Shown here one piece after another: positions 1 through 64,000 of a DNA stretch of 64,000 nucleotides; positions within the stretch are counted from its first letter, which is position 1, and every line of letters starts with the position of its first letter. The stretch spans positions 186,001 through 250,000 of the forward strand of contig NZ_PGOI01000009.1 of NCBI RefSeq assembly GCF_002794355.1, read 5' to 3'. This stretch comes from Pseudorhodobacter sp. MZDSW-24AT (GTDB lineage: Bacteria; Pseudomonadota; Alphaproteobacteria; Rhodobacterales; Rhodobacteraceae). The translations under genes were made by a program, and so were the position numbers. The notes below the pieces were generated by a model. That model saw only the letters and a list, made by a program, of their open reading frames with translations. It was not told the origin of the DNA and searched no databases.

Positions 1-953
1 ATGCGGGGCAGGCCCTTGACGCGGCGATAGATCTTTGGTGCGACTTGGCGCAGGTTTGTCTGTGCCATTGCCGCACCGCACCACGCAGGATTGCGCTTGT
101 TCAGCGGGTGTCAGACACGGGCGGGGCGGCCGAGGTGGCGCAACGCCTTGCCAAGCGGTTTCCGGATGTGATGCTGCCAGATCTGGTCGAGCATGAAGGG
201 GGGGGACCAGAGGGTTTTGTCCCTGTGGTGCGTCTTGTCACCGCGCGCGATGCGCTGTTCCGCGATCTGTATGCGGAATTGCAGGCGCGCAGTCTGAACC
301 CCGTTCCGGATACACTTGCGTTCGATGAAAGCCTTGGTCTTCTGTTGCGGGGGTGGCCGGCGCGGGGCGGCGCGCAGGCAGGCATGCGGCCAGCGGCTGA
401 GCGCGCCGCAGAGGCGCCTTCCTCCGCTCCTGCCCCCCGCGCGCCCGACTTCCAAGCGACGGAAGCGCCCGCCACCGAAGGCTCTGGGGCCGAGGAGGGG
501 GATATGCGCGCCACCCTCACGGCCGAGGTTGAAGCGTTGCGGGCGCGGATTCAGGATGCCGCGCAGATTGAAACGATCCTGTGCCAGCAACTGGCCGATC
601 TGAAACAGGCCTTGCTCGACATGGATGCCCGAAGCCGTGCTGCCGAGGCGGAAAATCAGCTTCTCAAGCGCGGCGAAGGTGTGGAAGATGCGATCATGGT
701 CCAGCTTGTGCAAGAGGCACAGCAGGCGCTCCAACGCTTGCACAAAGAATGGGCTTGCAACGACACCGCGTCCGAAGCGGTTCAGGATTTTGTGCGCCAG
801 ACCGAAACAGCCTTGGGGATGGTGGAAAGACGCAGCCGCGGTCTGCGCTCGGACATCGCACGGCTCCAGAGCGAGCTTCACGCGGTCTACACCTCTACCT
901 CTTGGCGCTTCACCGGACCCATGCGCTCGGTCAAGCGGGTGTTTCAGAGGTGA
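1..953 (+). CDS. C-terminal part of a surface-polysaccharide-type protein with coiled coil (5' end outside window)
   Basis: The reading frame is open from base 3 of the window, so the start lies upstream and only the last 317 codons or so are seen. The visible part has an Ala/Pro-rich linker, then a heptad-like Glu/Leu/Gln-rich segment (bases about 500-870), and ends in a motif reading TSTSWRFTGPMRSVKRVF. This S-W-R-x-T-x-P-x-R tail is common at the C-terminus of bacterial glycosyltransferases and methyltransferases of surface polysaccharide clusters. No catalytic domain is visible, so no reaction can be named. The gene converges on the sulfotransferase-like gene and overlaps its end by 23 bases. 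The neighbours (sulfotransferase, FkbM-like protein, gmd) fit a polysaccharide locus. A TTG at base 45 is an internal start option only. Confidence 0.6.
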   Translation, partial: AGQALDAAIDLWCDLAQVCLCHCRTAPRRIALVQRVSDTGGAAEVAQRLAKRFPDVMLPDLVEHEGGGPEGFVPVVRLVTARDALFRDLYAELQARSLNPVPDTLAFDESLGLLLRGWPARGGAQAGMRPAAERAAEAPSSAPAPRAPDFQATEAPATEGSGAEEGDMRATLTAEVEALRARIQDAAQIETILCQQLADLKQALLDMDARSRAAEAENQLLKRGEGVEDAIMVQLVQEAQQALQRLHKEWACNDTASEAVQDFVRQTETALGMVERRSRGLRSDIARLQSELHAVYTSTSWRFTGPMRSVKRVFQR

Positions 954-1893
954 TCGGCTCTGCGCGCAGGGCGTATCCCAGACGCGCGCACAGCGCGATA
1001 TAGCACGGGCTCTTTTCCAAGACCGCATCAAGCTCCAAAGGCACCTCACGTCTCGGCCGCGCCGTGACCTGTGCGGTGGACCGACCACTGTCACCCGAGA
1101 GGGACACCACTGACAGTAAGGAAGAGGCGTCAGGGAGGTAAGGCAGTTCCAACACGGAGCAGATGCGTTGCAATTCCCCTTCGGTGTCTGCCACGAAATC
1201 CTCATAGCGAAACAAGGGCAGGCCGCGGTGCCGATCCAAGAAGTTCAAGTGACGGCGGGCGTAATCATCAAGTGTGCCGGGGGTGAAGGTGACCCAACCG
1301 TTTGCAAGCAGCGATAAAAAGCAATCCAGCGGATGACGGACCGTCACCACCGACAAGACAGGGCCCGTGCGTGTCAGAAGCTCGTGGAGCGTGGCGCGGT
1401 CCGGCGGCGCTGTGTCAGAGCAGAACTGGGAATGGGCATGGTCGCGCAAGACAAGATAACGCCCTTGCAATGCCAAGGCCTTGTGCAATTCCGCCAAGGC
1501 TGCGGTGAACATCGCCGCCACGGTTTCGCGGCCCACTGGTCGCAGCGAAACACTCGCGCCATAGATCAGATCGGTCGGTAGGAACAGTCTTTTGCCGGGT
1601 TGATGAATCTGCATCTGGCTCAGAGGATCAACCTCGCTTAGCAAGGTGACATTGGGCATCGCCGCGATGCAGCGGCTGATCAATGTTCCCCCCGAGCAAG
1701 CAAAGTGGTGGATCGAACGTATCTTGGGCGCGGGCGGGGCAGGGGTGCACAGCGCCTCGCATTGCGCGATCAGCGTGGCGAGTGGCAAGGCATCCGCCGC
1801 AGCAACAGCCGGATCGGGAGCGTAATCCTGCACCCACTCCAGCATCTCTTGCAGGTTTGCACAAAGCTCATCACGGATGGCCAAAGCGTTCAC
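931..1893 (-). CDS. Sulfotransferase-like protein
   Basis: A 320-residue protein with hallmarks of the PAPS-dependent sulfotransferase fold: a 5'-phosphosulfate loop at residues 60-75 (IHHFACSGGTLISRCI) and a 3'-phosphate-binding segment with VRHPLDCFLSL around residues 185-195. Downstream are RYEDF and a typical helical C-terminus. I chose the GTG start at 1893 because it overlaps the TGA of the upstream FkbM-like gene (GTGA) and has an AGAAGG-type ribosome site; a longer frame to 1989 would run into that gene. The two genes are therefore probably cotranslated. It may sulfate a sugar or lipid of the cell surface, but the substrate cannot be read from sequence. Family call is fairly sure, role is inference. 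Confidence 0.72.
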   Translation of the reverse strand: MNALAIRDELCANLQEMLEWVQDYAPDPAVAAADALPLATLIAQCEALCTPAPPAPKIRSIHHFACSGGTLISRCIAAMPNVTLLSEVDPLSQMQIHQPGKRLFLPTDLIYGASVSLRPVGRETVAAMFTAALAELHKALALQGRYLVLRDHAHSQFCSDTAPPDRATLHELLTRTGPVLSVVTVRHPLDCFLSLLANGWVTFTPGTLDDYARRHLNFLDRHRGLPLFRYEDFVADTEGELQRICSVLELPYLPDASSLLSVVSLSGDSGRSTAQVTARPRREVPLELDAVLEKSPCYIALCARLGYALRAEPITSETPA

Positions 1894-3155
1894 TCCGGGA
1901 CAGCCTTCTTGCTCGGCCTGTCTTTGGCCTTGGCCTTTTTCGTCACCTTGCTTTTCGGAAGCGGCAGATCCCCTGAGGCCGCGGCGCACTGCTGCATGTG
2001 CCGGGCCGCGCGTTGCAAACGGGGCACGAGCCTTTCCAGCAAGGCCTGCTGTGCCGATCTGGTTTGTTCAGCGCCGGCGTAGCGGATTTGCAAGTCGCGC
2101 AGGTCTGACTGAGCCAGCATTTGCATGCGCAGTGCAAAGCCCAGATCCACCTTGAGTTGCTCTGCGGCCTTTTGGGATTGCACCATCTTCTGTTCAAGGT
2201 CTGCGACCTGCACGGACTGCTGCGCGTATCGTTCCAGCGCAAGATCGCGTTCTTCGCGCATGCGGTGCAGCTCATGCTGGCAGGATTCCAGCGCCATTTG
2301 CAGGTGGGCGCGCTCTGCCTCTTTCGCAGCCACCCCTTGCTGGGCCTGCGCCGCCGAATGCAACGCCGCCTGCCGCGCGTTTTCCAGATCGCCAATCTGC
2401 TGCGCAGAAAGTCTGCGGGCACTGTCACGCTCTGAGACAAGACGCGCGCAGTCTTCCATGGCGGCGGCGGCCGCGCCCTCAAGCTCTGCAATGCGGCTTT
2501 CTTGCCTTGCGGCTTCCTCTTGCGCCGCGGCCCATCCGGGATGGACAAGATCAGACTCAAATTCCAGCACGCACCAATCCGGATCGGTCGACCTGTTGGC
2601 CATGAAGGCAAAGCCCTGAGCCTTGATCCAAGTCTCCAACACGTTCCGGGGCAGGGCGCCCTCTGCCATCGGATGCGTGCCGCACCGCAGTTGAAGGCGC
2701 GCGATGCGCTGTAGCAGCTTTTGCCCGTGAAGGGCTTGCAGGATCATCCACTCCGCGCCCGGGGCCTCGATATGCAGTTCGGCGGCGCGCGGCAGATCCT
2801 GCAATTGCCGTGCCAGATCATCCGGGGTGATCACATCAACCGGGATGCGGCCGATCTCCCGCAGGCCCGGCAACAGATCCGACAGCGCGGCCGTCGGCTC
2901 AAACAAGCTGCGCAGACCGGGAAAGTTGAACCGGATCAACGGCTTTTGTCCGCGCTCCGGTCCAATCGCCGCGGGGATGATTTGCACGCCCGTCCGTTTC
3001 TGCAACCTCCGGGCCCGGTCCGCTTCGGGCTCGACCATAATCACCGAGTCCCAAGGCCTGCCCATAACGTCCGCAAGCGCATGGTCAGAAGCCGGAGGGG
3101 CCATCATGATCAGGGTGGAAGGGGGGGCAAGGACGGGAAGCACATGATCTTTCAT
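1890..3155 (-). CDS. FkbM-like methyltransferase domain fused to a long coiled coil
   Basis: The first 210 or so residues resemble the FkbM/class I methyltransferase fold found in polysaccharide clusters (acidic strand end VEPEADRARRLQ at residues 41-52, HIEAPGAEW, then a tail with DWCVLEFE). The glycine-rich SAM loop is not clear, so activity is uncertain. Residues about 215-370 form an Ala/Glu/Gln-rich heptad region predicted by eye as coiled coil, and the last 25 residues are strongly basic (PKSKVTKKAKAKDRPSKK). Total 421 residues, longer than a stand-alone FkbM domain because of the coiled coil. It is cotranslated with the sulfotransferase-like gene (GTGA overlap) and divergent from gmd. 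A structural or scaffold role is possible. Confidence 0.62.
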   Translation of the reverse strand: MKDHVLPVLAPPSTLIMMAPPASDHALADVMGRPWDSVIMVEPEADRARRLQKRTGVQIIPAAIGPERGQKPLIRFNFPGLRSLFEPTAALSDLLPGLREIGRIPVDVITPDDLARQLQDLPRAAELHIEAPGAEWMILQALHGQKLLQRIARLQLRCGTHPMAEGALPRNVLETWIKAQGFAFMANRSTDPDWCVLEFESDLVHPGWAAAQEEAARQESRIAELEGAAAAAMEDCARLVSERDSARRLSAQQIGDLENARQAALHSAAQAQQGVAAKEAERAHLQMALESCQHELHRMREERDLALERYAQQSVQVADLEQKMVQSQKAAEQLKVDLGFALRMQMLAQSDLRDLQIRYAGAEQTRSAQQALLERLVPRLQRAARHMQQCAAASGDLPLPKSKVTKKAKAKDRPSKKAVPE

Positions 3156-3484
3156 GAAGAAACTCAGTTCATTTACGGCGTGACAGAAGGCACATCTTCA
3201 TTCCTGACCTTCCGTGCGGCGGCTCGCACTCGCGAATCTTCGTGGCATCCCGGTGCAGAGCAGCATTTGCCAGAACAACCGCCGCCCCCGCAAAGCTTGA
3301 AAGGATTTTGTTAATTTATCTTTAACGCATTTTTGTTTGAACAGCGGTAGCGGTGGGAATGGAACCGCAGGCTATACAAACGCCCGGCTGCCAAGTTTGG
3401 CTTGGTGCAATTCAGTGCTTACGGGATTGGATCGCTAGCAGGAAAGTCTGTCGGCCTGTTTTGGGGCGCTTTTAAAGATCTGGG
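3156..3484. other. Intergenic region between FkbM-like gene and gmd, AT-rich
   Basis: These 329 bases hold no credible gene. The stretch around 3290-3345 is much richer in A and T than the rest of the window and contains a perfect CtrA-type box. It must carry the promoters of both divergent units (FkbM-like leftward, gmd rightward). Confidence 0.6.
3312..3327 (+). promoter_or_regulatory. Candidate CtrA binding site (TTAA-N7-TTAAC)
   Basis: The sequence is TTAA, seven bases (TTTATCT), then TTAAC, an exact match to the CtrA consensus known from Caulobacter and other alphaproteobacteria. It lies about 160 bases from both the FkbM-like start and the gmd start. The only other direct evidence of cell-cycle circuitry in the window is ccrM. 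Chance matches occur in AT-rich DNA, but this is the only perfect one I found. Confidence 0.5.
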
Positions 3485-4612
3485 ATGAGCATGACAAAAA
3501 CCGCCTTGATTACAGGTATAACCGGCCAAGATGGATCTTATCTGGCAGAGTTTCTTCTGGAAAAAGGGTATCAGGTCCATGGTATAAAACGTCGGGCCTC
3601 GATGTTTAATACGCAGCGTGTCGATCATCTCTATCAGGACCCGCATTTTCACAACGTCAGATTCCATTTGCATCATGGCGATCTGACAGACAGTTCGAAT
3701 CTGACGCGTATTTTGCAGGAAGTGAAGCCGGATGAAGTTTACAATCTGGGCGCCCAAAGCCATGTCGCTGTCAGTTTTGAAGCGCCCGAATACACCGCCG
3801 ATGTCGATGGTATGGGCACCCTGCGCCTGCTCGAAGCGATCCGGTTCCTGGGGCTGGAAAAGCGCACGCGCTTTTATCAGGCCTCCACCTCCGAGCTTTA
3901 CGGACTTGTAAAGGAAGTGCCCCAACGTGAAACGACGCCGTTTCATCCGCGCTCACCCTATGCCGTCGCAAAGATGTATGCCTATTGGATCACCGTCAAT
4001 TATCGAGAGGCCTATGGCATGTACGCCTGCAATGGCATTCTCTTCAATCACGAAAGCCCCCGTCGTGGCGAAACCTTTGTGACCCGTAAGATCACGCGGG
4101 GCCTTGCCAATATCGCGCAAGGATTGGAAACCTGCCTTTATATGGGCAACATTGATGCCTTGCGTGATTGGGGCCATGCCAAGGATTATGTCCGCATGCA
4201 GTGGATGATGCTTCAGCAAGACCGCGCCGAGGATTTTGTTATCGCCACCGGCCGACAATATTCTGTCCGCGACTTCATTCGATGGTCGGCGGCGGAATTG
4301 GGCATGACGCTGGAGTTCAGTGGCAGTGGTCTTGCAGAAGTGGGGACCGTCGTCGCCATCGCGGGGGACAAGGCACCCGGTGTGAAGATCGGCGATGTGA
4401 TCCTGAGAATAGATCCCTCTTATTTCCGCCCGGCTGAGGTTGAAACCTTGCTGGGCGATCCGACCAAGGCACGGCGTCAACTGGGATGGGAGCCTGAAAT
4501 CACCGCGCAGGAAATGTGTGCAGAAATGGTGGCTGCGGACCTGCGCTCGGCGCAACGTCACGCGCTGCTCAAAGCCCATGGGCATGAGGTGCCGGTGTGC
4601 ATGGAAGGCTGA
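3485..4612 (+). CDS. gmd: GDP-mannose 4,6-dehydratase
   Basis: Converts GDP-D-mannose to GDP-4-dehydro-6-deoxy-D-mannose, the precursor of GDP-fucose, rhamnose and perosamine used in surface polysaccharides. The 375-residue protein is full length for the extended short-chain dehydrogenase family: NADP-binding [11 protein letters not shown] at residues 10-20, GAQSHV, the catalytic STSE and YAVAK segments, [16 protein letters not shown] and the DWGHAKDYV motif are all intact. Two in-frame ATGs (3485 and 3491) are possible. Composition is less GC-rich than the genes to its right, and no partner reductase (fcl/rmd) follows, so the rest of the pathway must lie elsewhere. Context with the sulfotransferase- and FkbM-like genes points to decorated exopolysaccharide or O-antigen. 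Confidence 0.95.
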
Positions 4613-5229
4613 GCCCGTCGCGCGCGCAACCGCGCGACACCGCCGGGCAACCTGTCCTTGCGTCCAGATTGCGTGCTCATATGGGGCGCAAGGCGTGTCA
4701 GATCGGTCCGCACCCATCCCAAAGGTGTCCTCTCAAGCAAACGGTAGGGGTGATGGGTGAGCCCGCGCGGCGATGCTGTTTCAACGTCCTCATTGACTTG
4801 GCGCCGGTCCCAAGGGGGATCGGGATTTCCATCATCTCTGAAGACGACCCCAAGGTGGGATAAGATGCCAACTCCGCGGTCGCGGTTTTGATCGCCTTCA
4901 GCGGCGGGCGGCCCGGGATGCGCGCGGCCGCCACAGGGGGAACAGCTGAACTCTGACTCACGCCCCCCCTGCCCAGTAGCGTGCGGTGCTTAGGGCCGTT
5001 GGTCCCGCTCTTGGTCCGCAGAAAAGAATTGCGTCGCATGGCCCATGGGCTGCGCGGCACAGTTTTCCACGCCGCAGCCTTGCGCGCGGACAGTGTGGAA
5101 ACGAAGCGCGTCCAGCACGGAACGCTGTTCTGATGAGCCCGTGACCTCTTCACCAAATCAAGGACTTGGTTGAGTTGAAAGCGCCCTTGTTTGGGCCTAG
5201 GTCCACCGCAGACAAGGAACACGCGCGCC
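4613..5229. other. 617-base stretch without a recognisable gene
   Basis: Open frames here on both strands are short or run as antisense shadows into gmd or cysA and show no family motif. Some frames read protein-like for 40-60 residues (for example the minus strand around 4700-4860 and 4990-5130) but are broken by stops, as expected for a decayed gene; I cannot name an ancestor. The promoter of the sulfate operon should lie in its right end. Confidence 0.4.
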
Positions 5230-6324
5230 ATGATTTCGATTTCTTCCATGACCAAAAGCTTCGGGCCGACCGCTGTTCTGCGCGGAATCGACCTGAACAT
5301 TGAGGCCGGAGAGCTTGTGGCTCTGCTTGGACCCTCTGGCTCTGGCAAGACGACCCTTCTGAAGATCATCGCAGGACTGGAATGGCCCGATGCCGGGGGG
5401 CTTGTGGTGGATGGCAAGAACTGGCTTGCCCTCTCGGCGCAACAGCGCCGCATTGGCTTTGTGTTCCAGCATTATGCGCTGTTTCCGCATATGACCGTGC
5501 GTGACAACATTGCCTTCGGGCTGAGCGTGCGACCGCGGGCCGAGCGCCCGGGAAAATCGGTCATCGCGGCCAAGGTCGATGATTTGCTGGGCCTGCTGCA
5601 AATCGCGCATCTGGCAGACCGCTTCCCGGGCCAGTTGTCGGGCGGTCAGCGTCAGCGCGTTGCCTTGGGGCGCGCCTTGGCCATTGAACCCGCGGTGCTG
5701 CTGCTGGATGAACCGTTCGGCGCTCTGGATGCCGCCATCCGCCGTGACCTGCGCCGCTGGCTGCGCGAGGTGCACCAGAAAACCGGATCGACCACGCTTT
5801 TCGTGACGCATGATCAGGAAGAGGCATTCGAACTGGCTGATCGTGTGGTGGTGATGGGCGAGGGCCGGATCGAGCAGATCGGCAGCGCGGATCAGATTCA
5901 TGACCGTCCGGCATCGCCTTTTGTCGCGCGCTTCATGGGGGCCGTCGTTGAACTGCCTGTCACCTTGCGCGCGGGTCGGGCTGAGGCTGCGGGGCTGGAT
6001 GCCCGCGCAGTTGAGCGCCGTGCCATGGCCGATGGTCCGGCCCGGCTGTTTTTGCGCCCCGATGCCATCGCGCTCGAGGCCGATCCCGCAAGCCCGTGGC
6101 GTCTCACCCACAAAGCCAGCAATGGCGCTATGATCCGCGCCACGCTGCAGCAGGACGGGGGTCTGGAAATCCCGGTCGATCTGCCGCGCCACTCGGCACC
6201 GGATCTGAGCCTCGGCTCCGCTTACCGCCTGCGCCCCCTGACGGGGGCTGTCTTTTCCTTCGACGCGGCGCCGCAAGCTGATGCCGCCCGTCCGCTTCCC
6301 ATCCTCAAGGAGAAACGCCTATGA
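5230..6324 (+). CDS. cysA: Sulfate/thiosulfate ABC importer, ATP-binding protein
   Basis: Powers sulfate or thiosulfate uptake at the inner membrane. Walker A GPSGSGKT at residues 34-41, Q-loop FVFQHYALFPHM, signature LSGGQRQR, Walker B LLLDEPFGALD and switch histidine THDQEEA are all present, followed by a regulatory TOBE-like domain; 364 residues is normal for CysA. The ATG at 5230 has an AAGGAA ribosome site; a frame extension to 5191 is unlikely. Its TGA overlaps the ATG of the binding-protein gene. The ATPase standing first is an uncommon order for the family, but the four genes form one coupled unit. Molybdate-type ATPases are the main alternative; neighbours favour sulfate. Confidence 0.9.
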   Translation: MISISSMTKSFGPTAVLRGIDLNIEAGELVALLGPSGSGKTTLLKIIAGLEWPDAGGLVVDGKNWLALSAQQRRIGFVFQHYALFPHMTVRDNIAFGLSVRPRAERPGKSVIAAKVDDLLGLLQIAHLADRFPGQLSGGQRQRVALGRALAIEPAVLLLDEPFGALDAAIRRDLRRWLREVHQKTGSTTLFVTHDQEEAFELADRVVVMGEGRIEQIGSADQIHDRPASPFVARFMGAVVELPVTLRAGRAEAAGLDARAVERRAMADGPARLFLRPDAIALEADPASPWRLTHKASNGAMIRATLQQDGGLEIPVDLPRHSAPDLSLGSAYRLRPLTGAVFSFDAAPQADAARPLPILKEKRL

Positions 6325-7322
6325 AACCCGGATTGATCAAGGCGGCTTTGCTGGCTGCCACCTTGGGCGTGGCGACGCCCGTCGCCGCGCAGGACAGCCT
6401 TTTGAACGTCAGCTATGACATCTCGCGCGAGTTGTTCGAGGCCTTGAACCCGGCCTTCGTGGCCAAGTGGAAGGCCGACACGGGGCGCGATCTGACCATT
6501 GACCAAAGCCATGGCGGATCGTCGCGGCAGGCGCGCGCCATTCTGGAAGGTCTGGCCGCCGATGTGGTGACCTTCAATCAGGAAACCGATGTGGACGTGC
6601 TGGCCGAAGGCGGTCTGCTGCCAGAAAACTGGCGTGAGGCTCTGCCCAATGGCGCGTCGCCCTATTACTCGCTGCCCGCGTTCTTGGTGCGTGCGGGCAA
6701 TCCGAAGAACATTCAGGATTGGTCGGATCTGGCGCGTGAAGACGTGGCCCCGATTTTCCCGAACCCCAAGACCAGCGGCAATGCGCGCTACACCTATCTG
6801 GCGGCCTATGCTTATGGGCTGGAGCAGAACGGCGGCGACCATGCCAAGGCGCAAGAATTCGTCAAGGCGATCCTGTCTTCGGTTCCGGTGTTTGACACCG
6901 GCGGCCGTGCCGCGACGCAAACCTTTGCCGAGCGTGAGCTGGGCGATGTTCTGGTGACCTTTGAAGCCGAGACCGGCGGCATTGCCAAGGAATATGCTGA
7001 CAAGGGGTTTGAGCGGGTGACGCCCTCCCTGTCGCTGTTTGCGGCCTTCCCGGCGGCGGTGGTGACTGCAAATGCCGAGAAGAAGGGCTCGACCGAGGTG
7101 GCGACCGCCTATCTGGAGTGGCTCTACTCCCCCGAAGCACAGGACATTCTGGCGCAGAACTTCTACCGCGTGAATGATGCCGATATGGCCGCCAAATATG
7201 CGGCCGACTTCCCCGAGGTGCGGCTGGTGACGGTGGATGAGGTGTTCGGCGGCTGGGATGCCGTGCGCGCGGATCATCTGGCCGATGGCGCCATTCTGGA
7301 TCAGGTGTTTGTAAACCAATGA
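6321..7322 (+). CDS. sbp: Periplasmic sulfate-binding protein
   Basis: Captures sulfate (or thiosulfate) in the periplasm and delivers it to CysTW. A signal peptide is evident in the first 23 residues (KAALLAATLGVATPVAAQ). The mature part starts with LLNVSYDISRELFEALN and contains the anion-loop segments DQSHGGSSRQAR and ADVVTFNQETDVD, then NPKTSGNARYTYLAAYAY, all diagnostic of the Sbp/CysP family. Length 333 residues is usual. It overlaps cysA (ATGA) and its own stop overlaps cysT (ATGA). Sbp and CysP differ mainly in preference for sulfate versus thiosulfate, which I cannot separate by eye. Confidence 0.92.
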   Translation: MKPGLIKAALLAATLGVATPVAAQDSLLNVSYDISRELFEALNPAFVAKWKADTGRDLTIDQSHGGSSRQARAILEGLAADVVTFNQETDVDVLAEGGLLPENWREALPNGASPYYSLPAFLVRAGNPKNIQDWSDLAREDVAPIFPNPKTSGNARYTYLAAYAYGLEQNGGDHAKAQEFVKAILSSVPVFDTGGRAATQTFAERELGDVLVTFEAETGGIAKEYADKGFERVTPSLSLFAAFPAAVVTANAEKKGSTEVATAYLEWLYSPEAQDILAQNFYRVNDADMAAKYAADFPEVRLVTVDEVFGGWDAVRADHLADGAILDQVFVNQ

Positions 7323-8161
7323 CCTCTGCCGCCGCGCCCATCCGCGCCAAGCGCGTCTTGCCCGGGTTCACGCTGAGCCTTGGCACGACGCTGCTTTATA
7401 TCACCGTGATCATCCTGATCCCGGTTCTGGCGTTGATCCTGAAAGGGGCTGAGATCGGCCCGGCGCGGTTCTGGGCGATCGTCAGTTCGCCTCGCGCGGT
7501 GGCGGCGTTTCAGGTGACTCTGATCGCGGCCGCCATCGCTACAGTGTTCAACGCCCTTTATGGTTTGCTGATGGCTTGGGTGCTGGTGCGGTATGAGTTC
7601 CCGGGCAAGCGCATTCTGGATGCGCTGATGGATGTGCCCTTTGCGCTGCCCACGGCGGTGGCGGGCCTGTCGCTGACGGCACTGTTTTCGTCCAATGGCT
7701 GGATCGGGGCTTGGCTGGAGCCGCAGGGGATTTCGGTGGTCTACACCATCTGGGGGATCGCCTTGGCGATGGCCTTTACCTCGGTGCCTTTCGTGGTGCG
7801 CACGGTGCAGCCGGTGCTGGAGGATCTGGACCCCGGCTATGAGCAGGCGGCGCGGACGCTGGGGGCATCAGAGGCGACCATTTTCACCCGCGTGGTGTTT
7901 CCGCAGATCCTGCCCGCCTGGCTTGCAGGCTGCACGATCGCCTTTGCGCGGTCGTTGGGAGAGTTCGGGGCAATCGTGTTCATTGCGGGAAACCTGCCCT
8001 TTCAAACCGAGATCGCGGCTCTGCTGGCCTTCATCCGGCTGGAGGAGTTTGATTATAACGGTGCGGCGGCGATTGCGCTTGTCTTGCTGTTCTTTGCGCT
8101 TGTCCTGCTGCTGGTGTCGAACCGGTTGCAGGCTTGGGCGGCGCGGCACCGGGGGGCGTGA
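7319..8161 (+). CDS. cysT: Sulfate ABC importer permease CysT
   Basis: Inner-membrane channel subunit, 280 residues with six predicted hydrophobic segments. The coupling-loop motif EQAARTLGASEATIFTRVVFP (EAA loop, mid protein) and the conserved FARSLGEFGAIVFIAGN segment mark the CysT/CysU family. Start ATG overlaps the sbp stop (ATGA) and the TGA overlaps the cysW ATG by one base. Works as a heterodimer with CysW. Confidence 0.9.
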   Translation: MTSAAAPIRAKRVLPGFTLSLGTTLLYITVIILIPVLALILKGAEIGPARFWAIVSSPRAVAAFQVTLIAAAIATVFNALYGLLMAWVLVRYEFPGKRILDALMDVPFALPTAVAGLSLTALFSSNGWIGAWLEPQGISVVYTIWGIALAMAFTSVPFVVRTVQPVLEDLDPGYEQAARTLGASEATIFTRVVFPQILPAWLAGCTIAFARSLGEFGAIVFIAGNLPFQTEIAALLAFIRLEEFDYNGAAAIALVLLFFALVLLLVSNRLQAWAARHRGA

Positions 8162-8988
8162 TGCAGGCGGTTGGTGTGATGGCTCCGGGGCAGTCGACCA
8201 TGATCCCGCGCGTGCTGATCGGGGTGGCGGTCGCGCTGACGCTGCTGATCGTGGTGGCGCCGCTGGTCTATATCTTCAGCCGGGCCTTTGCGGAAGGCTG
8301 GCAGGTCTATGCGGCGAACTTGATGCACCCGGCGACGGTGCATGCGATCTGGCTGACCAGCGTGGTCGCGCTGATCGTGGTGCCGCTGAACATTGCCTTC
8401 GGGATTGCGGCGGCTTGGGCGGTGGCGCGGTTCCGCTTTTGGGGGCGGGGGCTTTTGGTGACGGCGATCGAGATCCCTTTCTCGATCTCTCCCATCATCG
8501 CCGGGATCTGCTATCTGCTGCTCTATGGGCGGCAGGGCATTCTGGGGCCGTGGTTGCAGGCGAATGACCTGCAGGTGATGTTCGCGCTGCCGGGGATCGT
8601 GCTGGTCACGATGTTTGTGACCGCGCCTTTCGTGGCGCGCGAGGTGCTGCCGCTCATGCAGGCGCAGGGGTCGGAGCAGGAGGAGGCGGCGGTGACGCTG
8701 GGGGCGAGCGGGTGGCAGATCTTTACCCGCGTGACCCTGCCCAACATCCGCTGGGCTTTGCTGTATGGGGCTGTCCTGTGCACGGCGCGGGCGGTGGGGG
8801 AGTTTGGCGGGGTCTCGGTGGTTTCGGGGAACATCCGGGGCCAGACCAACACCTTGCCCTTGCATGTGGAGCTGCTGTTCAACGATCTGAACGCGACCGG
8901 GGCCTTTGCGGCGGCTTCGGTGCTGACCTTGCTGGCCTTGGTGGTGCTGGTGGTGAAAACGGTGCTGGAGACACGGCGGGGGGTGTGA
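8161..8988 (+). CDS. cysW: Sulfate ABC importer permease CysW
   Basis: Second channel subunit, 275 residues from the ATG at 8161, which shares one base with the cysT stop (TGATG); a longer in-frame start at 8134 inside cysT is not needed. The EEAAVTLGASGWQIFTRVTLP coupling loop and ARAVGEFGGVSVVSGNIRGQTNTLPL segment are characteristic of CysW. It is the last gene of the operon and is followed by a hairpin. Confidence 0.9.
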   Translation: MQAVGVMAPGQSTMIPRVLIGVAVALTLLIVVAPLVYIFSRAFAEGWQVYAANLMHPATVHAIWLTSVVALIVVPLNIAFGIAAAWAVARFRFWGRGLLVTAIEIPFSISPIIAGICYLLLYGRQGILGPWLQANDLQVMFALPGIVLVTMFVTAPFVAREVLPLMQAQGSEQEEAAVTLGASGWQIFTRVTLPNIRWALLYGAVLCTARAVGEFGGVSVVSGNIRGQTNTLPLHVELLFNDLNATGAFAAASVLTLLALVVLVVKTVLETRRGV

Positions 8989-8993
8989 GAGCC

Positions 8994-9013
8994 CCCTGTG
9001 TTACATCACAGGG
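8994..9013 (+). terminator. Hairpin after the sulfate operon
   Basis: CCCTGTG, six bases, CACAGGG: a perfect 7-bp stem six bases after the cysW stop, followed by GTTTCCCG-like sequence with only a short T-run. It may end the sulfate operon or, since arsH converges from the right, act in both directions. An operator is also possible. Confidence 0.4.
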
Positions 9014-9105
9014 TTTCCCGTGTTATCAATGGCTTGACCCTGCGACGTTAAGGATTTCTTCATCCTTTCCCGCAGGGCCATCCGCCGCGTGTCACTGGCC
9101 GCTTG

Positions 9106-9822
9106 TTAAAGGGCGGAGGAGAGGTTTACCCGCGCGGCCAGCTCGGCCGCGCTTTCCTTGCGCTCGGAATAGCGGTCGACCAGAACGGGGGCGCTGTCGC
9201 GCAACAGGAGCGTGAACTTGACCAGCTCTTCCATCACATCCACCACCCGGTCATAGAGCGCCGAAGGGCGCATGCGGCCCGACTCGTCAAACTCCTGAAA
9301 GGCCTTGGGGATGGAGGATTGGTTGGGGATGGTGAACATCCGCATCCAGCGCCCCAGAACCCGCATCTGGTTCACCGCGTTGAAGCTTTGCGAGCCGCCC
9401 GAGACCTGCATCACCGCCAGCGTCTTGCCTTGGGTCGGGCGCACGGCGCCATCGGAAAGCGGAATCCAGTCGATCTGCGTTTTCATCAGGCCCGTCATCG
9501 CGCCATGGCGTTCGGGCGAGGACCAGACCATGCCTTCGGACCATGCCACGAGATCGCGCAATTCGCGCACCTTGGGATGGCTGGCATCCACCCCGTCATC
9601 CACCAGCGGCAGGCCGGAGGGGTGGAAAAACCGCACCTCGGCCCCCAGCCGGGTGAGGATGCGCGCGCCTTCCTCGGCGGAGAGGCGGGAAAAGCTGCGG
9701 GGGCGCAAGGAGCCATACAGGATCAGGATGCGCGGCGCATGAGTGGCGCGTGCGGGCGCCAGCAAGGCCGCCGCGTCAAGAGGCGGCAAGAGCGCTTCGG
9801 GGATATGGGGCGTGTCGGTCAC
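9106..9822 (-). CDS. arsH: ArsH organoarsenical oxidase / NADPH-FMN reductase
   Basis: A flavodoxin-fold FMN protein; family members oxidise trivalent methylated or aromatic arsenicals using NADPH. FMN-phosphate loop [12 protein letters not shown] near residue 35, [20 protein letters not shown] and [17 protein letters not shown] are typical ArsH segments. I selected the GTG at 9822 (AAGGACT ribosome site eight bases upstream), giving 238 residues, the family norm; the track to 10002 would invade the transporter gene. It is the last gene of arsR-acr3-arsH. No arsenate reductase (arsC) is linked. Confidence 0.9.
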
Positions 9823-9853
9823 GGCGGAGTCCTTGGAAGAGAGAGAGAGCCTG

Positions 9854-10873
9854 TCAGGGGGCGAAACGCCCGCGTGTCTTGTTGGCGAAGGCCACGAGCG
9901 AGAGCATGACCGGCACCTCGACCAGCACCCCCACCACGGTGACCAGCGCCGCGCCGGAGTTGAGGCCGAACAGTCCGATGGCAACGGCCACGGCGAGTTC
10001 AAAAAAGTTGGACGTGCCGATCAGCGCGCAAGGGGCCGCGATGCGGTGCGGCAGGTTCCACAGATAGGCCGCGCCATAGCCCAAGGCGAAGATGCCATAG
10101 GATTGAATGAGGATCGGCACCGCCAGCAGGGCGATGAGGCCGGGCTGCGCCAGAATGGCGGGGCCTTGAAAGCCAAAGAGCAGCGCCACGGTCAGGAGCA
10201 GGCCGAGCATCGAGGCAGGTTTGATGCGGGCGGTGAAGGCTGCGATGGCGGCGTCGCCCCCCCGGCGCAACAAGGCGCTGCGGGTGAGCGCACCCGCCAC
10301 CAGCGGCAAGACGACATACAGCAGGGTGGACAGGATCAGGGTGTCCCACGGCACCGCAATATCGGTGACGCCGAGCAGGAAGGCCACGATGGGGGCGAAG
10401 GCGACCACCATGATCAGGTCATTCACGCTGACCTGCACCAAGGTGTAATTCGGATCGCCCTTGGTGAGTTGGGACCAGACAAAGACCATGGCGGTGCAGG
10501 GGGCGGCCCCCAGCAGGATAAGCCCGGCGATGTATTCCGGGGCCTTGGTGCTGTCGATCAGCCCCGCGAAGACATGCTGAAAGAACAGCACCCCCAAGGC
10601 GGCCATGGTGAAGGGTTTGATGAGCCAGTTGATGACCACCGTGATGATCAGCCCCTTGGGCCGCTGGCCGACGGATTTCAGAGAGGCCAGATCGACCGCC
10701 ACCATCATCGGGTAGACCATGGCCCAGATCAGCACCGCCACAATCAGATTGACCGAGGCATATTCCAGCGCGGCCATGCCCGCGAAGACAGCGGGAAAAA
10801 GAGTGCCCAAGGACAGCCCGGCAAGGATGCACAGGGCCACCCAAAGGGAGAGGTAGCGTTCAAACAGGGTCAT
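9854..10873 (-). CDS. acr3: ACR3-family arsenite efflux transporter
   Basis: Exports arsenite (As(OH)3) across the inner membrane with the proton-motive force. 339 residues, ten hydrophobic segments, with the invariant [20 protein letters not shown] motif holding the essential cysteine, and NWLIKPF and [11 protein letters not shown] in the later helices. The ATG at 10873 overlaps the arsR stop (ATGA), so repressor and pump are translationally coupled. It belongs to the ACR3 rather than the ArsB family. Confidence 0.92.
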
Positions 10874-11238
10874 GCGGAGGCCGGTTCCTTGCAAGGCGAT
10901 TCAGGGTGCGAATCAGCGGGCGATTCGAGCGGTGACTCGGGATGGCAGCACGCACCCTCGGGGGCTTTGAGCGCGGCAAGGAAAGCCCCAAGCGGGGCGA
11001 AGGCGGCGGGGTTGAGCGCATAGCAGATGCGCGGACCCGAGATTTCCCCCCGGATCACCCCGGCGGCCTTGAGGATGCGCAGATGTTCGGAAACGGTGGA
11101 TTGCGCCAAGCCGACGGCCCCGACGATATCGCCGCCGATGCAGCCGGGCGTGGCCAGCAAAAGCCGCAAAATCTTAAGCCGTGCAGGATGGGCGAGGGCG
11201 CGGGCCACGGTGGCGAGGTTGTCATCAGAGGCGGACAT
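10870..11238 (-). CDS. arsR: ArsR-family arsenite-responsive repressor with C-terminal cysteines
   Basis: A 122-residue winged-helix repressor ([13 protein letters not shown] at residues 16-28, recognition helix [16 protein letters not shown] at 48-62). Unlike the plasmid R773 type it has no ELCVCDL box. Its candidate As(III) ligands are the vicinal Cys97-Cys98 and Cys116 near the C-terminus, as in the AfArsR type. The tail between them repeats HPESP twice. Start ATG 11238 was chosen because it gives the family length; the upstream extension covers the operator. The stop overlaps acr3. Confidence 0.9.
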
Positions 11239-11252
11239 GGTGCTTTCTTCGT

Positions 11253-11272
11253 GTATCGTCGATAAACGATAC
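11253..11272. promoter_or_regulatory. Candidate ArsR operator (GTATCGT-N6-ACGATAC)
   Basis: A perfect 7-bp inverted repeat 15 bases upstream of the arsR start, placed where repressor binding would block the ars promoter. The match to ArsR by position is inference. Confidence 0.55.
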
Positions 11273-11426
11273 ATCGCGCGGTTGGCGGTGCAGATCAAGG
11301 GGCAAGAGCGTGGGCTCGCAGCGTGGTTGACGCAGCGGCCGCGCGGCAATTCGCGCGTGTAAAGAAATTGACTTTGTGATCAAAAACATCGTTATGTTTG
11401 CGCAGAATGGGCCCCGGGGAGGCCGA

Positions 11427-11444
11427 ATGTTACGAAACTGTCGT
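11427..11444 (+). promoter_or_regulatory. Candidate Pho box upstream of ugpB
   Basis: ATGTTAC, GAAA, CTGTCGT: two 7-base half-sites with a 4-base spacer, the layout of PhoB boxes (CTGTCAT-N4-CTGTCAT). The second half-site matches 6 of 7, the first 4 of 7. ugp operons are classic PhoB targets. A TTGACT hexamer at 11368-11373 could be a promoter element further upstream. Confidence 0.4.
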
Positions 11445-11494
11445 AGTTTTCGGAAATAGGTGCCCAGTCGCTACATCTTAGGAGGATGACAAAA

Positions 11495-12790
11495 ATGAAA
11501 ACCGTGAACCTTATGGTTGCAGGCCTTGTGGCCATGCCGATGGCTGCACAGGCGCAAACCGAGATTTCTTGGTGGCACGCGATGACAGGCGCCAACTCGG
11601 AAGTGGTGGAAAAGATCGCTGCCGATTTCAACGCAAGCCAATCCGACTATGTGGTGAAGCCCGTGTTCAAGGGCACCTATCCGGAAACGCTCAATGCGGG
11701 CATCGCCGCGTTTCGCGCCGGCCAAGCCCCGGACATCATTCAGGTTTTTGACGTTGGCACCGGCGTGATGATGGGCGCGCAAGGCGCCATCAAGCCCGTG
11801 GCCGAAGTGCTGACCGAAGCTGGCTTTGCCTTTGACAAGAGCCAGTATCTGCCGGGCATCGTAGGCTATTATTCGAGCCCCGAAGGCGAGATGCTTTCGT
11901 TCCCCTACAACTCGTCCTCGCCGATCCTGTATTACAACAAGGACATCTTCGAGAAGGCCGGGCTGGACGTCGACAATCCGCCGAAGACCTGGGCCGAAGT
12001 CTGGGCGGCTGCCCGCCAGATCAAATCGAGCGGCGCTGCCACCTGCGGCTATACCTCGACCTGGCTGACCTGGATCCACACGGAAAACTTTGCGGCATGG
12101 AACAACGTGTCTTGGGCGAGCAATGAAAACGGTCTGGCCGGCACGCCGGAGCTGGCCGTGGATGGCCCGCTGTTCGTCAAGCATTTCCAGGAAATCGCCG
12201 ATCTGGCGAAAGAAGGCGTGTTCGTCTATGGCGGCCGCACCTCGGAAGCCAAGCAGAACTTCACCTCGGGTGAGTGCGGCATCCTGACCGAAAGCTCGGG
12301 CGGGTTGGGCGATATCGTCAAGGCCGGGATCAACTATGGCATCGGCCAGCTTCCCTATGACGAAACCGCCGAAGGCGCGCCGCAGAACACCACGCCGGGC
12401 GGGGCTTCGCTGTGGGTGATGGGCGGCAAGTCGGATGAGGTTTACAAGGGCGTTGGCACCTTCTTCAACTACCTGTCGCAGACCGATGTGCAGGAATTCC
12501 TGCATCAGGAGTCGGGCTATCTGCCGGTGACGATGGCGGCCTATGAGGCGACCAAGGCTTCGGGCTTTTATGAAACCAACCCGGCGCGCGAAGTTCCGAT
12601 CACCCAGATGATGGGCAAGGAGCCGACCGAGAACTCGAAAGGCGTGCGTGCGCCGAACCTGCCGCAGATCCGCGACATCCTGAACGAGGAGTTCGAGAAG
12701 ATGCTGGCCGGTCAGCAGACCGCGCAAGAGGCCCTGACCGCCGCCACCACCCGTGGCAATGCGGCGATCAAGGAAGCCACCGGCGGCTGA
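11495..12790 (+). CDS. ugpB: Glycerol-3-phosphate ABC importer, binding protein
   Basis: Periplasmic receptor for sn-glycerol-3-phosphate and glycerophosphodiesters. Signal peptide over the first 20 or so residues (MVAGLVAMPMAAQAQ), then EISWWHAMTG, FKGTYPETLNAGIAAFRA, QAPDIIQVFDVGT and SFPYNSSSPILYYNKD, which closely follow UgpB. Start: an AGGAGG ribosome site at 11480-11485 abuts an ATG at 11486 with no spacing, but lies nine bases from the ATG at 11495, so the latter is the real start (431 residues). First gene of ugpBAEC, followed by a hairpin that should reduce read-through. Confidence 0.92.
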   Translation: MKTVNLMVAGLVAMPMAAQAQTEISWWHAMTGANSEVVEKIAADFNASQSDYVVKPVFKGTYPETLNAGIAAFRAGQAPDIIQVFDVGTGVMMGAQGAIKPVAEVLTEAGFAFDKSQYLPGIVGYYSSPEGEMLSFPYNSSSPILYYNKDIFEKAGLDVDNPPKTWAEVWAAARQIKSSGAATCGYTSTWLTWIHTENFAAWNNVSWASNENGLAGTPELAVDGPLFVKHFQEIADLAKEGVFVYGGRTSEAKQNFTSGECGILTESSGGLGDIVKAGINYGIGQLPYDETAEGAPQNTTPGGASLWVMGGKSDEVYKGVGTFFNYLSQTDVQEFLHQESGYLPVTMAAYEATKASGFYETNPAREVPITQMMGKEPTENSKGVRAPNLPQIRDILNEEFEKMLAGQQTAQEALTAATTRGNAAIKEATGG

Positions 12791-12805
12791 CCCCGCTGAA
12801 GCTTT

Positions 12806-12847
12806 GGCGCGCATCGGCACAGGGCCGGTGCGCGCCTTTTTGTTTTT
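12806..12847 (+). terminator. Intercistronic hairpin with T-tract between ugpB and ugpA
   Basis: GGCGCGCA pairs with TGCGCGCC (12806-12813 and 12829-12836), with a further CGGC/GCCG inner stem, followed by TTTTTGTTTTT. This is a textbook intrinsic terminator. Because ugpA follows 22 bases later with its own ribosome site, it most likely works as a partial terminator that keeps binding protein in excess over permease. Confidence 0.8.
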
Positions 12848-12868
12848 GATGCAATGCAAGGATTGTGG

Positions 12869-13750
12869 ATGCGTCGCACCGTTTTTCCGCACAAGCTGTT
12901 GCCTTGGCTGTTATTGGCCCCGCAACTGGCGATCACGTTGATCTTTTTCTATTGGCCTGCCGCGCAGGCCTTTCGCCAATCGGTTCTGCGGGAAGACCCG
13001 TTCGGATTGTCGAGCACCTTTGTGGGCTTGGCCAATTTCCGCAAGGTGCTGAATGATCCGTCCTATCTGAATGCCTTGCAGGTGACGGTGATCTTCTCGG
13101 TGCTGGTGGCGTTTTTCGCGATGGCGATTGCGCTGTTCCTTGCGGTGCAGGTGGAGAAGATCATCCGGGGCAAGGGGTTTTACCGCACGCTGATGATCTG
13201 GCCCTATGCGGTGGCGCCGGCGATTGCGGGGATGTTGTGGCTGTTCATGTTCAACCCGTCCTTTGGCACGCTGGCCTGGCCGCTGCGGCAGTTGGGGATC
13301 AACTGGAACCCGCTGCTGGACGGCGATCAGGCGATGATGCTGGTGGTGGCTGCGGCGACGTGGAAGCAGATCAGCTATAACTTCCTGTTCTTTGTGGCCG
13401 GTTTGCAGGCGATTCCGAAATCCTTGCTGGAAGCGGCGGCGATTGATGGCGCGACCAAGCGGCGCGCGTTCTGGACCATTGTTTTCCCGCTCCTGACGCC
13501 GACCACGTTCTTCTTGCTGGTGGTGAACACGGTTTATGCGCTGTTCGACACCTTTGGCATCATCCATGCCGTCACCGGCGGTGGGCCGGGCAAGGCGACG
13601 GAGACGCTGGTTTACAAGGTTTACAACGACGGGTTCGTGAACCTGATCATGGGCGACAGTGCCGCGCAATCGGTGATTTTGATGGTCATCGTGATTGCCC
13701 TGACCGCCTTCCAGTTCCGGTTCATTGAAAAGCGGGTGCATTATGGTTGA
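12869..13750 (+). CDS. ugpA: Glycerol-3-phosphate ABC importer permease UgpA
   Basis: 293 residues with six hydrophobic segments and the [20 protein letters not shown] coupling loop. [24 protein letters not shown] at the N-terminus and [18 protein letters not shown]-like C-terminal sequence (here [20 protein letters not shown]) are UgpA hallmarks. The ATG at 12869 has AAGGA six bases upstream and is preferred to 12854. The end overlaps ugpE by eight bases. Confidence 0.9.
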
Positions 13751-14612
13751 TGGAACGCAAAGCCCGCTGGTGGCAAAGGGCGCTGCCCGCACCATGGCGC
13801 ATTTCTGGATGATCCTTGGGGTCATCATCGTGGCCTTTCCGGTCTATTACGTCTTTATCGCCTCGACCCATTCGGTGCAGACCATCCTGCGGCCGCCGCT
13901 GCCCTTGCTGCCCGGATCAGAGATGTGGGACAATTACAGCGGTGCCTTCTCGGGCGAGATCAACCGCATCGGCGGGGTGAGCCTGTGGCGCCTTTTGGGC
14001 AATACCACGCTGATCGCGGTGGGGATCGCGGTGGGCAAGATCGTGATCTCGATGGCCTCGGCCTATGCCATCGTGTTCTTCAAGTTCCCCTTCCGCATGG
14101 CCTGCTTCTGGCTGATCTTCATCACCCTGATGCTGCCGGTGGAGGTGCGCATCCAGCCCACCTATAAGGTGATGGTGGATCTGGGGCTGATCGACACCTA
14201 TGCCGGGTTGATCTTGCCGCTGATCGCATCGGCCACCGCAACGCTGCTGTTCCGGCAGTTCTTCATGACCATTCCCGACGAGCTTTTGGAAGCGGCGCGG
14301 GTGGATGGTGCGGGGCCGTGGCGGTTCTTCAAAGACATCCTGTGGCCGCTGTCGCTGACCAATGTGGCGGCGATTTTCGTGATCCAGTTCATCTATGGCT
14401 GGACGCAATATCTGTGGCCGCTGTTGGTGACCAATTCAAACGAGATGAACACCATCGTCATCGCCTTGCGCAAGATGATCTCTTTCGCGGATGCCGATAC
14501 CCCTTGGAACCTTGTCATGGTGACTTCCGTGCTGGCCATTCTGCCGCCGATCCTTGTGGTCGTGCTGATGCAGCGCTGGTTTGTGAAGGGCCTTGTCGAG
14601 ACGGAGAAATAA
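13743..14612 (+). CDS. ugpE: Glycerol-3-phosphate ABC importer permease UgpE
   Basis: 289 residues, partner of Ugp[36 protein letters not shown] and the coupling loop [20 protein letters not shown] follow UgpE closely; the C-terminal [13 protein letters not shown]-type segment ([15 protein letters not shown]) is present. The ATG at 13743 overlaps the end of ugpA; 13725 is an alternative six codons longer. Confidence 0.9.
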
Positions 14613-14615
14613 GAC

Positions 14616-15674
14616 GTGGCACATATTCAACTGAACGACCTGCGCAAGAGCTATGCCGGGCAAGAGGTGATTCACGGGATCACCATGAACATCGCCAATG
14701 GCGAATTCGTCGTGATCGTCGGGCCTTCGGGCTGTGGCAAATCCACCCTGTTGCGGATGGTGGCAGGGCTGGAAGGCATCACCGGCGGCACCATTTCCAT
14801 CGGTGACCGGGTGGTGAACGATCTGGAGCCGCGCCAGCGTGACATCGCCATGGTGTTCCAGAACTATGCGCTTTATCCGCATATGAGCGTGCGCGAAAAC
14901 ATGGCCTATGGCCTGAAGATCGCCAAGATGCCCGTGGCCGAGATTGACGCGCGGGTGGCCAAGGCCGCCGCCATGCTGGAGCTTGAGCCCTATCTGGACC
15001 GCAAGCCGCGCGCGCTTTCGGGCGGGCAGCGGCAGCGGGTGGCGATGGGCCGGGCGCTGGTGCGCGAGCCTGCGGCTTTTCTGCTCGACGAGCCGCTGTC
15101 GAACCTTGATGCCAAGCTGCGGGTGCAGATGCGGTTGCAGATCAAGGATCTGCACCAGACCACCGGGCAAACCATGCTGTATGTGACGCATGATCAGGTG
15201 GAGGCGATGACGCTGGCCGATCGGTTGATCGTGATGAACAAAGGCGTGGCCGAGCAGATTGCCACCCCGCATGAGGTGTATATGACGCCCGCCAGCGAAT
15301 TCGTGGCAGGCTTCATCGGATCGCCCGCGATGAACATCTTTACCGTGACGGTCGAAGGCGGTGCAGCGCTGTTGCCGGGCGGGCACCGGGTGCCGCTGGC
15401 CGGGTTGCCCGCGGGCGGGTCGGTGCGCCTTGGCGTGCGGCCCGAGGATCTGGAGCCGGTGGCGGACGAGGTGCCGGGGATTCCGGTGGTGCTGCGGTCG
15501 GTGGAATGGCTGGGGGCGGATGCCTTTGGCTATGGCACCATCGAAGGGTCGGATGTGCAGGTGACCCTGCGCTTGCCGGGGGCAACGGCGGCGGCACGCG
15601 GCCAGCGGCTGCGGGTGGCGCCGATGGCGGGCCGGGTGCATCTGTTTGCGCCCGACACCGGCAAGCGGCTGTAA
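14616..15674 (+). CDS. ugpC: Glycerol-3-phosphate ABC importer ATPase UgpC
   Basis: MalK/UgpC-type ATPase, 352 residues, GTG start with GGAG upstream. Walker [11 protein letters not shown]-loop [10 protein letters not shown], signature LSGGQRQR, Walker [11 protein letters not shown] and H-loop THDQVEA are intact, followed by the TOBE regulatory domain ([18 protein letters not shown]). Fourth gene of the ugp operon, three bases after ugpE. Confidence 0.92.
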
Positions 15675-15695
15675 GGGCAGGGGGGGCTTTGCGTG

Positions 15696-16460
15696 ATGTT
15701 TGACGTGCTGACCCCCCTTGCGCAGGCAGCGGGCGATCTGGCCCTGCAGCATTTCGGCCGTCTGGCCGAAGGCGATGTGGCGCAGAAGGCCCCGCTGGAT
15801 CTGGTGACAGAAGCAGACCGCGCGGTGGAGGCGCTGATCCTTGCGCGGTTGCAGGCGGCGTTTCCGCAAGATGGCGTGCTGGGAGAAGAAGGCGGCAAGG
15901 TCGCGGCGGCCTCGGGCCGGGTCTGGGTGATTGATCCGATTGACGGCACCTTCAACTTTGTGCGTGGCGGCGCGCAATGGGCGGTGTCGATCGGGCTGTG
16001 GCAGGACGGGCAGCCGGTGCTGGGCGTGGTGTATGCGCCGGTGCTGGGGCTAACGCTGACGGGCGGGGTGGGCCATGCGCCCTTGCTGAACGGGCGGGCC
16101 TTGCCGGGGCTGACCGCCTATCGCGCCGACCGCGCGGCGGTGGGGGTCGCCCTGAGCCCGGCGGTGCCGATCGAGGTGCGGCAGGGGATTTTGACGGCGC
16201 TGATGGCGGCGCAGATCAAGTTCCGGGTGTGCAATGCCACCACGATTTCGCTGCTGGAAGTGGCGACGGGCGAGGTGGACGCGCATTTGGGCTATGGCGA
16301 GCGTGCGTGGGATGTGATGGCGGCTTGGCCGGTGTTGCAGGCGCTGGGGGCAGAGGCAACGCTGGACTGGGCGGCCACGCCGCTGGACGCCACGCTGCGC
16401 TATGTGCTGGGCAAGCCGGGGGCGGTGGCGGCCTGCCGGGGGCTGCTGGATCAGGGCTGA
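15696..16460 (+). CDS. Inositol-monophosphatase-family phosphatase
   Basis: A Mg2+/Li+-sensitive phosphatase fold protein of 254 residues: TEADRAVE, GEEGG, the metal-binding signature WVIDPIDGTFNF and the second signature YGERAWDVMAAWPVL are all present. It follows ugpC by 21 bases and looks like the last gene of the ugp operon, so it may dephosphorylate a product of imported glycerophosphodiesters such as glycerophosphoinositol; this is inference. CysQ/SuhB-like roles remain possible. A GTG one codon earlier (15693) could also serve as start. It converges on the AraC-family gene with a 10-base overlap. Confidence 0.82.
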   Translation: MFDVLTPLAQAAGDLALQHFGRLAEGDVAQKAPLDLVTEADRAVEALILARLQAAFPQDGVLGEEGGKVAAASGRVWVIDPIDGTFNFVRGGAQWAVSIGLWQDGQPVLGVVYAPVLGLTLTGGVGHAPLLNGRALPGLTAYRADRAAVGVALSPAVPIEVRQGILTALMAAQIKFRVCNATTISLLEVATGEVDAHLGYGERAWDVMAAWPVLQALGAEATLDWAATPLDATLRYVLGKPGAVAACRGLLDQG

Positions 16461-17395
16461 GGGCGCCGGGGGTAGATCACCTCGCCATCTTCCTGACCGC
16501 GCGGCCAGCGGCCATCGCGGCGCAGGCGGACCTGATCTTGCCAGCCGCGCGGGCTGATCCCGATGTGGCGTTTGAACAGGCGTGAGAAGTAATAGCTGTC
16601 GGCAAAGCCGACGCGGCGGGCGGTTTCGGTGATGCCGTAACCTGCCTCGAGCAGTTGCATGGCAATCTCCATCCGGCGGAATTCCTGATATTTGGCGGGG
16701 GTGGCGCCCAGGCGGCGGCGGAACTCGCGGCGGAAATACACATCACTGTAGGGGGCATCGGCCACCACACGATCAGCCAGCCCCGGTTCCAGCGGGTTTG
16801 AGGCGATCTGGGTGGCGGCCATGGTGATGGCCATGGACAGGCCTTCGGAATTGTCGAGCGCTTCGGCCTGCGCAGTGTTCCACGACAGGAAGGCATCTTC
16901 GATGAAAGCGTTCAGGATGACCATGAAGGCATGGTGCATCACCAGCGTCGTCGAGCTTGACGGCGCGGTGGCGCGGTAGTGGCGGACAAGGGGGGCCAGC
17001 ATCGGCCAGCGCGACAGGGTGACGACGGGCCGATAGGACATGCGGGCGAAAAGATCGTGCTGGCCGAAAAGGTCGAGCCGGAAGTGCTGGGCAAGGCCGG
17101 TGTAGATCTGATCCGGGTCGGGGTTGTGGCCGACAAAGCGGGTGCCTGCCGGGATCAGCATGGCCATGCCGGGGGTGAGCGTCACGGGCACCTCGCCCAG
17201 ACGGTATTTCCCGGTGCCCGAGAGGCAGATCACCAGATCATGCACGCTGTTGGATTTGTCGATCATCCAGCTGTGCGAATGGCGCATGCGGATGGCCGAA
17301 CGGGTGAGCGTCAGGTCCAGCGCGCGCACGGGAAGGCCGGCCAGCACGCCGCTGGCTGTGTTCGGGGCCAAATCATCATGTTCAGTTTCGTCCAT
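16451..17395 (-). CDS. AraC-family transcriptional regulator of the pectin importer cluster
   Basis: 314 residues: an N-terminal cupin-type sensor (IRMRHSHSWMID, VTLTPGMAMLIPAGTRF) and a C-terminal double helix-turn-helix (GITETARRVGFADSYYFSRLFKRHIGISPRGW near the end, the AraC signature). I chose the ATG at 17395; longer options at 17440 and 17455 would place repeated TGTGG/CCACA half-sites inside the gene. Divergent from the TogMNAB-like operon, which it probably activates in response to a pectin-derived sugar. Confidence 0.85.
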   Translation of the reverse strand: MDETEHDDLAPNTASGVLAGLPVRALDLTLTRSAIRMRHSHSWMIDKSNSVHDLVICLSGTGKYRLGEVPVTLTPGMAMLIPAGTRFVGHNPDPDQIYTGLAQHFRLDLFGQHDLFARMSYRPVVTLSRWPMLAPLVRHYRATAPSSSTTLVMHHAFMVILNAFIEDAFLSWNTAQAEALDNSEGLSMAITMAATQIASNPLEPGLADRVVADAPYSDVYFRREFRRRLGATPAKYQEFRRMEIAMQLLEAGYGITETARRVGFADSYYFSRLFKRHIGISPRGWQDQVRLRRDGRWPRGQEDGEVIYPRRPQP

Positions 17396-17402
17396 CTTTT
17401 TC

Positions 17403-17462
17403 TGTGGATTTGTCAATTTCCACACCCCCGGAACTGGCATATCAGTTGACCACATAGTGTGG
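17403..17462. promoter_or_regulatory. Cluster of TGTGG/CCACA half-sites in the AraC divergent promoter
   Basis: TGTGGA (17403-17408) and TCCACA (17419-17424) form one inverted repeat with a 10-base spacer; CCACA-TAG-TGTGG (17450-17462) forms a second. Four copies of one half-site between the regulator and its divergent operon suggest the AraC-family protein binds here. Confidence 0.45.
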
Positions 17463-17596
17463 AGCCTATCCCGCACAGTCAATCGGATCGGGGGAGGAGC
17501 GATTTGATGACGGCAGTTTTGCCTGCGCAGTTGGCTGCGCTGGACCGTGTTTTCACGCATGGCCCGCTTCGGATCTTGTCAGGAGAGGGGTGAGCG

Positions 17597-18472
17597 ATGG
17601 AAAGCCGCTATCTGGGGCTGGCCTATCTGGCGCCCTATATCATCGGGCTGTTGGTGTTCACGATGATCCCGTTTCTGGGGTCGTTGTATCTGAGCTTTAC
17701 CGATTACAACCTGATCAACGCGCCGGTGTGGTCTGGCCTTGCGAATTTCACCGATCTGACGACGGACCGCACCTTCAAGCGCTCGCTGAACGTGACGCTT
17801 TTGTATGTGTTCCTGACGGTGCCGATCAAGCTGGCCTTTGCGCTGTTGATCGCGGTGATCCTGAATTACCGGCTGCGCGCCATCGGGTTTTTCCGCACGG
17901 CCTATTATGTGCCCTCGATTCTGGGCGGGTCGATCGCGGTGGCGGTGCTGTGGCGCTATATCTTTGCCGATGCCGGGCTGGTGAATCTGGTGCTGACCTC
18001 CATCGGGCTGGAGCCGGTGAACTGGTTTGGCGATCCGGTGAATGCGTTGTTCACCATCACGCTGCTGCGCACATGGCAGTTTGGCTCGGCCATGGTGATC
18101 TTTCTGGCGGCGCTGCAAGCGGTGGACAAATCGCTCTATGAGGCGGCGGCGATTGAAGGCGCGGGCAAGTGGGCGAGTTTCTGGCACATCACCCTGCCGC
18201 TGATCACGCCGGTGATCTTTTTCAATCTAATCATGCAGATGGTGCAGGCGTTTCAAGAGTTTAACGGCCCCTATGTCATCACCGGGGGCGGGCCGCTGAA
18301 GTCTACCTATCTGCTGCCACTGTATATTTATGACGAGGCCTTCAAGAACTTCAACATGGGCTATGCGTCCGCCATCGCTTGGGTGCTGTTCATCATCATC
18401 ATGGTTCTGACGGTGGTGGCGTTCTGGTCCTCGAAGAAATGGGTCTATTACGCCGGCGACAAGAGGAGCTGA
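17597..18472 (+). CDS. Oligosaccharide ABC importer permease (TogM-like)
   Basis: 291 residues, six hydrophobic segments, coupling loop EAAAIEGAGKWASFWHITLP, and YVITGGGPLKSTYLLPLYIYDEAF near the C-terminus, resembling the MalF-type TogM permease for oligogalacturonides. Ribosome site AGGAGAGG precedes the ATG. First gene of a six-gene unit through 24389. Substrate call rests on the linked pectin enzymes and binding protein. Confidence 0.82.
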   Translation: MESRYLGLAYLAPYIIGLLVFTMIPFLGSLYLSFTDYNLINAPVWSGLANFTDLTTDRTFKRSLNVTLLYVFLTVPIKLAFALLIAVILNYRLRAIGFFRTAYYVPSILGGSIAVAVLWRYIFADAGLVNLVLTSIGLEPVNWFGDPVNALFTITLLRTWQFGSAMVIFLAALQAVDKSLYEAAAIEGAGKWASFWHITLPLITPVIFFNLIMQMVQAFQEFNGPYVITGGGPLKSTYLLPLYIYDEAFKNFNMGYASAIAWVLFIIIMVLTVVAFWSSKKWVYYAGDKRS

Positions 18473-18475
18473 GGG

Positions 18476-19390
18476 ATGAGCAATGTCGAAACCCGGATGC
18501 CGCTGAGCGCTGTGGCCCCGGCCAAACCGATGGCGCATAGCCGCGCCGACCGCCGGGCCGAGCAGGTGCAGACCTTCGTGCGCTATGCCCTGCTGATCGC
18601 GGTGGGATTTGTGATGCTGTATCCGCTGCTGTGGCTGGTGGGGGCGTCGTTCAAGACCAATTCCGAGATCTTTGGCTCGATCGGGTTCATCCCCGAGGCG
18701 CCGACGCTGGACGGCTATCGCAAGGGGTGGGAAACTTCGACCCCTTACACCTTTGGGCGGTTCTTCTGGAACACGTTCCTGATCATCCTGCCCAAGACCA
18801 TTTTCACCGCGATTTCCTGTGCGGTGGTGGCCTATGGGTTTGCCCGGTTCGAGTTTCCGGGCAAGAAGGTGCTGTTTGCCAGCCTGATCGCCACGCTCTT
18901 GTTGCCCAATGTGGTGACGCGGATTCCGCAATACATCCTGTTCCGCGAAATGGGCTGGCTGGACAGCTATCTGCCGCTGTGGGTGCCGTCGGCCTTTGCG
19001 GGGGATGCGTTCTTTGTCTTCATGCTGGTGCAGTTCCTGCGCGCCATTCCGCGCGACATGGAAGAGGCCGCGCGGGTGGACGGGGCCAACAGCTTTCAGA
19101 CGCTGATCTATATCGTGGTGCCGATGCTGCTGCCGGCGCTGATCTCGGTCGCCTTGTTTCAGTTCATGTGGACGATGAACGATTTTCTGGGGCCGCTGAT
19201 CTATCTGTCTTCGGTGGAAAGCTTCCCCGTGAGTCTGGCGCTGAAGCTGTCGATCGACACGACCGAAGCCTTTGACTGGAACCGCATTCTGGCGATGTCG
19301 GTGCTGGCGCTGCTGCCTGCGCTGATCGTGTTCTTCATTGCCCAACGCTACTTCATCGAAGGCATCTCGGCCGGTGGAGTGAAAGGATAA
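18476..19390 (+). CDS. Oligosaccharide ABC importer permease (TogN-like)
   Basis: 304 residues, MalG-type. LLWLVGASFKTNSEIFGS, LLPNVVTRIPQYILFREMGW and the coupling loop [20 protein letters not shown] are visible. The N-terminus has a 35-residue polar cytoplasmic lead. Three bases after the first permease gene, AGGAG-type ribosome site. Confidence 0.82.
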   Translation: MSNVETRMPLSAVAPAKPMAHSRADRRAEQVQTFVRYALLIAVGFVMLYPLLWLVGASFKTNSEIFGSIGFIPEAPTLDGYRKGWETSTPYTFGRFFWNTFLIILPKTIFTAISCAVVAYGFARFEFPGKKVLFASLIATLLLPNVVTRIPQYILFREMGWLDSYLPLWVPSAFAGDAFFVFMLVQFLRAIPRDMEEAARVDGANSFQTLIYIVVPMLLPALISVALFQFMWTMNDFLGPLIYLSSVESFPVSLALKLSIDTTEAFDWNRILAMSVLALLPALIVFFIAQRYFIEGISAGGVKG

Positions 19391-19394
19391 TCCC

Positions 19395-20495
19395 ATGGCA
19401 AGACTGCAAATCCGCAACCTTGAGAAGACTTATGCCAATACGTTCAAGGCGGTGCATGGCATCAATCTGGATGTGAAGGACGGCGAGTTCATGGTGCTGG
19501 TGGGGCCGTCGGGCTGCGCCAAATCCACCACGCTGCGCATGATTGCCGGGCTGGAGAGCATTTCAGGCGGCGAGATCGTGATTGGCGACCGGGTGGTGAA
19601 CCGTTTGCAGCCCGGCGCGCGGGGCATTGCGATGGTGTTCCAGAATTACGCGCTGTATCCGCATATGAAGGTGCGCAAGAACCTGTCGTTCGGGCTGCGC
19701 CTGATGCGCACCCCCAAGGCCGAGATCGAGCGCAAGACGGCGGAAGTGGCGCGGATTCTGGAAATCGAGCCGCTGCTGGACCGCCTGCCGAAAGAGCTTT
19801 CGGGCGGGCAGGCGCAGCGGGTGGCGCTGGGCCGTGCGCTGATCAAGCAGCCAGAGGTGTTTCTGTTCGACGAGCCTTTGTCGAATCTGGATGCGAAACT
19901 CCGCGCCTCGATGCGGGTGCGGATCACCGATCTGCACAAGCGGCTGAAGGCCGAGGGCCTGTCGTCGACGGTTGTCTATGTGACGCATGACCAGACCGAG
20001 GCGATGACGATGGGCGACCGCATCTGCGTGATGAAGGATGGCCATATCATGCAGGTGGCCGACCCCAAGACGCTGTATGACAAGCCCGCCAATGCCTTTG
20101 TGGCGGGGTTCATCGGCAGCCCCGAGATGAATCTGGTGGAAGGGCGGCTGGAGGGCGCGCGCTTTCATCTGGGCGCGCAGGCGGTGACCTTGCCCGCCGA
20201 GCTGATGGCGCGGCTGAAGCCCCATTCGGGCCGGGTGACTCTGGGCATTCGCCCGCAGCATCTGGGCGTGAACGAAGGCCCCGGCTTGCAGGCGCAGGTG
20301 GTGGGGGCCGAGTTCATGGGGCACGAGGTGGTGCTGCATCTGGCGGTGGATGGGGTGCGGCTGGTGGCCGTGTTGCCCGCCGCCGATTACGCGGGGCTGG
20401 ATCATGGCGCGATGGTCAACCTGACGCTGGACCCCGGCATGACGCATGTTTTCGACGAAACCGGCGCGAATATCTCGCTGGCGCAATCTCACTGA
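19395..20495 (+). CDS. Sugar ABC importer ATPase (UgpC/MsmX type, TogA-like)
   Basis: 366 residues. Walker A GPSGCAKST carries Ala where most family members have Gly, a tolerated change; Q-loop [10 protein letters not shown], signature LSGGQAQR (Ala for Arg/Gln), Walker [12 protein letters not shown] and H-loop THDQTEAMT are present, with a C-terminal TOBE domain. It is cotranscribed with its permeases, unlike shared MsmX-type ATPases. Confidence 0.85.
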   Translation: MARLQIRNLEKTYANTFKAVHGINLDVKDGEFMVLVGPSGCAKSTTLRMIAGLESISGGEIVIGDRVVNRLQPGARGIAMVFQNYALYPHMKVRKNLSFGLRLMRTPKAEIERKTAEVARILEIEPLLDRLPKELSGGQAQRVALGRALIKQPEVFLFDEPLSNLDAKLRASMRVRITDLHKRLKAEGLSSTVVYVTHDQTEAMTMGDRICVMKDGHIMQVADPKTLYDKPANAFVAGFIGSPEMNLVEGRLEGARFHLGAQAVTLPAELMARLKPHSGRVTLGIRPQHLGVNEGPGLQAQVVGAEFMGHEVVLHLAVDGVRLVAVLPAADYAGLDHGAMVNLTLDPGMTHVFDETGANISLAQSH

Positions 20496-20507
20496 GGGAG
20501 GAATTCA

Positions 20508-21773
20508 ATGAGACGGATGGCAACACCGATTGTGACGGGTCTGCTGGGGGCGCTTTTGGCCACCACGGCGCAGGCGGAAAATCTGCGGATGTCGTGGTGG
20601 GGGGGAGATGCCCGCCATGCGCAGACGCAGGCGGCGCTGGACTATTGCGGGCCAAAGCTGGGCCATACGGTGGCGGCGGAATTCACCGGCTGGTCGGGGC
20701 ATCAGGAGCGGATCACCACCCAGATCGCCGGGCGGACCGAGGCCGATATCATGCAGATCAACTGGCCGTGGTTGCCGTTGTTTTCGGCCGATGGCAGCGG
20801 CTTTGTGGACTTGCGCGCCCATGCCGATGTGCTGGACCTGTCGCAGTTTTCCGACGCGCAGCTGGCCGGGGGCGAGATGAACGGCGTGCTGAACGGCATC
20901 CCGGTGTCGACCACCGGGCGGGTCTACATGTTCAACAAGACCACCTTTGACAAGGCCGGGCTGGCGGTGCCGACGACATGGGACGAGGTGATCGCCGCCG
21001 CCCCGGTGCTGCGCGAAAAGCTGGGGGCGGATGTCTACCCGTTTGAAGCGGCAGGGCTGAACGCGATTTTTCTGGTGTCGATGGCGGTGACGCAGGCAAC
21101 CGGCAAGGACCTGATCGACCCCGCCACCAACACCGTGGCCTGGACCCCGGAGGAGTTGCTGGAGGGCATCCGCTTCTATCAGTCGCTGGTGGAGGCCGGG
21201 GCCATCCGCGACTGGCGGCAGGTGGCGGGCGAGGGCAATATCGAGCTGTTCGAGATGCGGGCTTGGGCCGAAGGCAAGATCGCGGGCACCTATGAATGGG
21301 ATTCGGCCTACGCCAAATACGCCGATCCGCTGGGCGCAAGCCAAGAGCTGGTGCCGGTCAAGATGTTGCAGATCGATGGCGCGGTGACCGAGGCGACCTA
21401 TGCCAAGCCGTCGATGCTGTTTTCGATCTCGCGCAATTCCAAGGCGCCCAAAGCGGCGGCCGAGGTGATCAACTGCCTGCTGAACGACCCCGAGGCCATT
21501 GAAATCCTGTCGGATTCGCGTGGGGTGCCGGCCAGCAAGGTGGCCTTTGACCGGCTGAGCGAGAAAGACCTGATCAACCCGAATGTCGCGGCGGCCAATG
21601 GCATCGTGCTGGCGGGGACGGGGCCGGTGGTGTCGTCCTTCAACGAGCACCCGCGCGTGCGCGAGGCCTTTGCCGATTATCTGGAAAACATCGCATATGG
21701 CCAGATCAGCGCGGAAGACGCGGCGGAAGGGATCATCGACGACATCAACCGTGCTTTGCGCCAGTTTCAATAG
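20508..21773 (+). CDS. Oligogalacturonide-type ABC binding protein (TogB-like)
   Basis: 421 residues with a signal peptide (PIVTGLLGALLATTAQA) and a mature start LRMSWWGGDARHAQTQAAL, a sequence shared with TogB-type receptors for pectin oligomers. QERITTQIAGRTEADIMQINWPW is typical of family-1 sugar receptors. GGAGG ribosome site just upstream. It lies between the transporter genes and the two pectin-processing enzymes, which supports uptake of oligogalacturonides or unsaturated rhamnogalacturonides. Confidence 0.85.
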   Translation: MRRMATPIVTGLLGALLATTAQAENLRMSWWGGDARHAQTQAALDYCGPKLGHTVAAEFTGWSGHQERITTQIAGRTEADIMQINWPWLPLFSADGSGFVDLRAHADVLDLSQFSDAQLAGGEMNGVLNGIPVSTTGRVYMFNKTTFDKAGLAVPTTWDEVIAAAPVLREKLGADVYPFEAAGLNAIFLVSMAVTQATGKDLIDPATNTVAWTPEELLEGIRFYQSLVEAGAIRDWRQVAGEGNIELFEMRAWAEGKIAGTYEWDSAYAKYADPLGASQELVPVKMLQIDGAVTEATYAKPSMLFSISRNSKAPKAAAEVINCLLNDPEAIEILSDSRGVPASKVAFDRLSEKDLINPNVAAANGIVLAGTGPVVSSFNEHPRVREAFADYLENIAYGQISAEDAAEGIIDDINRALRQFQ

Positions 21774-21837
21774 GCGCTGACCCTTGGCGGGGCGCGCGGC
21801 AAAGGCCTGCGCCCCGCAGATCAGAAGGACTCCTGAC

Positions 21838-23313
21838 ATGCGACCCATAGAGTTGGTGGCCGTCACGCCGCGCGCGGTGGCCTTGCGCTTTGACATGCCC
21901 GGCGCGCGGTATTTTTTGCCGCAGGCGGTGACGTGGCGTCTGACCGGGGCGGCCCTGCGGCGCGAGGGGCGCACGGACCGCGCGGTGACGCTGTTGTATG
22001 ATCTGCCGCCGGGCACGCCGCTGCGGGTAGAGGCGGCGGGCTTTGCGCCGCTGGAGTTTGTGACGCCGCCCTGTGCGGGGGCGGAGGTGCTGCGTGAGGG
22101 GCCGCGCGCGCAGGCGCAGCTGGACGCGGTGCCCGAAGGCGGCACGCTGATCGTGCCGGCGGGGCGCTGGGAGGTGGAGCCGCTGCTGATCCCGTCGGGG
22201 CGGCATATCTGGCTGGCCGAAGGGGCGGCGCTGATCGCCCCGGCCGAGCGGGCGCGGTTCCCACAGTTGGGCGTGGCGGAGGGGGGCAGTTGGGAAGGCC
22301 TGCCCGAGGCCTGCTATCGCGGCATTCTGACGGCGATGGATGCGCGCGGCATCACGATTTCCGGCCCCGGTCTGGTGGATGGCGGCGGGGCGCGCGGGGA
22401 TTGGTGGCTTTGGCCCAAGGAGACGCGCGACGGCGCGCGGCGGGCGCGGCTTTTGCACCTGATCCGCTGCCGCGATGTCACCGTGCTGGGCCCGACCTTT
22501 GCCAATTCCCCCAGCTGGACGCTGCATCCCTATGGCTGCCAAGACATCACCTTTGCCGGGGTGACGGTGCAGAACCCGCCCGACAGCCCGAACACCGATG
22601 GGCTGAACCCCGAAAGCTGTGAGCGCGTGGTGATCGAAGGCGTGCGCTTTTCCACCGGGGATGATTGCATCGCGATCAAGGCGGGCAAGCGGACCGATGC
22701 GGGCGGGGCTGCGCATCTGGCGCCAACGCGCGGGGTGCGCATCCGGCATTGCCTGATGCAGGATGGCCATGGCGGCGTGGTGATCGGGTCGGAAATGTCG
22801 GGCGGCGTGTCGGATGTGCGGGTGTCGCAGTGCGAGATGCGCGGCACCGACCGGGGCCTGCGCATCAAGACACGGCGCGGGCGCGGCGGCGTGGTGTCGG
22901 GCATCCATCTGTCGGATGTGAGCTTTGACGGGGTGGACACCGTGCTGGCGATCAACATGCATTACTTTTGCGACCATGACGGCCATTCCGAGGCGGTGCA
23001 GTCGCGCGCGCCGCAGCCTGTGACGGAGCTGACGCCCCGGATTGAGGCGATCACGCTGGAGCGGATCGAAGCGCGGGGCGTGCGGCTGGCCTTTGCCGCC
23101 TGTCTGGGCCTGCCCGAGCAGCCGGTGCGCGGGGTGCGGATCACGCAGGCCGAGGTGGAATTTGCACAGGCCGCCTCTGCCGCGCCGCCTCTGATGGCGG
23201 ATGGTGTGGCGGCGGTGGCCGGGGCCGGGGTGCTGGCCGAGCATTGCGAGATGGAAGCGCCGGGCGATCTGGCGCGCGGGGGGCTGACCGTGAAGGAGTT
23301 CATGCCATGCTAG
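21838..23313 (+). CDS. Cytoplasmic GH28 polygalacturonase-type hydrolase
   Basis: 491 residues of right-handed beta-helix type. All four GH28 motifs are intact: NTDG (252-255), GDD (274-276), GHG (310-312) and RIK (342-344), giving the three catalytic Asp and the His. No signal peptide is visible, so the enzyme acts in the cytoplasm on imported oligomers, probably as an exo-polygalacturonosidase or a rhamnogalacturonan-specific relative. The ATG at 21838 follows AGAAGGA; the frame extension to 21784 lacks a good site. The stop overlaps the GH105 gene by seven bases. Confidence 0.9.
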   Translation: MRPIELVAVTPRAVALRFDMPGARYFLPQAVTWRLTGAALRREGRTDRAVTLLYDLPPGTPLRVEAAGFAPLEFVTPPCAGAEVLREGPRAQAQLDAVPEGGTLIVPAGRWEVEPLLIPSGRHIWLAEGAALIAPAERARFPQLGVAEGGSWEGLPEACYRGILTAMDARGITISGPGLVDGGGARGDWWLWPKETRDGARRARLLHLIRCRDVTVLGPTFANSPSWTLHPYGCQDITFAGVTVQNPPDSPNTDGLNPESCERVVIEGVRFSTGDDCIAIKAGKRTDAGGAAHLAPTRGVRIRHCLMQDGHGGVVIGSEMSGGVSDVRVSQCEMRGTDRGLRIKTRRGRGGVVSGIHLSDVSFDGVDTVLAINMHYFCDHDGHSEAVQSRAPQPVTELTPRIEAITLERIEARGVRLAFAACLGLPEQPVRGVRITQAEVEFAQAASAAPPLMADGVAAVAGAGVLAEHCEMEAPGDLARGGLTVKEFMPC

Positions 23314-24389
23314 AGTATTTCGACGCCTTTGCGGCGCGCTATCAGCCCTATAAGGGCGGCGATTGGTGCTATGAGGATGGCTGCATCTATCGCGGCTTGC
23401 TTTTGCTGCACGAGGCGACCGGTGAGCCGCGCTGGCGCGACCATCTGCTGCGCCTTGCCACGCCGCAGGTGGCCGAGGATGGCACGCTGCGGGGCTATCG
23501 CATCGACGACTATAACATCGACAATATCCTGAGCGGGCGGGTGCTGTTTGCGCTGGACCGCTGGACGGGCGATCCGCGCTGGATGAAGGGCGCGGCGCGG
23601 CTGGCGCGGCAATTGGCAACGCATCCGCGCACCGAGAGCGGCAACTACTGGCACAAGCTGCGCTATCCGCATCAGGTCTGGCTGGACGGGCTGTATATGG
23701 GCCTGCCGTTCCAGATTGAATACGGGCAGGCGGTGGGCGATGCGGCGCGGGTGTCGGATGCGCTGGCGCAGATGGGCCGGGCGCTGGATCTGACGCGGCG
23801 GGAAGATGGCTGGTATGCGCATGGCTATGATGCCGCGCGGGTGCAGGACTGGGCCGATGCAGGCAGCGGCCAATCGGCGAGCGTCTGGGCGCGGGCGCTG
23901 GGCTGGCAGGCGATGGCCTTGGTGGATGCGGCGGCCTTGGTGGGGGCGCCCGCCTTTGAAGCCGCCGGTCTTTTGGCGCCCACACAGGCGCTGCTTGCGC
24001 GGTTGATCGCGGTGCAAGGCGCCGAAGGCGGCTGGTTGCAGGTGATCAACATGCCGGATTTGCCGGGGAATTACGCCGAAAGCTCGGCTACGGCGATGTT
24101 TGCCTATGCCTTTGGTGTGGCCGAAGGACTGGGGCTGGCGGTGCCGGGGCTTGCGGGCGCGCAGGCGCGGGCGCTGCGGTTTGCCGAAGGGCGTTTGCAG
24201 GGCGAGGCGGTGCAGTTTACCGGGATTTGCCATGTGGCGGGCTTGGGCGGCTTTTCCGGGCGCTACCGCGACGGCAGCCCCGGCTATTACCTGACCGAGC
24301 GTATCGTCGCCGATGATGCCAAGGGCACCGGGCCTTTGATGATGGCGCAGGCGGTTGCCCTGCGGCACGACGCGCGGGCGGTGGCTTAA
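23307..24389 (+). CDS. GH105 unsaturated glucuronyl/rhamnogalacturonyl hydrolase
   Basis: Removes the 4,5-unsaturated uronic acid from the non-reducing end of oligomers made by pectate or rhamnogalacturonan lyases, by hydration of the double bond (YteR/YesR family). 360 residues. DDYNIDNILSG (67-77) and YPHQVWLDGLYMGLPF (120-135, Asp127 likely catalytic) match the family. No signal peptide. Translation is coupled to the GH28 gene (AAGGAG upstream). Last gene of the importer operon. Confidence 0.88.
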   Translation: MLEYFDAFAARYQPYKGGDWCYEDGCIYRGLLLLHEATGEPRWRDHLLRLATPQVAEDGTLRGYRIDDYNIDNILSGRVLFALDRWTGDPRWMKGAARLARQLATHPRTESGNYWHKLRYPHQVWLDGLYMGLPFQIEYGQAVGDAARVSDALAQMGRALDLTRREDGWYAHGYDAARVQDWADAGSGQSASVWARALGWQAMALVDAAALVGAPAFEAAGLLAPTQALLARLIAVQGAEGGWLQVINMPDLPGNYAESSATAMFAYAFGVAEGLGLAVPGLAGAQARALRFAEGRLQGEAVQFTGICHVAGLGGFSGRYRDGSPGYYLTERIVADDAKGTGPLMMAQAVALRHDARAVA

Positions 24390-24429
24390 GGGGCGCGGCT
24401 TTCGGCCCCCTTGGCCGCCGAAGGGCAGC

Positions 24430-26288
<1,859 letters not shown>

Positions 26289-26291
26289 GGC

Positions 26292-27338
26292 ATGATTTCG
26301 GACGGCAATCTGGTGCCCGCCCTGCTGACGCAGTGGCGGGCGCGCGGCTTCGCGCTGGCTTGGACAGGCGGCGATGTGGCGGCGTGGCAGGCGCGGGCGC
26401 GGCCCGTGGCGCGCGCGCTGGCGCTGGCCGATCTGCCGGAGGTGGCGGTGGGCGCGCGGCGGCTGGCGGTGGAAGGCCGGGACGGGCACCGGGCGGAAAG
26501 CTGGGTGCTGGATCTTGGGCATGGGCTGGAGGCGCCGGCGCTGATGCTGTGGCCCGAAGGGCCGGGGCCATTCCCGGCGGTGCTGGCCTTGCATGACCAT
26601 GGGTCCGAGTTTCGCATCGGCAAGGAAAAGTGCATCCCGCCCTTGGGTGGCGCGGATGCGGGGGCCGAGGCTTGGGCCGCGCGGTTCTTTGGCGGGCAGC
26701 CGATCGGTCCGGCGCTGGTGGCGCGGGGGTTTGCGGTTCTGTGCGTGGACGCCTTGGGCTGGGGCGCGCGCGCGGGCGGCGGCTATGAGGCGCAGCAGGC
26801 GCTGGCGGCGAACCTGTTGCAGATCGGGCAATCGGCGGCGGGGGTGATGGCCTGGGAGGATGCCCGCGCGCTGGATTGGCTCTGCGCGCATCCGCGTGTG
26901 GATGCGGGGCGGGTTGCGGCGGTGGGGTTTTCGCTGGGCGGGTTCCGGGCGTGGCAGGTGGCGGCGCTGACGGGGCGGGTGGCGGCCACGGTCAGCATCG
27001 GCTGGATGGCGAGCCTGCCGGAGCTGCTGGTGCCCGGCAACAATCAGGTGCGGGGGCAGTCGGCGTTCTGGATGGCGCATCCGGGGCTGTATCGGCAGAT
27101 GGACCTGCCCGACATGGCCGCATTGGCGGCTCCGCGCCCGTTCTGGGCCGAGGTGGCGCAAGGTGACCCGCTGTTTCCGGCGGCGGCGGTGGACCCGGCT
27201 TTTGTCCGGCTGGCGGCGATCTGGGCGGCGGCGGGGGCGGCAGAGCGGCTGATGCTCTCGCGGCCCGAAGGCGGGCACAGCTTTGGCCCGGCGCGGCAGG
27301 CGGCGGCCTTTGACTGGCTGGCGGCGCGGCTGGCATAA
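26292..27338 (+). CDS. Alpha/beta hydrolase (dienelactone hydrolase / acetyl-esterase type)
   Basis: 348 residues. FPAVLALHDHGSEF forms the oxyanion side, GFSLGGFRAW holds the nucleophile serine elbow, and GGHSFG near the C-terminus carries the histidine. No signal peptide, so it acts in the cytoplasm. Coupled to kdgD, it may remove acetyl or other ester groups from imported pectin fragments. Family call fair, substrate unknown. Confidence 0.72.
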   Translation: MISDGNLVPALLTQWRARGFALAWTGGDVAAWQARARPVARALALADLPEVAVGARRLAVEGRDGHRAESWVLDLGHGLEAPALMLWPEGPGPFPAVLALHDHGSEFRIGKEKCIPPLGGADAGAEAWAARFFGGQPIGPALVARGFAVLCVDALGWGARAGGGYEAQQALAANLLQIGQSAAGVMAWEDARALDWLCAHPRVDAGRVAAVGFSLGGFRAWQVAALTGRVAATVSIGWMASLPELLVPGNNQVRGQSAFWMAHPGLYRQMDLPDMAALAAPRPFWAEVAQGDPLFPAAAVDPAFVRLAAIWAAAGAAERLMLSRPEGGHSFGPARQAAAFDWLAARLA

Positions 27339-27384
27339 GCGCTTGCGGGGCAGGGGCGTTGCGGCTAGCACTTGGCAAGGCAAG

Positions 27385-27396
27385 ATGTCTGACAGG
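27385..27396. promoter_or_regulatory. Candidate GntR operator (ATGTC-T-GACAGG)
   Basis: TGTC-N-GACA palindrome 18 bases upstream of the second FadR-type regulator gene, consistent with autoregulation. The same core occurs upstream of the family-5 ABC operon and of its separate binding-protein gene. Confidence 0.5.
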
Positions 27397-27413
27397 CCGG
27401 GCGGAGGGCTGCG

Positions 27414-28151
27414 ATGGGCGAGGGTGAAAAGCGCGATGGCGTGGGGTCTTTGGTGGACCAGATCAGCGGCGCCCTGCGCCGGGATCTGGAGGCGGGCACC
27501 TTTCTGCCCGGCGACCGCCTGCCCAGCGAAAGCGAGCTGACCCGCCGCCATTCCGTCAGCCGCGCCGTGGTGCGTGAGGCGATTGCGGCGCTGCGCTCGG
27601 ATGGGTTGGTCGAGGCGCGCAAGGGCGCCGGGGTCTTCGCGCTGGACATCAGCGCCAAGGCCAAGCCCGCGCGCCCCTTTGACGATCTTGCCACCGCGCG
27701 GATTTCGCAGGTGATCGAGCTTTTGGAGCTGCGCACCGCCTGTGAGATCGAGGCGGCGGCGCTGGCGGCAACCCGACGGTCTCCCGCGCAGCTGGAGGCG
27801 ATCATGGATGCGCATGACCGGGTGATCACGCAGTTGCAGGCGGGCGCACCGACGCGGGATGTGGATTTCGACTTCCACATGGCGATTGCCGAGGCGACGC
27901 AGAATCGCCGCTTTCCCGAGTTTCTGACGCTGATCCGGCAGGGGATCATCCCGCGCGGCGAGTTGCAGGGCAGTGCGCCGGGGGCGCGGCCCAAGGATTA
28001 CAACCAGCATTTGCAAGAAGAGCACAGCCAGATTCTGGATGCCATCATCGAAGGCGATGGCGCCGCCGCGCGCGAACGGATGCGGGCGCATTTGCGCGGC
28101 AGTCTGGAGCGCTATAAGGCGCTGTTGCGCGCGGGGCGGCCACTGGGCTAG
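27414..28151 (+). CDS. GntR/FadR-family regulator (neighbour of family-5 ABC importer)
   Basis: 245 residues, same architecture as the regulator at 24430: SVSRAVVREAIAALRSDGLVEARKGAGVFAL winged helix and FCD domain with DFDFHMAIAEATQNRRF and EEHSQIL. The two regulators are clear paralogues. The gene lies between the kdgD-esterase unit and the ABC importer, with TGTC-N-GACA sites on both sides, so it probably represses the importer genes. Confidence 0.86.
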   Translation: MGEGEKRDGVGSLVDQISGALRRDLEAGTFLPGDRLPSESELTRRHSVSRAVVREAIAALRSDGLVEARKGAGVFALDISAKAKPARPFDDLATARISQVIELLELRTACEIEAAALAATRRSPAQLEAIMDAHDRVITQLQAGAPTRDVDFDFHMAIAEATQNRRFPEFLTLIRQGIIPRGELQGSAPGARPKDYNQHLQEEHSQILDAIIEGDGAAARERMRAHLRGSLERYKALLRAGRPLG

Positions 28152-28190
28152 GCGCGCACCGCGCGGAAGGCTTGACAGGCGGCGGCAGAC

Positions 28191-28222
28191 TTGTCAGACA
28201 GGTTTGCAAAGATGTCGGACGC
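28191..28222. promoter_or_regulatory. Paired TGTC-N-GACA operators before the family-5 ABC operon
   Basis: TTGTC-A-GACAGG (28191-28202) is a perfect TGTC/GACA palindrome; ATGTC-G-GACGC (28211-28222) is a close copy whose centre is 21 bases away, two helical turns. A weaker TTGTC-G-GATT follows at 28224. All lie within 80 bases of the first permease start. Confidence 0.5.
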
Positions 28223-28266
28223 ATTGTCGGATTCGCGGCGGGGCGCCCTGTCTGAGGGAGGAAACC

Positions 28267-29289
28267 ATGTCTGTTCGCCGAACGCGCCTGCGCGGCATTC
28301 TGGGCCAGATCACCACGATCGCGGTCACGCTGCTGGGGCTGCTCATGCTCACCTTTGTGATCGGGCGGATGATGCCCGCCGATCCGGTGCGCGCCATCGT
28401 GGGCGAGGATGCCACGCGGGAAACCTATGAGCAGGTCTATCTGCAACTGGGGCTGGACCGCCCCCTGTGGGAGCAGTTCCTGCGTTACTTGGGCGATGTG
28501 CTGACCGGCGATTTCGGCAATTCCATCCGCACCGGCAAGCCGGTGATTGAAGACATCCTGCATGTGATGCCCGCGACGGTGGAGCTTGCAACCTTTGCCA
28601 TTCTGATCGGTGCGGGGCTTGGCATTCCCTTGGGCGTGATCGCGGCGGTAAACAAGGACCGCTGGCCCGACCATGTGGTGCGGGTGTTCAGCCTGTTTGG
28701 CCATTCGATGCCGATTTTCTGGACCGGGATGATTGCGCTGATCGTGTTTTATGCCGCGCTGGGCTGGGTGGGCGGATCGGGGCGGATGAGCCAGTTCTAT
28801 ATTGGCATGGTGCCCACGCGCAGCGGGTTTTTGCTGATCGACAGCGCGCTGGCTGGGCAGTGGGATGTGTTCCGATCTGCGGTGAACCACCTGATCCTGC
28901 CTGCGAGCCTGCTGGGCTATTCGTCTTCGGCCTATATCACCCGGATGACGCGCAGTTTCATGCTGGACCAGCTGGGGCAGGAATACATGACCACGGCGCG
29001 GGTCAAGGGGTTGTCCAAGGGGCAGACCATCTGGCGCCACGCCTTTGGCAACATCCGTGTGCAGCTGGTGACAATCGTGGCGCTGGCCTATGGCAGCCTG
29101 CTGGAAGGCGCGGTGCTGATTGAAACCGTCTTTGCCTGGCCCGGGTTCGGGCAATATCTGACCAACAACCTGATCATCGGCGACATGAATGCGGTGATGA
29201 CCTGTGTGCTGATCGTAGGCGTGATCTTCATCGGGCTGAACCTGCTGTCCGATATCCTGTATCGTCTGTTTGACCCGAGGACGAAATGA
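28267..29289 (+). CDS. Family-5 (dipeptide/nickel-type) ABC permease, DppB-like
   Basis: 340 residues with an N-terminal hydrophobic anchor, a periplasmic loop (DATRETYEQVYLQLGLDRPLWEQF) and the core permease domain; coupling loop TARVKGLSKGQTIWRHAFGN. GGGAGGAAACC precedes the ATG, a strong ribosome site. The stop overlaps the next permease (ATGA). Such importers carry peptides, but relatives also carry plant-derived oligosaccharides, and the setting in a uronate block favours sugar. Confidence 0.85.
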   Translation: MSVRRTRLRGILGQITTIAVTLLGLLMLTFVIGRMMPADPVRAIVGEDATRETYEQVYLQLGLDRPLWEQFLRYLGDVLTGDFGNSIRTGKPVIEDILHVMPATVELATFAILIGAGLGIPLGVIAAVNKDRWPDHVVRVFSLFGHSMPIFWTGMIALIVFYAALGWVGGSGRMSQFYIGMVPTRSGFLLIDSALAGQWDVFRSAVNHLILPASLLGYSSSAYITRMTRSFMLDQLGQEYMTTARVKGLSKGQTIWRHAFGNIRVQLVTIVALAYGSLLEGAVLIETVFAWPGFGQYLTNNLIIGDMNAVMTCVLIVGVIFIGLNLLSDILYRLFDPRTK

Positions 29290-30164
29290 CCGTGCAGACC
29301 CGTTCCTTGCCTGCGCCCCTGTATGCGGCGCGCAATATCGTGACCTTTCTGCTGCGGCAGCCGACGTCGGCCTTTGGGCTGATTGTGCTGGCCATCCTGA
29401 TCGGCGCGGCGGCGCTGGCGCCGTGGATCGCCACGCATGACCCTTATGTGCAGAACCTTGGCAATGTGTTGCAGCCGCCCGGCAACGGGCATCTGTTTGG
29501 CACCGACGAGCTGGGGCGGGATATCTTTTCGCGGCTGATCTGGGGCGCGCGGATCACGCTGACGATCATCTTTCTGGTCACAATCGTGGTCGGGCCTTTG
29601 GGGATGATCGTGGGCACGGTGGCCGGGTATTTCGGCGGCAAGGTGGATCTGGTGATGATGCGGATCACCGATATCTTCCTGTCCTTCCCGTCGCTGATCC
29701 TGTCCTTGGCCTTTGTCGCGGCGCTGGGGCCCAGCCTGAACAATGCGATCATCGCCATCGGGCTGACCGCGTGGCCGCCGATTGCGCGGCTGGCGCGGGC
29801 CGAGACGATGACCTTTCGCAATGCCGATTACATCGCGGCGGCGCGGTTGCAGGGGGCGTCTTCGCTTCGGATCATCGTGAAGTCGATCATGCCGATGTGC
29901 CTGCCTTCGGTGGTGATCCGGCTGACGCTGAACATGGCCACCGTGATTCTGACGGCGGCGGGCTTGGGCTTTCTGGGGCTTGGCGCGCAGCCGCCGCTTC
30001 CGGAATGGGGCGCGATGATCGCCACGGGGCGACGCTACATGATTGACAGCTGGTGGCTTGTCACCTTTCCCGGCCTTTCGATCCTGTGCGTGAGTCTGGC
30101 CTTCAACCTTTTGGGCGATGGTTTGCGCGACGCGCTGGACCCCAAGCAGATGAACCGGAGATAG
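29286..30164 (+). CDS. Family-5 ABC permease, DppC-like
   Basis: 292 residues. HDPYVQNLGNVLQPPGNGHLFGTDELGRDIFSRLIWGAR is the periplasmic/first-core signature of DppC/OppC; coupling loop AARLQGASSLRIIVKSIMP. ATGA overlap with the upstream permease gene. Confidence 0.87.
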   Translation: MTVQTRSLPAPLYAARNIVTFLLRQPTSAFGLIVLAILIGAAALAPWIATHDPYVQNLGNVLQPPGNGHLFGTDELGRDIFSRLIWGARITLTIIFLVTIVVGPLGMIVGTVAGYFGGKVDLVMMRITDIFLSFPSLILSLAFVAALGPSLNNAIIAIGLTAWPPIARLARAETMTFRNADYIAAARLQGASSLRIIVKSIMPMCLPSVVIRLTLNMATVILTAAGLGFLGLGAQPPLPEWGAMIATGRRYMIDSWWLVTFPGLSILCVSLAFNLLGDGLRDALDPKQMNRR

Positions 30165-30167
30165 GCG

Positions 30168-31007
30168 ATGCAGGATGCCATTCTGGACGTGAAGAACCTG
30201 TCGATCCGCTATAACGGCGCGTCCGAAGATGCGGTGCGCGGGGTGAGCTTTACGCTCGGGCGCGAACGGCTGGGGATTGTGGGCGAAAGCGGATCGGGCA
30301 AATCCACCGTGGGCCGCGCGTTGTTGCGGCTGCTGCCGGGCGCGCGGGTGACGGCGGACCGGCTGCGGTTCGAGGATGTGGATCTGCTGGACCTGTCGGA
30401 ACGCGAGATGCTGAAGGTGCGGGGGCGGCGGATGTCGATGATCCTGCAAGACCCGAAATTCTCGCTGAACCCGATTCAGCGGGTGGGGGCGCAGGTGGCG
30501 GAAACCTATCTGCGGCATTTCCCGGCCAATAAGGCGGAGGCGCGGGCGAAAACGCTTGAGATGCTGGCGGCGGTGCGCATCCGCGACCCGGAGCGGGTGC
30601 ATGACCTGTATCCGCACGAGATTTCGGGCGGCATGGGGCAGCGGGTGATGATTGCGATGATGTTGCTGGCGGACCCCGATTTGGTGATCGCGGATGAGCC
30701 GACCTCGGCCTTGGATGTGACGGTGCGGTTGCAGGTGTTGAACATCCTTGACGGGCTGGTGCGCGACCGGGGGATCGGGTTGATCATGATTTCGCATGAC
30801 CTGAATCTGGTGCGCAATTTCTGTGACCGGGTGCTGATCATGTATGCGGGGCGTGTGGTGGAAACGCTGGACGCGCGCGACATGGATGCGGCAGAGCACC
30901 CCTATACGCGCGGGTTGCTGGCGGCGCAGCCGCGCATTGGCGGCACGCGCGGGCCACTGGCGGTGCTGGACCGTCGGCCGGAATGGAAAGAGGGGAGCAC
31001 GCCATGA
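30168..31007 (+). CDS. Family-5 ABC ATPase, DppD-like
   Basis: 279 residues, shorter than DppD (about 330). Walker A GESGSGKST, Q-loop ILQDPKFSLNP, signature ISGGMGQR, Walker B VIADEPTSALD and H-loop ISHDLNLV are intact; EHPYTRGLLAAQP starts the C-terminal extension, but the iron-sulfur-type cysteines of long DppD proteins are absent. Its TGA overlaps the next ATPase gene. Confidence 0.86.
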   Translation: MQDAILDVKNLSIRYNGASEDAVRGVSFTLGRERLGIVGESGSGKSTVGRALLRLLPGARVTADRLRFEDVDLLDLSEREMLKVRGRRMSMILQDPKFSLNPIQRVGAQVAETYLRHFPANKAEARAKTLEMLAAVRIRDPERVHDLYPHEISGGMGQRVMIAMMLLADPDLVIADEPTSALDVTVRLQVLNILDGLVRDRGIGLIMISHDLNLVRNFCDRVLIMYAGRVVETLDARDMDAAEHPYTRGLLAAQPRIGGTRGPLAVLDRRPEWKEGSTP

Positions 31008-31753
31008 CGGCATCGGTCGAGATTGAGAACTTGTCGATCAGCTTTGGCACCGTCAAGGTGCTGCCTTCGGTCAGCTTTTCGGTGGCCCCGGGCGAATGCT
31101 TCGGGCTTGTGGGGGAAAGCGGGTCGGGCAAGTCGACGGTGCTGCGCTGTGTGTCGATGCTGACCGATTTCTGGTCTGGCACGGTGCGGATTGGCGGCAA
31201 GGATGTGCGCAGCCTGCCGCTGGCCGAGCGGTGCCGGTTGCTGCAAATGGTGTTTCAAGACCCCTATGGCAGCCTGCACCCGCGCCAATCGGTGCGCACG
31301 GTTCTGGCCGAACCCTTGCGGATTCATGGGCTGGGCGACCGTGAGGCGCGGATGCGGCAGGCCCTTGTGGATGTGGGGCTTCCCGTCGATTTCCTTGACC
31401 GCTTTCCGCATCAGCTTTCGGGGGGCCAGCGGCAGCGGGTGGCGATTGCGCGGGCGCTGATCTTGGAGCCTGCGGTGCTGTTGCTGGACGAGCCGACCTC
31501 GGCCTTGGACGTGTCGGTGCAGGCGGAGATTTTGAACCTGCTGGCGCGGCTGCGCGAGATGCGGGGGTTCACCTATATCATGGTGACGCATGATCTGGCG
31601 GTGGTGGATCATATGTGTGACCGCTTTGCCGTGATGCAAAGCGGCGAGGTGACCGAGATCCTGCCCCGGTCGGCGATTGCCGGGAACGGTGCCACGCATC
31701 CTTATGCGCGCGAGCTGATCGGGGCCTCGCTGGAATACGAAGGTCAGCGCTAA
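31004..31753 (+). CDS. Family-5 ABC ATPase, DppF-like
   Basis: 249 residues from the ATG in an ATGA overlap at 31004. Walker A GESGSGKST, FQDPYGSLHPRQSV, signature [23 protein letters not shown] and VTHDLAVV are typical DppF. Shorter at the C-terminus than usual (HPYARELIGASLEYEG ends the protein). Followed by a strong intrinsic terminator. Confidence 0.86.
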   Translation: MTASVEIENLSISFGTVKVLPSVSFSVAPGECFGLVGESGSGKSTVLRCVSMLTDFWSGTVRIGGKDVRSLPLAERCRLLQMVFQDPYGSLHPRQSVRTVLAEPLRIHGLGDREARMRQALVDVGLPVDFLDRFPHQLSGGQRQRVAIARALILEPAVLLLDEPTSALDVSVQAEILNLLARLREMRGFTYIMVTHDLAVVDHMCDRFAVMQSGEVTEILPRSAIAGNGATHPYARELIGASLEYEGQR

Positions 31754-31770
31754 GACGCGGCCCTCGCGCA

Positions 31771-31806
31771 AACGCCGCGCCCCTTGACCGGGGGCGCGGC
31801 GTTTTT
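31771..31806 (+). terminator. Intrinsic terminator of the family-5 ABC operon
   Basis: A 13-bp perfect stem (31771-31783 with 31791-31803, AACGCCGCGCCCC against its complement), 7-base loop, and T-run ending the stem. Lies 18 bases after the last ATPase stop. Confidence 0.88.
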
Positions 31807-31835
31807 CTGTCCGGCAATGGGCAGGGCGCATGGCA

Positions 31836-31861
31836 AAACGGGCGCATCTTGCGATGCGCCC
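31836..31861 (-). terminator. Intrinsic terminator of the binding-protein gene
   Basis: On the minus strand GGGCGCATC, GCAA tetraloop, GATGCGCCC, then GTTTTGCC; 28 bases after the stop of the binding-protein gene. It faces the terminator of the convergent ABC operon, so the two units are insulated. Confidence 0.75.
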
Positions 31862-31888
31862 GCTGCCCGTGAGTCGGCTGAGGGAGGA

Positions 31889-33484
31889 TCAGCGCGACTT
31901 GGTCACCCCTTCGAACCGCGACAGCCATGGGCTGACGATCATGCCTTCGATATCCGACTGGAAGGCGGCGGTGTCGACCACTTCGGAAAACGGGATCAGC
32001 GAGGGCACGGTTTCATCGATATAAACCTGGATCTCCTGATACATCGCCTCTTGCTGGGTCGGATCACGCTCCAGCAAGGCGGCTTCGATCTTTTCGTTCA
32101 GCGCCGCATCGAAATAGCTGGTGCGCCAGCCTTGGTAATTGGTGAGCTTCGCCTCGTCGCTGTTGTCGGGGTTATAGGCCAGCGCGCGCAGGTTGCTGTC
32201 GGGGTGCGGTTGCTGCCCGCCGCCGCCGCGACCGACCAGAAGTTCAAAGTTCCGCTCGCGCATCGCGCCATAGATCTGATCGCCCGACCCGGTGATCAGT
32301 TCCGCCTGAATGCCCGCCTGCGCCAGCGTGTTCTGAATCGCGGTGGCGGCCTTCAGGAAGGGATCTTCCGACAGCACGCGCAAGGTGGTGGAAAAGCCGT
32401 TCGGATAGCCTGCCTCGGCCAGAAGCGCCTTGGCGGCTTCGACATCCAGCGTATAGCCCGGATCGGGCAGTTGGCCCAGCACGCCGGTCGACAGCGGGCG
32501 CTGATGTTTCTTGCCGTAATAGGGCATCACGGCCTGATCCAACCCATCGTAATCAATCAGCAAGCGCAGCGCCGCGCGCACCTTGGGGTTGGCAAAGCGT
32601 TCGTCCTTCATCGAGACGCCAAGGTAGTAAAAGCCCGAACCGGGGGTGGAGGCGACGGTGATCGCGTCATTCGCATCCAGCGCCGCAAGGTCAGGCGCCT
32701 GCAAGGAATAGGCCACATCAATATCGCCCTGTTCCAGCATCAACCGCTGCGATTGCGATTCCGGCAGGTGGCGGATCAGCACGCGGGCCATCGCCGGGGC
32801 CGCGCCCCAATAGGCATCATTGCGGGTCAGGATGATGTATTCGTTCGACGCCCATTGCGTGAGCGTGAACGGCCCCGAGCCTGCGGAATTGAGCGTGAGC
32901 CAGCCCGCGCCCAAATCGCCGTTCACCTCATTGGCCATGGCGGTCTGGCTGTCGATGATCGACCCCGGCCCGTTCTGCGCCAGCACCATCAGAATCATGT
33001 TCGGATCATCAGGCTTTGGCAGGTTCAGCACAAAGGTGTGGTCATCCTCGGCCACGAAATGCGCATCTGCCGTTTCGGCACTGAAACCGCGCGATTTCAG
33101 GAAGGACGACTGCGCAAGGTTCAGGCTCATCAACCGCTTGAGGCTCCAGACCACATCCTGCGCCGTCAGCGGGTTGCCCGAGGCAAAGGTCACATCCTTG
33201 CGCAGGGTAAAGCGCACCGACATGCGGTCTTCGGCGACCTCAAAGCTTTCGGCCAGACGTGGCTGGATCGACCGGTCGTCGGGCGACAGGATCACCAGCG
33301 TGTCATAGATGTTGTTCAGAACCTGCACCGTCTCGCGTCCGGTGATGGTGGCCGGGTCCAGCGTCAGGATGTTGTTCATCGTGGTGGCGACGATCAGCTG
33401 ATCGGCGGGCGTTTCGGCCCAAGATGCCGGGGCCGCGCCGATCAGCAGCGCGCCAAGCGCCACGGATGCCAGAAAATGTTTCAT
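31889..33484 (-). CDS. Family-5 extracellular solute-binding protein of the ABC importer
   Basis: 531 residues, signal peptide in the first 27 (FLASVALGALLIGAAPASWA), then LTLDPATITGRETVQVLNNIYDTLV, the SBP_bac_5 signature region, and FTLRKDVTFASGNPLTAQDVVWSLKRL. Start ATG 33484 is set by the GGGAGGAACA ribosome site; an ATG four codons upstream lies within that site. It sits alone on the opposite strand, but the ABC operon lacks its own receptor and both carry TGTC-N-GACA operators, so they belong together. Confidence 0.88.
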   Translation of the reverse strand: MKHFLASVALGALLIGAAPASWAETPADQLIVATTMNNILTLDPATITGRETVQVLNNIYDTLVILSPDDRSIQPRLAESFEVAEDRMSVRFTLRKDVTFASGNPLTAQDVVWSLKRLMSLNLAQSSFLKSRGFSAETADAHFVAEDDHTFVLNLPKPDDPNMILMVLAQNGPGSIIDSQTAMANEVNGDLGAGWLTLNSAGSGPFTLTQWASNEYIILTRNDAYWGAAPAMARVLIRHLPESQSQRLMLEQGDIDVAYSLQAPDLAALDANDAITVASTPGSGFYYLGVSMKDERFANPKVRAALRLLIDYDGLDQAVMPYYGKKHQRPLSTGVLGQLPDPGYTLDVEAAKALLAEAGYPNGFSTTLRVLSEDPFLKAATAIQNTLAQAGIQAELITGSGDQIYGAMRERNFELLVGRGGGGQQPHPDSNLRALAYNPDNSDEAKLTNYQGWRTSYFDAALNEKIEAALLERDPTQQEAMYQEIQVYIDETVPSLIPFSEVVDTAAFQSDIEGMIVSPWLSRFEGVTKSR

Positions 33485-33538
33485 TGTTCCTCCCATTCCC
33501 CGCCGCGTCAGGGGCGCGCGGCTCGCCTTGTTGGGCCT

Positions 33539-33553
33539 GCATGTCGGACATGC
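33539..33553. promoter_or_regulatory. Perfect palindrome GCATGTC-G-GACATGC upstream of the binding-protein gene
   Basis: Seven-base arms around one central base, 55 bases upstream of the ATG at 33484, with the same TGTC-N-GACA core as the sites before the FadR-type regulator gene and the ABC operon. Confidence 0.55.
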
Positions 33554-33565
33554 GGGCCTGTTCCT

Positions 33566-33582
33566 CTTGCCTGTCAGGCAAG
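33566..33582. promoter_or_regulatory. Perfect palindrome CTTGCCTG-T-CAGGCAAG at the end of the esterase gene
   Basis: Eight-base arms around one base. It spans the stop codon of the GDSL esterase gene and lies 26 bases from the previous palindrome (centre to centre 28). It could be a second operator for the binding-protein gene or part of a transcript end; there is no T-run. Confidence 0.4.
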
Positions 33583-34188
33583 CAGTGCGGTCACCGGCCC
33601 GATCAGGGCGCGGCCAAGCGCGGCCGTGTTGGCGGCATCCAGATGCACGCCATCCACGGCGCTGGCCTGCGCCACGGTTCCGGCATCGAAAAACCCGGCC
33701 CCCAGTTCGGTGGCAAGCTGGTGATAGAGCGGCGCGAGCTTGCGCGATTCCTCGGGCAGGCGCGCCCCGGCAGCATTGGGGCCACAGGGCGGTGGCGCCA
33801 CGATCAAGAGCTTGGGCACAGCGCTGCGCGGCTTGTAGGGAAAGGTTGCCACGATCTCGGCCAGCCGCCGCATCCCGGCCTGCGCCGAAAGCGCCATTCC
33901 GCCATGCACGGGTTTCAGGTCATTGGTGCCCAGCATCAGGATCACCAGATCCAGCGGCATCTGCGCCGACAGCGCCACAGGCAGCGCCTTGGCCCCGTTG
34001 CGTGGGGCGGCGCCCGCATCATCATCGCGACAGGTGGTGCGCCCACCCACACCATCGGCCTGCACCCGCACGCCCACCAGCCCGGCTTCCAGCACCCGCG
34101 GCCATTGCGCGCTTGCCGGATGGCGCAGCCCGGTGGCCGGGTCGGCCCCCCAGGTCAGCGAGTCGCCAAAGGCCAGAATGCTGCGCAT
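33574..34188 (-). CDS. GDSL/SGNH-type esterase
   Basis: 204 residues. Block I FGDSLTWGADP carries the nucleophile serine, then GVGGRTT, block III LGTNDLK and block V DGVHLD with the catalytic His. No signal peptide. The ATG at 34188 lies 16 bases after the enolase-superfamily stop, so the two are cotranscribed. Probable carbohydrate or aryl esterase; deacetylation of pectin-derived fragments is inference. Confidence 0.8.
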   Translation of the reverse strand: MRSILAFGDSLTWGADPATGLRHPASAQWPRVLEAGLVGVRVQADGVGGRTTCRDDDAGAAPRNGAKALPVALSAQMPLDLVILMLGTNDLKPVHGGMALSAQAGMRRLAEIVATFPYKPRSAVPKLLIVAPPPCGPNAAGARLPEESRKLAPLYHQLATELGAGFFDAGTVAQASAVDGVHLDAANTAALGRALIGPVTALLA

Positions 34189-34204
34189 CTTCAGACCTTT
34201 GCCG

Positions 34205-35353
34205 TTACGCGACGCGGTTGTTTTCGATGAAATCGAAGTCGATATCCTCGCCCAGACCGGGGCGGTCGGGCACATGGACAAAGCCATCGGCATCCATCGG
34301 ATCGGACAGGGATTTCAGGTAGTCATGCCCGTCGTCATATTCGAGGAACGGGTGCAGGAGGCCCCGTTCATACCAGCGGCAATTCTTGGACGCGGCCACC
34401 ACATGCAGGTTCATCGCGGTATTGCCATGCACCTCGCAGTCCATGCCAAAGGCCTCGGCCATGCGCATGGTCTTGAGCGCGGGGGTGATGCCGCCCACGT
34501 CATTCACCCCGGTGCGCAGGATATCGCAGGCCCCATGGCGCACCCATTCTGCGCGGTGCCAATGCTTTCCGGCGGCACTTTCCGGCCCCACCACCGGGAT
34601 GTCCAGATTGTCGGCCAGCCATTTGTAGGACGACATGGATTGTTCATCCATCGGCTCTTCGATCCAGTCAAAGCCCAGCTTTTCCAGACCGCGCCCCAGT
34701 TCCAGCGCATCGCTGCGCGAATACCAGTGGAAGGCATCGATCATCAGGCGGATCTCTGGCCCCACCGCCTCGCGCACGGCGGCGCAGGCCTTGAGGTCCA
34801 TCTTCACATCCGGCGCCCAGCTGACAGGTGGCATCCAGGTGTGCAGCTTGATCCCCTTATAGCCGCGCTTGACCAGCGTTTCGGCAAAGCGGCCATAATC
34901 CTCGGGCGTGGCCAGCCCGCCTTCGATCTCGTCGCCGCACATGATGCTGCCATAGGCCAGCACCTTGTCGCGATAGGCCCCGATCAGCTTGTGCACCGGC
35001 TGGTTCAGCGTGCGCCCCGCCAGATCCCACAGCGCGCAATCCACCACCGCCAGCGTGCGGTCGGTCAGCTGCGCGGCAGAGCCGCGCTGCCAATGCGCCA
35101 GATCCTGCCACAGCCGCTCGCGGTCGCGATAATCCTGCCCGATCAGAACCTTGCGCACGAATTTGTCCAACAGATGCGGGCGCACGATTTCTGGCACGGT
35201 AAAGGAATGGCCTTCATGCCCGTCCTCGGTGCGGATGGTCAGCATCGCCTGCTGCACCTGATGCGCCGGGCCCGGATGGGCATGGCCTGCGCTGTCGGAA
35301 TGCCGGCGCGTCGTGGTCAGAAACACCCGCGCGTCCACCTCGGTGATGATCAT
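34205..35353 (-). CDS. Enolase-superfamily (mandelate racemase/muconate lactonizing) sugar-acid dehydratase or cycloisomerase
   Basis: 382 residues. The first 130 form the capping domain. The barrel has Lys in GYKGIKLHTW, metal ligands in LMIDAFHW (Asp), WIEEPMDE (Glu) and VVGPES (Glu), and His in CEVHGNTAMNLH. This set marks the mandelate racemase subgroup. I cannot fix the substrate; a galactarate/galactarolactone or related acid would feed KdgD. A perfect ACTTGT-N3-ACAAGT operator upstream links it to the kdgD regulator. Good ribosome site (AAGGGGGGAG) before the ATG. Confidence 0.82.
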   Translation of the reverse strand: MIITEVDARVFLTTTRRHSDSAGHAHPGPAHQVQQAMLTIRTEDGHEGHSFTVPEIVRPHLLDKFVRKVLIGQDYRDRERLWQDLAHWQRGSAAQLTDRTLAVVDCALWDLAGRTLNQPVHKLIGAYRDKVLAYGSIMCGDEIEGGLATPEDYGRFAETLVKRGYKGIKLHTWMPPVSWAPDVKMDLKACAAVREAVGPEIRLMIDAFHWYSRSDALELGRGLEKLGFDWIEEPMDEQSMSSYKWLADNLDIPVVGPESAAGKHWHRAEWVRHGACDILRTGVNDVGGITPALKTMRMAEAFGMDCEVHGNTAMNLHVVAASKNCRWYERGLLHPFLEYDDGHDYLKSLSDPMDADGFVHVPDRPGLGEDIDFDFIENNRVA

Positions 35354-35443
35354 TCGCTCCCCCCTTGCCGTCCCGGGGCCGATCCGATGGGATTCGGGCC
35401 CTGTCTTGCAAAGCTATAGCGATATGTCTGCTATGTCGTCAAT

Positions 35444-35458
35444 ACTTGTCTTACAAGT
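35444..35458. promoter_or_regulatory. Candidate GntR operator ACTTGT-CTT-ACAAGT
   Basis: Perfect 6+3+6 palindrome, 91 bases upstream of the enolase-superfamily gene; shares both arms with the site upstream of kdgD (25305-25319), which has one changed base. Confidence 0.55.
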
Positions 35459-35546
35459 TACCCAAGGCGCCAAAACCTGAAAGCCCGGCAATCATCCCGG
35501 CCCTTTCGGCTTGCACCTTTTCCAAATACTCCCGCGCGGAGCGCAG

Positions 35547-36824
35547 CTACCTTTGCACCCCGCGCGCCGTCAGGCGGCTCGTGCCAAAGCCCTCCACCCG
35601 CGCGGTGATGATCTGGCCTTCGGGCTGATCCGTGGTCAGGTCCACTTCGGTGAACTGCTCGGTGCGGCCCATGCGCGGGGATTCCATCAGGATGCGGTGG
35701 ATCTGGCCTTGCTGCGCCGCCAGATGCGCCTGCAAGGCGGCGTCGCCCTTGGCGCGCAGCCGCGCGGCGCGGGCCTTGATCTCGGGGCCTTTCAGCTGCG
35801 GCATCCGCGCGGCAGGGGTGCCCTTGCGCGGGCTGAAGGGGAAGACGTGCAGGAAGGTCAACCCGCAGTCATCCACCAGCTTGAGGCTGTTGTCGAACAT
35901 GGCTTCGGTCTCGGTCGGGAAGCCCGCGATGATATCGGCGCCGAACACGATGTCCGGGCGCAGGCGGCGGGCTTCCTCGCAAAAGGCGATGGCATCGTCG
36001 CGCAGGTGGCGGCGCTTCATCCGTTTCAGGATCATGTCGTCGCCCGCCTGCAAGGACAGGTGCAGATGCGGCATCAGGCGGGGTTCGCTGGCGATGGCCA
36101 GCATCAGGTTGTCATCGGCCTCGATGCTGTCGATCGACGAAATCCTGAGCCGCGCCAGATCGGGCACCAGCCGCAGAATGCGCATGACCAGATCGCCCAA
36201 GCGCGGCGTCGCGGGCAGATCCGCGCCCCAGGAGGTGAGGTCAACCCCGGTGAGCACCACCTCATGGAAGCCCCGGTCCACCAGCCGCTTGATCTGGTCG
36301 ATCACCACCCCGGCCGGGACAGAGCGCGAATTGCCGCGCCCATAGGGGATGATGCAAAAGGTGCAGCGGTGGTCACAGCCGTTTTGCACCTGCACATAGG
36401 CGCGGTGGCGGCCAAAGCCGTCGATCAGATGCCCTGCGGTTTCGCGCACCGACATGATGTCATCGACCTGCACCTTTTCGGTCTGGCCCACGAAATCGGG
36501 GCCTGCGGGCGCGGCAAGGCCCGCCCAGGTGTCGGCCTGCATCTTTTCATGGTTGCCGATCACGCGGGTGACTTCGGCCATGGCGGCGAAGGTTTCCGGC
36601 TCGGTCTGCGCGGCGCAGCCTGTCACAATGACCGGCGCGCCCGGATTTTCGCGGGCAAGGCGGCGGATTTCCTGCTTGGCCTTGCGCACCGCCTCGGCGG
36701 TGACGGCGCAGGTGTTCACGATCACCGCGCCTTTCAGGCCCGCCGAGTCGGCCAGCTCGCGCATGGCTTCGGATTCATAGGCGTTCAGACGGCAGCCCAG
36801 CGTGGCGAAAACGGGGGCGTTCAT
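35547..36824 (-). CDS. mtaB: tRNA (N6-L-threonylcarbamoyladenosine(37)-C2)-methylthiotransferase
   Basis: Radical-SAM methylthiotransferase that converts t6A37 to ms2t6A37 in tRNAs reading ANN codons. 425 residues. N-terminal UPF0004 cysteines (TLGCRLN, VNTCAVT, VTGCAAQ) and the radical-SAM [15 protein letters not shown] are intact, followed by a TRAM-like C-terminus. MtaB is preferred to MiaB/RimO because of LGCRLN and overall sequence. ATG overlaps the dapF stop (ATGA); the target tRNA-Lys lies next door. Confidence 0.88.
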
Positions 36825-37669
36825 GGGTGGGCTGCCAGAAAATCGGGGCTGAGCCAGCCGTCAAACACATGTGCGACCGGGCCGGTGAGCCAGACGCCAT
36901 CGTCGCGCCAATCCACCTGCAACACGCCGCCATCCAGCGTCAGCGTGACCTGCCGCCCGGTCAGCCCGCGCAGATGGGCGGCGACGGCGGTGGCGCAAGC
37001 GCCCGACCCGCAGGCAAGGGTGATGCCGGTGCCGCGTTCCCACACCCGCATGCGCAGATGATCGGGCGCAAGGGCCGAGGCAAACTCTACATTGGTGCGC
37101 TGGGGATAGAGCGCGTCATGCTCATAGCGCGGGCCAAGCGCGGCCAGATCGACCGCTTCGGCATCGGCGACAAACAGCACGCAATGCGGGTTGCCCATGC
37201 CCACCGCCACCGGATCACCGGGCAGCGGCAGATGCAGCGGGTCCACCGCCTGCGACAGCGGCACCGCGGCCCAGTCCAGCTGCGGCGCGCCCATGTTCAC
37301 CCAGACCTGCCCATCGGTCAGCCGCCGCGCGAACAGCGCCCCGCGCGCGGTGGTGAGCGACACCGCATCGCGGCCCAGCCCGCGCATCACCAGATCGGCG
37401 ACGCAGCGGGTGGCATTGCCGCAGGCTCCGGCGCGGCTGCCATCGCTGTTCCAGAAATCCAGCGTGAAATCGCTGTCCGCCGCCGTGGCCGCGCGAATCT
37501 CGGCCAGCTGGTCAAAGCCGACGCCGCGGTTGCGGTCGCCCAAGGCGCGCGCCAAGGCGGGCGTGACCACGGCTTCGGCCCGCGCGCGCGAGTCGATCAC
37601 CACGAAGTCATTGCCGGCGCCATGCATTTTCAGGAAGGGCAGGCCTTGGGGCGGGAATATTTGGGTCAT
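36821..37669 (-). CDS. dapF: Diaminopimelate epimerase
   Basis: Interconverts LL- and meso-diaminopimelate for lysine and peptidoglycan. 282 residues from the ATG at 37669. [13 protein letters not shown] at residues 15-27, first catalytic Cys in GNATRC (Ala-Thr in place of the usual Gly-x), and second in LACGSGACA. The dapF-mtaB pair is a common alphaproteobacterial arrangement. Confidence 0.93.
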
Positions 37670-37766
37670 GCGGGGCCATATACGCCCGATCCAAGATATT
37701 TGCCAGAGCCTGCATCTTTTGCCCTTGACCCCACCCGCCACTGACCTTAATCAGCGCCCAAGTTGT

Positions 37767-37842
37767 GGGCCGGTAGCTCAGTTGGTAGAGCAGCTGACTT
37801 TTAATCAGCGGGTCACAGGTTCGAATCCTGTCCGGCTCACCA
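37767..37842 (+). tRNA. tRNA-Lys (anticodon TTT)
   Basis: Complete cloverleaf read by eye: 7-bp acceptor stem (GGGCCGG with CCGGCTC, one G-T pair), D arm with AGCTCAGTTGGTAGAGC, anticodon stem CTGAC/ATCAG around loop TTTTAA-type with TTT anticodon, T loop GGTTCGAATCC and encoded CCA end. It lies divergent from dapF. Confidence 0.97.
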
Positions 37843-38154
37843 CAACTCCCTAAGGTCAGATCACCGCGCGGCGGGATCTTGGATGACACGCTGGCTTTCG
37901 TCGCACAGGCGGCGGGGCGCTGTTGACCTTGTGTTCCTGTCTTGCCGTTTCCCCCGGGTTTTGCCGCGCAGTGCCGCGCCTGCCCCGCTGCGCAACAGGG
38001 GGCGCGCAGGGAAGGGCACCGGTCTGGCGGGTGAGTCGCGGCGGCGGCATCGCAAGCGCCACGGGCGGAATGGCAAAGGGCGCGTGCCGCCTTTGCGACC
38101 GCGCCCTTTGCCTGTTTCAAGACGGACCCCCGCGCCGGTCCGGTGCTGGCGGGG
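37843..38154. other. Gap between tRNA-Lys and the TRAP operon
   Basis: No gene is supported in these 312 bases; frames are short shadows. The only structure is a strong hairpin near 38072-38112 downstream of dctM. No copy of the tRNA 3' end was found that would mark an attachment site. Confidence 0.5.
38072..38112 (-). terminator. Long hairpin downstream of dctM
   Basis: GGCAAAGGGCGCG and CGCGCCCTTTGCC form a perfect 13-bp stem with a 15-base loop, 43 bases after the dctM stop. There is no T-tract, so it may be a processing/stability hairpin rather than a true intrinsic terminator. Confidence 0.45.
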
Positions 38155-39462
38155 CTAGAGCCCCGGCAACCAGAGCGCCAGCGGCGGGAAGACGATCAGC
38201 GTTGCCACCAACAGCAGCGTGCAGCCGATATAGGGCAAGGCTGCCATGTAGATGTCGCGCATCGTGGTGTCTGGCGGGGCGACCCCTTTCATCACGAACA
38301 AGAGCAGCCCGAACGGCGGCGAGGTGAAGCCGATCTCTAGCCCCAAGAGCACGATCAGCGCGAACCAGACCGGATCGAAGCCCAAGGAGGCCGCCAGCGG
38401 AAAGAAGACTGGCACGGTCAGCAGCATCATGGAAATCTGCTCCATGAACATCCCCAAGACCAGCAGCACCGCGAACATGGCCAGCAGCATCACGATGGGG
38501 GCAAGGTCGAAACTGGTGGCCCATTCGATCAGGCCACCCGAGGCCCCGGAAAATGCCAGAATCTGGCTGAAGGTGGCCGAGCCGAACACGATCAGATAGG
38601 CCATCAGGGTGACTTTCAGCGCCCCCACAACGGATTTGCGGATGGCCTCCCATGTCAGGCAGCGGAAGGCCGCGGCAACAAGGATGGCGCCCAAGGCCCC
38701 GAAGGCGGCGGCCTCGGACGGGGTGGCGATGCCAAACAGCATCATCAGCACGATCAAGGCCATCACGCCGACCAAGGGCACGACATCCAGCAGGATCAGA
38801 CGCAGCTTTTCGCCCAGCGGTGTGGGTTCCACATCATAGGCGGGGGCGGCGTTGGGGTCGATCCGGGTCTGGATCCAGATGGTCGCGATGTAGAAACAGG
38901 CGAGCAGCAGACCGGGAATCACCCCCGCCATCAGAAGCGAGGAGATATCGACCTTTGCCATGGTGGCCAGAAGCACCGCCAAGGCCGAAGGCGGAATGAT
39001 GATCGCAAGCCCGCCGGTGCCAAGGATAGGCCCGATCGACATGTGTTTCTTGTAGCCGCGCTTGTTCATCTCGGGCACCAGAAGCGAGCCAAGGAGCGCT
39101 GTGGCGCCCATCGAAGACCCTGACATGGTGGCAAAGCCGGTGCCGCCCAGCACGGTGACATAGCTCAGCCGCCCCGGAATGCGGCCGAGCAGACGGTCGA
39201 TCGCATTGAACATCCGCGCGCCAAGGCCGGTGTGAAAGAAGATTTCGCCCATGAGCAGGAACAGCGGGATGGGCACCAAGGCATAGGAGGTCAGCGCGCC
39301 AAGGCCATTGTTCAGCATCTGGGTGACGCCACGCTCGCCCCCCATGAACACCCACGCGCCAAGGATATTGGCGGCGATGAAGGCCAGCGCCACCGGCATC
39401 CCGATCGCCATGAGAAACAGGATGGCGCCCAGCAAAAGGGCCAGAGATTCATACCACATCAT
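38155..39462 (-). CDS. dctM: TRAP transporter large permease subunit
   Basis: 435 residues, about twelve hydrophobic segments; GGTGFATMSGSSMGATALLGSLLVPEM and FGIATPSEAAAFGALGAI are DctM signatures. Drives Na+-dependent uptake of an organic acid together with DctQ and DctP. Overlaps dctQ by four bases. Last gene of the leftward operon of the hydantoinase-type regulon. Confidence 0.92.
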   Translation of the reverse strand: MMWYESLALLLGAILFLMAIGMPVALAFIAANILGAWVFMGGERGVTQMLNNGLGALTSYALVPIPLFLLMGEIFFHTGLGARMFNAIDRLLGRIPGRLSYVTVLGGTGFATMSGSSMGATALLGSLLVPEMNKRGYKKHMSIGPILGTGGLAIIIPPSALAVLLATMAKVDISSLLMAGVIPGLLLACFYIATIWIQTRIDPNAAPAYDVEPTPLGEKLRLILLDVVPLVGVMALIVLMMLFGIATPSEAAAFGALGAILVAAAFRCLTWEAIRKSVVGALKVTLMAYLIVFGSATFSQILAFSGASGGLIEWATSFDLAPIVMLLAMFAVLLVLGMFMEQISMMLLTVPVFFPLAASLGFDPVWFALIVLLGLEIGFTSPPFGLLLFVMKGVAPPDTTMRDIYMAALPYIGCTLLLVATLIVFPPLALWLPGL

Positions 39463-39965
39463 TCGTGTATACCTGCCTCGCCCGTGTGCATGACCTCACG
39501 CCCGAACACAAAGCGGGCGAATTCCACTGTCATCAGGCCGAAACTCAAAGGGAATGCGATCGTCAGGAGCCAGCGGGGGAAATAGTAGGAGCGCACGTCG
39601 AAATCGCCGCGCGCCAGATTGGTCTGGACAAGCTGATAGCCCTTCCAGCCCAGATAGAGACAGATCAGCGCGCAGGCGGCCGCGACGACGCGGCTGAGGA
39701 GGATGCGGGCAGGGGCGGGCAGGGCGGCGGTGACCAGTTCGATGTGCACATGGCCGCGTTGCCGCACCAGCCAAGGCGCGCCCAGCATGGTGATGTAGAG
39801 CATGGCATATTCCGTCGAGGTGAACAGCCACGCAAAGGGCTGAACGCCGAAATTGCGCATGGCGACGGAGAGCGTCACCGCGACCATCAGCCAGACCAGC
39901 AGGATCGCCGCCGTCAGCGCCATGGCATCGACCAATCGGTCATAAAGTTTCGTGATTGCCTGCAT
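39459..39965 (-). CDS. dctQ: TRAP transporter small permease subunit
   Basis: 168 residues, four membrane segments, with QPFAWLFTSTEYAMLYITMLGAPWLVRQRGHVHIEL, the DctQ core. ATG at 39965 with AGGGCG upstream; a GTG six codons earlier (39983) is possible. Follows dctP across a hairpin. Confidence 0.88.
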   Translation of the reverse strand: MQAITKLYDRLVDAMALTAAILLVWLMVAVTLSVAMRNFGVQPFAWLFTSTEYAMLYITMLGAPWLVRQRGHVHIELVTAALPAPARILLSRVVAAACALICLYLGWKGYQLVQTNLARGDFDVRSYYFPRWLLTIAFPLSFGLMTVEFARFVFGREVMHTGEAGIHE

Positions 39966-39987
39966 CTGTCGCCCTTCTTTCACGGCA

Positions 39988-40020
39988 GGAAAACCGGCGG
40001 CACCCCCGTGGGCGCCGCCG
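39988..40020 (-). terminator. Hairpin with T-run between dctP and dctQM (attenuator)
   Basis: On the minus strand CGGCGGC pairs with GCCGCCG across a 12-base loop, followed by GGTTTTCC. It sits between receptor and permease genes, where partial termination keeps the receptor in excess. Confidence 0.55.
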
Positions 40021-40028
40021 TGAAAGCG

Positions 40029-41042
40029 TTACTCTGCAGCGGTTTGGGCGTAGAACTTCTCGATCAGCGCGTCGTAATTGGTGAGGCCCGCCGGGTGCTG
40101 TTCCATCTGTTCGCGCATCCGCTTGAAGGTCTCGTCGCGGGCGGCGGCCAGATAGCGGGCGGCGGCTTCGTCGCCAAGGGTGACGGCAGTCATGCCGCCG
40201 GCTTCAAGGCGGGCGAATTCGTCATCCCGCCGTGCGGTCTGGGCCGCGACACTGGCGGCTTCGTGGGCGATGGCCTGTTCGGTCAGAATGCGTTTCGAGT
40301 CTTCTGACAGGCTGTTCCACTTTTCCAGATTCACGATCACGCCGATGTCGGTGGAGAAGAACGAAGGTTCGACGCGGTATTTGACGAATTCGTTCCACTT
40401 CAGGTCGATCAGGCCGATCTGGGTCCAGCCGGTGGCATCCACCACGCCCTTTTCCAGCGCGCCATAGACTTCACCGGTGGGCAGGTCGATCACCTGTGCG
40501 CCGAGGTAGTTGGTGAAAAAGGCGTTGTAGACGGCGTTGCCGCGCAGCTTGACGCTCGACAGGTCCAGATCGCCATTGTCCTTGAACTTTGGCTCATTGG
40601 CCATCCACAGGTTGTAGGACACGCCGCTGTCGAACCAGCCGAGGTATTTCACCCCCATCTTTTCCTGATGAATGGCATCGATCAGATCGATCCCGCCATT
40701 CGCCCGTGCCTCGACAGCGGTGATGTTCGAGCCGACCAGCGCATCCTTTTCCGGCAAGGACCCGGCGTAGAAGCTGCCCGGCGTGTGGACCATGTCAACG
40801 ATGCCGTCGCGCACCGCATCGGGTTGCTGCGGGGTGGGGATCGCCTCGGGGCCGCCACGAACCTCGATCTCGACCACGCCTTTGCCGGCCTCGTTCACCT
40901 TGGCGACAAAATCGAGAAAGCTTTGGGTGTAGATCAGGTTGGGGGAAAAGGCATGCACGGCCGTCAGCTTGTCTTGCGCCATGGCCGTTGTGGCCAAAAG
41001 CAGGCTTGCAAGGCTCAGTCCGGTCAGGTTCAGCAGTTTCAT
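40029..41042 (-). CDS. dctP: TRAP transporter solute-binding protein
   Basis: 337 residues, signal peptide in the first 22 (LTGLSLASLLLATTAMAQ). LRGNAVYNAFFTNYLGAQVIDLPTGEVYGALEKGVVDATGW contains the conserved Arg that binds a carboxylate in nearly all DctP proteins. PQQPDAVRDGIVDMVHT is also typical. The ligand is therefore an organic acid, identity unknown. Sits 63 bases after leuD in the same direction. Confidence 0.9.
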   Translation of the reverse strand: MKLLNLTGLSLASLLLATTAMAQDKLTAVHAFSPNLIYTQSFLDFVAKVNEAGKGVVEIEVRGGPEAIPTPQQPDAVRDGIVDMVHTPGSFYAGSLPEKDALVGSNITAVEARANGGIDLIDAIHQEKMGVKYLGWFDSGVSYNLWMANEPKFKDNGDLDLSSVKLRGNAVYNAFFTNYLGAQVIDLPTGEVYGALEKGVVDATGWTQIGLIDLKWNEFVKYRVEPSFFSTDIGVIVNLEKWNSLSEDSKRILTEQAIAHEAASVAAQTARRDDEFARLEAGGMTAVTLGDEAAARYLAAARDETFKRMREQMEQHPAGLTNYDALIEKFYAQTAAE

Positions 41043-41105
41043 CGTTATCTCCCTGTTGATATGGGGTTGATCCCCGGTTTGTCCTGCGCCGCCTGCGGGG
41101 CGGTG

Positions 41106-41705
41106 TCAGTCTTTGGGCCAGACCCAAGGGGCATGGGCCCGTCTGCGGCTGGCAAAGGCGGTGATGGCTGCGGCATGCGATGCCGTCAGGTCGATGTCGT
41201 CCCAGCCGTTGATCAGCTTTTGTCGCCAGACCGGGTCCAGCGCAAAGGCGATGCTGTCCGGCCCAGATGTGATGGTCTGCGTGGCCAGATCGACGGTCAT
41301 CTGGGCCGGACAGGCCGCAAGCAGGCGGTCGGCCTGATCTTCGGTGACGCGGGCGGGCAGCAGGCCGTTGTTGACGGCATTGGCCGCAAAGATATCGCCA
41401 AAGCTGGGGGCGATCACCACGCGGAACCCGGCATCCTGCAGCGCATAGACCGCCGCCTCCCGCGAGGAGCCGCCTCCGAAATTGCGCCGGGCGATCAGGA
41501 TGCTGGCGTCCTGCGCTTCGGCTTGGTTCAAGGCAAAGTCGGGGCGCAGCACATCCCCGTCGCGGCGCAGATCATGCAGCAGGAAGCGGCCATAGCCTTC
41601 CTCACGCGGGGCCGACATGAAGCGCGCCGGGATCAGCTGGTCGGTGTCGATGTTTTCCAGCGGCAAGGCGACGGCGCGCCCGTGATGGGTGGTCCAGCCG
41701 GTCAT
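41106..41705 (-). CDS. leuD: Aconitase-family hydro-lyase, small subunit (LeuD-like)
   Basis: 199 residues. ENIDTDQLIPARFM and NFGGGSSREAAVYALQDAGFRVVIAPSFGDIF are the swivel-domain motifs of isopropylmalate isomerase. ATGA overlap with the large-subunit gene. The setting (GntR regulator, TRAP importer, hydantoinase genes, no leuA or leuB) argues for a catabolic paralogue acting on a substituted malate or maleate, such as citramalate or dimethylmaleate. Confidence 0.85.
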   Translation of the reverse strand: MTGWTTHHGRAVALPLENIDTDQLIPARFMSAPREEGYGRFLLHDLRRDGDVLRPDFALNQAEAQDASILIARRNFGGGSSREAAVYALQDAGFRVVIAPSFGDIFAANAVNNGLLPARVTEDQADRLLAACPAQMTVDLATQTITSGPDSIAFALDPVWRQKLINGWDDIDLTASHAAAITAFASRRRAHAPWVWPKD

Positions 41706-43087
41706 GCGCGTCCCTCCAGCAAGGGGCGCACATCTGTGAGATGGCCGGTGACAGCGGCGGCGGCCACCATGGCGGGCGACATCAGATGTGTGCGCGCGCC
41801 GGGGCCTTGGCGGCCACGGAAATTGCGGTTGGTCGAAGAGGCGCAGCGCTGACCGGGCGCGACCAGATCGCCATTCATGCCCACACACATCGAGCAGCCC
41901 GACCCCACCCAATCCAGCCCTGCGGCCTTGAAGATCTGGTCCAGCCCCTCGGCCTCGGCCTGTGCCTTGACCAGAGCCGAACCGGGCGAGACCATTCCCG
42001 GCACCTTTGCCTGCCGTCCGGCCAGAACGGCGGCGGCGGCCCGCAGATCTTCGATCCGGGCATTGGTGCAGGAGCCGATGAAGACCTGATCCACCGCCAC
42101 GCTGTCGAGCGGGCGACCCGCTGTCAGGCCCATGTAGTCGAGCGCGGCGGCAATGCGGCTGGCGCGCGCCGGATCGGACTCGCGGGCGGGATCGGGCAAG
42201 GTGGCGGTGATCGGCAAGGCCTCTTCGGGGCTGGTGCCCCATGTCACGATGGGGGCGACCTCGGCCATGTCCAGCGTCACTTCGCGGTCAAAGGCGACGT
42301 CGGGGTCCGAGGCCAGTCTGGCCCAATCCGCACAGGCCGCGTCGAAATCGGCAGGGGCAAAGGCCCGCCCGCGCAGCCAGTCGAAGGTGGTCTGATCGGG
42401 GGCGACCAGCCCGGTGCGGGCACCGCCTTCGATCGAGAGGTTGCACAGCGTCAGCCGCCCGGCAACCGACAGCGCGCGCACGGCGGGCCCGGCATATTCC
42501 ACCGCGTGGCCGCGTGCGCCATCGGCCCCCAACCGGGCGATCCAGGCAAGCGCCATGTCCTTGGCCCCGATTCCCGGACCCGCGACACCGGTAAAGGTGA
42601 TGCGCATCCGCGCCGGTTTGCGCTGCCAGATCGTCTGGGTTGCCAGCACATGCGCCACTTCGGTGGCGCCGATGCCGAAACCATAGGCTCCCAGCGCCCC
42701 ATGGGTCGCGGTGTGGCTGTCACCACAGACCACGAGCATTCCGGGCAGGGTCAGCCCTTGTTCCGGCCCCATCACATGAACGATGCCTTGCGCCGGATGA
42801 CCCAGCCCGAAAAGGCGGATGCCATGCGCGGAGGTGTTTTCATCCAAGGTCCGCACCATGCGGGCGATCGCCGGGTCTGCCACCGGTCCGCGCGTTGGCA
42901 CATAGTGATCGGCCACGCCCACGGTCAGGCGCGGCTCTGCCACCGCCATGCCGCGCGCCGCCAGCGTGCGAAAGCCGTGATGGGAGCCTTCGTGCAGATA
43001 GTGCCGGTCCACCCACAGAAGGGCGGCTCCATCCTCGCGGGTCAGGATGACGTGATCGTCCCAAAGCTTGTCGAAGAGCGCCTTCAT
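41702..43087 (-). CDS. leuC: Aconitase-family hydro-lyase, large subunit (LeuC-like)
   Basis: 461 residues from the ATG overlapping the gntR stop. GDSHTATHGALGAYGFGIG, first cluster cysteine in FIGSCTNARIEDL and the pair in GSGCSMCVGMN bind the 4Fe-4S cluster. Sequence is close to standard LeuC, so true isopropylmalate isomerase cannot be excluded, but the operon is catabolic. With LeuD it would hydrate or isomerise a C-C double bond in a dicarboxylate. Confidence 0.87.
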   Translation of the reverse strand: MKALFDKLWDDHVILTREDGAALLWVDRHYLHEGSHHGFRTLAARGMAVAEPRLTVGVADHYVPTRGPVADPAIARMVRTLDENTSAHGIRLFGLGHPAQGIVHVMGPEQGLTLPGMLVVCGDSHTATHGALGAYGFGIGATEVAHVLATQTIWQRKPARMRITFTGVAGPGIGAKDMALAWIARLGADGARGHAVEYAGPAVRALSVAGRLTLCNLSIEGGARTGLVAPDQTTFDWLRGRAFAPADFDAACADWARLASDPDVAFDREVTLDMAEVAPIVTWGTSPEEALPITATLPDPARESDPARASRIAAALDYMGLTAGRPLDSVAVDQVFIGSCTNARIEDLRAAAAVLAGRQAKVPGMVSPGSALVKAQAEAEGLDQIFKAAGLDWVGSGCSMCVGMNGDLVAPGQRCASSTNRNFRGRQGPGARTHLMSPAMVAAAAVTGHLTDVRPLLEGRA

Positions 43088-43908
43088 TCCGCCGCCCCCG
43101 GTGCCGGGTCTGGTCCCAGGTCCGTCAGGGGCACCAGCACGGGCTCCCATTGCCGGGCGCCTGCGTTGCCCACGCGGTTCAGCGTCATGTCCAGCCGGAA
43201 CCGGTCAGGGCGGTAGAGCGCGGCCAGATGTTCCACGCCGCGCCCGGAGGCATCAAAGACCACGCGGGTCAGCGAGATCAGCGCCGCGCCCACCGACACA
43301 TCCAGCGCTTCGGCCACGTCGGGGGTGGCAAGGCTGGCCGAGATGGACTGGCTGGCATGGTCAACCTGAATGCCCGCGCGTTCCAGCAGGCGGAACAGCG
43401 GTGTCGCGGCCAGATCGGTTTCCGAGAAATTCTGGGCGATGTCTTCGGGCACATGGGTGGTGAGATGCGAGAAGGGCGCGTCGTCCATCTTGCGCACCCG
43501 CACCGCGCGCTGCACGCGCCCGCCTTCGGGCAGACGCAAGGCCTCGGCCACAAGCGGGGGGGCCGGGACATAGGCATAGGCGAGCAGCCGCGCGGTCGTC
43601 TGCTGGCCCATCCGCACCAGTTGCGGCATCAGCGTGGCGAAATCGGCGGCAATCGCGGCGCGCTGGGACGAGGCGTCGGTCACGCGGGTGCCCGATCCGG
43701 GCCGCCGCTCGATCAGGCCTTCCTGTGCCAGCGCGTCCAGCGCGCGGCGGATGGTGACGCGGCTGACGCCATGCTGTTCGGCCAGCCGCATCTCACCCGG
43801 GAGCAGGGTGCCGCCCGCCAATTCGCCCCGCGTGATCTCGTCGCGCATCAGCAGATAAACCCGCTGCGCCTTGCTGCCTTCTGTGGATATCCGCGCTGCC
43901 TGCACCAT
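43084..43908 (-). CDS. GntR/HutC-family regulator with UTRA domain
   Basis: 274 residues. Winged helix ending in GVSRVTIRRALDALAQEGLIERRPGSGTRV, then a UTRA effector domain (PFSHLTTHVPEDIAQNF, VEHLAALYRPDRFRLDM). The ATG at 43908 follows AGGTCACC; a frame extension to 43956 is possible. Divergent from the tautomerase-hydantoinase operon and cotranslated with leuC, so it most likely controls both arms. Confidence 0.86.
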   Translation of the reverse strand: MVQAARISTEGSKAQRVYLLMRDEITRGELAGGTLLPGEMRLAEQHGVSRVTIRRALDALAQEGLIERRPGSGTRVTDASSQRAAIAADFATLMPQLVRMGQQTTARLLAYAYVPAPPLVAEALRLPEGGRVQRAVRVRKMDDAPFSHLTTHVPEDIAQNFSETDLAATPLFRLLERAGIQVDHASQSISASLATPDVAEALDVSVGAALISLTRVVFDASGRGVEHLAALYRPDRFRLDMTLNRVGNAGARQWEPVLVPLTDLGPDPAPGAAE

Positions 43909-43930
43909 GGTGACCTGCCCTTTCGAGTCA

Positions 43931-43943
43931 GGGATGTTATCCC
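43931..43943. promoter_or_regulatory. Palindrome GGGAT-GTT-ATCCC in the divergent promoter
   Basis: Perfect 5+3+5 palindrome, 23 bases upstream of the GntR/HutC start and about 110 bases from the tautomerase gene. Possible operator for this regulator; the match to a known HutC consensus is not strong. Confidence 0.3.
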
Positions 43944-44054
43944 CGGTCTGAAACAAAGCAACTAAAATGTCTGGTTCTCGCGCAATTAAATGTATTGTGC
44001 GGTTTGCAAAAGCAGTATTAAAAAAGATACAGGTTGAACTGCCGGAGTCGTGCC

Positions 44055-44615
44055 ATGCCCATTGTCACAGTGCAGATCCTTGAAGGCTACGAAGGGGCGG
44101 TCAAAACCCGTCTGGGCCGTGCCGTGACCGATGCGGTGCGGTCGGTCGTGGCGGCGCCGCCAGAGGCGGTGACGGTGATTCTGGCGGAAATGCCTGCCGA
44201 AAACTATCTGCGCGGCGGCACGCATCGGGCGCCCGCGCCGCCTGTGGCCGACGCCGCGCAGGTGGTGCGCAGCTTTCTGACGGCGATGGAAGCGCGGGAT
44301 CTGGCCGCGGCCCGCGACCACTTGGCGCCGGGTTTTGCCATGACCTTTCCGGGCGGGGTCCGCATGACCACGCTGGACGCGCTGATCGACTGGGCCCGGC
44401 CGCGCTACCGCTTTGTGAAAAAGACATATGAAAGGTTCGATGCCTTGGGGTCGTTGGTCTATTGCTTTGGCACGCTGCACGGGGAATGGCCCGATGGCAC
44501 GGCCTTTTCCGGTATCCGTTTCATCGACCGGTTCGAATTGGAAGACGGGCGTCTGCTGCGGCAGGACGTCTGGAATGATATTGCCGAGGTTCAGGCCCGT
44601 GGAGGTGCGCAATGA
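44055..44615 (+). CDS. 4-oxalocrotonate tautomerase domain fused to a SnoaL-like domain
   Basis: 186 residues. MPIVTVQILEG at the N-terminus exposes the catalytic Pro1 of the tautomerase superfamily after Met removal, but the substrate-binding Arg11 and Arg39 of 4-OT are Tyr and Thr here. Residues about 75-180 form a second, NTF2/SnoaL-like domain (VVRSFLTAMEARDLAAARDHLAPGF, FIDRFELEDGRL). Such fusions are uncommon. The ATG at 44055 is fixed by the Pro-1 logic. First gene of the rightward operon; its end overlaps hyuB (ATGA). Confidence 0.78.
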   Translation: MPIVTVQILEGYEGAVKTRLGRAVTDAVRSVVAAPPEAVTVILAEMPAENYLRGGTHRAPAPPVADAAQVVRSFLTAMEARDLAAARDHLAPGFAMTFPGGVRMTTLDALIDWARPRYRFVKKTYERFDALGSLVYCFGTLHGEWPDGTAFSGIRFIDRFELEDGRLLRQDVWNDIAEVQARGGAQ

Positions 44616-46297
44616 TTGATCCGATCACCCTTGCCGTGCTGGCTGGCCGCATGGAGCAGATTGCCGACGAGATGGATGCGACGCTGTTTCGTTCGGCCTT
44701 CAACCCGATCATCGCCGAGGCGCATGATGCCAGCCACGGTCTTTACCACGCGACGACCGGCGACACACTGGTGCAGGGCAAATCCGGCCTGCCGATTTTC
44801 GTGGGGGTGATGGCCTTTGCCGTCAAGGCGGTGATCGACAAGGCCGCGCGCGACGGAGACCTTGCCGAAGGCGATGTCTATATCTTCAACGATGCGCATA
44901 TCGGCGGCACCCATCTGTCGGACATGCGGCTGGTGCGGCCCTATTTCCATCAAGGGCAATTGTTCTGTTATCTGGCCTCGGTCGGCCATTGGCATGACAT
45001 GGGCGGCGCCGTGCCGGGCAATTACAATCCGCGCGCCACCGAGGTGTTCCAAGAGGCGTTCGTGCTGCCTCCGGTCAAGGTGATGCGGGCGGGGGTGGTG
45101 CAGCAGGATGTGATCGACATCATCCTGCGCAACACCCGCTTGCCCGCCTCGGCGCAAGGCGACTTGAACGGGCAGCTGAGCGCGCTGGATCTGGGCGTGC
45201 GGCGGATGGACGGGCTTTTGGCGGAATATGGCGGCGCCACGGTGCGCGCGGCGCTGGATGCGCTGTCGGACCGCGCCGAGGCGCTGATCCGGGCCGAGGT
45301 CGCGGCACTGCCCGATGGGCGCTGGGAGGCGACCGATTATCTGGACAATGACGGCATCACCGATGTCGCCTTGCCGATCACGGTGGCGCTGACGGTGGCG
45401 GGCGACCGTCTGACGCTGGATTTCACCGGGACGGCGGGGGCCACGGCGGGGCCGGTGAACATCTCGAAGGGCACCGCGATTGCGGCTGTTTATGTGGCGA
45501 TCAAGCATATCTTTCCGGGTTTGCCCGCCAATGCCGGCGTGATGCGCCCGCTTGACATCGTGGTGCCCGAGCGGAGCCTGCTGGCGGCGGAATTCCCCGC
45601 GCCGACGGGCGGTTATACCGAGACGATCCTGCGGATGATCGATGTGATCTTCGCGGCCATGGCGCAGGCGGCTCCCGATCTGGTGGTGGCCAATGCCTAT
45701 GGCACCATCAACGCGCTGTCCTTGGCGGGCTATCGCCGCGACGGGCGGCGGTGGGTGATGTTTTCCTTCTACGGCGGCGGGCATGGCGGCAGCCTTGCGG
45801 GCGACGGGCTGAATCATGGCAATGCGCCGATCTCGACCGCGACGATCCCGCCGGTGGAGATTCTTGAATCCGCCTATCCGGTGATGTTCCGGCAATGGGC
45901 GTTGCGGCCGGACAGTGGGGGCGCGGGCACCCAGCGCGGGGGCCTCGGCGCGGTCTATGAGATTGAACTGCTGGAAGACAGCGCCGAGGTCTTTCTGTTC
46001 GGCGAACGCGGCCGCCATGCGCCCAAAGGGGCGGCGGGGGGCGGCGACGCGGCCTTGAACCGGTTCAGCTATTCGCAAGGCGATGACTGGGCGACGCCTG
46101 CCATGGTGTCCAAGGGCACCGGCATGCGCTTGGCGCGGGGCGATGCGGTGCGTCTGGAGACACCGGGCGGCGGCGGCTATGGCCCGGCAAGCGCGCGCGA
46201 TCCGGCGGCGGTGGCGCGCGACGTGGCCCTTGGTTTGGTGACGGAACAGGCGGCAGACGCGGCCTATGGCACAGCATGGCGGGAGAGCGTGGCATGA
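44612..46297 (+). CDS. hyuB: Hydantoinase B / oxoprolinase-family subunit
   Basis: 561 residues. Family members act with HyuA on cyclic amides (hydantoins, 5-oxoproline) or ketones in ATP-dependent hydrolysis or carboxylation. AHDASHGLYH-type sequence, FNDAHIGGTHLSDM and GHWHDMGG carry the conserved His/Asp of the B subunit; GGYTETILRMIDVIFAAMAQ follows. Coupled at both ends by ATGA overlaps. Substrate unknown. Confidence 0.9.
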   Translation: MIDPITLAVLAGRMEQIADEMDATLFRSAFNPIIAEAHDASHGLYHATTGDTLVQGKSGLPIFVGVMAFAVKAVIDKAARDGDLAEGDVYIFNDAHIGGTHLSDMRLVRPYFHQGQLFCYLASVGHWHDMGGAVPGNYNPRATEVFQEAFVLPPVKVMRAGVVQQDVIDIILRNTRLPASAQGDLNGQLSALDLGVRRMDGLLAEYGGATVRAALDALSDRAEALIRAEVAALPDGRWEATDYLDNDGITDVALPITVALTVAGDRLTLDFTGTAGATAGPVNISKGTAIAAVYVAIKHIFPGLPANAGVMRPLDIVVPERSLLAAEFPAPTGGYTETILRMIDVIFAAMAQAAPDLVVANAYGTINALSLAGYRRDGRRWVMFSFYGGGHGGSLAGDGLNHGNAPISTATIPPVEILESAYPVMFRQWALRPDSGGAGTQRGGLGAVYEIELLEDSAEVFLFGERGRHAPKGAAGGGDAALNRFSYSQGDDWATPAMVSKGTGMRLARGDAVRLETPGGGGYGPASARDPAAVARDVALGLVTEQAADAAYGTAWRESVA

Positions 46298-48360
46298 GCG
46301 GCACTACTTTGATCGGCGTTGATGTCGGCGGCACCTTCACCGACATCTTTGTTCTGGATGCGGCAACGGGCCGGGCCGAGGTGGCCAAGGTCCCCACCTC
46401 GCGTCCCGATCAGTCGGCGGGGTTCCTTGCAGGGATCGCGCAGCGGGTTTCGGATCTGGGCACGGTGGCGACCGTGGTTCACGGCACGACGGCAGGCACC
46501 AATGCGCTGCTGGAGCGCAAGGGCGCGCGCATCGGCATCATCACCACGGCGGGGTTCCGCGACGTGCTGGAGATGCGCCGCCGCGACCGGCCCCGGACAT
46601 GGGGGCTGCGCGGCGATTTCACCCCGGTGGTGTCGCGCGATCTGCGGCTGGAGGTGGCAGAGCGCACCTTGGCCGATGGCACGGTGCACACGCCGGTAGA
46701 CCTGAACGCCGTGCGCGCGGCAGGGCAAGCCTTGCTGGATCAAGGCTGTCTGGCGGTGGCGGTGCTGTTCGTCAACGCCTATGCCAACCCGGCCAATGAA
46801 CAGGCGGCGGTGGCCGCGCTGCGCGAGATCTGGCCCAATCCGCATGTGGCCTCGTCTTCAGAGATCCTGCCCGAAATCCGCGAGTTTGAACGCTTTTCCA
46901 CCACGGCGCTGAACGCCTATCTGCAACCCGAGGTGGCGGGCTACCTGAGCCGGCTGGAACAGGCGCTGAAGAGCAAGGGCTTTGGCGGCGAGTTCCTGAT
47001 CGTGCAGTCGAACGGCGGTGTGATGGCGGTCGAGACCGCCTGCCGCCTGCCCGTGCGCACCGCGCTGTCGGGACCGGCGGCGGGGGTGATCGCGGCGGCC
47101 TATATCGCACAGACCGCCGGTTTCCCCGATATCATCACCGGCGACATGGGGGGCACCTCGTTTGACGTTGCGCTGATCGCGGGCGGACAGGCGGCGCTGG
47201 CCGCACAAACGGCGGTGGACTTTGGCATGGTCGTGCGGGTGCCGATGATCGAGATCACCACGATCGGCGCGGGCGGCGGCTCTATCGCTTGGGTGGACAA
47301 GGGCGGGCTGTTGAACATCGGGCCGGAATCCGCAGGCTCTGACCCCGGCCCGGTGGCTTATGCGCGCGGCAACACGCGGCCGACGGTGACGGATGCCAAT
47401 ATCGTGCTGGGCCGGATCGACCCCGACCGCCCCATCGGCGGTGGGCGGCTGGATGTGGCCGCCGCGCGGGCGGCGATTGATGCCCATGTGGGCGGGCCGC
47501 TGGGCCTTGGCACCGAAGAGGCCGCCGAGGCGATCATCCGGGTTGCCAATTCCCGCATGGCCGGGGCGATCCGGCTGGTCAGCATTGAACGCGGCCATGA
47601 TCCGAAGCATTTCGCCTTCATGCCCTTTGGCGGGGGCGGCGCCTTGCACGCAGGCGCGATGCTGGCCGAAGTGGGCCTGTCGCGCGCCATCGTGCCGCGC
47701 TATCCCGGCGTCACCTCGGCCATGGGCTGCGTGATTGCCGACATGCGGGCCGATTTCGTGCAGACGGTCAACCAGCCGACCGCCGCCGCCGATGGCGCGG
47801 CGCTGGCCGCGCTGATCGAAGATCATCTGGCCGAGGGGCAGGGGATGCTGGCCGCCAGTGGCGGGGCCTTTGCCGCGCGGGTGGTCACGGTTGAACTGGA
47901 CATGGCCTATGTTGGCCAGACCCATACGGTGTCTGTCCCCTTGCCGGTGACGATCCTGGCGCAGGACAAGGTGACACCGCCGACGCCAGACGCCATCACG
48001 GCGGCTTTCGAGGCGGCCTATCAGCGGGTCTTTGGCCGACTTTTGCCCGGCGGTGTCAGCCGCATCCTGAACCTGCGGACCGCCGTGATCGGGCAGCGGC
48101 CCAAGTTTGATCTGGCGACGCTGGCCCCCACGACCAGCGGTCCGGTGGTGCCTCGGGCCACGCGGCGGGTCCATCTGGGCGGGGCATGGTGCGACGCCGC
48201 CATTCATGACCGTCTGGCCTTGCCGGTGGGCACGGTGATCCGGGGGCCTGCGGTGCTGGAGCAGCCCGACACGACCATTCTTGTGGAACCGGGCCTGATC
48301 GGCACGGTAGACAGTTATGGCAATGTGATCCTGACACGGGAGGACGGCGATGACACTTGA
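46294..48360 (+). CDS. hyuA: Hydantoinase A / oxoprolinase-family subunit
   Basis: 688 residues. Two actin-like ATP-binding motifs: GVDVGGTFTDIFVLD at the N-terminus and ITGDMGGTSFDVALI in the second lobe, and FMPFGGGGALHAGAMLAE near residue 450. The ATG at 46294 overlaps the hyuB stop. Works with HyuB as an ATP-dependent amidohydrolase-type enzyme. Confidence 0.92.
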   Translation: MSGTTLIGVDVGGTFTDIFVLDAATGRAEVAKVPTSRPDQSAGFLAGIAQRVSDLGTVATVVHGTTAGTNALLERKGARIGIITTAGFRDVLEMRRRDRPRTWGLRGDFTPVVSRDLRLEVAERTLADGTVHTPVDLNAVRAAGQALLDQGCLAVAVLFVNAYANPANEQAAVAALREIWPNPHVASSSEILPEIREFERFSTTALNAYLQPEVAGYLSRLEQALKSKGFGGEFLIVQSNGGVMAVETACRLPVRTALSGPAAGVIAAAYIAQTAGFPDIITGDMGGTSFDVALIAGGQAALAAQTAVDFGMVVRVPMIEITTIGAGGGSIAWVDKGGLLNIGPESAGSDPGPVAYARGNTRPTVTDANIVLGRIDPDRPIGGGRLDVAAARAAIDAHVGGPLGLGTEEAAEAIIRVANSRMAGAIRLVSIERGHDPKHFAFMPFGGGGALHAGAMLAEVGLSRAIVPRYPGVTSAMGCVIADMRADFVQTVNQPTAAADGAALAALIEDHLAEGQGMLAASGGAFAARVVTVELDMAYVGQTHTVSVPLPVTILAQDKVTPPTPDAITAAFEAAYQRVFGRLLPGGVSRILNLRTAVIGQRPKFDLATLAPTTSGPVVPRATRRVHLGGAWCDAAIHDRLALPVGTVIRGPAVLEQPDTTILVEPGLIGTVDSYGNVILTREDGDDT

Positions 48361-48955
48361 TCCTTGCAAGACCGCATTGCTGACCATCGATCTGCAAAAC
48401 GACTTCCTGCACCCCGAGGGCGCCTATGGCCGTGCCGGGCAAACGGCGCCCGCCATCACCGCCTTGCCCGCCCGGATCGCGCCGGTGCGCGATGCGCTGC
48501 GGGCGGCGGGGGGCGTGTTCGTCTCGGCGCAGTTCACCTTGGTGCCGGGGCCGGATGGGCCGTTGATCGCCCCGCATCTGGCCAAGCTGCGCCCGTTTCT
48601 GACGACGGGCGACTTTGCCCCCGGTGGCTTTGGCCATGATCTGGTCGACAGTCTGAAGCCCGCAGATTTCACGGTGGAAAAGGTGGCCTATTCGGCCCTA
48701 TACCAGACCCGGCTGGAGTATATTCTGCGCCATCTGGGGATCGATACGCTGATCGTGGGCGGCATTGTCACCAATGGCGGCGTTGCCTCGACGCTGCGCG
48801 ATGCGCATCTGCGGGGCCTGCACACGATTGTGCTGACCGATGGCTGCGCCGCGTTCCGGGACGACGTGCATGACGCCACTTTGTTGTCTTTGGCTTCAGT
48901 CACCGAGCAGATGACCTGCGCCGAGGCTGTTGCTGTTTTGAAAGGTGCCGCATGA
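48350..48955 (+). CDS. Isochorismatase-fold hydrolase lacking the catalytic cysteine
   Basis: 201 residues. Asp14 in LTIDLQNDFL and Lys111 in VEKVAYSALYQT match the fold, but the site of the nucleophile, VTN-x-Cys-V in amidases and nicotinamidases, reads VTNGGVAST (Gly144). Gly at this place is known from true isochorismatases (EntB, PhzD), which hydrolyse vinyl ethers. So cysteine-based amidase activity is unlikely. Overlaps hyuA by 11 bases with GGGAGGAC upstream, and overlaps the lyase gene by four. Confidence 0.85.
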   Translation: MTLDPCKTALLTIDLQNDFLHPEGAYGRAGQTAPAITALPARIAPVRDALRAAGGVFVSAQFTLVPGPDGPLIAPHLAKLRPFLTTGDFAPGGFGHDLVDSLKPADFTVEKVAYSALYQTRLEYILRHLGIDTLIVGGIVTNGGVASTLRDAHLRGLHTIVLTDGCAAFRDDVHDATLLSLASVTEQMTCAEAVAVLKGAA

Positions 48956-49818
48956 CGCTGAAATCCCGCCTTGCAGAGCCGCAGATCCTGATTGCGCCCG
49001 GCGTTTATGATGGTCTGACCGCTGCGATTGCCGCCGATGCCGGGTTCGAGGCGCTGTATCTGTCTGGCGCCGCCGTGGCCTATACCCGGCTGGGGCGGCC
49101 TGACATCGGGCTGACCACCATGTCGGAAATGGCCGACACCATGGCGCTGATCCGCGACCGGGTGGCGCTGCCTGTCATCATCGATGCCGACACCGGCTTT
49201 GGCAATGCGCTGAACGCGCAGCGCACCATGCGCGCTTATGAGCGCGCGGGGGCCAGCGCTTTGCAGATCGAGGATCAGACCTATCCCAAGCGCTGCGGGC
49301 ATCTGGCGGACAAGTCGCTGATTTCGACCGCCGAGATGGTGGGCAAAATCGCCGCCATGGCAGAGGCGCGCGCAAGCGAGCAGACATTGATCATCGCGCG
49401 TACCGATGCGATTGCGGTGGAAGGGTTCGCAGCGGCCATCGACCGCGCGGGCGCCTATCTGGACGCGGGCGCGGATGCCTTGTTCATCGAGGCGCCGCGC
49501 ACGGGCGACGAGCTGGCGCAGGTGGCCCGCACCTTCCGGGACCGCGGGCCCTTGATGGCCAATATGGTGGAGGGGGGCGCGACCCCGATTCAGTCGGCGG
49601 CTGATTTGCAGGCGCTGGGCTTCCGTCTGGTAATCTTCCCCGGCGGGATCGTGCGCGCGCTGGCGCGGACGGCGGGGGATTATTACGCCAGCCTGAAGGC
49701 CCATGGGTCGAACACGCCTTTTGCCAATCGGATGTATGATTTCGACGGGCTGAATGACCGGATCGGCACGGCCGAGATGCTGGCCTTGGGCGGACGGTTC
49801 GACGGGACAGTGAAATGA
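48952..49818 (+). CDS. Isocitrate lyase/PEP mutase-family C-C lyase
   Basis: 288 residues. SGAAVAYTRLGRPD (39-51), DADTGFGN (78-85, Mg site) and KRCGH (113-117, catalytic Cys) identify the lyase branch that includes 2-methylisocitrate lyase, 2,3-dimethylmalate lyase and oxaloacetase. Expected to split a substituted malate or citrate to pyruvate or oxalate plus a short acid. ATGA overlaps on both sides. Which substrate is used cannot be told by eye. Confidence 0.88.
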   Translation: MTLKSRLAEPQILIAPGVYDGLTAAIAADAGFEALYLSGAAVAYTRLGRPDIGLTTMSEMADTMALIRDRVALPVIIDADTGFGNALNAQRTMRAYERAGASALQIEDQTYPKRCGHLADKSLISTAEMVGKIAAMAEARASEQTLIIARTDAIAVEGFAAAIDRAGAYLDAGADALFIEAPRTGDELAQVARTFRDRGPLMANMVEGGATPIQSAADLQALGFRLVIFPGGIVRALARTAGDYYASLKAHGSNTPFANRMYDFDGLNDRIGTAEMLALGGRFDGTVK

Positions 49819-51197
49819 TCCTGCCGCCCGTGGCGCATGAGGCGCAGGTGCAAACGCTGATCGTGGGGGGCGGGGCCTGTGGGCTGATCGCGGCGCTCGC
49901 GGCGCATGAGGCGGGGCAAGAGGTGCTGGTGCTGGAGCGGGACGCGGTGCCCTCTGGGTCCACGGCCCTGTCGGCGGGGCTGATCCCGGCGGCAGGCACG
50001 CGCTGGCAAGCGGCAGAAGGCATCGCCGACAGCCCCGCGCAATTCGCCGCCGACATCGCGGCCAAGGCGCATCACGAAAATGATCCCGCGCTGGAGCGCG
50101 CCCTGACCGAAGGCGCGGCCGAGGCGCTGCATTGGCTGGCCGATCGGCATGGGTTGGACCTGTCCGTTGTCACGGATTTCACCTATCCCGGCCATTCGGC
50201 GCGCCGGATGCACGGCTTGCCCAGCCGCTCGGGCCGCGCGCTTGTCGATGCGCTGCGGGCGGCGACCGAAGCAAAGGGCATCGACATTCTGACCGAGGCG
50301 CAGGTCACCGCGCTCCATGCCGAAGGCGGGCTGGTGACGGGCGTGCAGATCACCCGGCCCGATGGCAGCACCGACAGCCTTGGCTGCGCGCGGCTGATCC
50401 TTGCCTGCAACGGCTTTGGCGGGAACAAGGCGATGGTGGCGCAGCACATGCCAGCCATCGCCGAGGCGCTGTATTTCGGCCATCCCGGCAATCAGGGCGA
50501 GGCGATGATCTGGGGCGCGGCGCTGGGGGCGGCGGTGCGCCATCCGGGGGCCTATCAGGGCCATGGCAATGTGGCGCATCCGCATGGCATCCTGATCAGC
50601 TGGGCCACGATCATGGAGGGGGGCTGTCAGGTCAACCTGCGGGGCGAACGGTTCTGGAATGAGGCGCAAGGCTATTCCGAGGCGGCGCAGGCGGTGCTGG
50701 CCCAGCCCGAGGGGCAGGCTTGGGCGATCTTCGACGCCCGTATCGCCGCCATCGCGGGCCAGTTTCAGGATTTCCGCGATGCCGAGGCGCAAGGGGCCGT
50801 CAAGACCGCCGCAACGGTCGCGGCGCTGGCAGAGGTGACGGGTCTGCCGCCCGAGCCGCTGGCCGAGACGCTGACGCGCTTTGCCGCGGCAAAGGCGGGC
50901 GCGCCCGATGCGTTTGGCCGGGATCTGCGCGGCGTCCCTGCCTTGACGCCCCCCTATGCCGCGGTGCGGGTGACGGGTGCGCTGTTTCACACGCAGGGCG
51001 GTCTGGTGACCGACGGGCAGGGCCGGGTGCTGACAGCGGCGGGCGTGCCCTTGGGCAACCTCTGGGCCGGGGGCGGTGCCGCCTGTGGCGTGTCGGGGTC
51101 GGGCGATGCGGGCTATCTGTCGGGCAACGGCCTTTTGGCGGCTGTCGTGCTTGGCTTTCGCGCGGGGCGGGCCGACGCCCCGGCGGCGGCATCCTGA
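49815..51197 (+). CDS. FAD-dependent dehydrogenase (fumarate reductase flavoprotein family)
   Basis: 460 residues. FAD dinucleotide motif LIVGGGACGLIAALAAHEAG at residues 15-34, LVLERDAVPSGSTALSAGLIPAAG, and the C-terminal NLWAGGGAACGVSGSGDAGYLSGNGLLAA that closes the FAD site. Related to TcuA-type tricarballylate dehydrogenase and succinate dehydrogenase flavoproteins; it may desaturate or reduce an organic acid of the pathway. Last gene of the coupled chain. Confidence 0.86.
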   Translation: MILPPVAHEAQVQTLIVGGGACGLIAALAAHEAGQEVLVLERDAVPSGSTALSAGLIPAAGTRWQAAEGIADSPAQFAADIAAKAHHENDPALERALTEGAAEALHWLADRHGLDLSVVTDFTYPGHSARRMHGLPSRSGRALVDALRAATEAKGIDILTEAQVTALHAEGGLVTGVQITRPDGSTDSLGCARLILACNGFGGNKAMVAQHMPAIAEALYFGHPGNQGEAMIWGAALGAAVRHPGAYQGHGNVAHPHGILISWATIMEGGCQVNLRGERFWNEAQGYSEAAQAVLAQPEGQAWAIFDARIAAIAGQFQDFRDAEAQGAVKTAATVAALAEVTGLPPEPLAETLTRFAAAKAGAPDAFGRDLRGVPALTPPYAAVRVTGALFHTQGGLVTDGQGRVLTAAGVPLGNLWAGGGAACGVSGSGDAGYLSGNGLLAAVVLGFRAGRADAPAAAS

Positions 51198-51251
51198 GAG
51201 GCGGATGCGTTGGGCGCAGCAAGGGGCAAGGCCCGCTGCCGCGCCTAGGTC

Positions 51252-52487
51252 TTAAAGCTCCAGCAGACGGTCGCCCGTGGCATCCTTGATGCGGGTGGGC
51301 AGGCCGATCTGGTTCAGCAGATTGATGAAGGGCGCGGGGTCAAGCTCTTCGACATTGGCCATGGTGCCCACATCCCAGACGCCATCGGCGATCAGCAGCG
51401 CGGCGGCCACCGGCGGCACACCGGCGGTATAGCTGATGCCTTGGCTGCCCACCTCGTTATAGGCGTCCTTGTGATCGGCGACGTTGTAGATCAGCACCTC
51501 GACCGGCTGGCCGTCCTTGGTGCCTTTGACGAAATCGCCGATGCAGGTCTTGCCGGTGTAGTTCGGGGCAAGGCTGGCCGGGTCGGGCAAAACGGCCTTG
51601 ACGACCTTCAGCGGCACCACTTCCAAACCTTCGGCGGTTTTCACCGGCTGTTCCGACAACAGGCCAAGGTTTTTCAGCACGGTGAAGACGTTGATGTAAT
51701 GGTCGCCAAAGCCCATCCAGAAGCGCACATCGGCCTGCGGATAGCGGGCAGACAGCGAATGCACCTCGTCATGGCCGGTCAGATAGGCCTTTTGTTCGCC
51801 CACCACCGGCATGTCCCATGTCTTGCCAACCTCGAACATGCTGTTGGTCTGCCAAGCGCCGTTCTGCCACGAATAAACCGTGCCGGTGAATTCGCGGAAG
51901 TTGATCTCGGGGTCGAAGTTGGTGGAGAACCATTTGCCATGCGACCCGGCGTTGATGTCAACGATGTCGATCGACTCGATGCTGTCCATCAGGCCTTCGG
52001 CCACGCGGGCATAGGCGTTGACCACGCCCGGGTCAAAGCCCACGCCCAGAATGGCGGTAACGCCCGCCGCCTTGCACGCCTCGCGCCGTTTCCATTCGTA
52101 ATTGCCATACCACGGCGGGGTTTCGCAGATCTTGGCCGGGTCTTCGTGAATGGCGGTGTCCATATAGGCCACCCCCGCCTGAATGCAGGCGTCCAGAACC
52201 GGCATGTTGACGAAAGGCGAGCCCACGTTGATCACGATCTGGCAGCCGGTGGCCTTGATCAGCGCCACCACGGCGGCGGTATCGGTGGCGTCGAGCGCAT
52301 GGGCGGCAAACACGCCCGGCACCTTCATCGCCGACTTCTCCTGCACCGAGGCGATGATCGCTTCGGCCTTGGCCACCGTGCGGCTGGCGATGTGCAGATC
52401 GCCCAAGCGGTCATTGTGCTGGGCGGCCTTGTGCGCCACCACTTGGGCCACGCCACCAGCGCCGATGATCAGAACATTCCGTTTCAC
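51252..52487 (-). CDS. Carboxyspermidine dehydrogenase (saccharopine dehydrogenase family)
   Basis: Condenses putrescine (or diaminopropane) with aspartate semialdehyde to carboxy(nor)spermidine using NADPH, the first step of the SAM-independent spermidine route. 411 residues; NVLIIGAGGVAQVVAHKAA at the N-terminus, DTAIHEDPAKICETPPWYGNYEW and GFDPGVVNAYA are characteristic. GTG start with AAGGAG upstream. Follows the decarboxylase gene by 43 bases. Confidence 0.9.
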   Translation of the reverse strand: MKRNVLIIGAGGVAQVVAHKAAQHNDRLGDLHIASRTVAKAEAIIASVQEKSAMKVPGVFAAHALDATDTAAVVALIKATGCQIVINVGSPFVNMPVLDACIQAGVAYMDTAIHEDPAKICETPPWYGNYEWKRREACKAAGVTAILGVGFDPGVVNAYARVAEGLMDSIESIDIVDINAGSHGKWFSTNFDPEINFREFTGTVYSWQNGAWQTNSMFEVGKTWDMPVVGEQKAYLTGHDEVHSLSARYPQADVRFWMGFGDHYINVFTVLKNLGLLSEQPVKTAEGLEVVPLKVVKAVLPDPASLAPNYTGKTCIGDFVKGTKDGQPVEVLIYNVADHKDAYNEVGSQGISYTAGVPPVAAALLIADGVWDVGTMANVEELDPAPFINLLNQIGLPTRIKDATGDRLLEL

Positions 52488-52530
52488 TTCGAACCGTCTC
52501 CTTTAAGGACAGAGGGAAGGGGCAACCTGA

Positions 52531-53625
52531 TTAGCCGAGGTTGCCTTCAAAATCGGCATAGCCGAATTCACGCGCCACGGTCATCGAACCGTCCAACTCC
52601 TTGATGACGATGCCCGGCATCTTCACCCCGTTGAACCAGTTCTTTTTCACCATGGTATAGCCCGCCGCATCCGCGATGCTGAGCCGGTCGCCCACCTTGA
52701 GAGGGGCAGGGAAGTTGAATTCCCCGAACACATCGCCCGCAAGGCAGGATTTGCCGCAGATCTGGAACGGGTGATCGCCCGCCGTTTCGATCTTGCCGGA
52801 AATGCGGTAGATCAAAAGATCAAGCATATGCGCCTCGACCGAGGAATCGACGACGGCCAGATCCTTGCCGTTGTTCAGCACGTCCAGCACCGTCACCTCA
52901 AGGCTGGCCGCCCCGGTGATCGCCGCTTCGCCCGGTTCCAGATAGACCTGCACGCCGAAACGGTCGGAAAAGGCCTTGAGCCGCGCCGCCAGTTTGGCCA
53001 CCGGGTAGCCTTCCCCGGTGAAATGGATGCCGCCGCCAAGGCTGACCCAGCGCAGGCGCGACAGCAGCACGCCGAATTCGTCTTCGATGCGGGTCAACTG
53101 CTGATCGAACAGGTCGAAATCATCGTTTTCGCAATTGTAATGGATCATGAAGCCGCTGATGCGGTCCATCACGCGTTCAATCTTGCTGGCGTCCCATTCG
53201 CCCAGTCGGCTGAAGGGGCGCGCCGGATCGGCAAGGTCGAAGCCGCTGGTGGAAAAGCGCGGGTTCAGGCGCAGACCACGGGCGATGCTGGCCGACTGGT
53301 TGTCAAACCGCTCCAGCTGACCGATGGAGTTGAAGATGATCTTGTCGGCATAGCCCACGGCCTCGGCGATCTCATGATCGGCCCAAGCCACCGAATAGGC
53401 GTGCGTCTCCTTGCCGAAACGCTCGCGCCCCAGTTTCAGCTCATAGAGGCTGGAGGAGGTGGTGCCGTCCATATGGCCTCGCATCTGGTCGAACACGCCC
53501 CAAGTGGCAAAGCATTTCAGCGCCAGCAGGGTCTTGGCCCCTGAACTTGCGCGCAGCTCATCCATGATGGCCATGTTGCGCGCCAGTTTGGAGCGGTCGA
53601 TCAGGTAATAGGGCGTCTGGATCAT
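52531..53625 (-). CDS. nspC: Carboxynorspermidine/carboxyspermidine decarboxylase
   Basis: PLP enzyme of the alanine-racemase/ornithine decarboxylase fold; makes spermidine from carboxyspermidine. 364 residues with PYYLIDRSKLARNM, the PLP Lys in LLALKCFATWGVF, and GGGIHFTGEGYPV. Together with the dehydrogenase it replaces SpeE/SpeD. A ribosome site (GGGGGA) precedes the ATG. Confidence 0.93.
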   Translation of the reverse strand: MIQTPYYLIDRSKLARNMAIMDELRASSGAKTLLALKCFATWGVFDQMRGHMDGTTSSSLYELKLGRERFGKETHAYSVAWADHEIAEAVGYADKIIFNSIGQLERFDNQSASIARGLRLNPRFSTSGFDLADPARPFSRLGEWDASKIERVMDRISGFMIHYNCENDDFDLFDQQLTRIEDEFGVLLSRLRWVSLGGGIHFTGEGYPVAKLAARLKAFSDRFGVQVYLEPGEAAITGAASLEVTVLDVLNNGKDLAVVDSSVEAHMLDLLIYRISGKIETAGDHPFQICGKSCLAGDVFGEFNFPAPLKVGDRLSIADAAGYTMVKKNWFNGVKMPGIVIKELDGSMTVAREFGYADFEGNLG

Positions 53626-53730
53626 CGCATTCCCCCTTTTCGGGCAGCAGAAGGAAGAAGGGCGCTATTTATGGCCCCCCACCCCCCTATGCAAGCCCTG
53701 TGACGCGAGAATGACAGGGCGGCGACGGCC

Positions 53731-54435
53731 TTAGACCATGCGGATCACATCCTTGCCCACCGCCAGAACATAGCCGCGCCGGGCGATGGTCTTGACCAAA
53801 AGCTCGCTCACCAACTGGTTGCCCAGCGTGTCGCGCAGGCGTTTCACCCGCGTGGCCCCGGCGGCTTCGTCGCAATCCACCTCGTTGCGGCCCGAGATCA
53901 CCGATTCGATCTGCGCGCCCGTCAGCACTTCATCATCCATCCGCGCCTCGGCCAGCACGGCCAGCGTTTCCAGCGCGGCTTCGGTCAGCGCGAATTCCAT
54001 ATCGTTGATATAGACGGCGCGGCCTTCGCGGGAAATCATCAGGCTGGCCACCTGAATGCCCGAGCGTTGGATGGCGGAAATCCGGCGGTTCAGCGCGATG
54101 ATCATGACCAGAAACACCAGCGCCGCGATCAAGAGCGCGGTGGAAAACACCAGCAGCACGAAGATCACCATGCGATAGCTTTGCAGCACTTCGGAAAACG
54201 AGGTGCCGCTTTGCGCCAGAATCTCCAGCAGCTTGATTTCGGCATTGGTGGTCAGGTTGTCGTTTTGCACGAACAACTGCTCCACCCGGGCGTTGAAGGC
54301 ATTGGCGTCCGGCAGGCTCAGGAACAAGAACAGCGCTGCGCCGAACAGGATCAGCACGATGGCCGCAATGCCAAAGCTGACAACCCGGTTGCCCGCTTTC
54401 AAACTCTCAGTAACGGAGGAAGAATTCTCCTGCAC
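53731..54435 (-). CDS. Membrane-anchored protein with C-terminal winged-helix (OmpR-type) DNA-binding domain
   Basis: 234 residues. Two membrane helices (about residues 20-42 and 88-115 from the chosen start) enclose a short periplasmic loop; the C-terminal 100 residues read as an OmpR/PhoB-type winged helix (FALTEAALETLAVLAEA, GATRVKRLRDTLGNQLVSELLVKTIARRGYVL). Topology is the reverse of ToxR, whose DNA-binding domain is N-terminal. Start is uncertain: GTG at 54435 has AAAGG seven bases upstream, TTG at 54453 is the alternative. It overlaps the small exported-protein gene upstream. Confidence 0.75.
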   Translation of the reverse strand: MQENSSSVTESLKAGNRVVSFGIAAIVLILFGAALFLFLSLPDANAFNARVEQLFVQNDNLTTNAEIKLLEILAQSGTSFSEVLQSYRMVIFVLLVFSTALLIAALVFLVMIIALNRRISAIQRSGIQVASLMISREGRAVYINDMEFALTEAALETLAVLAEARMDDEVLTGAQIESVISGRNEVDCDEAAGATRVKRLRDTLGNQLVSELLVKTIARRGYVLAVGKDVIRMV

Positions 54436-54706
54436 TCGCTTGCCTTTCGCCAAGCCCCTCGGGGCCGAATGTTGCCAACACGTTCAACAGCGTCCAGCCT
54501 GCCTGCGCAAGCCGGGGCTGCAACTCTCCCTGCGCCGCGCCGGGCGAGCAGTTGGCGTCGCTGACTTGTGCGACACCGTAGTGCAGGCGCAAGGGGTCAT
54601 CCTGCTTGGCCTTGTAATCTGCGTAGCATTCCGCCGATGCCGGGGTGGCCACAGCCGTGGCCATGGCAAGCGCGGCAGCGACAAAGATCAGCGCGGATGT
54701 TTTCAT
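54407..54706 (-). CDS. Small exported protein of unknown function
   Basis: 99 residues, clear signal peptide (ALIFVAAALAMATAVATPASA, cut before ECYADYKAKQ). The mature part has two cysteines (CYADYK, ANCSPGAAQ), which could form a disulfide, and ends in GLGERQASAGEFFLRY. I do not recognise a named family. The 3' end overlaps the start region of the winged-helix gene by 29 to 47 bases, so the two are likely cotranscribed. Confidence 0.65.
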   Translation of the reverse strand: MKTSALIFVAAALAMATAVATPASAECYADYKAKQDDPLRLHYGVAQVSDANCSPGAAQGELQPRLAQAGWTLLNVLATFGPEGLGERQASAGEFFLRY

Positions 54707-54927
54707 GTCTGGCTCCTGATCGGGGCGGGGGGCGGATGTTTTTTCCTGCCCCAGAGTTGCGCGCCTTTCTGCCGATATTCAATATCAACCAAGGGTTTCA
54801 GCGCGTGTTATCGCATATCAAGGGCGCGATATTGCCTGTCGCGGGGGCCGGGCGGCACGGTTGGGCATCAGGTCCGGTGCGAGGCGCGCACCGTGCCACG
54901 TCCCCCCACCCAAGACAGGAGGCCCCC

Positions 54928-55596
54928 ATGCTTGCCGCACTTCCCGCCCTGAGTCCGCGCGTCGTTTCGCCGTCGCTGCCCCGCGCCACCCCGCAGCCTT
55001 TGCGCCGTGTGGCGGGGGGCGTTCTGGCCGCCGTCACCGTTCTGGCACTTTTGGCCGCCAGTGCCGTGCCGGCCCGCGCCGATCGTCTGACCGACGCCGC
55101 CTTGGCGCAGCTGACCCCGCCGGTGGTGGAGGCCATCCTGCATCCGCTGAACCAAGCCCCGCTAACCTTGGCCCCCCTGACTCAGGCGCCGGTGTCGCCT
55201 TTGGCGGTGGTGCATTCGCCCAAGCCGCAGCCCCGGCCTCCCGTGGCTGTGACGCCACCGGTCGAGGTGCGCAGCCCGCGTGTGCCGGCGGTCTGTGCGG
55301 TTGAGGTGTCTGGCGCGCGGCGCAATCTCACGGTCTATCCAGAGCGCTGCCTGCGCCGCGAAGGCTTTGAGTTCCGCCTGCCGCGCTATTGCGCCCATGA
55401 GGCGCGGGTGTTCGGGCGGATGGACCGGGTCTATACCGAATCTTGCTTGCGCGATGCCGGATTCCGGGTGGACAACCGGGGCTTTCGTGACCACGGGCGT
55501 GGCCATGGCCGGGGCAATGGCTGGAACAATGGTTGGGACAAAGGGCGCGGGCATGGCTGGGACCATGGGCCGGGCCGTCCGCGCCACAGCTACTGA
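54928..55596 (+). CDS. Exported protein with basic Gly/His/Arg-rich tail
   Basis: 222 residues, AGGAGG ribosome site before the ATG. The N-terminus is long and basic before a hydrophobic segment (GGVLAAVTVLALLAASAVPARA), then a Pro/Val-rich linker, a four-cysteine core (CAVEVSGARRNLTVYPERC, YCAHEARVFGRMDRVYTESC) and a tail of G-H-G-R, N-G-W-N-N-G-W repeats. No enzymatic motif. The tail resembles metal- or nucleic-acid-binding low-complexity ends; function unknown. Confidence 0.7.
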   Translation: MLAALPALSPRVVSPSLPRATPQPLRRVAGGVLAAVTVLALLAASAVPARADRLTDAALAQLTPPVVEAILHPLNQAPLTLAPLTQAPVSPLAVVHSPKPQPRPPVAVTPPVEVRSPRVPAVCAVEVSGARRNLTVYPERCLRREGFEFRLPRYCAHEARVFGRMDRVYTESCLRDAGFRVDNRGFRDHGRGHGRGNGWNNGWDKGRGHGWDHGPGRPRHSY

Positions 55597-55620
55597 GCCA
55601 GACGGCGCGGCCCTTTTGTC

Positions 55621-55648
55621 TGCCCCGGCGCTGCGATATGCCGGGGCA
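55621..55648 (+). promoter_or_regulatory. Hairpin reaching into the rnhB start
   Basis: TGCCCCGG pairs perfectly with CCGGGGCA across a 12-base loop; the right arm ends on the A of the rnhB ATG and covers the only purine-rich stretch that could bind ribosomes. It may lower rnhB translation. Confidence 0.35.
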
Positions 55649-56268
55649 TGACCAAGATTTCCGCAGATTTCACCTTTGAAGAGGCCGCCCTTGCGCAAGG
55701 GGCGGCCTGTGTTGTGGGCGTGGACGAGGTGGGCCGTGGCCCGCTGTGTGGCCCTGTCACCGCTGCCGCCGTCCGCTTGGACCCGGCCCGCATTCCGGCA
55801 GGGCTGGCCGATTCCAAGGCGCTGAGCCCGGCGCGGCGCGAAGCCTTATGTGCCGAGTTGATGGAGGTGGCGCAGGTCGCCGTCGCCCATGCCAGCGTGG
55901 AAGAGATCGACAGTCTGAACATCCTGCGCGCCAGCCATCTGGCGATGGAGCGCGCGGTGGCGGCGCTGGGGGCGGATTTCGCGCTGGTCGACGGCAATCT
56001 GCTGCCGCGTGGGCTGTCCTGCCCGGGGCTTGCGATCGTGAAGGGCGATGCCAAATCGCTGTCGATCGCGGCGGCCTCGATTTGCGCGAAAGTGACGCGC
56101 GACCGGCTGATGGTGGATTTGGCGCAACAATATCCGGGTTATGGCTGGGACGTGAACGCCGGTTACCCCACAAAGGCGCATCTGGCGGCGCTTCTAAATC
56201 TTGGGGTGACCCCTGTGCATAGACGTTCGTTCAAACCTGTCCACAACATCTTGTATCAAGAGAAATAG
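55648..56268 (+). CDS. rnhB: Ribonuclease HII
   Basis: Removes RNA from RNA-DNA hybrids and single ribonucleotides from DNA. 206 residues. [16 protein letters not shown] at residues 19-34 carries the first catalytic Asp and Glu, with [20 protein letters not shown] and [21 protein letters not shown] (further acidic residue and motif). Followed by ccrM, a common alphaproteobacterial order. Confidence 0.95.
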
Positions 56269-56278
56269 ATAACCCCTT

Positions 56279-56330
56279 GATTCAATAAAGAATTTGACGC
56301 CGATTCGTCTCTGACTCATTCTTATCCACA
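56279..56330 (+). promoter_or_regulatory. ccrM upstream region with three GANTC sites and a DnaA box
   Basis: GATTC at 56279-56283 and 56302-56306 and GACTC at 56313-56317 are CcrM target sites; TTATCCACA at 56322-56330 is a consensus DnaA box. In Caulobacter the ccrM promoter holds two GANTC sites whose methylation represses it. The cluster of three in 39 bases just before this ccrM gene suggests the same feedback. Confidence 0.6.
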
Positions 56331-56349
56331 GATGCGGCGCACCAAATGA

Positions 56350-57492
<1,143 letters not shown>

Positions 57493-57592
57493 GCGCGGCC
57501 TTGACCGGCAGGGTGGGGTAAGCCGCGCCCTGCCGTGATCCCACAGTTTGAATCCGACGCCTGCACCGTGGTTCCGCCCGCGGTGCCCCTTG

Positions 57593-57624
57593 CCCCGCCG
57601 TGCTGTCATGGCGGGGTCTTTTTT
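57593..57624 (+). terminator. Intrinsic terminator after ccrM
   Basis: CCCCGCC (57593-57599) and GGCGGGG (57610-57616) with a 10-base loop, then TCTTTTTT. A partial repeat of GGCGGGGTCTTTTT follows at once. Confidence 0.75.
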
Positions 57625-57731
57625 GGGGCGGGGTCTTTTTGCGGGCGGCACGGTCGGTGGGGCCGGGTGCCTTGCGCGCACAGGTGCGGACAGGCACAAG
57701 AGGCCTGTGGCAGAGGGCGGAAAGGAACAGC

Positions 57732-58877
57732 ATGGATGCGCTGGTGATCGGGGCAGGCCCGGCGGGGCTGATGGCCGCCGAAGAGCTGGCCCGCGCGGGG
57801 CGGCAGGTGGTGGTGGCCGAGGCCAAGCCCAGCCCGGCGCGCAAGTTCCTGATGGCGGGCAAATCGGGGCTGAATGTCACCAAGGATGACCCCGCCGCCG
57901 CCTTTGGCGCGGCCTTTGACAGCGATCTTCTGGCGCCGATGCTGGCCGAATTCGGCCCCACCGAGGTGATGCAGTGGTGCCGCGATCTGGGGCAAGAGGT
58001 GTTCACCGGCAGCTCGGGGCGGGTGTTCCCGGTGGCGATGAAAGCCTCACCCTTGCTGCGCGCTTGGCTTGCGCGGTTGGCAGGGCAGGGGGTGGCGCTG
58101 CGCACCCGCTGGCTGTGGCAAGGCTGGGAGGGCGCGGCCTTGCGCTTTGCCACGCCCGAAGGCGTGCAGCTTTTGCGCCCGGCGGTGACGGTGCTGGCGC
58201 TGGGCGGCGCCAGTTGGGCGCGGCTGGGATCTGATGCGGCATGGGTGCCATGGCTTGCGGCGAAAGGGGTGGAGATTGCGCCGTTCCAGCCCGCGAATAT
58301 GGGCTTTGGCGTCCGCTGGTCCGAGCATATGGCGCCGCAGTTCGGCCAGCCCCTCAAGACGGCGCTGCTGCGCGCGGGGGGGCAAAGCGTGCGTGGCGAA
58401 TTCGTGATTTCGGCGCATGGGGTGGAGGGCAGCGCCATCTATGCGTTGAGCCGCAGCTTGCGCGGCGGGGCGGCGCTGACGCTGAACCTGTTTCCCGATC
58501 TGGCGCCCTTGGCCTTGGCGGCGCGGATTGCGCGGCTGAAACGCTCGGACAGTCTGGGCAACCGGCTGCGCAAGCTGGGGCTGAGCGCGCCTGCGGTGGC
58601 GCTTGTGATGGAGTGTGGCCGCAACCTGCCGCTGGAGCAGGCGCTGACGGCGCTGCCGATCCCGCTCACCGGGCCGCGCCCGCTGGACGAGGCGATTTCC
58701 AGCGCGGGCGGCATAAGGCGCGAGTCGCTGACCGAAGGGCTGGAGTTGCGCGCCTTGCCCGGGGTCTATGCCTGTGGCGAGATGCTGGATTGGGAGGCCC
58801 CGACGGGCGGCTATCTGCTGACGGGCTGCTGGGCCAGCGGGCGCTGGGCGGGGCGTCACGCGGCGCAAAGCGCTTGA
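57732..58877 (+). CDS. FAD flavoprotein of the BaiN/HI0933 family
   Basis: 381 residues. FAD motif ALVIGAGPAGLMAAEELARAG at the N-terminus, then RKFLMAGKSGLNVTKDD, a family signature, and GVYACGEMLDWEAPTGGYLLTGCWASG that closes the flavin site. Members are NAD(P)/FAD-dependent oxidoreductases of mostly unknown substrate. ATG 57732 with AAAGGAAC upstream; the frame extension to 57600 crosses the ccrM terminator. Confidence 0.86.
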   Translation: MDALVIGAGPAGLMAAEELARAGRQVVVAEAKPSPARKFLMAGKSGLNVTKDDPAAAFGAAFDSDLLAPMLAEFGPTEVMQWCRDLGQEVFTGSSGRVFPVAMKASPLLRAWLARLAGQGVALRTRWLWQGWEGAALRFATPEGVQLLRPAVTVLALGGASWARLGSDAAWVPWLAAKGVEIAPFQPANMGFGVRWSEHMAPQFGQPLKTALLRAGGQSVRGEFVISAHGVEGSAIYALSRSLRGGAALTLNLFPDLAPLALAARIARLKRSDSLGNRLRKLGLSAPAVALVMECGRNLPLEQALTALPIPLTGPRPLDEAISSAGGIRRESLTEGLELRALPGVYACGEMLDWEAPTGGYLLTGCWASGRWAGRHAAQSA

Positions 58878-58982
58878 TCTGCGGCGGGGAATGCCCTTCC
58901 CTTTGCACAGTGCCCTTTCTTGGCCTGCCCCGCTGCCTCTGGCGGGCGGAAGCAGCGGCCCATGATTTCGGAGACATCGCCC

Positions 58983-59450
58983 ATGCGCACCCTGCTGCTT
59001 GCTGTCTTGCTGGCCGTCACCCCGACGGCGATGGCGATGGCCTGTTCAAAGCCTTCGGACGCGGCGGCGTTGGAGCGGGAGATGGTGGCGTGGGTCAACC
59101 AAGAGCGCGAGGCCCGTGGGCTTGCGCGGCTGGCGCCTTCGCCGCAACTGGCAGCGGCGGCCCAGCAGCATGCCTGCGACATGGCCACACGCGATTTCTT
59201 CAGCCACAAACGCGCCGGAGGGCCGAGCATGGCCGACCGCGCCAAGGCCCATGGCTACCGTTTTGGCAAGATGGTGGAAAATCTGGCCTCTGCGCAGGAA
59301 GAGTCGGTCCGCACGGCGGCGGGCCTGTGGCGCAATTCGCCGCCGCATTGGGCCAATATCCTCATGCCCGATCTGCGCGATATCGGCATTTCGGTCACGC
59401 GCGGCGGCGGGAAGGTTTATTGGGTGATGAAGGCAGGGCGGGCGCGCTAG
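58983..59450 (+). CDS. Exported CAP-domain (SCP/PR1-type) protein
   Basis: 155 residues, signal peptide in the first 20 or so (LLLAVLLAVTPTAMAMA). The CAP core is present: MVAWVNQEREARGL, HACDMATRDFFSHKR, GYRFGKMVENLA and LWRNSPPHWANILMPDLRDIGIS. Bacterial CAP proteins are secreted and poorly understood. The stop overlaps the convergent gene by four bases. Confidence 0.87.
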   Translation: MRTLLLAVLLAVTPTAMAMACSKPSDAAALEREMVAWVNQEREARGLARLAPSPQLAAAAQQHACDMATRDFFSHKRAGGPSMADRAKAHGYRFGKMVENLASAQEESVRTAAGLWRNSPPHWANILMPDLRDIGISVTRGGGKVYWVMKAGRAR

Positions 59451-59770
59451 GCCTTGGCCGGGTTGACGCTCTGGCCCGAGCCAAGCCGGGTGGCCCCCGG
59501 TGGCAGATCGGGCAGCGGCGGCGTTGCGCCTTGCCAGAAACACAGCCGGATGTGATCGCCAAGTGCGGGGTCTGACAGGTGCTCCCAAGCCAGATGGAAG
59601 CCTTCCATCAACAGACCTTCGGCGTAGAAGACGATCTCTTCGCAATCGAGCGATTCGCCCGCCGCATCCGACCAGCCGCCGTCCTTGTGCCACAGCACAT
59701 AGGCCTCGATCGTCTTGTGCTTGCGGGTGATCCGCGTCAGCGGGTCGAGCAGGGTTTCAAACTCTGACAT
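59447..59770 (-). CDS. Conserved small protein of unknown function
   Basis: 107 residues, acidic and aromatic (YVLWHKDGGWSDAAGESLDCEEIVFYAEGLLMEGFHLAW), no signal peptide or membrane segment, Pro-rich C-terminus. No family recognised. Of the two adjacent ATGs the second (59770) is better placed after AAAGGA; 59773 is possible. Lies downstream of holA in the same direction. Confidence 0.6.
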   Translation of the reverse strand: MSEFETLLDPLTRITRKHKTIEAYVLWHKDGGWSDAAGESLDCEEIVFYAEGLLMEGFHLAWEHLSDPALGDHIRLCFWQGATPPLPDLPPGATRLGSGQSVNPAKA

Positions 59771-59812
59771 CATGTCCTTTCCGGCCCGACAGGGGCCAAA
59801 GCCAAGGGCGCG

Positions 59813-60826
59813 CTAGCGCCGGGTCATTGCCAGACGGATCAGCGCGCGTTCCATCAGCGCCATCCCCGGCGCCCGCGAGGCCGAGCGCAGGGTGAGGTCG
59901 GTTTCCAGCAGATCCGAGACGGCGCGTTCCAGAAGCCGAACGCCCCAAGCCTGCGCCTGCCGCTGCATCAGGTCGCGCCTTGGGCCAAAGACCCGCGCCT
60001 TTTGCAAGCCACTGGCGACGCCCGACGGATCGGAGGCGGCGATTTGCAACGCCTTGAAATGGCGCAGCGCCTGAATGCAGATGGTGACGGGCAGCACGCC
60101 CTGACCTTCCAGCCGCCGCATGAGCAGGCCAATGGCCGACGCGCGGCCATCGGCCACCGCGTGCAGCAGATCATCCACCTCGGCCTCAAGCGTGGCAGGG
60201 GCCATCGCGGCGACATCGGCGGGGGTCAGTGGTGTGGAGTCGCCATATTTGTAGAGCGCGATCTTTTCCAGCGTCTGCCGGAAATCGCCCGGGTCCAGCG
60301 CGCGGGCCAGCGTGTTGAGATCGGCCATCGCCTCGCGGTCGATGCTGGCAAGGCCTGCCTTTTTCAAGGCGTCCTCAATCTCTTCGCGGCTGGGCGGATC
60401 GTCATAAAGCACGGCGCAAAAGGCCTGCGTGTGCTTTTCAAACAGCATGCGCAGCGCGGATTTCGCGGTCAGATTCCCGGCAGTGACGATGATCTGCGCA
60501 TCGCCGGGCTTCCACTCCTTCAAGGCGGCCCCGATGGTTGGGGCCAGCGTGTCGGTGGCGTCTTCCACAAAGGCCACGCGCGGGCCGGGAAAAAAGCCCA
60601 CCGCCTTGATCGCATCCAGAAGGGCGGCGGCATCCTTGCGCAATTCTGCCGCCTGAATCCGGGTCAGGCGCATTTCGCCTTCGCCTTCGGGGCCGATCAG
60701 CGCGGCGATCACCTCTTGCCGTTTCAAGGCCACCCGCATGGCATCGGCCCCGGCAATCAGCAATCCGGCCTTGGTCGGGTCGGGCTTGGTGAAATAGCGG
60801 CTGGCCTCGATCCCCTTGAGGATCAT
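59813..60826 (-). CDS. holA: DNA polymerase III delta subunit
   Basis: Clamp-loader subunit that opens the beta sliding clamp. 337 residues with LLIAGADAMRVALKRQEVIAALIG near the N-terminus, FFPGPRVAFVEDATD, and the C-terminal helical collar (LPVTICIQALRHFKAL). The ATG overlaps the lptE stop (ATGA). The leuS-lptE-holA string is widely conserved. Confidence 0.9.
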   Translation of the reverse strand: MILKGIEASRYFTKPDPTKAGLLIAGADAMRVALKRQEVIAALIGPEGEGEMRLTRIQAAELRKDAAALLDAIKAVGFFPGPRVAFVEDATDTLAPTIGAALKEWKPGDAQIIVTAGNLTAKSALRMLFEKHTQAFCAVLYDDPPSREEIEDALKKAGLASIDREAMADLNTLARALDPGDFRQTLEKIALYKYGDSTPLTPADVAAMAPATLEAEVDDLLHAVADGRASAIGLLMRRLEGQGVLPVTICIQALRHFKALQIAASDPSGVASGLQKARVFGPRRDLMQRQAQAWGVRLLERAVSDLLETDLTLRSASRAPGMALMERALIRLAMTRR

Positions 60827-61308
60827 GCCCAAGTGCCCGCAGTGGCGATCAGGCGGCTGACGATCTGGTCGGCCAACATCCGCATCAGGCGGAAGGCGGC
60901 ATCTTCTTCGGCGGCCAGCCCGGCCACGGTGCTGCCGGTGGCGGAATAGGCGGTAAAGCCTTGCACCCGCCCGCCCGTCACCCGCTGGCCGGTGGCGCGG
61001 CTGGTCAGCGTCCAGTCAACATGGCCGGTCAGGTGATAGCGGGTGATCGCATCCTCGGGCGTGATGCCCAGCGTTTCGGCGCGGGTGACGATGCTGTGGG
61101 CCAGATCAAAGGCGGCGGCGTCGGGGCGGCCCAGCCGTTCCTCCAGCCGTTCGACCAGATCAAAGCCCAGCTTGTTCACGGGGTCATCCACCCGGATGCG
61201 GCCCTCCAGACCCTGTGCCACCCCGCCCGGCCCATAGGCCGGGGCAAAGCCACAGCCCAGAAGGGCCAGTGGCGCGAACAGCACGAGTCTGCGGTTAGGC
61301 AACGACAT
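60823..61308 (-). CDS. lptE: LPS-assembly lipoprotein LptE
   Basis: Outer-membrane lipoprotein that plugs LptD and assists LPS insertion. 161 residues, lipoprotein signal with lipobox LALLGC at residues 14-19, then [10 protein letters not shown]. Overlaps the end of leuS by 14 bases and holA by four. Confidence 0.88.
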
Positions 61309-63859
61309 TGATGATACGCCCCGGCACGACGATGATCTTCTTCACCGGCTGACCGGCAAGGAACCTGACCACATCCTCATTCGCCAGCGCGATCTTTTCA
61401 ACCTCGGATGCGGGCATATCCTTGGCCACGCTGATTTCCGCCCGCCGTTTGCCGTTGATCTGAATGGGCAGGACCACGGTGTCATCCACCAGCAGCGCCG
61501 GGTCGGCCTTGGGCCAAGGGGCCTGACAGCACAGGCCTTGGCCGCCCTGATAGGTCCAGATCGATTCGGCGATATGCGGCACCATCGGCTGCATCAGTTG
61601 CGCCAGCGTGCGGATCGCCTCTTTCATCACCGGCGTGCTGGCATTGGCGCGGGCCAGCGTGTTGGTGAACCCGTAAAGCACCGCGATGGCCTTGTTGAAG
61701 GCAAAGCTTTCGATGCCGCGCGTCACCTCGTCCACCGCCTTTGCGGTGGCGCGGCGCAGATCGTCATCGCCTTCGCCCTTGTGATCGGCAGGCATCTCGC
61801 CGATGCGGGCGCAGAGCGTCCAGACACGCGAGAGGTGCTTGAACGCGGCCTCGGCGCCCGAAGAGGTCCATTCCACATCGCGTTCCGGCGGGCTGTCCGA
61901 CATCACGAACCAGCGCGCGGTATCGGCGCCGAAACTTGCGATGATGTTCATCGGATCGACGACGTTCTTCTTGGATTTCGACATCTTGGCCGAAGGGATC
62001 ACCTCGACCACGGTGCCATCGGCCAAAGTGGCGCCCGCATCCGAGTGCACGATGTCTTCGGGCAGGTGATAGACCGGGCGGCCATTGGCGTCGGTGGTCT
62101 TGTAGATCTCGTGCGTCACCATGCCTTGGGTGAAAAGCGCGTTGAACGGCTCGATCGCCGAGGCGGGCAGATGGCCGGTTTTCGCCATGGCACGGGCGAA
62201 GAAGCGGGAATAGAGCAGGTGCAGAATCGCATGTTCGATGCCGCCGATATATTGGTCGACGTTCATCCAGTATTCGGCATCGGGCGCCGCTGTCGGGGTG
62301 GCGGCACGCGGCGCGGTGAAGCGGGCGTAATACCACGACGAATCGACGAAAGTGTCCATCGTGTCGGTTTCGCGCCGGGCGGCGGCGCCGCATTTGGGGC
62401 AGGTGCAGTCGCGCCATGTGGGGTGACGGTCCAGCGGGTTGCCCGGCACGTCAAAGGTCACGTCATCGGGCAGGCGGACGGGCAGGTTCTGTTTGGCCTC
62501 GGGCACCACGCCGCAGCTGGGGCAATGCACCACCGGAATCGGGCAGCCCCAATAGCGCTGGCGCGAAACGCCCCAGTCGCGCAGGCGGAACTTGGTGACG
62601 CCTTGGCCATAGCCATGGCTCTCGGCATGGGCGATGGCTGCCGCCACCGCCTCATCCCCCGTCTGCACCTCGGCCCCGGCAAAGCCGCGCAGATAGCGCA
62701 CGCGCTCGGATTTCATCGGCACATAGGCTTCGGTCAGCGCCGCATCCTGGGCGGCGTCCTGCGCCTCGGGGGCAAAGACCGGCGGGATCGGCAGGCCGTA
62801 TTTGCTGGCGAAATCGAAATCGCGCTGGTCATGCGCCGGGCAGCCGAAGATGGCGCCGGTGCCGTAATCCATCAGGATGAAATTGGCGATCCAGACCGGC
62901 AGCTCCCAATCGGGGTTGAGCGGGTGCTTCACGCGGATGCCGGTGTCGTAGCCGATCTTCTCGGCGGTTTCCAAAGCCTCGGCGGTGGTGCCGCCCTTGC
63001 GGGCTTCGGCCAGAAATCTGGCCACCTGCGGATCGGCTTCCAGCGTCTTGGCCAGCGGGTGATCGGGCGAGATCGCGGCAAAGCTGGCGCCCATCAGCGT
63101 ATCGGGGCGGGTGGTATAAACCTCCAGCGTTTCAAAGCCTTCCGGGGCGCCGACCGTCTGGAAGGCGAATTGCAACCCGCGCGAGCGGCCGATCCAGTTG
63201 GCCTGCATCAGGCGCACCTTTTCGGGCCAGTTGGTCAGCCCGTCCAGCGCGCTGAGCAGTTCTTCGGAATAGTCCGAGATCTTGAAGAACCACTGCGTCA
63301 GTTCGCGCCGCTCTACCGCCGCGCCCGAGCGCCAGCCCTTGCCGTCGATCACCTGTTCATTGGCCAGAACGGTCATGTCGACCGGGTCCCAGTTCACCAC
63401 CGCGTTCTTGCGATACACCAGCCCGGCTTCCATCATGTCGATGAACATGGCCTGTTGCTGGCCGTAATATTCCGGGTCGCAGGTGGCGAATTCGCGGCTC
63501 CAGTCGATCGACAGGCCAAGCGGTTTCATCTGGCCGCGCATGTCGGCGATGTTGCCATAGGTCCAGTCCTTGGGGTGGCCGCCGCGTTCCATCGCGGCGT
63601 TTTCGGCGGGCATCCCGAAGGCATCCCAGCCCATCGGGTGCAGCACCGAAAACCCCTGCGCCGACTTATACCGCGCCACCACATCGCCCATCGTGTAATT
63701 GCGCACATGGCCCATATGGATGCGCCCCGACGGATAGGGGAACATCTCCAGCACATAATACTTGGGCTTGGCCGGATCGCGCCGGGCCAGAAACGCCTGG
63801 GCCTGATCCCAGGCAGCTTGCCATTTCGGTTCGATCTGGGCGGGTTCGTAGCGCGACAT
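61295..63859 (-). CDS. leuS: Leucyl-tRNA synthetase
   Basis: 854 residues, class I synthetase. HIGH-type [11 protein letters not shown] at residues 41-51, CP1 editing domain ([17 protein letters not shown] with TRPDT), zinc-type cysteines (CPSCG, CTCPKCG) and [12 protein letters not shown] near residue 625 are intact. The ATG at 63859 begins [14 protein letters not shown], the usual N-terminus. Confidence 0.97.
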
Positions 63860-63965
63860 GGTCTGGACCTCCGGAGTGCAGGGTGGAGTTACACCGATGC
63901 GGGGCAAAAGGTCCAGTGGTCAGGCAGGCAAAGCACAGGCCTTCACGGGCGGGACCACCGGGGGG

Positions 63966-63985
63966 CGCCCGAAAAAAAACGGGCG
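63966..63985. terminator. Inverted repeat with A8 centre at the window edge
   Basis: CGCCCG, eight A, CGGGCG. Read on the minus strand the T8 run follows GCCGCCCG, which could be the right arm of a terminator whose left arm lies beyond the window. Cannot be decided here. Confidence 0.35.
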
Positions 63986-64000
63986 GCAGATCGCAGGGAT

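Follow-up and report, generated by a model that had tools for sequence, protein, structure and literature searches.

Which compound is broken down by the twelve genes at 38155-51197 of a 64,000-nt stretch of DNA from Pseudorhodobacter sp. MZDSW-24AT? All coordinates given here are positions within this stretch, referred to as the window. The cluster is tentatively read as a local regulon for the catabolism of a cyclic imide acid that the cell imports. Rhodobacteraceae are common in surface waters, and the steps of this conserved, modular Rhodobacteraceae pathway can be read in its gene content. Owing to module swaps, a few compounds would suffice to test the substrate class. Should the cluster act on a fragment of chlorophyll or heme, it would show how bacteria complete the breakdown of very abundant pigments, and would give a role to a nucleophile-less isochorismatase-fold hydrolase and to a 4-OT-SnoaL fusion.

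Organization and regulation of the cluster

The twelve genes form two divergent strings on either side of a 146-bp gap, and ATGA overlaps are read at seven of their junctions. The family searches place all named genes where the earlier note had placed them. Its picture of a GntR gene amid divergent ATGA-coupled strings is retained for the coupling, but not for a separate gene between the strings, since the left one starts with gntR (43084..43908, minus strand; GntR/HutC type with UTRA domain, PF00392 and PF07702).

The gap contains a conserved 20-bp inverted repeat, CAGTATTAAAAAAGATACAG (44013..44032), with the consensus CTGTATTA-N4-AATACAG, which is a candidate GntR operator. The pattern CTGTAT-N8-ATACAG was searched at three mismatches or fewer in the intergenic regions of the window and 71 loci in which gntR and the fusion gene are divergent and 20-400 bases apart. 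It occurs in 62 of 72 regions versus 2 of 72 shuffled controls, which were made once and preserve base counts only. Whole genomes were scanned at no more than one mismatch of a 14-base pattern in a set of 15: twelve chosen for an exact cluster site, the genome of the window, Yoonia (L080) and Marivita (L128). The candidate operator is the sole site in its own genome. It lies at the cluster in 13 of the 15 genomes, and for 10 of these 13 it is the only site. Five further operator-like sites comprise one each in G638 and G636, two in G629 and one in Yoonia SKA53 (G626), whose only such site is away from the cluster. Marivita geojedonensis (G624) has no operator at this threshold. No member of a wider GntR regulon stood out elsewhere in the 15 genomes, the five further sites being unread. 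Operator-like sites also flank gntR in L225, and eight scanned variant loci, whose clusters are of the HacAB type or the Liv/TRAP variant, gave no convincing operator. The gene set is apparently under the control of its own GntR regulator.

Conservation of the gene set

The earlier note's claim of a conserved gene set was examined in two partly overlapping sets of loci (L054-L133 and L034-L053), each gene being counted as present at 44% identity or more. Contigs had to extend at least 6.5 kb upstream and at least 6.9 kb downstream of the fusion, which kept 55 of 80 loci in the first set (the best 80 of 185 relatives) and 19 of 20 in the second. All twelve genes occur together in 46/55 and 16/19 loci, respectively, which bears the claim out and rejects chance neighbours. 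HyuA, HyuB and the isochorismatase all occur in 62 of the 63 loci whose flanks are long enough. The set is found in many Rhodobacteraceae and some relatives. Among eleven other genomes of the class with a full fusion, the set is missing around the fusion in L171 and L173 and partial in L170 and L183. In the fetched stretch of G527 (L176/L191), fad adjoins the lyase gene, and HyuAB and PuuE are both absent. That the twelve genes are a coupled catabolic set with an importer is supported.

Properties of the encoded proteins

The importer is a TRAP system encoded on the minus strand by dctM (large permease, 38155..39462; PF06808 and TIGR00786 above cut-off), dctQ (small permease, 39459..39983; PF04290), which has an ATGA overlap with dctM, and dctP (solute-binding protein, 40029..41042; PF03480). 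The closest solved chain to DctP is 4mnc/4mni (E 3.5e-50), and the 4mnc ligand is presumably benzoylformate. Importers vary among the cluster loci; non-TRAP transporter types, like the LysR-like ORF and PrpD-like genes, were assigned by eye or similarity.

Between dctP and gntR, also on the minus strand, lie genes for an aconitase-family hydratase: a leuD-like small subunit (41106..41705; TIGR00171 170 bits) and a leuC-like large subunit of PRK12466 type (41702..43087; NF009116 694 bits; TIGR00170 584 bits, cut-off 560). The same genome carries another leuC-leuD-leuB locus on contig C24, scoring 789/255 bits for TIGR00170/TIGR00171 versus 584/170 in the cluster. Because a better-scoring leuC-leuD with leuB exists elsewhere, the cluster genes are not the biosynthetic pair, and a role as 3-isopropylmalate dehydratase of leucine biosynthesis is rejected. 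Of the three outcomes that the earlier note named as refuting it, two were examined, a genome with no other leuCD and a gene set not conserved together, and neither occurred. It is hardly credible that a biosynthetic leuCD happens to sit by unrelated catabolic genes: both subunits exceed the NCBIfam leuC/leuD cut-offs, but the genome has this second pair, and HacAB-type hydratases take the place of the cluster pair in other families while its neighbours are kept. L129 and nine genomes from other families carry HacAB/DmdAB-type hydratases in place of LeuCD; therefore, a hydration step is kept. The small subunit in the L166 variant cluster belongs to the NCBIfam LeuD/DmdB family.

The right string, on the plus strand, begins with a 4-OT tautomerase domain fused to a SnoaL domain (44055..44615; PF01361 and PF12680). 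The N-terminal Pro after Met of 4-OT tautomerases is present, M1-P2 being invariant in 16/16 sequences, and the predicted model matches 9mua/9mup (59% identity). Structures of the fusion are thus already solved; the literature searched contained no article on 9mua/9mup and no pathway for a 4-OT-SnoaL fusion.

The next two genes encode the metal-site subunit HyuB (44612..46297; NF050157) and the ATPase subunit HyuA (46294..48360, ATGA start; NF050156) of an ATP-dependent lactamase/hydantoinase. With both subunits and the four HyuB metal ligands present, the pair belongs to the HyuAB/OplA/CapAB family of ATP-dependent cyclic amidases. The ligands D39, H101, D104 and H126 align with residues 41, 99, 102 and 124 of 6yra_B, which are the CapB mutant sites of PMC8453981 (the third being given as D101 in its abstract and as D102 in a table). 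At 483 bits for HyuA and 312 bits for HyuB versus NCBIfam cut-offs of 1000, the pair is not a caprolactamase equivalog.

The isochorismatase-fold hydrolase (48350..48955; PF00857), whose gene overlaps hyuA by 11 bp, lacks the catalytic Cys, in agreement with the earlier note. In the register of the RutB alignment, D14 and K111 are kept, and the Cys position is Gly (G144) in 29/29 aligned orthologues. The Asp-Lys-Cys triad of a RutB-type cysteine amidase is consequently absent. The predicted structure has a confident fold, nearest to RutB, 3kl2, TrtA and BiuH, which does not separate amide from enol-ether hydrolysis.

The C-C lyase of the PrpB/PEP-mutase family (48952..49818; PF13714) carries a KRCGH motif, of which K-x-CGH is conserved at 97% or more in 72 aligned orthologues while the R is variable. 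It was aligned to 2,3-dimethylmalate lyase 3fa3, and its sequence appears to fit that type by the isocitrate-lyase superfamily and the KRCGH-type catalytic Cys. It is the genome's only match at E<=1e-20, and is not a methylisocitrate lyase PrpB (TIGR02317 285 bits versus a cut-off of 354). The last gene, fad (49815..51197; PF00890), encodes an FAD dehydrogenase of the fumarate reductase/KstD/TcuA family. Fumarate reductase or flavocytochrome c was rejected, as in the alignment to 1qo8 two Arg, which we take to be the catalytic and carboxylate-binding R402 and R544 (Shewanella numbering), align with Tyr.

Proposed pathway and alternatives

In three genomes, PuuE-family (allantoinase/cyclic imidase) and Cys-amidase genes replace HyuAB and the Cys-less isochorismatase, while the regulator, SnoaL, hydratase and lyase are retained. 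At this place, G974 (L225) carries a Cys-amidase gene together with two PuuE-family genes, and it retains TRAP (dctM 73%), leuC (67%), leuD (56%), gntR, lyase, fad and SnoaL. In G425 the exchange accompanies a HacAB-type hydratase, as it does in G250 over the extent of its fetched stretch, with one PuuE and no fad seen there. This exchange suggests that the ring contains imide or ureide bonds, an imide being favoured because a hydratase and a lyase are present. The ring opener/hydratase/lyase logic of the earlier note is reinforced by these swaps, and its range of cyclic amide, imide or dicarboxylate is narrowed to a cyclic imide.

In such a pathway, GntR would keep both strings repressed as long as no pathway compound is present. 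DctPQM would import the cyclic imide acid, HyuAB would open the imide ring using ATP, and the isochorismatase-fold protein would free ammonia from the half-amide, perhaps using the neighbouring carboxylate of maleamate in place of the Cys nucleophile. The FAD enzyme and tautomerase-SnoaL could bring a saturated precursor, or one with a misplaced double bond, to the maleate/maleimide level. Hydration of the substituted maleate by LeuCD would then yield a substituted malate, which the PrpB-like lyase would cleave to a 2-oxo acid of the pyruvate type and a carboxylic acid. Against the cyclic imide, the Cys-less protein could catalyse a reaction other than amide hydrolysis; the missing or partial sets in L171, L173, L170, L183 and G527 and the loci without a cluster operator also count against this reading.

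The main rival is a ureide ring (hydantoin, dihydropyrimidine or other), opened by HyuAB or PuuE and stripped of its carbamoyl or amide group by the isochorismatase, the remaining enzymes degrading the carbon skeleton. It is judged somewhat unlikely. The best solved relative of HyuB is N-methylhydantoinase (7hk5), and the predicted isochorismatase fold is nearest to RutB, TrtA and BiuH. The replacements from the PuuE family give hits to allantoinase PuuE, although far below the cut-off, and the G425 protein is nearer to it (E 1.6e-21) than to HpPgdA 3qbu (2.9e-9), which makes the imide less likely and the ureide more likely. However, a ureide would leave an amino acid, needing no aconitase-family hydratase or isocitrate-lyase-family lyase, and the twelve-gene set contains neither a racemase nor an aminotransferase.

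For the cyclic imide, neighbouring genes bear on the products. Genes for glutaryl-CoA dehydrogenase (gcdH) and a succinate-glutarate-type CoA-transferase lie 26 bp after fad in eight Marivita-group loci and adjoin the TRAP genes in two Yoonia loci, where a LysR-like ORF, assigned by eye, stands between the gcdH genes and the cluster. A second gcdH is present elsewhere in the genome of Yoonia SKA53. Because this gene pair is found next to the cluster in two lineages, glutarate is suggested as one product, which would fit the conversion of hematinic acid, a chlorophyll/heme fragment, to pyruvate and glutarate. Hematinic acid, either as such or in its dihydro form, would be the favoured candidate substrate and would yield pyruvate, glutarate and NH3. 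As a dedicated pathway for this tetrapyrrole end product, the regulon would import hematinic or dihydrohematinic acid, open the ring by HyuAB, hydrate 2-methyl-3-(2-carboxyethyl)maleate, cleave it to pyruvate and glutarate, and drain glutarate via glutaryl-CoA. This proposal is doubtful; if true, it would supply the missing last step in recycling chlorophyll carbon and nitrogen. No chlorophyll- or heme-cleaving genes were recognised beside the clusters among neighbour ORFs read by eye, and the literature searched, with most subscription journals outside it, contained no paper on the gene set or on a bacterial hematinic acid pathway. The FAD enzyme and tautomerase-SnoaL are not needed for hematinic acid, and the gcdH link is limited to two lineages; both speak against it as substrate.

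A nicotinate-like route as in Eubacterium barkeri is very unlikely. HyuAB would open a six-membered lactam that had been formed from a pyridine elsewhere, the Cys-less isochorismatase fold would hydrolyse the enamine, and the hydratase and lyase, paired as in E. barkeri, would finish. A Mo-hydroxylase subunit/6-hydroxynicotinate reductase operon does start 2 to 3 kb past the cluster on a Sulfitobacter sp. S190 plasmid, and the D-K-Gly site matches what we take to be that of vinyl-ether-cleaving isochorismatases. However, the reductase has no match in the other fetched stretches (tblastn E<=1e-15), and a B12 mutase, an isomerase and a Mo hydroxylase are absent from the conserved set.

It is highly improbable that the cluster imports a tricarboxylate similar to homocitrate or homoaconitate and breaks it down to glyoxylate and glutarate, with HyuAB incidental. 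The gcdH neighbours, the HacAB-type variants, and the glycerate 2-kinase-like gene adjoining leuD in L078 (with a like ORF in L085) agree with it. Nevertheless, HyuA, HyuB and the isochorismatase are nearly constant where flanks suffice and swapped in other loci, and the lyase has F and I-F-P at positions where, by our assignment, glyoxylate-forming isocitrate lyase has W and F-x-T.

Comparison with known systems

The nicotinate fermentation of E. barkeri employs 2,3-dimethylmaleate hydratase and 2,3-dimethylmalate lyase. The cluster likewise couples a hydratase of the aconitase family to a subsequent lyase of the isocitrate-lyase family; unlike that system, it includes an importer, an ATP-dependent ring opener, an FAD dehydrogenase and tautomerase-SnoaL, without the mutase, isomerase or Mo hydroxylase. 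The methylcitrate cycle is similar in hydrating to a 2-alkyl-isocitrate-like acid, then cleaving it to pyruvate and an acid, whereas the twelve-gene set has neither PrpC nor PrpD and its lyase scores below the PrpB cut-off.

In Aspergillus nidulans, according to the accessible parts of PMC9304392, the PuuE-related cyclic imidase HxnM, which resembles HpPgdA 3qbu, works with the amidase HxnN. Imide ring opening followed by amide hydrolysis is common to both systems, and the enzymes of the swap variants are PuuE-related like HxnM. As far as those parts describe it, the fungal route differs in its six-membered 3-hydroxyglutarimide, in ending in hydroxyglutarate and in having no hydratase or lyase, while the cluster uses HyuAB. 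CapAB caprolactamase (PMC8453981, as far as accessible) and N-methylhydantoinase (7hk5) share two-part ATP-dependent lactam opening and the four metal ligands; the cluster HyuAB differs from CapAB in scoring far below the caprolactamase equivalog cut-offs and in its operon. The tautomerase-SnoaL protein has the same fusion as 4OT-SnoaL of P. atlanticus (PDB 9mua/9mup), with the 59% identity extending over the whole length.

Organization and distribution of the gene cluster

The cluster (38155-51197) belongs to the part of contig C26 covered by the window, in a genome of 3.86 Mb. Twelve genes form two divergent strings, with an ATGA overlap at seven junctions. Beyond the left string lie tRNA-Lys and dapF, and beyond the right string a carboxynorspermidine-type pair. 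The left string (minus strand) comprises gntR, leuC, leuD and the TRAP genes dctP, dctQ and dctM. The right string (plus strand) comprises a 4-OT tautomerase-SnoaL fusion (44055-44615), hyuB, hyuA, an isochorismatase fold without the usual cysteine (48350-48955), a PrpB-like lyase and a FAD dehydrogenase (fad). The gene set and the divergent strings are as the earlier note described them; gntR, which it had placed separately between the strings, instead heads the left one. The tRNA-Lys gene (37767-37842) lies about 310 bp past the end of dctM. At 51252-53625, past the end of the cluster and on the opposite strand, are carboxynorspermidine synthase-like and decarboxylase-like genes.

Of the 244 genomes in the order sample, 35 have the full-length fusion (at least 51% identity), the strain's own genome counted. 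At E <1e-60 it was detected in 12 of 385 genomes of the class sample, with a weak full-length relative in two more, and the phylum sample yielded 2 of 398 genomes, both from the strain's own family. For locus mapping, the best 80 of 185 relatives from a contig scan with the fusion were used; the nearest named relative among these is Pseudotabrizicola formosa (82% identity in the fusion protein). Locus counts are limited to loci with enough flank, and the named and unnamed sets overlap. When the twelve proteins were mapped, all twelve genes stood together at 46 of the 55 named loci and at 16 of the 19 unnamed loci. Each downstream gene was found at 61 to 63 of 63 named loci, and each TRAP gene at 55 or 56 of 66. 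The fusion gene is also carried by nine Sulfitobacter plasmid records (L234, L235 and seven others), one predicted to be conjugative; in the two records read, the twelve genes recur in unchanged order.

Eleven other genomes of the class sample carry the full fusion, and in seven of them hydratase and lyase are close by. The set is present only in part at L170 and L183, both contig ends, and none of it lies near the full fusion in L171 and L173, apart from an isochorismatase match of 28% in L173. At locus L052, the fusion, GntR and TRAP are all that is present of the set.

Exchange of transporter, hydratase and tautomerase domain

By visual inspection, genes of a Liv-type ABC transporter are found in L129 (Hongsoonwoonella), L164, L169, L172 and L188, and a TTT receptor gene within L168, from the same genome as L188. 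Dpp-type ABC genes, likewise identified by eye, adjoin leuD in L078 and L085, where the other side has more distantly related TRAP genes. A glycerate 2-kinase-like gene also adjoins leuD in these two loci (L078 6667-7923, L085 6715-7980); it would suit a glyoxylate or hydroxypyruvate product. Nine genomes from other families (G250, G307, G338, G425, G435, G444, G527, G607, G618) have a different pair in place of LeuCD, as does Hongsoonwoonella; LeuCD is retained in L169 and L225. The large subunit of the replacing hydratase is 36-39% identical to LeuC. The pair in L166 is assigned by NCBIfam to HacA/IPMI and LeuD/DmdB, and the other replacements are 59-77% like it. A SnoaL gene without tautomerase domain occurs in G307, G435, G527 and G974. 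A gene of the tartrate/isopropylmalate-dehydrogenase family lies near the cluster at L117 6693-7832 (adjoining leuD), L190 4782-5855 and L191 11110-12183; it could oxidize the hydratase product instead of its being cleaved.

Ring-opening enzymes and the class of substrate

The chemistry common to HyuAB and PuuE proteins is the opening of a cyclic amide, imide or ureide. Genome G974 (locus L225), from another class, retains orthologous TRAP, LeuCD, GntR, lyase, FAD and SnoaL genes; HyuAB and the Cys-less protein give way to a pair of PuuE-family genes plus an isochorismatase-fold amidase. The same exchange is found in G425 (loci L164 and L186) beside a HacAB-type hydratase; its amidase has the motif STSGCVRAT and hence the cysteine. 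G250 (locus L165) has one PuuE gene and the amidase, with the FAD gene outside the fetched stretch. HyuB relatives are encoded on other contigs of G425 (43-44%) and G250 (34% at best). In the fetched stretch of G527, neither HyuAB nor PuuE was found beside the lyase and FAD genes.

PuuE-family genes and a Cys-amidase recur at L225 6093-8667, L186 4235-6775, L232 7964-10484 and L233 7814-10319, a recurrence that would suit a ring-opening module able to move as a unit; they also stand among other enzymes, PrpD-like in L232 and distant relatives of acyl-CoA dehydrogenase and CoA-transferase in L233. At L056 2795-4853 and L110 71-5664, PuuE-family and SnoaL-like ORFs adjoin a HyuAB-type cluster without TRAP genes, in L056 together with amidase and PrpD-like genes.

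The explanation tentatively preferred is a regulon for an imported cyclic imide acid. According to PMC9304392 and PMC8478523, PuuE relatives include cyclic imide hydrolases such as the Aspergillus enzyme HxnM, which shares 64% identity with a Pseudomonas imidase and acts with the amidase HxnN. HyuB retains in alignment all four residues that CapB requires for metal, as reported for CapB mutants in PMC8453981. Against an imide, PuuE allantoinase is a closer match to the G425 PuuE protein (E 1.6e-21) than is HpPgdA 3qbu (2.9e-9), the structure given as closest to HxnM in PMC9304392. A ureide ring is the main rival, although a less likely one: its opening would lead to an amino acid, which is not known as a substrate of an aconitase-family hydratase or an isocitrate-lyase-family lyase. 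Ring opening and amide hydrolysis of an imide would instead provide a dicarboxylate usable by both enzymes, and it is chiefly for this reason that an imide is favoured.

Lyase, FAD enzyme and Cys-less isochorismatase fold

The lyase scores under the PrpB cut-off and resembles PrpB, petal death protein, CPEP mutase and 2,3-dimethylmalate lyase to about the same degree. At the sites deciding between methyl and hydrogen on the 2-oxo product it has F and I-F-P in alignment, as in dimethylmalate lyase. Because of this agreement, pyruvate would be the likelier product. A second lyase of this type was not found in the strain's own genome at E<=1e-20.

In the FAD enzyme, tyrosine takes the place of each of two arginines when aligned with flavocytochrome c fumarate reductase. 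This replacement makes plain succinate oxidation appear less likely; a KstD-like alpha,beta-dehydrogenation of a cyclic carbonyl would fit better.

The isochorismatase fold keeps Asp14 and Lys111, and Gly144 replaces the cysteine in 29 of 29 sequences; RefSeq labels the protein a cysteine hydrolase in the two Sulfitobacter plasmid records. The structures nearest to its model (pLDDT 93.9) are RutB, 3kl2, TrtA and BiuH; further down the ranking come isochorismatase domains (AngB) and maleamate amidase. Dialkylmaleamates are easily hydrolyzed via their own carboxylate, which could make the cysteine dispensable. An alternative role would be the hydrolysis of a vinyl ether or enamine, as catalyzed by EntB/PhzD.

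Glutarate and a candidate substrate

Glutaryl-CoA dehydrogenase and CoA-transferase genes lie 26 bp 3' of fad in eight Marivita-group loci (L102, L107, L113, L115, L120, L123, L128 and L131; the L113 contig is without the left string). Identification of the dehydrogenase rests on PDB matches for L128; the best NCBIfam match of the L107 transferase is succinate-glutarate CoA-transferase, at 541 bits against a cut-off of 750. Two Yoonia loci have the pair on the opposite side of the cluster, and Yoonia vestfoldensis SKA53 has an additional gcdH elsewhere. Searches of two isolates and one MAG of Marivita located gcdH at the cluster only; the strain's own genome has one gcdH, away from it.

If glutarate and pyruvate are the products, the acid cleaved would be 2-hydroxy-2-methyl-3-(2-carboxyethyl)succinate, which matches hydrated, ring-opened hematinic acid. 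Hematinic acid and maleimides are chlorophyll oxidation products in senescent leaves and lake sediments, as reported in PMC7318184. As the specific substrate, hematinic acid is rated improbable.

Close to the cluster on plasmid L235 (Sulfitobacter sp. S190), the stretch 23722-32555 contains an AraC gene and, after it, an operon for 6-hydroxynicotinate reductase, Mo-hydroxylase subunits and proteins of the UPF0280 and amino acid synthesis families. Among the fetched stretches, 6-hydroxynicotinate reductase was found in L235 only.

Candidate operator

The 146-bp divergent gap contains the inverted repeat CTGTAT-N8-ATACAG at 44013-44032, immediately 5' of the fusion gene. When up to 3 mismatches are allowed, 62 of the 72 intergenic regions compared contain it, and 2 of 72 shuffled regions do. 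The second-best spacing (1) reaches 42 of 72, with a mean of 3.35 mismatches versus 1.4 for the N8 repeat.

A genome-wide search at up to 1 mismatch covered 15 genomes, 12 of them picked for an exact site in the cluster. The site is present at the cluster in 13 of the 15, and in 10 of these 13 nowhere else; the reversed pattern, used as a control, gave 0 sites in the 15. The sole site of Yoonia SKA53 lies away from the cluster, and none was found in the whole genome of Marivita geojedonensis. This conservation at the cluster, mostly without sites elsewhere in the genomes searched, indicates that GntR probably controls mainly this locus. Off-cluster operator-like sites in four genomes (loci L211 to L215) are G638:C15:110853-110872, G636:C35:111909-111928, G629:C1:163293-163312, G629:C12:4678-4697 and G626:C1:2435343-2435362.

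In L225, sites with 1 and 2 mismatches lie on either side of gntR, and two further, less symmetrical ones lie away from it in the 20-kb stretch. None of the ten further loci scanned, all variants or relatives, had a site near gntR, apart from L172, with one site (2 mismatches) directly 5' of the fusion.

Comparison with known systems

The enzyme families of the cluster are already known, and for the tautomerase-SnoaL fusion the PDB contains entries dated 2025. No description of the regulon was found in the literature searched, the coverage of which is incomplete. Consequently, the regulon is taken as a new form of a known kind of catabolic pathway.
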